Of a stretch of 26,843 nt of DNA, positions 1-26,843 are shown piece after piece. A program made the translations under genes and the position numbers. Position 1 is the first letter of the stretch. Every line of letters begins with the position of its first letter. The notes beneath the pieces were generated by a model, which saw only the letters and a list, made by a program, of their open reading frames with translations, made no database searches and had not been told where the DNA came from. Location of the stretch: positions 1 to 26,843 of IMG/VR virus record IMGVR_UViG_3300036719_005676, one strand, 5' to 3'. Source of the DNA: a virus.

Positions 1-463
1 TTGTCAGATTATCTACGAGGGTTGTGACACCGCTCGAAGCAGTGGTGGCTGTAGCGACACTAACGTTGGGGGTAGTTGTTCCGTTGACGACACTAATGGG
101 AGCTGTGCCAATGACGTTGCTAACGCTAGCGCCTGAAGTCGAAGAAATAGTGATATTGCCTGTTGCCGCACTCACCGAGATTCCGGTTCCTGCCGTCACA
201 CTCAACACGCCAGTGTTCGACACGGTGACGTTGCCTGTGCCGCCCGCAGGATTAACGCTGATGCCAGCAGCAGCGATGATTTTACTTACGGCGCCACCGC
301 CACCACCGGAGGCGCTAATAACGCCAGTAATATTATTAACGCTCAGTCCAGACCCTACAATAAACGGACCAGTGACGCCGTTAATATAGTTGGATTCTGG
401 GGAGTAAAAAGGATTGTTTGGAATCGGTTGGTTGGGGTTATTAGGACGGAGGGGTAACGCCAT
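1..463 (-). CDS. Tail fibre protein, C-terminal part cut by the left edge
   Basis: The frame opens at an ATG at 463 and stays open to the left edge, giving about 154 residues with no stop, so the 3' end lies outside the window. The N-terminus has the same anchor as the next three fibres: a PIPNNPFY motif near residue 13, then a GPFIVGSGLSV stretch and a Gly run near residue 57. The rest is low-complexity beta repeat rich in Gly, Val, Ser and Thr (GTAPISVVNG type), typical of trimeric phage fibre shafts. It is probably a tail fibre or collar component attached through the shared N-terminal anchor. The GGGTAAAA box ends 25 nt before the ATG, just after the terminator of the preceding fibre gene, so it should be its own transcription unit. 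No SD is visible. The distal receptor-binding part cannot be seen. Confidence 0.85.
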   Translation of the reverse strand, partial: MALPLRPNNPNQPIPNNPFYSPESNYINGVTGPFIVGSGLSVNNITGVISASGGGGGAVSKIIAAAGISVNPAGGTGNVTVSNTGVLSVTAGTGISVSAATGNITISSTSGASVSNVIGTAPISVVNGTTTPNVSVATATTASSGVTTLVDNLT

Positions 464-488
464 GGATAGCCAAACTTTCTATACCTGG

Positions 489-496
489 TTTTACCC
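489..496 (-). promoter_or_regulatory. GGGTAAAA box, candidate late promoter of the left-edge fibre
   Basis: Minus-strand GGGTAAAA, 25 nt before the ATG at 463 and about 14 nt beyond the terminator of the preceding gene. The extended form AACGGGTAAAACCAGGTAT (19 bases) is identical to the box near 15989. A partial copy, GGGTAAC, precedes it directly. A TATAGAAA element lies 5 nt downstream. Lying between a terminator and a start codon, it is best explained as a promoter. Confidence 0.65.
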
Positions 497-506
497 GTTA
501 CCCGCA

Positions 507-534
507 TACAAAAAGAGGGAGCCGAAGCTCCCCT
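507..534 (-). terminator. Rho-independent terminator after the 808-residue fibre
   Basis: On the minus strand, GGGAGC, loop TTCG, then GCTCCC form a perfect 6-bp stem (527-532 with 517-522) with a UUCG tetraloop. TCTTTTTG follows as the U tract. It lies just after the stop codon at 556 and before the next GGGTAAAA box. Confidence 0.9.
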
Positions 535-555
535 TTAGTTCTGTATTTAGAAAAC

Positions 556-2982
556 TCAACTCAACTTCGCCTTCAACTCGGCAACTTCAGCGGAGAGTTC
601 CTGAATGGCTTTGACAAGGACAGGAATCAGAGCGCCAGGGGCAACACCCATGTACTCGTTATCGGTATCCACCAGTCCAAGGTAAGAGGCGTCATGCTCA
701 GTTACCACTTCTTGCAGTTCCTGAGCCACGAAACCGGCAGCCTTCTCTTTGTTTTCCTTCCACTGATAGGTACGGGGCTGAATTTGATTTACAAAGTCCA
801 GACCAAGAGCCAGATCGGCAACTTCTTCCTTGAGGCGAACATCCGAAGCGGAAGTCCAGACAGCCGAGCCAGCGGAAGCATAAAGGAAGCAGCTAGCACC
901 GAACGCAAAGGTGACACCGCCGTTTGCAGTACCAAGGGTGCAAGAGTTACCGGCACCCAGAACAATCTGATTGTTTTGAGAAGTGGCGTTAAGCGCAGCA
1001 CCGCAACCAACAAAAACGTTAGCGCTGCCAGTGCTATTGCAGCCGGAGTTTGTTCCGACCATCACGTTGTTATTGGTGGTTGTCAGCGCAAGACCAGCGT
1101 TGACGCCAACCAAAACGTTGCAACCACCGCTCGTAAGGGCGTCGCCAGCTACGGCACCCACCATGGTGTTGGCTAAACCAGTTGTGATGCTGTTGCCTGT
1201 ACCATAACCGACGGCGGTATTTTGAGAACCTCCGTTTTGAAGTTGCAGGGCACCAGTTCCAAGGGCAGTATTGAAAAGTCCTGCGGTTTCTGTGCCCAGC
1301 GCACAACTTCCGACCGCAACGTTATAACATGAACTTGTAAGCGCAGAACCCGCTCCACCACCAACGAGAATATTTCCACAACCGCTGGTGATTACAGCGC
1401 CCGCGCCGATACCGACAGCAGTGTTGCCTTGACCGGTTTGACCGCCGCCACCGATAACTTGCAGGGCTTGTTTGCCAACGGCAAAGTTGAGAGCAACGCC
1501 AGGCTCGCCAAGACCGTACACAGTTCCAGCTGTCAGCGGCAACGCGGTCGGCACGGGAGCCCATGTCACACCTTCGGCACAAGCAGAGCAGGTGACCAGA
1601 GTCAGTCCGTTCGCGCCGACGGCCAAACGAGTGTAGGTATCGTTACCTGTGCCAACAACCAGATCTCCAGCAAGGTTGAAAGTTGCCGCAGAAACATATC
1701 CAGCAGCACCAGCAGCGGGAGTAACAGCGAGAGTAGTGGAGAGGCCGGAGAGAACGTCAGCGGTGGTCGCAAGCTGAACGGCACCGCAGGCCGAGGTCGA
1801 AGCGGCGTTGATGCCAATCGCGCCGGCACCACTGGTTACGAGGGCAGGAGTTGTGAAGACTGGAGCAGCACCGGACAGAGCGGTAATGCCACCGCCACCG
1901 CTACCGCCAGCAGCCCACTTGACACCCGTCGAGCAAGAAGAGTCGGCAGTCAGAACGTATCCGTCAGTACCAACGGGAACCACGTCGTAAGTCGTGGAAC
2001 CTGTAGCCGCCAGAACTTGACCCGAGGTGGTAAAGCAGCTGCGAGCGAGGTAAGTCTGAGAACCAGTGTTCGGAGTGAGAACAACGTTGGGATTGACACC
2101 AGCCTGAGCTTCGACAACAGTTGCCAGCTCGACGAGACCAGGGGTCGTAGTTGTGGCATAAGCTGCAGCCACGGGACCCACACGAAGAATCGACCAAACT
2201 CCGGAAGACACAAGAATATAGTCACCAACGATGACGCCAGTGAATGTAGGACCACCTGTCGGAGTGTAGGTTGTGCCAGAGGGCGAAGCGATGGTTACGA
2301 TCAAGTAGTAATCGTTGATTGCCGGAGTAGCAGCGGGAACAACAGCACCAGCGGTGAATCCAGCAAGGTTACCAGCAGTGGTAACACTTACAACCAAACC
2401 AGTTGTAACGTTCAGCGTGCCTGCGAGAATCAGCCCGTTTGCATTTTGAGACAGAGCGTTGATCTGATCCTGCAGATTTTTACCAGCAGCAGCAGTTAGT
2501 GCCTGGTTCGTCAGAGTGCTGGAAGTAGTGTTATTGAGAAGAGTTGCACCGTATTGAGAGGTCGTTGCCAGCTGAATGCCGATTGTCGGAGCACTTACCG
2601 ATCCCGAAATCAGCAGAGGCGAGTTCACAGAAACGCTCGTAACCGGACTTCCGGAGGAGGCGGAGGTGACTCGGCCAAAAGAATCAACAGAAATCGCAGC
2701 GAAGCTGTATGATCCGGCGGTGACACCAGAGTTGGCCAGTGCGATTGTGCCGGTCGAAGTGATTGTACCGCCGGTGAGACCAGATCCAGCAGTGATCGAA
2801 GTGACGGTACCCCCGCCGCCTCCGCCCCCTGTGGAGCTGATGACGCCACCCAAGCTGACGGATAGACCCGACCCAATAATCAGAGGCCCGGTCGGACCTT
2901 GAAGATAATAGGACAGAGTAGAGTAAAAAGGTCCGTTGGGAATGGGATCGTAGGGGTTGAAATTAACAGGGAGAGCCGACAT
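556..2982 (-). CDS. Tail fibre with YadA-like repeats and a peptidase S74 chaperone domain
   Basis: 808 residues. The N-terminal anchor (residues 1-60, PIPNGPFY and GPLIIGSGLSV) is shared with neighbouring fibres and ends in seven glycines. A phage-fibre repeat of the type ATTTTPGLVELAT lies near residue 275. About ten YadA-head-like repeats (NTAVGIGAG type) fill roughly residues 500-680. The last 96 residues are an intramolecular chaperone (peptidase S74) domain starting SDVRLK at Ser713. In that family this domain assists fibre trimerisation and cuts itself off at the Ser of the Ser-Asp pair, which would give a mature fibre of about 712 residues. The Ser and the Lys in SDVRLK are both present. 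About 13 cysteines are scattered through the repeats. Its own box lies upstream and a terminator follows. Likely role: distal or side tail fibre for host recognition. Confidence 0.92.
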   Translation of the reverse strand: MSALPVNFNPYDPIPNGPFYSTLSYYLQGPTGPLIIGSGLSVSLGGVISSTGGGGGGGTVTSITAGSGLTGGTITSTGTIALANSGVTAGSYSFAAISVDSFGRVTSASSGSPVTSVSVNSPLLISGSVSAPTIGIQLATTSQYGATLLNNTTSSTLTNQALTAAAGKNLQDQINALSQNANGLILAGTLNVTTGLVVSVTTAGNLAGFTAGAVVPAATPAINDYYLIVTIASPSGTTYTPTGGPTFTGVIVGDYILVSSGVWSILRVGPVAAAYATTTTPGLVELATVVEAQAGVNPNVVLTPNTGSQTYLARSCFTTSGQVLAATGSTTYDVVPVGTDGYVLTADSSCSTGVKWAAGGSGGGGITALSGAAPVFTTPALVTSGAGAIGINAASTSACGAVQLATTADVLSGLSTTLAVTPAAGAAGYVSAATFNLAGDLVVGTGNDTYTRLAVGANGLTLVTCSACAEGVTWAPVPTALPLTAGTVYGLGEPGVALNFAVGKQALQVIGGGGQTGQGNTAVGIGAGAVITSGCGNILVGGGAGSALTSSCYNVAVGSCALGTETAGLFNTALGTGALQLQNGGSQNTAVGYGTGNSITTGLANTMVGAVAGDALTSGGCNVLVGVNAGLALTTTNNNVMVGTNSGCNSTGSANVFVGCGAALNATSQNNQIVLGAGNSCTLGTANGGVTFAFGASCFLYASAGSAVWTSASDVRLKEEVADLALGLDFVNQIQPRTYQWKENKEKAAGFVAQELQEVVTEHDASYLGLVDTDNEYMGVAPGALIPVLVKAIQELSAEVAELKAKLS
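945..1490 (-). repeat. YadA-head-like coding repeats in the 808-residue fibre
   Basis: Around ten degenerate repeats with the pattern small-residue, N, T/V, x, V, G, x, x, A, G/L, as in CGNILVGGGAG and CYNVAVGSCAL. Related repeats form trimeric beta-roll heads in autotransporter adhesins. The same repeat is found in the giant fibre at the right end of the window. Borders are approximate. Confidence 0.75.
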
Positions 2983-3011
2983 AGTTACGACCAGAGCTTC
3001 AGCGTAATGAC

Positions 3012-3019
3012 TTTTACCC
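3012..3019 (-). promoter_or_regulatory. GGGTAAAA box, candidate late promoter of the 808-residue fibre
   Basis: Minus-strand GGGTAAAA lies 29 nt before the ATG at 2982 and 5 nt after the TAA of the 671-residue fibre. No SD precedes the ATG. Confidence 0.6.
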
Positions 3020-3024
3020 GTGGA

Positions 3025-5040
3025 TTATGGATTCTTGTACTTAATGATTGGCAACAGCGCCACGTTCACGGGGCGAGTCTCATTCGGTGTGGGAGCGAGA
3101 GTAGGTGAGTTATTGACTGTGAGTGCCGTTGTGCAGACGAGGGTCTGAGTGATGCCAGTGAAGTTGGCATTTACCGTGATACCCGTGGTCGCGCTCGAGA
3201 TTGCAATACCAGTGGTACAAGAGCTGGTATAACCGCTGCTGCTACCGATTTTGCCATCGCCATCGTACAGACTGTCGGTATCACCTACAACCTCAGAAGT
3301 GCACACGTTCCACTCGTGCTTGTGACCTGGATCGGTAATAGCATGACTATGCCCAGGATCGGACACTGTATGAACGTGGCCCGGATCCGTAATAGCGTGA
3401 ATGTGCCCAGGGTCAGTGACCGAGTGGTTGTGCTGTTTAAAAGCGGATCCCTGACAAGAACCGAATGCACGACCAGGATCTACGTTGGCAGGATTACCAC
3501 CAGAGGCATCCCAACCGCGAATGAACTGACCGCGCAGATCGGGAACTGCGTAAGCACCGGGAGAGCTACCGTAAGTGTATCCGATAACTTGGAAAAGCTC
3601 GTAATAATCGTCAGCGGGACTGTCGGAGTACGAAGAGCCATCGGCAACAAGCCAACCCACAGGAAGTTTGGCCGGATCATTACTCGAGAACCAAGCGATG
3701 CTACCAACAGGTACAGACTGGGGAGCAGTGGGAGTCTTCCACTTGACGCCCAAAGGCTGAGTGATATCAACCGTCAGGACCTGACCGTCAATACCTTTCG
3801 GGAGGATGCGAGGGTCAGCGGCGGAAAAACCAACGATCAGGTCGCCATTTGCTTGAATGATGTCCTCATGAATCGACTCATCCCAAGCCTGCTTCAGGGC
3901 ACGAGCCGTAGGCGCTTCCGTAACCGAGGTGCTTGTCAGAGTGTCATTCAGTTGAACCAGACCACGAGTCGTGGTGGTTGCCTGAAGGGTGCCAAGACCG
4001 GCAGGAGTAACAGCGCGAGTGGTGTCAGCCAGCAGTTGAGTTTCAGCAGCTGTGGCAAGCTCGACAAAACCTTTTTGAGTTGTCGAAGCAATCATGCCCG
4101 ACAGACCAAACGGAGTCACCGCAATGGTGTTGTCAGCCAGAGCCTGAGTCTCGACAACTGTGGCATAACGAACAATACCCGCTGTAGTCGTGGTGGCGTA
4201 AGGAGCACGGAAACCGGTGAAAAAGGGAACCCAAGAGGAACCAGTACTCAGGATTTGGTCACCGGGCACCAGATTGACAGCGACGCTGCTACCGGGAGGA
4301 GTGTAGGTTCCAGCAGTGGTAACGATGACAACTGCTCCAGCGTTAGTGGAGTCGGATGCTGGAAGATTGCTACCAACAGTGATTCCCGCACCAATACCAG
4401 CAGTGGTAGCAGTAACCATCTGCTGAGTGGAAGCATTAAACGTGCCAGCCAGAAACTGCAGGGCATTAGTGGCAGTGATGGCGTCAATCTGTTGTTGCAG
4501 AAGGTAACCTTGCTGCGCAGTCAGGGCGAGGTTAATCGAGGGAGTGCTCAGGTTATTCGACAGCTGAACCGCACCGGAGTTAGTGATGCTGGCCGAGGCG
4601 ATGGCAACTGTGATCGAAGGTGAGGACCCAGTAACTAAAATAGGATATTGACCTGTAATATTCTGGACGGGGGGAACGCCGTTCGAAGCGAGGGTGACGC
4701 GACCGTAAGCATCAACCGTGATTGCAGCGTAAGTATAAGTTCCGACCGTTAAACCGGGCACTGTGGCCAGCTGAATCTGTCCCGTTGTTGTGATGCCGAG
4801 CGCAGGATTGGTCTTCAGTCCCGGACCAGCAGTGACCGAGGTGACCGTGCCCAGGGAGGCAGGCGGAGTCGGGTCGATCGAGATTACGCCGGTGTTAAAA
4901 TCAACACTGATTCCGGTACCAAAAATCAGAGGACCCTGAGGCGTGTTGAACGTAAAGTTGTCAGGACCCTGCGGCCAGTAAAAAGGGTTGTTTGGAATCG
5001 GCAGATTAACAGTGTCGAAGTTAGGAGAAAAGGTTGCCAT
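3025..5040 (-). CDS. Tail fibre/collar protein with a His-rich metal-binding repeat
   Basis: 671 residues. The N-terminal anchor has PIPNNPFY near residue 14 and GPLIFGTGISV near 36. Residues 281-385 hold three phage-fibre repeats (TTTTAGIVRYAT, STTQKGFVELAT, TTTTRGLVQLND). A GDLIVG...GVKW module spans 399-434. Residues 443-512 match the phage tail collar domain (VPVGSIAWFS, then PVGWLVADG and YAVPDLRGQFIRGWD). Residues 537-576 are five HxH motifs spaced by TDPG. In T4 gp12 and gp37, HxH residues on a trimer axis bind metal ions, and the same is likely here. The protein is a paralogue of the next gene upstream, with which it is collinear over its full length. It is preceded by a GGGTAAAA box and has no SD. 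Likely a short tail fibre or receptor-binding protein. Confidence 0.92.
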   Translation of the reverse strand: MATFSPNFDTVNLPIPNNPFYWPQGPDNFTFNTPQGPLIFGTGISVDFNTGVISIDPTPPASLGTVTSVTAGPGLKTNPALGITTTGQIQLATVPGLTVGTYTYAAITVDAYGRVTLASNGVPPVQNITGQYPILVTGSSPSITVAIASASITNSGAVQLSNNLSTPSINLALTAQQGYLLQQQIDAITATNALQFLAGTFNASTQQMVTATTAGIGAGITVGSNLPASDSTNAGAVVIVTTAGTYTPPGSSVAVNLVPGDQILSTGSSWVPFFTGFRAPYATTTTAGIVRYATVVETQALADNTIAVTPFGLSGMIASTTQKGFVELATAAETQLLADTTRAVTPAGLGTLQATTTTRGLVQLNDTLTSTSVTEAPTARALKQAWDESIHEDIIQANGDLIVGFSAADPRILPKGIDGQVLTVDITQPLGVKWKTPTAPQSVPVGSIAWFSSNDPAKLPVGWLVADGSSYSDSPADDYYELFQVIGYTYGSSPGAYAVPDLRGQFIRGWDASGGNPANVDPGRAFGSCQGSAFKQHNHSVTDPGHIHAITDPGHVHTVSDPGHSHAITDPGHKHEWNVCTSEVVGDTDSLYDGDGKIGSSSGYTSSCTTGIAISSATTGITVNANFTGITQTLVCTTALTVNNSPTLAPTPNETRPVNVALLPIIKYKNP
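3313..3432 (-). repeat. 30-bp tandem repeat encoding TDPGHxH units
   Basis: Four 30-bp units encode TDPGHIHAI-like decapeptides, preceded by an HNH triplet, giving five HxH motifs in a row. The units differ at synonymous and variable positions, so this is an old, selected repeat and not a recent slippage product. Confidence 0.85.
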
Positions 5041-5075
5041 TTTTGCTGACGCTGGTGGGGACCAAGTTAAAAGGG

Positions 5076-5083
5076 TTTTACCC
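5076..5083 (-). promoter_or_regulatory. GGGTAAAA box, candidate late promoter of the 671-residue fibre
   Basis: Minus-strand GGGGTAAAACCC, 35 nt before the ATG at 5040 and starting 3 nt after the TGA of the preceding gene. The flanks could pair into a 4-bp hairpin with a 3-nt loop followed by TTTT. This is too weak to be a convincing terminator. Confidence 0.6.
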
Positions 5084-5087
5084 CGAA

Positions 5088-7106
5088 TCAGAAGTTTGCG
5101 TATTTGATCATCGGCAGAAGCGCACGGTTATTTGGACGCGACTCATCCGGAGAGGGAGCAGTCGGAGGAGCGTTATCAACTGTTAAACCGGTAGTGCAAG
5201 TTTGAACAGTGAGGCTGCTTTGTTGGCTAGATAGGGTGAAGTTAGTAACTCCAGGGTCGATAGAGATTCCGGTTTTTTGAGTGGTAGTTTGAGGTTTTCC
5301 AAAACTACTTCCGACCGAATCATACCAACTCGGAGTATTGCCAACGACTTCCGACACCGACCAATTATTTAAACAGTGGTAATGCCCGGGATCGGTTTTA
5401 CCGTGGACATGCCCAGGGTCAGTCTTCGCGTGATCGTGGGTGCAAAGCGGGAATGGCATGACGTGACCGGGGTCGGTAACACCGTGGTTATGTTGCTGAT
5501 AAGCATCACCTTGCCGAGATCCCCAGATGCGACCTGGGTCCAGAGCACGAGCGGTGCCGCCAGCGGCATCCCACCCACGAATAAATACACCGCGCAAGTC
5601 AGGGACTCGGAAGAATCCCGCCGGTTCGCTACCGGTGTTAAAGGTGGTACCAACAACGTCGTAAAGTTGGAAGTACGGTCCAGAGATGGACCCGTCGTAC
5701 ATCGAACCGTCACAGGGAACCCACAGAGCGGGAGCCACTGAAGCAAGGTACCAGGTGATCGAACCTACCGGCCAAGTCGTCTGAGAATCAGGAATATCCC
5801 AGTCGATGCCAAGAGGTTTTGTGTCATCGACAACGAGCAGAGACGCCTGGGTGCCAAGAGGAAGGATGGCAGGAGTTGCGATACTTTGCCCAACGATAAG
5901 GTCGCCTTGAGCAGTGATGGTTGCCGCATCAAGAGAAGAGTCAGAATATTTCTTCAGGGCGTTTGCGGTAGGCGCTGTGATCACCGAAGGATCGGCGATT
6001 GAGTCGGTCAGGCGAACGATACCCCGAGTGGTCGTTGTAGCGCAGACTTTGTCGAGGTTGCTCGAGGTGATTGCGCGAGTGGCGTCAGTGAAAGCGAGGG
6101 TCTCAGCGTCGGTAGCCAGCTCAACGAAACCGACTTGAGTGTCCGATGCGATCATTACCGCAAGCGAACCTGGAGTCACCGACTTATTCGGTTCCGTTAG
6201 AGCTTGGACTTCAGTACTGGTTGCCAGGATTGTCAGACCGGCAGCGCCGGACGAGGCGCTGGCGAGGCGAGTACCACACTCAAGAAACTGCCAAGTGCCT
6301 TCGACACAAACAATACGGTCGTTATTGACTGCGCTAACCGAAGAACCGCCAGGAACATTGTAAGTGGCATCGGCGCCCTGCAGAATGAAAAAGGCACCGT
6401 CGTACTTATCCAGAGGTGTGTAAGGAGGTGCAGGAACTGAAGAACCAACTACCAACCCTCCTAGGGCGATTGCCTCCAGGGTCAACTGTGTGATGTTGCC
6501 GGTTGTTGTGCTGACGATGCCAGCCAAGTATTGCCCTGCCAGCTGGCCTCCAATGTACTGCATCTGGAAGCCAAGGTTGTATCCCTGGAGAGCAGTTAGG
6601 GCTCTGGTTCCGTCGTTGCTTGACAGACTGTCAATAAGTTGAACAGCGCCCTTAGCGCTAACAGTTGCCCCAGAGATGCCAATATTTCGAATATTCCCTG
6701 TCCCACTTACGAGAATCGGTGCAGTTCCGATTAACGTGGTGAGTGGGGTTGGCCCGTTAGCAGCAAGAGTGAGGTGTCCGTTGCCGTTTACGGAAATGAT
6801 GGGATAGGTGTAAGACCCAGGAGTGAGAGTTGGGATGGAATCAAGATCGACAGATCCGGTAGTTACGATACCGCCAGGAGGAGCCGAGATCAGCCCCGGC
6901 CCGACTGTGATTTGATAAACCGTGCCATTATTGGGAGGATTCGGAGCAACAGTAATCTGACCTGTCCTGTAGTCAACGAAAAAGTTGCTACCGAACGTCA
7001 GAGGGGTCCCTGTAACAGTGTAAAGAGTATACCGGTCTGCTTCCGGATTGTTGAACGGATTGTTAGGAATCCGTTCTTGAGGGTTAAAGGGCGGAATAAC
7101 AGCCAT
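5088..7106 (-). CDS. Tail fibre/collar protein, paralogue of the 671-residue fibre
   Basis: 672 residues with the same order of modules as the next gene downstream: anchor (IPNNPFNNP, then GTPLTFGSNFFVDY), phage-fibre repeats (ASDTQVGFVELAT, ATTTTRGIVRLTD), a GDLIVG...GIDW module, a tail collar domain (WPVGSITWYL, then FRVPDLRGVFIRGWD), a His-rich segment and a similar C-terminus ending in PDESRPNNRALLPMIKYANF. The His-rich part keeps the TDPGHxH units but carries an insertion with PFPLCTHDH, so spacing is less regular than in the paralogue. A tandem gene duplication followed by divergence is the simplest origin. It is probably a second short-fibre or receptor-binding subunit. A purine-rich GAGAGAAG before the ATG is at best a weak SD. 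Confidence 0.92.
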   Translation of the reverse strand: MAVIPPFNPQERIPNNPFNNPEADRYTLYTVTGTPLTFGSNFFVDYRTGQITVAPNPPNNGTVYQITVGPGLISAPPGGIVTTGSVDLDSIPTLTPGSYTYPIISVNGNGHLTLAANGPTPLTTLIGTAPILVSGTGNIRNIGISGATVSAKGAVQLIDSLSSNDGTRALTALQGYNLGFQMQYIGGQLAGQYLAGIVSTTTGNITQLTLEAIALGGLVVGSSVPAPPYTPLDKYDGAFFILQGADATYNVPGGSSVSAVNNDRIVCVEGTWQFLECGTRLASASSGAAGLTILATSTEVQALTEPNKSVTPGSLAVMIASDTQVGFVELATDAETLAFTDATRAITSSNLDKVCATTTTRGIVRLTDSIADPSVITAPTANALKKYSDSSLDAATITAQGDLIVGQSIATPAILPLGTQASLLVVDDTKPLGIDWDIPDSQTTWPVGSITWYLASVAPALWVPCDGSMYDGSISGPYFQLYDVVGTTFNTGSEPAGFFRVPDLRGVFIRGWDAAGGTARALDPGRIWGSRQGDAYQQHNHGVTDPGHVMPFPLCTHDHAKTDPGHVHGKTDPGHYHCLNNWSVSEVVGNTPSWYDSVGSSFGKPQTTTQKTGISIDPGVTNFTLSSQQSSLTVQTCTTGLTVDNAPPTAPSPDESRPNNRALLPMIKYANF
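5376..5492 (-). repeat. Degenerate TDPGHxH coding repeat
   Basis: HNH, three TDPGH units and an inserted THDH stretch. It is homologous to the 30-bp repeat at 3313-3432 but has fewer regular copies and one disrupted unit (TDPGHVMPFPLC). Confidence 0.7.
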
Positions 7107-7140
7107 TAGTGCTTCTCTCGGTCTGGGTCCTGTTAAGTGC

Positions 7141-7148
7141 TTTTACCC
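7141..7148 (-). promoter_or_regulatory. GGGTAAAA box, candidate late promoter of the 672-residue fibre
   Basis: Minus-strand CCGGGTAAAAGC begins directly after the TAA of the 166-residue gene and ends 34 nt before the ATG at 7106. Confidence 0.6.
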
Positions 7149-7150
7149 GG

Positions 7151-7651
7151 TTACTGAACGGGGGTGCCAGAGACTTGAGTCCACTGGCGATTGCTATTTG
7201 CGTCTTCGTAAAGCACATACATGAGACCAGTGCCCGAATCCCACCAAAGAGTTCCATTTGGATGCAGACCAATTGTGGGCGGGGTGTCAGAGACGATGGT
7301 GTTTGCGTACCGGTAGGGCATGCAGTCGAGCCATTGCGAACCATCCCAGACTTTGAGAACGGGGCCGGGACGGTCGGGAGTGGGAGGAGTGGTATCCAGC
7401 CACAGCTCTCCCAGCGAATTCCCTAATTGCCCCGGAGCGCCTGTGGCACCTGCGTTAGGTGCCGATATGCCGACTGTACAGGGACCAACCTTAAAGAGGG
7501 TGTTTCCGGTGTCATCGGCAAAGAAGAATCCGGGTTGAGCAGCATTAGTATTTACTGAGGGTTGTCCAGGTAAAAGTTTCGCAGCGTCCGGGCGCTTATT
7601 GGGAAGAATCGACCGCAGAAGTTGGATTGGTGTAACTCTTGTTGTTGCCAT
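7151..7651 (-). CDS. Small virion-type protein sharing a module with the 1643-residue protein
   Basis: 166 residues, no recognised enzyme motif. The first 85 residues align by eye with the start of the 1643-residue protein: KRPDAAKLLPG, then NTNAAQPGFFFADD, KVGPCTVG and LGELWLDT, against KRPTGANLEAG, NTNSNDPGIFFEVN, KAGPTAYL and LGELWVDT. The second half carries two Trp-rich segments (KVWDGSQWLD and NGTLWWDSGTG). The shared head suggests both proteins dock on the same virion partner, with this one a short cap or adaptor and its neighbour a long fibre. That role is inference. It has its own GGGTAAAA box 49 nt upstream and no SD. Confidence 0.85.
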   Translation of the reverse strand: MATTRVTPIQLLRSILPNKRPDAAKLLPGQPSVNTNAAQPGFFFADDTGNTLFKVGPCTVGISAPNAGATGAPGQLGNSLGELWLDTTPPTPDRPGPVLKVWDGSQWLDCMPYRYANTIVSDTPPTIGLHPNGTLWWDSGTGLMYVLYEDANSNRQWTQVSGTPVQ

Positions 7652-7700
7652 TTTGACTAGATGTCGATACGACTCGGTAGATCCGAGAAGGTTTGAATGG

Positions 7701-7708
7701 TTTTACCC
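7701..7708 (-). promoter_or_regulatory. GGGTAAAA box, candidate late promoter of the 166-residue gene
   Basis: Minus-strand CCGGGTAAAACC directly follows the TGA of the 1643-residue gene and ends 49 nt before the ATG at 7651, the longest spacing in the window. Confidence 0.58.
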
Positions 7709-7710
7709 GG

Positions 7711-10700
7711 TCAGGGTTGAATGAGGCCAGGGTCAATCTGAATGATTTGATTCTGGTCATTGACGATAATGCCAGGACCGTCTTGAAGCGTGGTATTTGT
7801 AAGCCCAGGGGGGAGGGGACAGGTGAGGTACTCGTCGGAAGCGATAACACGGATGTTGCAAGTGGTTCCGGAGAGTGGAGGCACAGCAAACGTAATCTCG
7901 AGCACCTTGGTAATCGAGTTGAGGCCAACCGTGTAAGCAAGACCAGCGAGGGGGTCGCCAGTTTGAGCAACTGGGATTTGCATGACACCTCCGAGGCTAA
8001 CGAACATGTTCTGTGCATTGACCTTGGTTGGATCCAGAGGAACTCCGTCGATGACGAGAGGGAATGTTGTTTGCGTATTATTGAATAAATCTGAGATGTC
8101 GTCGACAGATGAGACGAATACGGTGGAAATTCCGACGTTCCGATAACGGGATCCAGAAAGAATTCCACGCACATCCAACGTTGTGCCTTCTTGCGGAGCA
8201 CCAGCGATAAACGACAAAGTGCTCGCCCCGGAGGAGTAATTGACTGTGTAGGCGGCAGAGTTTTGATTGTTTCCGGAGGGATTTTGCTCCGTGCCGCCGA
8301 GGAACACAAACGAGTTAAGGTTGCTCAGAGTCGATTCACTCGGTGACACAGAGAAGGAAGTTTGACCGCCGTCAAATGCGGGAGAAAGAGAGAACGGAAT
8401 AACTTCCACGGTCTCTTCTTCGTCTTCGGTTGTAACGATACGAATATCGCAACTTGTGCCTTCCGGGGGCGGTTCCGAGAAAACGATTTGAGGGAAGGGC
8501 AATCCGGCTTGGGTGCCTTGAATGACGTAAGCCTCTTGGGGTTTTTGCACCACACCGCCAAGGAATACGAAAACACCGTAAGAAGAAAGTTGTCCGGTAG
8601 GAATAGGATATCCTCCACGCTCGAGGGGGAACGCAAAGATCGAACCATCAAACTGACCAGAAATGTCGTCCGCAGAGAATACCAGAACCGGATTTGGTTG
8701 CGGTGTGGGTTCCGGCGTGGTATAAACCTGCCGGTTTGCGGCGTTGGAGAGGGGGGACTCGGTAAGATAATATTGTCCGGTAAGGGCTTCGCGAATAGGC
8801 CCAAGGAAAACCAACTGACCTGAGTCATCAGCGCCCATCACTGTGAGGCGACCACCCCAAGACGTTGTGCTCAAATAGTCATAGGTAAGTTTCTTCGGAA
8901 TCTGATTAACTTGGTATTTTGGAAGACCTCGCGAGTAATCGAAGTAACCCACATATTGCCAAGTGTGAGTGTTTGCGATTATTGTTGAGGGATTGTTAAA
9001 CTCAACCGGCCAAGCGGTTGTTACGTTGGCATATCCGTTAATTGGGGACAGTGGGATCGAAGAATTCAAAAGAGTCCGGTCACCCGAATACTGAGGAGTC
9101 AAGTAAGGTGCAATACTTGAACGTGGATAACCCATCAGCTCGAAGAATCGGAACATTGTTGCTTTTGTAACCGCCCAGTTTGGGTCATAGACCGAAGGCT
9201 CGGGATATCCGCTTGAAACACACACTTTTACTGTGGTTCCCTTGGGCCAGCTTGCGGGCAAATTTCCCGAAGCATACCCAGGATAGTAGTTACGAATTGC
9301 TTGAACCACGTTGGAATTAACGGAGATTACGCGAACGTACTCGAGAGCGCCCAACGAAGGATTTGTTAGTTCCAGAATGCTTACTCCTTCTTTTGGCAGA
9401 ACAATCTGTTGAACTGATAGGAGTTCTAGCTGGAGTACGGCAGGACGACCAAAGGTTGGATTCGCAGCGTAAGGGGAGCTCATTACCACTGCACTTTGTG
9501 TAATAACCGAAGGTGAAACCAAAACAGTTGAATCTACACTTAAAGGCAAACGTTTGAAGATGATTCCCAAGTCCTGTGAGCTGTCATCCTCATCAATTTG
9601 ATACTGAGGGGCATACTCGACATAAGGGACAACTGCGCCACGCATGTAAGACAGAGCCGCACCCTCGTTTGTCGTAAGTTGTTCGTAGTAAGAATAATAG
9701 GGGTCGGGAACTGTTCCTTGCCAAGAACTTGTAACAAGTTCGTTTTGCTCCAAGACGCTTGAGATCACGAAGGGCGAATCGGCCTTGTCTGGTGAGACCT
9801 TCGTAGGACCGTTTAGGGGGTTAAACGTGGTGCTGTAGTAAAGGGCATTCCAAAGATTGTTCTCAACAGCGTAGTAGTTTTTATTAGCGTATGTCAGATA
9901 GAAACCCTGGGGAGAGTCAAAGGGAACTAAAGTGCTATCTAGATCGCTCGGGTTTGACGGCACCGACTGAACCCATGGAGTGCTCGCGTCCGTGAGCGAA
10001 GCATAGACCACGTAGTTGGTTGCCTGGTTGGCGTCAGAAACCTTATAGTTGAAGTTTGCGGAGTATGAATATTGTTCTGTTTCAACGGTATCCACAGTAA
10101 ATACCTGGGAGATTCCCCCATATTGACCCGGGTCAAACTGAAAGTTTCGTTTGATGGTATTCGAAAGCGTTTGCCCAGTTTGGTTAAGGCGTAGTACCGA
10201 TCCGAGTTGAGGAGCCTGAGATGTTGGATTTGTAGAACGGACATAGAACCCGTACGACTTTTCGGAGGGAGTCCGAGGATCAACGAATCGACGAATGTAG
10301 GGAATGTCGAGTGTTGTTGAGGCGCCGTTCGGAATGGTTGAATCTGAGACGCGAACACGAAGAATGGCTCCACCCTCGGCGTAAGGGTTTTGCAGAATGT
10401 CACCGCTTAAAATACATGTTGAAGTCCCGTCCGTAACAAAGAATGCACGATATGTGCAAACCGCATCGGCAACAAAAATAGCGGATCCCGGCTTTAGAGA
10501 GAACGGTAAGATTGAAGCTGGGTCAAAAGGACGACGGAGATAGATCAACTGAACACTCGGATCGCCCGGATCTGGACCCACAAAAACAACCTTACTACCT
10601 AAATAGAGAATGCGTTTTTGCTCGTCGGAAACAACCGAATTTTCCAAAAGTTCAAGGGGACGAACAATTCCCTCTTGCAAGAATCCCTTATTAACCAAAT

Positions 10701-12642
10701 TAGCGCCACCAAGTGTTCCGATACCGGCAAAGCCATCCGATTGGAAAGCAACAGAGCCAAAGTTAGTGGTCGCATTCGTTAGCGACAAGATAGCACCATA
10801 TCGGGCCCAACAAGCGATTGCTGCACCGATTGTGTAAGTGGATTGCGCTTGCATGTAGGAGTTGGCGCCACTAATTCGGAAGCCAAAATGACGGAAGTCA
10901 TTGTCGGGATCTGCGATACCAATACTCTTCGGAGATCCTCCGTCCGGAGTGTAGGTTAGTGTGGTGTAGTAATAACGAATATTTGGAATCGCCGCGTCAT
11001 TAAGGTTCTGAAGCTGAGCGTTGGTTGGGACAGAAGTTGGAGAGGGTAACCCGAGTTGTTGTTGAGTAAATTGAGTGAGTTGAGCCCAATTTTGATCCTG
11101 AGTGGAGTAAATCTGGTATGCTACAGGGTCTTTCTGCAACACAACGGCTGTAGAAGCATTGACAATAACCGATTTGAATCCGCTTACAACGTCTCCCTCA
11201 TAGTCTCCATTTGCCATTCCGTAGTCGGAACGATGATTCACCGTGTTTTGGTAAGGCGATGAATTATCTGTGCTGTTTGATGATACGTTGTTTGGGTAAT
11301 CGGAGGAAGCTGGGGCAACGATCTCGTACTCAGGTGCGGAAACCAGATTCGGATTGACTTGACCGCCAAAGAATGTGGGGAATGCTTTTTGAACTTTGGT
11401 ATAAAAAGTATTGAGTTGCTCAAGGGAAGAGTTTTTGAGAACGCTTAGACGGTGGTGGGAATAGGGAGAAAGCTCGTAAGACTCTCCATCTGGGGGAATG
11501 AAGTAAGGATAAATGTTACTTACTTGAAATTTTGCGTCAGCGATGTCTGAAGGAGAGAAATAAGATGAAGGAAGGTCTGAAGATATGATCGGTGCTTGGG
11601 AAGAGCTCCCCCAAGATCCCGTTGAGAGAACAAACTGATAAGCGGTTAAGGGATAAGCGTAGTAGGCGCCATTGCTGAAAGACGCTCCAGCTTGATCCGT
11701 TGGAAAACCGTACTCCACTTGAACAAAGTCATTAAACCCGAGTCCGTGAGGGCGATCAGTCTGAAATATGGCCCAGTTAGTATCTTCTTGGGATGACACT
11801 CGATCAACGATTCGAGTTTCAATTTTATCTAAGCCGGTGAAGTTGGAAACGTAAGTATTCCCCGACCACTTAAACACGGAGGATCTTGGTTGATTAGAAT
11901 AGACGGGACCGTTAGGCTCCTGCTGATAGTTTGAAGGGAAGGAGGGGTGAGTGTATTTGGGGACGTAAGTCGGGTGAATTTCACATTTCTTGAGGTCGAG
12001 TCCGATGATGGAAACACCTCTGGGGAGAATCAGTCCTCCAAACACCTCGGGGTTGAACTCAGCAAGTTTTGCCTGGGTGACTTCCTGGTAAGGGTCGTTG
12101 AAATTAACGGAGAAGTTGGTCAGGGTTGCACCAGGGGCATTGACTACACAATGGCGCCCAGGTGCCAACATGATAAGGTAGCGATTATTTCCGAGAGAAA
12201 GCCCGCTAAGAGAGTCTTGAATGATATATTTTGTAACTTCGATGATGGCCCGGTTAATGGTGACGAATGGCACTGTTTGCCCGTCGTTGGACAAAGAGTC
12301 AGTGGCATTCTCATATTCAGGGGCAACAAACACCGTCAGTCCATTTGTTCCGCCGAGGAACGGTGCTGCAACCTTTTGCCATTGCTGGCTCGATGTACCA
12401 ATGTTTAGGCCCTTCGTGTCAGTATCAACCCACAGCTCTCCGAGAGCAGGTGTCTGTGTGGGTGCCTGAGGGAGATAGGCGGTCGGACCCGCTTTTACTA
12501 CGCTGCCGTCATTAACTTCGAAGAAAATCCCAGGGTCATTCGAGTTAGTATTGAGACCGATCTCTCCTGCTTCAAGGTTTGCTCCTGTGGGCCTTTTGCC
12601 AAGAAGGCTGGAACGTTTGAAGATAATTTTTACGGCAGACAT
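7711..12642 (-). CDS. Very large virion structural protein (1643 residues), tail-fibre-like
   Basis: The N-terminal module (KRSSLLGKRPTGANL, LGELWVDT) is shared with the 166-residue protein downstream. Residues from about 95 (GGTNGLTVFVAPEYENATDS) to about 250 look like the start of a beta-helix or pectate-lyase-like fold (PFVTINRAI, LAPGRHCV, LPRGVSIIGLDL). This pattern is known from large structural proteins of marine T4-like cyanophages. The middle is long and without recognised motifs. The C-terminal 319 residues hold three repeats of about 100 residues, starting near 1325, 1416 and 1514, each with an F(V)xLGGxxQ(N/K/I)P core and a GTxxDIR or GTTCNIR end. No catalytic residues can be assigned. 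It is probably a long fibre or baseplate-associated adhesin. It is preceded by the single imperfect box (GGGTAAGA, 46 nt from the ATG) and lacks an SD. Confidence 0.88.
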   Translation of the reverse strand: MSAVKIIFKRSSLLGKRPTGANLEAGEIGLNTNSNDPGIFFEVNDGSVVKAGPTAYLPQAPTQTPALGELWVDTDTKGLNIGTSSQQWQKVAAPFLGGTNGLTVFVAPEYENATDSLSNDGQTVPFVTINRAIIEVTKYIIQDSLSGLSLGNNRYLIMLAPGRHCVVNAPGATLTNFSVNFNDPYQEVTQAKLAEFNPEVFGGLILPRGVSIIGLDLKKCEIHPTYVPKYTHPSFPSNYQQEPNGPVYSNQPRSSVFKWSGNTYVSNFTGLDKIETRIVDRVSSQEDTNWAIFQTDRPHGLGFNDFVQVEYGFPTDQAGASFSNGAYYAYPLTAYQFVLSTGSWGSSSQAPIISSDLPSSYFSPSDIADAKFQVSNIYPYFIPPDGESYELSPYSHHRLSVLKNSSLEQLNTFYTKVQKAFPTFFGGQVNPNLVSAPEYEIVAPASSDYPNNVSSNSTDNSSPYQNTVNHRSDYGMANGDYEGDVVSGFKSVIVNASTAVVLQKDPVAYQIYSTQDQNWAQLTQFTQQQLGLPSPTSVPTNAQLQNLNDAAIPNIRYYYTTLTYTPDGGSPKSIGIADPDNDFRHFGFRISGANSYMQAQSTYTIGAAIACWARYGAILSLTNATTNFGSVAFQSDGFAGIGTLGGANLVNKGFLQEGIVRPLELLENSVVSDEQKRILYLGSKVVFVGPDPGDPSVQLIYLRRPFDPASILPFSLKPGSAIFVADAVCTYRAFFVTDGTSTCILSGDILQNPYAEGGAILRVRVSDSTIPNGASTTLDIPYIRRFVDPRTPSEKSYGFYVRSTNPTSQAPQLGSVLRLNQTGQTLSNTIKRNFQFDPGQYGGISQVFTVDTVETEQYSYSANFNYKVSDANQATNYVVYASLTDASTPWVQSVPSNPSDLDSTLVPFDSPQGFYLTYANKNYYAVENNLWNALYYSTTFNPLNGPTKVSPDKADSPFVISSVLEQNELVTSSWQGTVPDPYYSYYEQLTTNEGAALSYMRGAVVPYVEYAPQYQIDEDDSSQDLGIIFKRLPLSVDSTVLVSPSVITQSAVVMSSPYAANPTFGRPAVLQLELLSVQQIVLPKEGVSILELTNPSLGALEYVRVISVNSNVVQAIRNYYPGYASGNLPASWPKGTTVKVCVSSGYPEPSVYDPNWAVTKATMFRFFELMGYPRSSIAPYLTPQYSGDRTLLNSSIPLSPINGYANVTTAWPVEFNNPSTIIANTHTWQYVGYFDYSRGLPKYQVNQIPKKLTYDYLSTTSWGGRLTVMGADDSGQLVFLGPIREALTGQYYLTESPLSNAANRQVYTTPEPTPQPNPVLVFSADDISGQFDGSIFAFPLERGGYPIPTGQLSSYGVFVFLGGVVQKPQEAYVIQGTQAGLPFPQIVFSEPPPEGTSCDIRIVTTEDEEETVEVIPFSLSPAFDGGQTSFSVSPSESTLSNLNSFVFLGGTEQNPSGNNQNSAAYTVNYSSGASTLSFIAGAPQEGTTLDVRGILSGSRYRNVGISTVFVSSVDDISDLFNNTQTTFPLVIDGVPLDPTKVNAQNMFVSLGGVMQIPVAQTGDPLAGLAYTVGLNSITKVLEITFAVPPLSGTTCNIRVIASDEYLTCPLPPGLTNTTLQDGPGIIVNDQNQIIQIDPGLIQP
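7834..8670 (-). repeat. Three C-terminal domain repeats in the 1643-residue protein
   Basis: Coding repeats at about 8670-8398, 8397-8104 and 8103-7834. Each follows the plan DDIS..F, a hydrophobic FPL strand, FLGG..Q.P, an AY.V strand, then a conserved Pro-rich turn with EGT and (C/L)(D/N)(I/V)R. The middle copy has LDVR in place of CDIR and lacks the DDIS opening. Borders are approximate. Confidence 0.75.
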
Positions 12643-12688
12643 GAGCTAAAGAGCGAGTAGTTCAGCGTGTAAAGACACGTTGCTACAC

Positions 12689-12696
12689 TCTTACCC
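12689..12696 (-). promoter_or_regulatory. Imperfect GGGTAAAA box before the 1643-residue gene
   Basis: Minus-strand GGGTAAGA, one mismatch from the consensus, 46 nt before the ATG at 12642. Its TAA is also the stop codon of the upstream gene. It is accepted mainly because of its position, and it may be weaker than the others. Confidence 0.4.
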
Positions 12697-13218
12697 TTGA
12701 CCTTCAAGGTAAGCCTTCATTGTCTCCTCAAGGGCGGCAATTTGAGCGCCGATATCTTCCATCTCAGAGTAAGACGACTCTTGCTCGTAAGTACGATTAT
12801 AGTCTTCCATTTGTTTTTGTCCGGCATTACCACCAGGAGCAGCAACTGCCATGCGAGCGTCTAAACGCTCTTTTTCTTTAATCATGTCTTGCATCTCTTG
12901 CATGCAGCGATGAAACTCTTGAAAGTTTCCACGCATACGGCAGATGCGGAGTTTGTCTTGTTGCTTGTCAATTTGCAGGTTTAGGGAATGCGCTTGCTTT
13001 TCCAGGTCCTCAAACTTGTCACCCTGCATTACGTTGGCGGGCAGCAACTCGTTGAAAGCATCACGGAGCTTTGAGGTGTGCTCTGGCTCCATTACGGTGC
13101 CTTTGGCATAGTCCGTCGGAGGATGCGAAAAGTCGTAGTCAACGATTTGATGACCGTGCTCTTTGTAAATTAAATAGGCAGCTTCAATCGCCTTGTGATC
13201 GATGGAATCTTTCCGCAT
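12691..13218 (-). CDS. Unknown coiled-coil protein
   Basis: 175 residues, not recognised. The central part (residues about 67-120) is rich in Lys, Glu, Gln and Leu with heptad-like spacing (DKFEDLEKQAHSLNLQIDKQ, then MQEMQDMIKEKERLDARM). The last 25 residues form another predicted helix (EMEDIGAQIAALEETMKAY), so the protein is probably helical and self-associating. There is no signal peptide or membrane segment. It lies between a cluster of small unknown genes and the giant structural gene and has its own GGGTAAAA box 28 nt before the ATG, which suggests a late virion or assembly role such as scaffold or chaperone. That is inference only. Confidence 0.8.
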   Translation of the reverse strand: MRKDSIDHKAIEAAYLIYKEHGHQIVDYDFSHPPTDYAKGTVMEPEHTSKLRDAFNELLPANVMQGDKFEDLEKQAHSLNLQIDKQQDKLRICRMRGNFQEFHRCMQEMQDMIKEKERLDARMAVAAPGGNAGQKQMEDYNRTYEQESSYSEMEDIGAQIAALEETMKAYLEGQG

Positions 13219-13246
13219 GACGCAGACGGAGACATTATATACAGGG

Positions 13247-13254
13247 TTTTACCC
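13247..13254 (-). promoter_or_regulatory. GGGTAAAA box, candidate late promoter of the coiled-coil gene
   Basis: Minus-strand AGGGTAAAACCCT, 28 nt before the ATG at 13218 and 3 nt after the upstream TGA. TATATAAT follows 5 nt downstream, similar to the element seen at the 489 and 15989 boxes. The box is self-complementary over 5 bp. Confidence 0.62.
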
Positions 13255-13257
13255 TCG

Positions 13258-13587
13258 TCACCATTTTGTACGATTAGCCCAGTACGCCGCACTCATTTTC
13301 CCCTTGGAAATATTTTTTGCGTGCCTGGCTTGGAAGCGCTTACGACGATTAGCATGTGCTTCGGATTCACCCTCTTTCTTTGGTGACCCCTTTACACCTC
13401 GCTGTCCAAACCGAATAATTTTTTCCTTCCCGTTAGCACACGCTTTCACGACATGGGATTTCCCCGTCAAGGAGTCACCCACAGCCTGTGCTTTTGGTTT
13501 GTTGCAAGGCATTTTGTCCTTGTCAATTCTTTCCGCATAAGCAAAAAAGAACTCATCAAGGATGTCATCCGGAAAAGATCCAAACAT
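13258..13587 (-). CDS. Small basic phage protein ending AYWANRTKW
   Basis: 109 residues. The C-terminal 70 residues match a small basic protein type I recall as widespread in phage structural regions: IIRFGQRGVKGSPKKEGES, then RRKRFQARHAKNISKGKMSA and an AYWANRTKW end. Its function is not established as far as I know. The basic charge and conserved RxxFxARH segment suggest contact with nucleic acid or an acidic partner. The residues before about 40 are less conserved in character. The ATG at 13587 starts 1 nt after the stop of a 44-residue ORF, so the two are probably translated together. No clear SD. Confidence 0.85.
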   Translation of the reverse strand: MFGSFPDDILDEFFFAYAERIDKDKMPCNKPKAQAVGDSLTGKSHVVKACANGKEKIIRFGQRGVKGSPKKEGESEAHANRRKRFQARHAKNISKGKMSAAYWANRTKW

Positions 13588-13588
13588 T

Positions 13589-13723
13589 TTACTTAGGGCG
13601 ATTTTGCTTTAAAAGTACTTTGCTCTGTTGCAGCTGTTCCTTAAGGATTTGCAATCCCTCCTTGTCAGACTCACGGGTGGGAGTCCGCTCAGAGTTCCAG
13701 CGATGGTGAAGTTCAGGATTCAT
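13589..13723 (-). CDS. 44-residue small protein in the coupled gene cluster
   Basis: This ORF starts at ATG 13723 and ends at TAA 13589-13591. It is supported by its junctions: the ATG overlaps the stop of the upstream gene as ATGA, a strong GGAGGAG SD lies about 4 nt before it, and the next gene begins 1 nt after its stop. The peptide begins MNPELHHRWNSERT, continues with a Lys/Glu/Gln/Leu helix and ends in a basic tail. It has no recognised family. It fills what would otherwise be an unexplained 132-base gap in a tightly packed cluster. Confidence 0.75.
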   Translation of the reverse strand: MNPELHHRWNSERTPTRESDKEGLQILKEQLQQSKVLLKQNRPK

Positions 13724-14292
13724 GTTTCTCCTCCGAATCGTAAGTAGTCTGCAACGCTAGCGATACCGACCCCGGCATTGGCAATTTTGGTTGCCACCCA
13801 GGGCTCAAAGTTATCATCGGGGTACATCATCCCGAGCATAATATCAATCTTCTCTCGCATCACTCGAAGTTGCGTAATAACCATGCGAGCATTTGGCTCG
13901 TCGGAATGAAACGCATCATGGAAATCTTCGGTTTCTGCATAGTTAGGTGCAGCAGCCATTGCCAGATGTCCATCTTTGGCGTTAGCTTTCTTGATCTCTT
14001 CCATACGGGGCATGCGAATCTTCTGCTCACCCATTTCAGGATTCTTTTGATCGCCGCCGCCCGGAATCGGTTCCTTCGGAAGATAATTCGGAGTCATTTC
14101 AGCGGTGGCAATGTCGCCTTCACCGTGTTCCGCATCTTTCTTTACAGGAACACAATTTGGGACTTTGCGCCCATTCTTGTTCTTCATTCCCACAGCTTGG
14201 TAGCCTTTCCAACAGGGGTCATCTTTCATCTTTTCGATGAAGTCCTCTGACCAACCAAGCCCTTTCAATCTATCAAAATCATAGTCAATCAT
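13720..14292 (-). CDS. Unknown protein with a DDPCWKGY...KVPNCVP motif
   Basis: 190 residues from ATG 14292. This start is preferred over GTG 14304 because it forms an ATGA overlap with the upstream stop and has GGAG 6 nt before it. Residues about 24-50 read DDPCWKGYQAVGMKNKNG and then RKVPNCVPV, a motif I recognise from many phage proteins near head and portal genes, with no assigned function. The middle is polar and probably disordered (Pro, Gly, Glu, Lys). The C-terminus (FEPWVATKIANAGVGIASVA then DYLRFGG) is a helical segment also common in such proteins. It may be a head-assembly or capsid-associated accessory protein, which is inference from family resemblance and location. Its 3' end overlaps the 44-residue gene. 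Confidence 0.85.
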   Translation of the reverse strand: MIDYDFDRLKGLGWSEDFIEKMKDDPCWKGYQAVGMKNKNGRKVPNCVPVKKDAEHGEGDIATAEMTPNYLPKEPIPGGGDQKNPEMGEQKIRMPRMEEIKKANAKDGHLAMAAAPNYAETEDFHDAFHSDEPNARMVITQLRVMREKIDIMLGMMYPDDNFEPWVATKIANAGVGIASVADYLRFGGET

Positions 14293-14609
14293 CGGTGTCT
14301 CCACTCACGTAGTGATGAAAGTTCGTCACGAATATCATCTAGTCGGCGATCAATTGAACTGTGCCAGGTTTCTTCTCCTCGAATATGCATCATTAACTCT
14401 TCTTTCGTCACATACTTTTCCGGAAGAGTGAGGCGAACATCCATCAAGGTTTTGTCCAGGCTTTCAACCTTTTCAGTCAGGCCCCGCATTACAGCGTTAC
14501 CTGAGTTCTGAATCTTCTCAAACTTTTTGGAATTTCGATCAAGAACCCACCCGAGGCCAGAGATAATGGTGGCAAAGGATGCGACTATGCCAAGAATGTC
14601 TAACCCCAT
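14289..14609 (-). CDS. Small membrane-anchored coiled-coil protein
   Basis: 106 residues from ATG 14609. An upstream in-frame start at 14684 lies inside the preceding gene. ATG 14609 sits 2 nt after that gene's stop and has GGAG 5 nt upstream. Residues 2-23 (GLDILGIVASFATIISGLGW) are a single hydrophobic segment. A Lys/Glu-rich region and a C-terminal helix (SSIDRRLDDIRDELSSLRE) with heptad pattern follow. Phage proteins of this shape are common and uncharacterised. A membrane-linked role in lysis or in virion entry is possible, but one membrane segment with a long coiled coil is not a typical holin. Its stop overlaps the next start as ATGA. Confidence 0.82.
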   Translation of the reverse strand: MGLDILGIVASFATIISGLGWVLDRNSKKFEKIQNSGNAVMRGLTEKVESLDKTLMDVRLTLPEKYVTKEELMMHIRGEETWHSSIDRRLDDIRDELSSLREWRHR

Positions 14610-14611
14610 GG

Positions 14612-15325
14612 CTACTCCGTTGGTAACCCCGATTCGCCTGCTGCCAAACGCTTTTTCACAGACTCCGGCAAACCAGATTCCCAACCGTGTTCTTTTGCGA
14701 TTGAAATAATCTTTCGCATTATTGCCCGGGGGTTGGCGGCACGGCCTACAGAAGACCAGGCAGCAGCGACATCAATGGGGCCGGCAATTGGGAACGACAT
14801 GTCGGGCCCTGCGAATGAACCTTTGACTTTTCCTTCCTTCAACGCTTTGCGCTTCTCGGTGCTCCACTCACGATACTCAATCTCGCGATGCTTCTTGTCG
14901 AGGCACGACGCGCAGTGGCCGCAAGAACACGACTCTTTAAACGCCCCCCCTGGTAAGGGCATGCTCAGGAGCTCGGAGTCCTGTGAATCGCCTTCGGAAA
15001 ACCCATACTCGCTTTTCTTCATCTCTTTGAACGAAGCCATGCGAGATTTCTTTCTATCGAAAATCTCTTTCATGGCATCTTTGCCATCTGAGTTTTCGTT
15101 GTAGTCCCGATTAACGAGGTTAGAGCGACGTTCTCGATGCTCGGCATTCATCTTGAGAATGTTCTCGTTGTGGTTTGACATCATTCCGTCGGGGCCGGGC
15201 CGCCATTTTTTCCCCGACTCGTTTTGTTTTTTCAGCTGCTCACCGCTGATGGCATTACTGGCGTTGATTCCCCCACCTGCTCCCGGGAGGGTTACGCCGC
15301 TAAAATCAAAGGAAGAACCGTACAT
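14612..15325 (-). CDS. Unknown protein with a Cys cluster and a SFPIAGP C-terminal domain
   Basis: 237 residues from ATG 15325, chosen because AGGAG lies 7 nt upstream; the longer start at 15343 has no SD. Residues 1-130 are polar and probably disordered. A CSCGHCASC cluster (near residue 138) could bind a metal ion. The last 70 residues (DMSFPIAGPIDVAAAWSSVG, then IMRKIISIAKEHGW) resemble a small domain often found in phage head proteins such as prohead-protease or scaffold-linked proteins, in which SFPI is followed by a helix with evenly spaced Arg/Lys and an AKxxG end. A head-assembly accessory role fits but is not proven. Its ATG lies 2 nt after the upstream TGA. Confidence 0.83.
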   Translation of the reverse strand: MYGSSFDFSGVTLPGAGGGINASNAISGEQLKKQNESGKKWRPGPDGMMSNHNENILKMNAEHRERRSNLVNRDYNENSDGKDAMKEIFDRKKSRMASFKEMKKSEYGFSEGDSQDSELLSMPLPGGAFKESCSCGHCASCLDKKHREIEYREWSTEKRKALKEGKVKGSFAGPDMSFPIAGPIDVAAAWSSVGRAANPRAIMRKIISIAKEHGWESGLPESVKKRLAAGESGLPTE

Positions 15326-15327
15326 GG

Positions 15328-15963
15328 TCAAGCTCCTGGCCATTGAATCGAGCGAACGTTGAGGCGCTGGTCAAGAACATCTGGAGTCTTTCCGGTCAGG
15401 TCCTTCACCTCTTGGAAAGTGATTGGCTCTACTTTGCCATTTTTAACAATTCCCAAAACATAGCGGCTGCCTTCCTCACGACCGAGATTCAGGTATTTGT
15501 GGATATGTGCCAAAGACTCGTCAACCTCTGGAGCGTTCACTCCGGGTTCTCCAGTTAGCCCGCATACGATAAAATTTTCCGGAAGTTTGGGCACCACTAC
15601 TTCCCACATACGCAGAAGTTGCCGTCCCGGTCGCATAGCTTTTGCGGTGTCAATTCCTTGGGCAATAGTAGTATTGTGAAGGTAAAATCGTTGACGATTC
15701 CCGTTCAGACAGAGTTTAGCGGAATACCCTTCACCCTCGGCAATAAAATGAACCTCCGGGCGAGAGGTTAAAATGACGTAAGTCTCTTCGGGTGCTTCTG
15801 GACGAAGGTAGTTTGCAAATACGGCAAGATCTTTAAGCTTCTCTTGGTAGGAGTCCGGATCTCCCGCATCTATGACTGCTTGAAGACGCTGATTGATCTC
15901 AACGGTTCGTATAGCTTGAAGATCATATTCCTTACGTTGATCTTCTGCAGATCGAAAAGTCAT
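15328..15963 (-). CDS. Unknown soluble protein, first gene of a six-gene cluster
   Basis: 211 residues from ATG 15963; a GTG two codons upstream is not needed. The sequence looks globular (VYVILTSRPEVHF-like strands near 65-80, then a long region with LLRMWEVVVPKLPENF near 118). The ending is NVRSIQWPGA. No signal peptide, membrane segment or recognised domain is seen. It is first in a series of genes with 1-4 base overlaps or gaps running to 13258, so it is probably made with them as a late protein. The GGGTAAAA box ends 25 nt before the ATG. No SD is visible (TTCTTCGTGGTT precedes the ATG). Confidence 0.82.
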   Translation of the reverse strand: MTFRSAEDQRKEYDLQAIRTVEINQRLQAVIDAGDPDSYQEKLKDLAVFANYLRPEAPEETYVILTSRPEVHFIAEGEGYSAKLCLNGNRQRFYLHNTTIAQGIDTAKAMRPGRQLLRMWEVVVPKLPENFIVCGLTGEPGVNAPEVDESLAHIHKYLNLGREEGSRYVLGIVKNGKVEPITFQEVKDLTGKTPDVLDQRLNVRSIQWPGA

Positions 15964-15988
15964 AACCACGAAGAACTTATATACCTGG

Positions 15989-15996
15989 TTTTACCC
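15989..15996 (-). promoter_or_regulatory. GGGTAAAA box, candidate late promoter of the six-gene cluster
   Basis: Minus-strand AACGGGTAAAACCAGGTAT is identical over 19 bases to the box near 489, followed by ATAAGTT. The box is 25 nt from the ATG at 15963, the same spacing as at 489, and 5 nt after the upstream TAA. Confidence 0.65.
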
Positions 15997-16001
15997 GTTT
16001 G

Positions 16002-16349
16002 TTATTCTTCCTCGTCTCCTTCCGATTCACCTGTGATCTCATTAACCAAACTCTCAACGTCTTCGTCACTCAACTCCTCGATTTCTCCGTCACCGTCAGT
16101 GACTTCATCAGACAGATAGTCGGAGGGATTAAAGGGTGTTTGTTTTTGATATTCCAAACTTCTGCCATCATGGGCTTTCCAAAGACCTACGGATTCATAC
16201 CAAGGCGATGTGTTTGCGATGGTGTTTGTAGGTAGTCCAGAATTGTTAGCAACCTCGTCATTGTCTGGGCTTAGGAGTTGTTGGGCGTATGCTTGCCTGA
16301 AAGCTTCGATTGCCTCGGCGCCGAAATCGCCTCCAATACGATTTGTCAT
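16002..16349 (-). CDS. Small acidic unknown protein
   Basis: 115 residues. The N-terminal part (FGAEAIEAFRQAYAQQLL) is a predicted amphipathic helix, and the central part has aromatic residues (SPWYESVGLWKAHDGRSLEY). The last 35 residues are strongly acidic (DGDGEIEELSDEDVESLVNE, then GESEGDEEE). A tail this acidic often binds a basic partner or mimics DNA charge, but no function can be assigned. It has its own GGGTAAAA box 23 nt upstream, embedded in the end of the upstream gene, and no SD. Confidence 0.8.
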   Translation of the reverse strand: MTNRIGGDFGAEAIEAFRQAYAQQLLSPDNDEVANNSGLPTNTIANTSPWYESVGLWKAHDGRSLEYQKQTPFNPSDYLSDEVTDGDGEIEELSDEDVESLVNEITGESEGDEEE

Positions 16350-16358
16350 GTTGGTTAT

Positions 16359-16712
16359 TTACCGTTTCTTGATTTTACCCGATTGCGATTGTAACATCTT
16401 TGAGTTTCCCATTAATTTTTCCTTGTACTTGCCAACTTCTTTGGACACTTCGGCCCTCAGTTTTCCTTCTTCAATCAACCGTTTCTTTTTGTCATCGCGG
16501 GTTTCTTCGGGTTCGGGTGGTTCGGGAATCTCGGGTTCCTCCTCCATTTCCAGAAGATCGCGATCTGCACCTTCGGGATGAGTCTCCTTGGTTAGGCGAT
16601 CAAGTAAGGCGTCAAAGTGGTCACGCAAGCGACGACGACAAACGCCCTCCACACTTACGGCCATTGCACCGCAAGGAATTTGATGCTTTTCAATTAGTTC
16701 CTGAGCTCTCAT
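16359..16712 (-). CDS. Small unknown protein with an acidic Pro-rich linker
   Basis: 117 residues from ATG 16712. This start is preferred over ATG 16736 because it overlaps the upstream stop as ATGA and has GGAGGA 7 nt before it. Residues 1-48 form a helical domain (RAQELIEKHQIPCG, CRRRLRDHFDALLDRL), followed by an acidic Pro/Glu linker (EEEPEIPEPPEPEETRD) and a basic C-terminus ending SGKIKKR. There is no recognised family. Its last codons contain the GGGTAAAA box that should drive the next gene. Confidence 0.8.
   Translation of the reverse strand: MRAQELIEKHQIPCGAMAVSVEGVCRRRLRDHFDALLDRLTKETHPEGADRDLLEMEEEPEIPEPPEPEETRDDKKKRLIEEGKLRAEVSKEVGKYKEKLMGNSKMLQSQSGKIKKR
16373..16380 (-). promoter_or_regulatory. 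GGGTAAAA box inside the 3' end of the upstream gene
   Basis: Minus-strand CGGGTAAAATC encodes part of the SGKIKKR end of the upstream protein and lies 23 nt before the ATG at 16349. A GGTAAATAA sequence lies about 9 nt further on. It is less certain than the intergenic copies because it is also coding. Confidence 0.5.
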
Positions 16713-17041
16713 GCTGATTTCCTCCGTGGCATCCACCCATCTGGCATGGAGTCATAATGAACTCCCTTTTTCTTTTCTACCCGGGGGCGAGGATCCTGGC
16801 GATTTGCTTCTCGCATTGCTGTAATCATGGTGTCTCGCATTGCTCTGAGGTTTTCACGAGGGACGGTGCAGTGTTTGCTGTCCCTAAACGATCGATAAGT
16901 GTGTGATACGTCGGATGGGTCGTCATTTTGAAGCATCATGTTCCAGACCCCGAGTGCTTGTGGGTCGGAAAGGATTTTTGCGGGTAGCTTGGACTCGATC
17001 TCGGATCGATCCGGGCGGCGAAAACGAGTATCTTTGCGCAT
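16709..17041 (-). CDS. Small unknown basic protein
   Basis: 110 residues, rich in Arg, Lys and Asp. The segment SDPQALGVWNMMLQNDDPSD followed by VSHTYRSFRDSKHCTVPREN suggests a small helical domain, possibly nucleic-acid-binding. The C-terminus is basic and Trp-containing (YDSMPDGWMPRRKSA). Not recognised. Its start overlaps the stop of the HNH gene as TAATG, and its stop overlaps the next start as ATGA, so it is translationally coupled on both sides. No strong SD. Confidence 0.8.
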   Translation of the reverse strand: MRKDTRFRRPDRSEIESKLPAKILSDPQALGVWNMMLQNDDPSDVSHTYRSFRDSKHCTVPRENLRAMRDTMITAMREANRQDPRPRVEKKKGVHYDSMPDGWMPRRKSA

Positions 17042-18459
17042 TAGAGGAAACCGTTAGAGTTTGCCCATGCCTGTGCGGCAGGAAGAAAAAGATTGTTGTA
17101 TTGTTCAGTAGTAAGAACGCCCTTCATCTCCGAGAGCATTTGTTTGTATGCCTGCGGACCTGTGATGCTGCCGTTCTTTTTCCACTCATTATTCCAAATG
17201 TTTTTCATTTTGTTTCCAACTGTACTTGCCCTAGAAAGACCCTCATACTTTGCGATCAGGCCAAGTCCCTGAGCAAATGGGCCGGGGGGTCCCGAGTTCC
17301 CTTGTCTCCCACTGGCAGGTGTTTTAATACCAAGCCACTCCTTTGTAAATAGACTTGGGGTTCTACCCTCGTTTTGCCCCCTAAACACTCCCGCAAGTTT
17401 TTTAGCACCACTGTTGAAGATCTCACCGTCAGACATTTTCTTGGGATCGACCAAGGCCAACCTAGCCTTTCGCGCCTGCCCAGACCGCCGATCTTTCGCA
17501 TACTTGGACAAATATGTTTTATATTCTTCGCGTGAGTTCGGCAAACTATCAATCCACGTGCCTAGTCTCTTCTCTTGTCGAGCTAAATTTGTCCCCCTGC
17601 GAATCAACACCCAATTAGATGGGGCATCAATTCCCCCCTTGGACAACGGTACAAGGTGCTCTACGCTAAGGTCAGTTGGCGCCCAAATTCTGCTTCCTTT
17701 TGCCTGGTAGGCATCTGTTCCACCTTGTCGAAACCACATGTCTAGAACAGTTAGTGCTCTTTCCTTTCCACCCCGTGAGGAAAACACTGGTTTGCCGTTT
17801 TCGTCGGTTCCCGCATACCATCCCGACGTACCTGGCTTCCCAGAACGTGCGAGAGATTCTTGAACATTTTTCGGAAGAAGTTCATATATCATTTCCAGCT
17901 CTTTACGTGGAAGACGAATGCCCCGAGTCATGGCATCTTTGTGCAGGGCTCGCATGGCCTCCTTTTGCACTTCCGCCTCTGAAAGCATATTCTTACGCTT
18001 TTTCAGTTGCTGCACCTCACTCCAAGCAACCCCCTTCCGATTAGCACGTGCGGTTTGAGACTTGACCTCCACCTTCGGTTTTGCAGGCCCTTGACCCTTT
18101 GGCGAAGGTGTGGCTTCCTCAACTTTTACAACCTCGGCTAATTTCCCCAGGGCCAAGTTCAGTCTCTTATCTTGAATGCTACCAGGCTCAACATTATTTT
18201 TCTTACGTATGTAGTCCCTCATTTGTGTAATTCCCGAGCTGACAGGCATCGGAAATTCAACCAAACAAACCATCCCTGATTGAATACACGCGGCGGAACA
18301 GTTCTTTCCCTTTCTACACCGCTTACGTCCTCCCCCAACAGCCTGAGCTTTTGCTCGTGCCACCTGGCCAGCCGTGGGGTGCCTCTTCCCTGCCATAGGA
18401 AGACCCATAGCTCCCTTTCCTGGGCGGTGTGCGGTAGTTATGGGTCCCCTTGTTGGCAT
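17041..18459 (-). CDS. HNH-family endonuclease-like protein with an N-terminal Cys module
   Basis: 472 residues. The N-terminal part has a four-Cys module at residues 48-65 (RCRKGKNCSAACIQSGMVC) followed by FPMP, a module I recall from phage and cyanobacterial proteins. A basic, Lys/Arg-rich linker follows. Residues about 262-295 carry an HNH-like core: LSVEHLVPLSKGGIDAP, then SNWVLIRRGTNLARQ, with Glu267-His268, Asn282 and Asn290 as candidate metal and catalytic residues. The C-terminal 150 residues have no assigned role. HNH proteins near terminase genes are required for DNA packaging in some phages, while others are selfish homing nucleases. Tight coupling (TGATG start overlap with phoH, TAATG with the next gene) favours an integrated role, but this is inference. 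Confidence 0.8.
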   Translation of the reverse strand: MPTRGPITTAHRPGKGAMGLPMAGKRHPTAGQVARAKAQAVGGGRKRCRKGKNCSAACIQSGMVCLVEFPMPVSSGITQMRDYIRKKNNVEPGSIQDKRLNLALGKLAEVVKVEEATPSPKGQGPAKPKVEVKSQTARANRKGVAWSEVQQLKKRKNMLSEAEVQKEAMRALHKDAMTRGIRLPRKELEMIYELLPKNVQESLARSGKPGTSGWYAGTDENGKPVFSSRGGKERALTVLDMWFRQGGTDAYQAKGSRIWAPTDLSVEHLVPLSKGGIDAPSNWVLIRRGTNLARQEKRLGTWIDSLPNSREEYKTYLSKYAKDRRSGQARKARLALVDPKKMSDGEIFNSGAKKLAGVFRGQNEGRTPSLFTKEWLGIKTPASGRQGNSGPPGPFAQGLGLIAKYEGLSRASTVGNKMKNIWNNEWKKNGSITGPQAYKQMLSEMKGVLTTEQYNNLFLPAAQAWANSNGFL

Positions 18460-19283
18460 CAGTCGTCGTAGCGATCTAAAATATGCGCAATTACCGAATT
18501 ACGCACAATGTCTTCTTTTTCAAACTCCACAACACCGACTTCCATCAGGTTGCGGAGACGATGAATGGCATCGACAAGTCCATTCTCGCGACGGAAAACT
18601 TCCAAGTCCGTCTGCTTGGTATCGCCGATGAGGCAGATTTTAGAATCTTTGCCCACGCGGGAAAGGCAGGTTTTAATGTGCGAAGGCAGGAAGTTCTGCG
18701 CTTCATCCACGATAATAAAAGCTTCATTTAACGAGCGGCCACGGATATCCTCCAGAAGAACCGGCTCAATAATTTTCTTGTTGAGTAAATACTCAGCCGC
18801 ACCATGCGAACGCATGATGCAAGGTAGATTGTCTAAAACTGGTGCAATTAGGGGAGCAATCTTTTCGGAAAGATCGCCAGGTAAAGCACCTCGTCCTCTT
18901 TGAAACTCGACACCAACATCACTGCGAACGTAATAGACTTTATCAAAATCACCGGAAGCGATACCGTGCAGTCCGTAGTGAAGGGCAAGGAGTGTCTTGC
19001 CTGTGCCGGCACAGCCATGAGCGAGTGTGACTGTGTTTCGTTTGAAGGTATTCCAGAGTTCTTCTTGACGCCAAGTCAGGAACTTGGGCGGTTGAACATC
19101 CATGCCCTTGTGGAATGACTGTTCTAGCATCTGGGCAGCTTCAGCGCGACGAGTCTTGCGCTTTTCCTTACTTGATAACATAGTGGAGATGGTGATAGCA
19201 ACGGTGGGTATTTGAAAGACATACGCTTTGTGCTTGATGAAAACTACATTGGCACCACCTCCGTCCAAAAAATGTTGAGGCAT
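18459..19283 (-). CDS. phoH: PhoH-like ATPase
   Basis: 274 residues from ATG 19283. Walker A is HGCAGTGKT at residues 89-97. Further on are YYVRSDVGVEFQRGRGALPG and the Walker B segment AFIIVDEAQN at 188-197, followed by CLIGDTKQTDL with the GD sensor. This is the PhoH family of cytoplasmic ATPases with a RecA-like fold, very frequent in marine phages and linked to phosphate-stress genes in bacteria; the phage role is unresolved. Residues 1-34 do not look conserved, and ATG 19181 (MLSSKEKRKTRR) is a plausible alternative start, though the GGGTAAAA box 26 nt before ATG 19283 favours the longer form. Neither start has an SD. It is first in a unit with the HNH gene. Confidence 0.92.
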   Translation of the reverse strand: MPQHFLDGGGANVVFIKHKAYVFQIPTVAITISTMLSSKEKRKTRRAEAAQMLEQSFHKGMDVQPPKFLTWRQEELWNTFKRNTVTLAHGCAGTGKTLLALHYGLHGIASGDFDKVYYVRSDVGVEFQRGRGALPGDLSEKIAPLIAPVLDNLPCIMRSHGAAEYLLNKKIIEPVLLEDIRGRSLNEAFIIVDEAQNFLPSHIKTCLSRVGKDSKICLIGDTKQTDLEVFRRENGLVDAIHRLRNLMEVGVVEFEKEDIVRNSVIAHILDRYDD

Positions 19284-19309
19284 TGGAGGGCTGACTCAAC
19301 TACAGGTAG

Positions 19310-19317
19310 TTTTACCC
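19310..19317 (-). promoter_or_regulatory. GGGTAAAA box, candidate late promoter of phoH
   Basis: Minus-strand CCGGGTAAAACTACC, 26 nt before the phoH ATG at 19283. The 54 bases between the stop at 19372 and this box hold only the end of a doubtful 23-codon ORF. Confidence 0.62.
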
Positions 19318-19325
19318 GGTGCCAC

Positions 19326-19397
19326 CTAAATGGTCCACCAGGCATCTCTTTCTAGCAACCACTGAATGTGCTCAGTGCCAGCGTTCAGTGTAGTCAT
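19326..19397 (-). CDS. Doubtful 23-residue ORF overlapping the 63-residue gene
   Basis: ATG 19397 to TAG 19326, in another frame over the end of the 63-residue gene. The peptide MTTLNAGTEHIQWLLERDAW then WTI looks like a short amphipathic helix and not like random translation. No clear SD exists and no family is recognised. It could be a real micro-protein, or the true C-terminus of the upstream gene if a frameshift occurs. Low confidence. Confidence 0.25.
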   Translation of the reverse strand: MTTLNAGTEHIQWLLERDAWWTI

Positions 19398-19563
19398 CCC
19401 ATCCGTTTTGTTTGCCGCAAAATTCGGTGAACTTCTTTTGTGTTGGGTCTTCTTTTGCTGCTTTTTCAAGGTAACGGTCCGCCGCTAAGTCAGTGATTAA
19501 AACTTTGGTTCCAAACTCTTGTTGCATGAGGTCAGGATTGCGATCCACTGGGGAATTTGCCAT
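19372..19563 (-). CDS. 63-residue unknown protein downstream of the large terminase
   Basis: 63 residues, polar, without membrane segment or known motif (VLITDLAADRYLEKAAKEDP, then KKFTEFCGKQNGWDDYTERW). It follows the terminase gene after 58 bases that hold two small inverted repeats, with no GGGTAAAA box, so it is probably in the terminase transcript. No SD precedes ATG 19563. Coding potential is judged from its composition and position between two firm genes. Confidence 0.65.
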   Translation of the reverse strand: MANSPVDRNPDLMQQEFGTKVLITDLAADRYLEKAAKEDPTQKKFTEFCGKQNGWDDYTERWH

Positions 19564-19569
19564 GGTAAT

Positions 19570-19621
19570 CTATGTGTAGAACATAGAACTTTTATTTTAT
19601 CGTGGTGGTTACCATCACCAC
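19570..19621 (-). other. Intergenic stretch with two small inverted repeats
   Basis: Between the terminase stop and the 63-residue gene the minus strand can form GTGGTG/CACCAC (19602-19607 with 19616-19621) and CTATG/CATAG (19570-19574 with 19582-19586), separated by an AT-rich GATAAAATAAAAG. No U tract follows the first stem, so it is not a standard terminator; an RNA-processing or translational control element is possible. Confidence 0.4.
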
Positions 19622-21373
19622 TTACATCTCTGTGTCCCACCCAATATTTCTCTTTCCACCACGGATGCCACGAACGAACGAGGAACGGGGGTCCGCTTCG
19701 CCTGAGACGGCGTCGTAGTCAGGATCATTGTAGGAGTGATCCGCCGGAAATAAACGAAGACGTTTGCTTGCCAAATTCGGAAATGCCAAGTTGTTTCCAA
19801 AACCTTGACGAGTGAGTTCTCCAAAGAATCGTTTATTTTGGATGATAGAGTCTTGCAAACCTCTATCAACGGTATCTAACTTCATTGAAAAATACGTCAA
19901 AGCCCAAGTAAAGGCGTCCGTCCTATCATCATGTTTTACAAATGGGAACGTTGTAAGTTCCTTTACAAAAGGATCAATCCAGTCTCCCTCAACAAATTGA
20001 ACACGAGCAAACTCCATCAGGGGGGCAACCGCTTGGAGACGTACCGTTTTAGACTTCAACGGTTTCATTTCTTCAATCGGGATCTTTGCTTCTTTTTTCA
20101 GCATTTGAATCAGGGACTGACCTGATGCTGCTTTTTCAATGCAGAGCACACGAGCATCGTAGAAAGAATATAAATGTTTTACCTTTGCAATGAGGTCCGG
20201 AAATCCTAGTCTCCCGGTAATCATTTCCCGAATGAAAACCTTTCCAGGAAAACGATGGGAGATCGACGCGACGCAGATGGCAGTTTCATCCGCCATTTCT
20301 TTCTCTGAAAACGCACAATCGACAGCAAGCCACGTCAAATCAAAACCCGGACATTGACTGGAGTCAATTCGTGTGATCCAGCTATCTTTGATAATTTGAC
20401 CTTCTGCCGCAACAGGATTACCTTGATACAACGCAGAGAAAGCAAACGATCCCATGGTGCGTTTCTGCGCCATGAGCATGTCTACGGTAAATGCGTTATT
20501 GCTCGGCCAGTGCGATTCACCGATGTCTCGCTCTAAGGGATCGTCCGCTTTCTGTTCCGCTGTTTCAATGAGTCCGGCAATATTCACCCAGCGCCATCCG
20601 TTAGGGTTCTCTTCGGGATCGTAAATGCCGTCAGCCTCCATGAGCACGCCGTGAAGGTCATGACTGTGGAACCGTGTGGCAATAACCATCTGACACCAGT
20701 TATTGGTACGACGAGTACTTGCTTGTTCCCCCCACCATGACTCTAATGCTTCCAGTGCAGCGGTTGAGGTTGAGTCTTTGAGTGGGTCATCAACGATCAT
20801 GGCGCCAACGCCAGGACTCGTAATATTTGTGGTCCCTGCGGTAAATCCCGTGAGAACTCCGCCGACTGATGTTGGAAGAATATAACCACCCCCAAGCATA
20901 TCGTATTTTGAGTCCGGAGAAAACCCTTTCCAATCAGGAAAAATCTTACGAAACTCCGGATGTTTGAGGTATCCAATGGTGTCCTTATGGAACTTACCGG
21001 ACAATTGCTGACCGTAGGATGCGATAATGTGCTGTGTCTGTTGATCTCTTCCTAGCAACCATGCAACAAACATTGACGCAAGCATCGACTTGCCCGAGCG
21101 TGGGGGACACGACACAATCAAACGTTTGTAACGCTTATTGGCAAGATCCTCAAAGGCAGATGAAATGACTTCGTGAAAGGCGACTACTTTTAAGTCACCT
21201 TTTTTCATGATGTCCGCAAATGCCAGGAAGCAATTTTGCGCCGCTTTATATTTATATTCTTCGATGATGGACGCTGGAGCTTCCATTACGATGAGCTCTT
21301 GAATGCCGCGAATGTATTTTCGCCAGCTGCTGTGTTCATCCAGCAGGCTGGCTTTGGTTATGATTGGGCGCAT
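19622..21373 (-). CDS. terL: Terminase large subunit (packaging ATPase and nuclease)
   Basis: 583 residues. The N-terminal ATPase has Walker A CPPRSGKS at residues 89-96, Walker B AMIVDDP at 191-197 (Asp195-Asp196) and a coupling-type motif ATRFHSHDL at 232-240. The C-terminal RNase H-like nuclease has acidic residues expected for the two-metal site: Asp352 in LAVDCAF, Glu413 in CIEKAASGQ and Asp482-Asp483/Asp486 in HDDRTDAF. The length is typical. It drives DNA into the prohead through the portal and cuts the concatemer. It follows the candidate small terminase with a TAATG overlap, so the two are translationally coupled. No SD is obvious. The packaging strategy cannot be told from sequence alone. 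Confidence 0.96.
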   Translation of the reverse strand: MRPIITKASLLDEHSSWRKYIRGIQELIVMEAPASIIEEYKYKAAQNCFLAFADIMKKGDLKVVAFHEVISSAFEDLANKRYKRLIVSCPPRSGKSMLASMFVAWLLGRDQQTQHIIASYGQQLSGKFHKDTIGYLKHPEFRKIFPDWKGFSPDSKYDMLGGGYILPTSVGGVLTGFTAGTTNITSPGVGAMIVDDPLKDSTSTAALEALESWWGEQASTRRTNNWCQMVIATRFHSHDLHGVLMEADGIYDPEENPNGWRWVNIAGLIETAEQKADDPLERDIGESHWPSNNAFTVDMLMAQKRTMGSFAFSALYQGNPVAAEGQIIKDSWITRIDSSQCPGFDLTWLAVDCAFSEKEMADETAICVASISHRFPGKVFIREMITGRLGFPDLIAKVKHLYSFYDARVLCIEKAASGQSLIQMLKKEAKIPIEEMKPLKSKTVRLQAVAPLMEFARVQFVEGDWIDPFVKELTTFPFVKHDDRTDAFTWALTYFSMKLDTVDRGLQDSIIQNKRFFGELTRQGFGNNLAFPNLASKRLRLFPADHSYNDPDYDAVSGEADPRSSFVRGIRGGKRNIGWDTEM

Positions 21374-21657
21374 TAGAAGTTGCTAATTCTTTTAAGGAGT
21401 TCTTCCACTTTTCCGTCATACTCCTTGGCAAGCTCCTGCTCGGACGGAGTCTCTTTCGCAGTGAGAATCACAATATCTTCTGTAATCTCACGATGCGCTT
21501 TGACTGAGGCGGAAAAAATTTGCACGAGATCACGAGTCGAGCATTCCGACATTTGATCCTGCAAAAGGCCAATTGCCTCATTGGCAACTTTAAGGGCCTC
21601 TTCTGCCAGAAACTCTTTCTGTTTTACAATAGCATCTTTTGCGTTTGACTCAGCCAT
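21373..21657 (-). CDS. Candidate small terminase subunit
   Basis: 94 residues, predicted all-helical (KEFLAEEALKVANEAIGLLQ, then RDLVQIFSASVKAHREITED and a C-terminal ELAKEYDGKVEELLKRI). Size, helicity and position directly before terL suit a small terminase, which recognises phage DNA and forms a ring that delivers it to the large subunit. No helix-turn-helix motif can be named with certainty, so this is context-based. An AGGAG SD lies 9 nt before ATG 21657, which overlaps the stop of the 51-residue gene as TAATG. The stop overlaps the terL start as TAATG. Confidence 0.7.
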   Translation of the reverse strand: MAESNAKDAIVKQKEFLAEEALKVANEAIGLLQDQMSECSTRDLVQIFSASVKAHREITEDIVILTAKETPSEQELAKEYDGKVEELLKRISNF

Positions 21658-21812
21658 TAGGTCATTCTCCTACGACATTTACCACAACCACCACGAGGCG
21701 TGGGATTGCGCTTGAACTTGTGAATTTGCTGCAGGATGCGAGTTGCAAGGTCTGTATTGCCCGCTCGCACCGCAGCGTGATAACTTTGCCAAAGTTGCTG
21801 AGCGGACTGCAT
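21657..21812 (-). CDS. 51-residue protein with a C-terminal CGKC pair
   Basis: ATG 21812 to TAA 21657-21659. The N-terminus is helical (SAQQLWQSYHAAVRAGNTDL), the C-terminus basic with a Cys pair (GGCGKCRRRMT) that could bind a metal or nucleic acid. Support comes from the TAATG overlap with the candidate small terminase and from a GGGTAAAA box 23 nt before the ATG. It is the first gene of the packaging transcript. The frame is open further upstream, so a non-ATG start is possible. No SD. Confidence 0.7.
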   Translation of the reverse strand: MQSAQQLWQSYHAAVRAGNTDLATRILQQIHKFKRNPTPRGGCGKCRRRMT

Positions 21813-21835
21813 TCGCAATGGGGGCAGATGCCTTC

Positions 21836-21843
21836 TTTTACCC
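21836..21843 (-). promoter_or_regulatory. GGGTAAAA box, candidate late promoter of the terminase cluster
   Basis: Minus-strand AAGGGTAAAAGAAGG directly follows the TAA of the upstream gene and lies 23 nt before the ATG at 21812. Confidence 0.6.
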
Positions 21844-23064
21844 TTAACAGGGTTGAGAAGGATTATCTAGTCCGTTAGAGCAGGGGATGCAACCAAGTTT
21901 CCAAAGAGAGTTGATTTCCGCCAACTCAAACGTTCCCTCAAGCAACCATCCTTTCCCCTGAGGCGATTGTCCCACAAAGTAGAAACGTCCTTTGGGTGTT
22001 TGAATAAAGGTCTGCATCTGCACACCAATGAGGGCGCCGCCGTCCAAATACAGCCTGGGAGCGTCTGGATTAAGCGGATCCACATACAGAAACTGAAATC
22101 CACCAAGAACAACAGCGAACTCGCCATAGTTCATGCTTTGGGTCCAGCTAGAATCTAGCCCAGCAGCGGAAGAAATCGGACCGCTTTTGTTCACGGTATC
22201 GGTCCAGAGTTCTACGGCATACCGAGCCAATTTCTTACCCGTGTTACAGTAGAATACTTCGCGCAACGGCTGTTTGGTGTTTGCATCAAACACCGTTACC
22301 ACCAAACGACCGTCCTCAGTGTAGCTGTCATTTGACAGGAGATAGATAGGTTGCCCGAGCGGGTCTTCCATAAAGACGCAATCGGGATCACAGATAAACA
22401 CCCAGTTTCCGCTTTGCGTCAATTCATTGCTCCACCGGATCCCGTAACAAGCATCATAGTCTTCCGGTGGTTGGCCGTCGCAGTCATATGCCGGAACGTA
22501 GATGTCGCCGGTGGCATTATCAAGGATTCCTCCGAGGGGTAACTTCGCTTCGACACCAAGAGCCGGGAAAAGCTGGCGGCAATTTCCTCTCTGAACGCAG
22601 GGGTCTAATGCGATTATCGGCAATGCTTCTTCAATAATTATTTGCCAAATCTGGGTGTATGTATATTGGGATTGGTCTGTAAGACCCGTAAAATCTTCGC
22701 TTACACAAACAAAAGGTTCAATAACCTCAACATAGGCGCCCCCCGGCACCGACCCGTTAAGAGTAATAAAGGCACCCGTTATTAACTGGGTGGCAAAATC
22801 GTGCCCGGAGGAAGTTAAATAATTCTGGCAAGAATAGTTGCATTCGAATCGCATCGTGCGTTCAAATACCATCGGAATTCTATTTTTTACCGTGTTACTT
22901 GCACCAGTGTAGCGAACAACAATATTGTTTGTTTGACTGACAACCCCCTCGCGATCAATTACATCTGCGAGCCTAAGAACATTAACGCCAATGGGGATAA
23001 GGGGTGAAGCAACCAAGGCATCCACCATAAATTGCTCGATGCGAGTTATACTACTCAACTCCAT
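21844..23064 (-). CDS. Cys-rich probable virion protein
   Basis: 406 residues. The first 150 (VDALVASPLIPIGVNVLRLA, then NNIVVRYTGAS and MVFERTMRFECNYSCQNYL) resemble in plan the small tail-completion or tail-terminator proteins of phages: an N-terminal helix, a strand naming a variant ligand, then a beta sheet. This similarity is judged by eye only. The rest is beta-rich with 14 cysteines overall, several in pairs (CDPDC, CIPC), and Trp/Tyr/Gly-rich strands (GGFQFLYVDP, GRFYFVGQSPQGKGWLLEG). No enzyme motif or signal peptide. GGAGG lies 8 nt before ATG 23064, which overlaps the preceding endonuclease-like gene by 10 bases. A tail or neck protein is the best guess. Confidence 0.75.
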   Translation of the reverse strand: MELSSITRIEQFMVDALVASPLIPIGVNVLRLADVIDREGVVSQTNNIVVRYTGASNTVKNRIPMVFERTMRFECNYSCQNYLTSSGHDFATQLITGAFITLNGSVPGGAYVEVIEPFVCVSEDFTGLTDQSQYTYTQIWQIIIEEALPIIALDPCVQRGNCRQLFPALGVEAKLPLGGILDNATGDIYVPAYDCDGQPPEDYDACYGIRWSNELTQSGNWVFICDPDCVFMEDPLGQPIYLLSNDSYTEDGRLVVTVFDANTKQPLREVFYCNTGKKLARYAVELWTDTVNKSGPISSAAGLDSSWTQSMNYGEFAVVLGGFQFLYVDPLNPDAPRLYLDGGALIGVQMQTFIQTPKGRFYFVGQSPQGKGWLLEGTFELAEINSLWKLGCIPCSNGLDNPSQPC

Positions 23065-23729
23065 GTTTTAATCCTCCCTCGAACCCACCCCTCACCGGGA
23101 CATTCATGAGCTCTTTTGTTCTTTATGCCGTTGTTCCAATAAGGCATCTTACCGCTAACGCTTCCTCCCTGGCGTTTCCACTCTCTTTTGGTTTCCTCGT
23201 CAGCACCGCACCATCCGATACCCTCATCTCTGCACTTGGCGCCCGCGATTTTACCGCCAATTTTTCCGGCTGCACTCAGAGAGTCGAATGTTTTAATGCA
23301 GTTGGGGGAGTCGAAGTCAAACGCACCCCGCTCGACGGCCAACGCCCCTGCCGCAGATCCACCTTTTTTCTTTCCCTCTTCCGTCCGCATAGCAAGAATA
23401 ACAGAACTTATTTTCACCATGTTGTGGTGACGGGCATCATATGCCCTGGATAACTCCCACCACCTTTCCCCTTCAAACTCCATCAGCTCCCAGTCTTGGG
23501 TCAAGGGGTTGTAGAACTGGCACCAATCGCCGGTCTCCATAGGCTTGACTCCGATCTCATCCGAGGCGTACCGCCAAGGCAAGAACCTTACGCCCTTTGA
23601 GGAGTTATGCGAATAGGTAACCTCTCGCCAATTCCTTTTACAGTCCAACCCACATACCAACTGATAATCCCGTCCCTCTTCCCAGAGCGGGTCGATGTGG
23701 TCTAGAGATGGTGAATCCTTGTGGGTCAT
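23055..23729 (-). CDS. HNH or homing-endonuclease-like protein
   Basis: 224 residues. The N-terminus (LDHIDPLWEEGRDYQLVCGL then DCKRNWREVTYSHNSSKG) looks like the second half of an HNH fold (DHI.PL.EGG-like, then a Cys and Asn-Arg run), but a full zinc-binding set is not visible. The middle (GFRLPWRYASDEIG type, EFEGERWWELSRAYDARHH) is Trp-rich. The C-terminus has Gly-rich repeats (KKGGSAAGALAVERG, KIGGKIAGAKCRDEG) and ends WNNGIKNKRAHECPGEGWVR, a motif I associate with phage homing-endonuclease DNA-binding tails. It may be a mobile nuclease inserted next to the packaging genes, or a fragment. It is first in its transcript, with a GGGTAAAA box 46 nt upstream and no SD. Confidence 0.65.
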   Translation of the reverse strand: MTHKDSPSLDHIDPLWEEGRDYQLVCGLDCKRNWREVTYSHNSSKGVRFLPWRYASDEIGVKPMETGDWCQFYNPLTQDWELMEFEGERWWELSRAYDARHHNMVKISSVILAMRTEEGKKKGGSAAGALAVERGAFDFDSPNCIKTFDSLSAAGKIGGKIAGAKCRDEGIGWCGADEETKREWKRQGGSVSGKMPYWNNGIKNKRAHECPGEGWVRGRIKTWS

Positions 23730-23775
23730 ACTTAACAGGGTTTTAGCTATTATAGTGGTTTATTGTGTTGGTAAC

Positions 23776-23783
23776 TTTTACCC
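23776..23783 (-). promoter_or_regulatory. GGGTAAAA box, candidate late promoter of the endonuclease-like gene
   Basis: Minus-strand CAGGGTAAAAGTTACC, about 20 nt beyond the terminator U tract and 46 nt before the ATG at 23729. This is the second of two copies directly after a terminator. Confidence 0.62.
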
Positions 23784-23804
23784 TGGCACACTCGATTTTG
23801 CTTT

Positions 23805-23834
23805 GCAAAAAACAAAGGGCACCCGAAGGTGCCC
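23805..23834 (-). terminator. Rho-independent terminator after the giant fibre
   Basis: On the minus strand GGGCACC, loop TTCG, then GGTGCCC form a perfect 7-bp stem (23828-23834 with 23817-23823), followed by TTTGTTTTTTG. The UUCG loop matches that of the terminator at 507-534. Confidence 0.93.
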
Positions 23835-23845
23835 AGTGATATAAG

Positions 23846-26843
23846 TTAGGCGCCCATCGGGTGAATAATGAACCCTGAAGCGGGCACAGCAGGGTAGGGG
23901 GCAACAGCGGGGTCGGTCAGAAGACGAGCGTTAGCGTCTGCGGAGTACCACCACAGTTCCACATACTCCCCAGCGGCCAGAGTAACCACCCAGTTGATGT
24001 AACCGAGTTGGGCAGCGCCGCTTCCTTGAAGAGTTAGGTTGTAAGCAGAGTTTGGTTCGTTGACGCCGTTCTTTTTGATCCAGAAATTGACATCGTCTGA
24101 GCCAGCATCCGTCTTTTGAACCTGCAAACTGGCCAAGATCTGGTAGGTTCCAGCCACCGCTGCCGTGATCCGAGACCCACTCACGATCGAGAAGTTATTT
24201 GCCGAAGATGTGGTGTCGTACGAAACTGCGTTACCGCTGGCACCACCTGCGTTTGTTTGAGTTGTTGTGCGAACAAAAGACCCGTAGTTGGCAGCAGCTG
24301 CACCAGAGCTGGTCCAAACAGGAGCGGCGCCCGTGCCAGCCGACACCAGGATCTGACCCGCGGTGCCAAAGTTGGTGCCGTTGGGCGACCATGCACCCGA
24401 GGAGTTGGCTTGGAAGCGAATGGTACCAGCACCATCAGAGAGGACGACGTTGTTCGACAGAGCAGCGGTACCACCGTAGCGACCCAAAATCGTGTTTTGG
24501 ATCCCGGTTGTAACTCCTGCACCGGACTGGAAACCCACGAAGGTGTTGCCACCACCGGAAGTAACACTTTGACCCGCAGAGTTACCCACGGCAACGTTGT
24601 ATCCACCCGACGTAACACCTTGACCCAGAGCACTGAAGCCGACAGCGGTGTTACCTTCGGAGTTAGTGGCAACGACGCCACCAGCGCAAGCGCCTAGGAA
24701 GGTGTTCTGAACGCCCGTGGTAACAGTGTCACCGGTAAGGTGACCCACAAAGGTGTTGTTCGATCCGGAGGAAAGCTGAACGCCCGATTCCAGACCGATG
24801 GCAACGTTATTGGCGGCGGTTGAGGCGTTGAGCATGGCCCGGTGGCCGATAGCCACGTTGGCGGTACCCGAGGCAGAACCGGAGAGAGCACCACAACCGA
24901 TTGCGATGTTGCAAGAGCCTGTACCACTCTGGAATGACGCTGCGCCGAGGGCAACGTTGAAAGTCCCAGTGGTGGCAGAGCGACCCGATTGGAAGCCGAG
25001 GAATGTGTTAGCGTTGCCGCTGGTTAGGGCAGCGCCTGCGCAGAAACCGAGCAGGGTTCCACAGGCGGAGGTGTTGGAAGCAGCGCAGCCCGAGAGAGAA
25101 CCAACGTAAGTGTTGGAGGCGCCAGTGGCATTCCGACCGGCAACAAAACCGATATAGGTGCCACAACCTCCTGAAGTGTTAGCCTGAGCAGCACAGAAGC
25201 CGATGGCAGTAACTCCGCCGGCATTGGTGTTCTGACCCGCACCGCTGCCAATAAACACGGATTGGGATCCTGCTATTTGAGCGGTGCCAGCGTTATAGCC
25301 CAGGGAGACGTTATCGGTACCGGTAGTAATGCTGTCGCCCGCCTGGCAACCGATAGCCGTGTTGAAAGTTGCCGACCCGCAAGTGTACCCTTGCAAAGCA
25401 ACCCCCCACTTCAACCCACCAGTTGCGGTGCAAGCTGTGTCTACAACCAGAGACTGACCATCGGTGCCAGTTGGCAATGCGGCGAAGGTAGCCGAACCGG
25501 TGCCAACCAGCAGGTCGCCACAGGCCACAAAAGCGGCGCAGGGAACGCAAGCAAGGGAGAGCGTGCACCAAACTGGCGTTGCTGCGGAGCCTTGAGATGC
25601 AAGGAATTGACCGGCAGTGCCAAAATCGGTGCCATTGTAGGACCAGGCACCTGAAGAGTTAGCCTGGAGGCGAACTGTACCGGCGCCATCAGCCAAAACA
25701 ACGTTGTTGCTTAGAGTTGTGGAACCGGAGAAAGGGCCAACGATAGTGTTACAAGCCCCTGTGGTAATTGCGCTACCGGAGCAGCGACCAAGTAGTGTGT
25801 TGCTCGCCCCAGCCAGTAGCCGGCCAGCCTCAAATCCAACCACAGTGTTGCAGGATGACCCTGCTCCAAACGCCATTGCGTTTGTTCCGACCGCCGTGTT
25901 AGCGACTCCCGACGTTGAAGCGCCCAAGCTATTGGCCCCAAGGGTAGTGTTACTACCCCCTCCCACGATGCCGCATCCGGAAGCAGACCCGACAAAGGTG
26001 TTATTCGACCCGGCGGTTGCGGCACGGCCAGCGTTGGTTCCGAGGGCAACGTTACTGCTGCCAACCACAACACGCAGGGCGCTAGCACCCACGGCAGTGT
26101 TCTGACTGCCAGAAGCAGCATCCATCGCGCAAGCACCAACCGCCACGTTAAGAGATGTGGTGGTAACTGCGCTGAGGGCATTAATGCCAATCGCCACATT
26201 GTTTGACCCCGTGGTGATACTATCGCCAGCAGTGGCCCCTAAGGCGGTGTTAAAAGGTGTAGCAGTGTTGGTGTAACCGCAAATTGAAACACCTTGACAA
26301 GTTACCCACTCAACGCCAGCAGCGCAAGCAGAGTTGGGAACAAGGAGTTGTCCCGCAGTGCCAACAGGCAACGAGCAGTAGGTTCCAGCACCATTTCCTG
26401 CAAGGATAGTTCCGACTGCAGTATAAGCAGAGCATGGAACACAAGCCAGAGAAAGTGTGCACCACTCCAAACCAGTGCCGCAAGCGGAATTAGCAGACAG
26501 GAACTGACCGTTTGTGCCAACAGGGAGAGCAGAATAGGTTCCAGAGCCGGTCCCTGCAAGCAGAGCGCCAAGAGCAGTAAATGAAGAACAGGGAACAGCA
26601 GCTTGTGCGATCCCACAGGCAGCAACACCCTTATCATAAGCAGACTTAGCCGCGTTAGCTGTGGCAGCCTGGGAAGTAGAGGTAGAGACTACCGTGTCAT
26701 TCAACTGAACTGCACCACAAGCGGTAGTGGAGGCAGCACTGATTCCAACGACGGGGGTCTGAGGGTTAGTGTTATCGACCGTAATCGGGGCAGTGCCGGA
26801 AACACTGGTAACATCACCAGGAACGTCGGTCACCCACTCTAAA
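23846..26843 (-). CDS. Giant tail fibre with YadA-like repeats and a C1q-like tip, 5' end outside the window
   Basis: At least 999 residues. The frame stays open to the right edge (LEW before the GTG at 26833), and GLEW-type sequences recur inside the protein, so the GTG is probably internal and the true start is beyond the window. Modules: a phage-fibre repeat (CGAVQLNDTVVSTSTSQAAT), three GT..(A/S)LP.GT.GQ...GLEW modules, about 29 YadA-head-like repeats (NNTFVGSASG type) in two blocks, and two copies of a GAGT.R.QANSSGAWS.NGT segment. The last 146 residues are a jelly-roll C1q/TNF-like domain (AGTYQILASLQV, NFWIKKNGV, AGEYVELWW) known as a trimeric receptor-binding tip. About 31 cysteines lie before this tip and none in it. 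There is no S74 domain. Likely the long fibre or receptor-binding protein. It ends in a terminator. Confidence 0.9.
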   Translation of the reverse strand, partial: LEWVTDVPGDVTSVSGTAPITVDNTNPQTPVVGISAASTTACGAVQLNDTVVSTSTSQAATANAAKSAYDKGVAACGIAQAAVPCSSFTALGALLAGTGSGTYSALPVGTNGQFLSANSACGTGLEWCTLSLACVPCSAYTAVGTILAGNGAGTYCSLPVGTAGQLLVPNSACAAGVEWVTCQGVSICGYTNTATPFNTALGATAGDSITTGSNNVAIGINALSAVTTTSLNVAVGACAMDAASGSQNTAVGASALRVVVGSSNVALGTNAGRAATAGSNNTFVGSASGCGIVGGGSNTTLGANSLGASTSGVANTAVGTNAMAFGAGSSCNTVVGFEAGRLLAGASNTLLGRCSGSAITTGACNTIVGPFSGSTTLSNNVVLADGAGTVRLQANSSGAWSYNGTDFGTAGQFLASQGSAATPVWCTLSLACVPCAAFVACGDLLVGTGSATFAALPTGTDGQSLVVDTACTATGGLKWGVALQGYTCGSATFNTAIGCQAGDSITTGTDNVSLGYNAGTAQIAGSQSVFIGSGAGQNTNAGGVTAIGFCAAQANTSGGCGTYIGFVAGRNATGASNTYVGSLSGCAASNTSACGTLLGFCAGAALTSGNANTFLGFQSGRSATTGTFNVALGAASFQSGTGSCNIAIGCGALSGSASGTANVAIGHRAMLNASTAANNVAIGLESGVQLSSGSNNTFVGHLTGDTVTTGVQNTFLGACAGGVVATNSEGNTAVGFSALGQGVTSGGYNVAVGNSAGQSVTSGGGNTFVGFQSGAGVTTGIQNTILGRYGGTAALSNNVVLSDGAGTIRFQANSSGAWSPNGTNFGTAGQILVSAGTGAAPVWTSSGAAAANYGSFVRTTTQTNAGGASGNAVSYDTTSSANNFSIVSGSRITAAVAGTYQILASLQVQKTDAGSDDVNFWIKKNGVNEPNSAYNLTLQGSGAAQLGYINWVVTLAAGEYVELWWYSADANARLLTDPAVAPYPAVPASGFIIHPMGA
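24361..24460 (-). repeat. Duplicated fibre module, copy 2 (pairs with 25615-25714)
   Basis: About 100 bases coding for VVLSDGAGTIRFQANSSGAW and NGTNFGTAG. They align without gaps to 25615-25714, coding for VVLADGAGTVRLQANSSGAW and NGTDFGTAG. DNA differences are mostly synonymous, so the duplication is old and kept at the protein level. Each copy follows a block of YadA-like repeats. Confidence 0.8.
24475..26260 (-). repeat. Two blocks of YadA-head-like coding repeats in the giant fibre
   Basis: About 29 repeats of roughly 14-24 residues with an N-(T/V)-x-(V/L/I)-G-x-x-(A/S)-(G/L) core. About 11 lie in the upstream block (near 25715-26260) and 18 in the downstream block (near 24475-25370), separated by the duplicated module and a GLKW module. 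Borders are approximate. Confidence 0.8.
25615..25714 (-). repeat. Duplicated fibre module, copy 1 (pairs with 24361-24460)
   Basis: Codes for VVLADGAGTVRLQANSSGAW and NGTDFGTAG. It closes the first block of YadA-like repeats and is followed by the C-rich LACVPC segment, whereas copy 2 leads into the C1q-like tip. Confidence 0.8.

Follow-up and report, generated by a model that had tools for sequence, protein, structure and literature searches.

It is a long-standing question how cyanophages keep pace with changes in the surfaces of their host cells. Four consecutive fibre genes, F1-F4, lie at the left end of a 26,843-base viral sequence (hereafter the window, which is the whole stretch of DNA analysed and the entire virus record, a linear fragment). 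Do they encode alternative receptor-binding fibres for a common place on the tail, separate appendages, or parts of a branched apparatus?

The nearest isolate by terminase is Synechococcus phage S-CBWM1 (Aokuangvirus; 56% identity). The genes for a 1643-aa and a 166-aa protein beside the array also have homologues in S-CBWM1 (38% and 44%), adjacent to each other. Because of this kinship, the host of the window virus is probably a cyanobacterium. No relative was found among the host genome contigs searched, and DNA searches of described phages gave no match for window 1-8000 (distant mode) or 8000-26843 (near mode).

Four consecutive fibres share an N-terminal plug

The genes and their domains are as follows.

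2-463, minus strand: F1, partial fibre, first 154 aa; anchor 263-463; the remainder lies beyond the left contig end
556-2982, minus strand: F2, fibre, 808 aa; anchor 2779-2982; S74 chaperone domain 694-846
3025-5040, minus strand: F3, fibre, 671 aa; anchor 4819-5040; Collar 3520-3705; five HxH motifs 3316-3432
5088-7106, minus strand: F4, fibre, 672 aa; anchor 6894-7106; Collar 5580-5765; four HxH motifs 5376-5492

Consistent with the original prediction of four consecutive fibres with a common N-terminal anchor, the N-termini are homologous in all six pairs. Specifically, pairwise alignment of residues 1-70, compared with 500 shuffles per pair, gave z of 8.0, 8.7, 12.5, 12.6, 12.9 and 21.9. 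Twelve comparisons of these N-termini with the 166-aa protein, the 1643-aa protein and a 998-aa fibre fragment gave z of -0.9 to 1.9. Two shared opening motifs had also been proposed; the reading frames and the homology stand, but the second motif fits F4 poorly (GTPLTFGSNFFV). The first, IPN.PF, is invariant across 14 aligned anchors, although at least three anchors outside that alignment deviate from it: L003 p4 has IPNSTF, the first G006 fibre has IPNGPI, and the divergent 379-aa gene of G003 departs as well.

The likeness extends past the anchor. Identity between F2 and F3 is 42% over 315 aligned columns, and between F3 and F4 it is 45% over 671 columns (F3 residues 15-670), so the shared part comprises a plug and a shaft. 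Judged from the alignment, F3 and F4 are paralogues over their full length, with the same Collar and HxH type of tip.

Searches of Pfam, PHROGs, PDB and described phages gave no convincing match for the anchor. In tblastn searches of described phages, neither F2 residues 1-311 (E up to 0.1) nor residues 1-75 (E up to 10) gave a match. A profile search of PDB returned 10 chains at E<=1 (best 0.0031), among them leucine-rich repeat, antibody and glycosylasparaginase chains, and these were judged to be chance matches. A monomer model of F3 has a mean pLDDT of 39 and VIA-align Z of at most 2.8, mainly to T4 fibre repeats. A model of the 166-aa protein has a pLDDT of 67 and gave no Foldseek match at E<=0.001. 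Both models are too weak to carry evidential weight.

Two types of tip are visible in the window

The distal domains agree with those predicted: S74 in F2, Collar and HxH in F3 and F4, and an F1 end that lies out of view. Pfam places S74 at F2 residues 713-763 (48.8 bits against a cut-off of 22), a predicted self-cleaving chaperone domain. Collar is placed at F3 residues 446-507 and F4 residues 448-509, and the HxH motifs number five in F3, spaced every 9 residues, and four in F4. By these features, the F3 and F4 tips are of the T4 gp37 and A-1(L) long-fibre type, with predicted metal binding.

A match with E 3.2e-18, seen for F3 only, links the F3 tip (residues 418-645) to gp34, which is the long tail fibre of cyanophage A-1(L) (PDB 8kec). 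The collar and HxH tip aligns to gp34 residues 134-357, which is mainly the arm (156-379) and not the anchoring shoulder (1-155), and the F3 anchor lies outside the match. The gp34 arm is reported to bind Anabaena cells (available text of PMC10966104).

The claim that a shared anchor carries differing distal parts thus holds for F2 against F3 and F4, but needs correction in two respects: the likeness exceeds the anchor, and because F3 and F4 are alike throughout, there are two tip types among the three visible fibres, not three. The repertoire visible in the window is therefore small.

Arrays in related viruses

Related loci were collected with three queries, namely F3, the anchor and the 1643-aa protein. 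L003 and L004 share 20,615 bases without a difference and were counted once; G001 and G002 were likewise counted as one virus. A fibre search that returned the query's own virus and one 38-residue match (L089) added nothing, and the L089 match was discarded. Arrays are present in four distinct viruses, the window and three others with 4 to 6 anchored fibres. The numbers of anchored fibres are as follows.

Window: 4, array cut by the contig end
G001 (= G002): 6
G003: 5, plus one divergent 379-aa gene
G006: 5, the first one weak (E 1.4e-4)
G004 and G005: 1 each, both at contig ends

The array directly follows the 1643- and 166-aa homologues in the window, G001, G003, G004 and G006, and the order F4-F3-F2 is retained in G001. 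Ten further records, of which G014 (12.6 kb) and G015 (23.0 kb) are fragments, were searched with a wider anchor profile. A single clear anchored fibre of full length (603 aa, L095) is present in G012, along with weaker pieces, G011 has weak short matches only, and the profile found no anchored fibre in eight of the ten, including S-CBWM1, G014 and G015. In the entire S-CBWM1 genome, no PIPN-anchored fibre was found (E up to 0.5; wider profile up to 0.01), and the array position is occupied by other genes.

In a 13-row tree of the 1643-aa protein, G000, G001, G004, G006 and G012 form one clade. G003 falls outside it, so the array label needs two changes, which fits either two acquisitions or an old array with several losses.

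The plug is kept while the tip changes

Three of the 23 anchored fibres are incomplete; without them, 20 complete fibres and 190 pairs remain. Likeness was called at z >5, with the first 75 residues taken as the N-terminus and the last 150 as the tip. N-termini are alike in 157 of 190 pairs, compared with 15 of 190 for tips (one tip pair is borderline, and its call varies between shuffle runs). All 15 tip-alike pairs also have N-termini alike. For pairs between genomes only, the counts are 123/152 and 11/152.

The tips of the 23 fibres recognised by Pfam are Collar (8), S74 (3) and GH18 (1). The GH18 domain occurs in the L003 counterpart of F4 (L003:6284-9940), at residues 910-1188 behind a collar tip (E 9e-28), and F4 itself stops short of the matching region. 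The GH18 domain contains DIDYE at residue 969, which we take to be the catalytic motif. For one G006 fibre, in a 790-aa frame (L097), the S74 tip resembles the F2 tip (z 29.8), but the plug groups with that of a Collar-tipped G006 fibre (99/98), which fits either a tip change or plug homogenisation.

The comparison with related phages that had been proposed for gain and loss therefore bears fruit: arrays vary, and sequence likeness supports gain, loss and re-tipping of cassettes. The locus offers a natural series from which these changes can be read: 0, 4, 5 or 6 fibres stand beside the same two tail genes, and one kind of plug bears tips of collar, S74, GH18 or other types.

A candidate late promoter precedes each of F1-F4

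An octamer, GGGTAAAA, stands upstream of each of F1-F4 and of the 166-aa gene.

489-496, minus strand: GGGTAAAA, 33 nt upstream of the F1 start
3012-3019, minus strand: GGGTAAAA, 37 nt upstream of the F2 start
5076-5083, minus strand: GGGTAAAA, 43 nt upstream of the F3 start
7141-7148, minus strand: GGGTAAAA, 42 nt upstream of the F4 start
7701-7708, minus strand: GGGTAAAA, 57 nt upstream of the 166-aa gene
13247-13254, 15989-15996, 16373-16380, 19310-19317, 21836-21843 and 23776-23783, minus strand: GGGTAAAA beyond the array

All 11 occurrences in the window are on the coding strand, compared with 1.03 expected, and none of 100 shuffles reaches 11. Ten of the 11 lie within 130 nt upstream of an ORF start. 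Among the anchored fibres of all viruses, 21 of 23 have the octamer 33-44 nt upstream and two are without it.

In S-CBWM1 (about 134 of 139 kb covered), the octamer occurs 32 times on the main gene strand and once on the opposite strand. For two lists of 24 genes each, hand-picked from the annotation, it lies within 110 nt upstream of 12 in the late-type list (capsid, portal, protease, sheath, tape measure and others) and of 2 in the list of early or metabolic genes. One of the latter two is the NMNAT gene, and NMNAT-like proteins are reported in the S-CBWM1 virion (available text of PMC10665884). Two S-CBWM1 proteins are annotated as sigma factors. A 50-kb stretch of S-TIM5 has five octamers against about two expected.

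The octamer is probably a late promoter, as judged from its placement. It stands ahead of genes beyond the fibre array in the window, and of genes in the relatives and S-CBWM1, as a candidate late promoter of the whole group, which has a cultured member in S-CBWM1. Since only half of the listed late-type genes of S-CBWM1 have it, it is not universal. As a probable late promoter, it would make each fibre gene an expression cassette. The proposal of an expressed repertoire gains from this, because a promoter-like sequence ahead of each of F1-F4 means that all four may be expressed. Neither GGGTAAAA as a phage promoter nor a paper on this array was found in the literature covered, outside which the original S-CBWM1 paper lies.

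A terminator-like hairpin with a T-run lies between F2 and F1 (516-533, minus strand; fold z -3.35), and a similar hairpin lies between their counterparts p3 and p4 in L003 (fold z -3.03). Terminator-like sites in the window are not enriched as a class (14 against 14.1 expected).

The neighbouring tail genes

Three further genes of the window are listed here.

7151-7651, minus strand: 166-aa protein whose N-terminal module differs from the fibre anchor; possible adaptor
7711-12642, minus strand: 1643-aa tail/baseplate protein; the S-CBWM1 homologue is annotated "putative baseplate wedge protein"
23846-26842, minus strand: F5, fibre with its N-terminus cut by the right contig end, outside the F1-F4 array

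The 166-aa and 1643-aa proteins have a common N-terminal module (z 12.1), unrelated to the F1-F4 anchor. The same module heads a longer gene in G008, G009, G010, G011 and G013, so a separate short gene is not universal. The 1643-aa protein has a sub-threshold Pfam match to Mtd_N. By eye, its end (window 7711-7782, minus strand; DGPGIIVNDQNQIIQIDPGLIQP) looks like the second half of a fibre anchor.

The window ends give no in-frame join, which ruled out a circular contig; F1 and F5 are thus two separate genes. Many short repeats, rich in Gly/Asn and containing Cys, give F5 a YadA-like look by eye. Its end is 33% identical over 191 residues to the end of a 433-aa L003 fibre, and by this likeness tips pass between fibre sets. 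The likely F5 counterpart in G002 has 1512 aa and an N-terminus of another kind.

A proposed receptor-binding repertoire on a common docking module

On balance, we favour a reading in which F1-F4 form a tandem array in a cyanophage-type myovirus: the fibres would be expressed late, would bind receptors and would together make up a multi-receptor repertoire that relies on one docking module. Sequence comparison establishes plug and shaft homology, tip difference, GGGTAAAA at each gene, gain, loss and re-tipping, and, among the viruses with arrays, a constant place beside two tail genes. Each fibre gene would be a cassette of promoter-like octamer, plug of about 60 residues, related shaft and exchangeable tip. 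The plug would dock fibre trimers onto the tail near the 1643- and 166-aa products, and the tips would bind different surface receptors: F3 and F4 by a T4 gp37-like, metal-bearing arm, and F2 by a tip matured through its own S74 chaperone. The set may thereby broaden or hedge host recognition. Fibre sets with conserved N-termini are already known; the plug here is without an assigned relative, and the locus points to a putative, uncharacterised docking module.

Alternatively, the array positions may be occupied by old paralogues, each dedicated to a separate site on the virion (long, short, neck or sheath fibre), a reading that we consider possible but doubtful. In A-1(L), long, short and neck fibres are indeed distinct, with one type each of long and short tail fibre (available text of PMC10966104), and the conserved F4-F3-F2 order in G001 is in line with dedicated places. 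Anchor trees were built with 21 and then 22 rows, the 379-aa G003 gene being left out. In these trees, F4/p1, F3/p2 and F2/p3 pair by position across G000, G001 and G004, and the G000 and G001 anchors show no clustering by genome, needing as many changes as they have rows (4 and 6). However, support for the F2/p3 and F3/p2 pairing is modest, F3/p2 is not resolved in the 22-row, 75-residue tree, and only 2 to 3 of 18-19 branches are starred as well supported. The G003 and G006 anchors partly cluster by genome, and the grouping of two differently tipped G006 plugs would be the natural outcome of plug homogenisation for a single site. As judged from such branches, the anchor trees fit one shared site as well as dedicated sites. 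The variation in array size and membership (none, 1, 4, 5 or 6) would be odd if the sites were dedicated and essential.

It is unlikely that the shared N-terminus is a trimer-starting cap or a functionless remnant of duplication rather than a docking module. Duplication alone accounts for the likeness of F3 and F4, which are paralogues throughout, and in orthologues another part can be better conserved than the first 60 residues (for F3, 86% for residues 281-440 compared with 62%). Nevertheless, N-termini stay alike where tips do not, and IPN.PF is kept in all 14 aligned anchors despite the deviants outside them.

A branched complex in the style of CBA120 or RaK2, with one anchoring fibre onto which the others dock, is quite improbable. 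Conserved N-termini with variable distal parts are described for the fibre sets of CBA120, RaK2 and phiKp24 (available text of PMC10253068 and PMC9700779), and in Alcyoneusvirus neighbouring genes encode receptor-binding proteins with related N-termini, as here (PMC10253068). As far as those texts go, Alcyoneusvirus (RaK2, phiK64-1), Ackermannviridae (CBA120) and phiKp24 resemble F1-F4 in having several receptor-binding proteins with conserved N-terminal modules, but their N-terminal domains are T4 gp10-like or CBA120-like, and a long organiser fibre is part of the set. In contrast, the anchor in the window is short, and F2-F4 have one common N-terminal layout without a longer organiser-type docking part; F1 starts alike but is cut. 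Sequence searches of Pfam, PHROGs and PDB found no gp10-like or D1 domain in the window fibres. The suggestion of a branched apparatus is thus not borne out among F2-F4, although an organiser may lie elsewhere.

Fusion of fibre copies from several viruses in one contig, conceivable for repetitive genes in a metagenome, is very improbable, since the order recurs in separate contigs (L003/L004), related arrays stand in G003 and G006, and the neighbouring genes are syntenic.

A second class of plug

Of 15 records, 12 contain exactly two copies of the N-terminal module of the 166- and 1643-aa proteins, which represents a second plug class. The exceptions are G003 (a third weak match), G005 (a fragment, none) and G012 (11). 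The 11 comprise two base genes, an adjoining 1169-aa gene and a run of eight at C1:43325-53661 (also L095:11740-20126), in which seven frames measure 389-433 aa and the eighth 125 aa. This run indicates that array growth is independent of any single plug. PIPN-plug arrays in the window group thus stand against seven or eight fibres of the other class in G012, and we tentatively extend the repertoire reading: the two-gene base might take whole cassettes, with the plug class switchable by lineage and fibres competing at assembly. If so, one burst would yield virions with mixed receptor sets.

S-CBWM1 resembles the window in its terminase, the 1643- and 166-aa homologues and the octamer, and differs in having other genes in place of PIPN-anchored fibres. 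Rio2, APH and ChoK kinases are reported in its virion (available text of PMC10665884). As a separate observation, a KGK.CG..CI motif recurs near the N-terminus of otherwise dissimilar proteins, including the S-CBWM1 RIO-like kinase gp113. It was absent from all window ORFs by regular expression. It is possibly a packaging tag. The proteins with the motif, gp113 among them, are as follows.

L005:11780-13342
L005:15465-16325
L066:2-1447
L078:8528-9766
L085:1252-2736
L085:8424-9785
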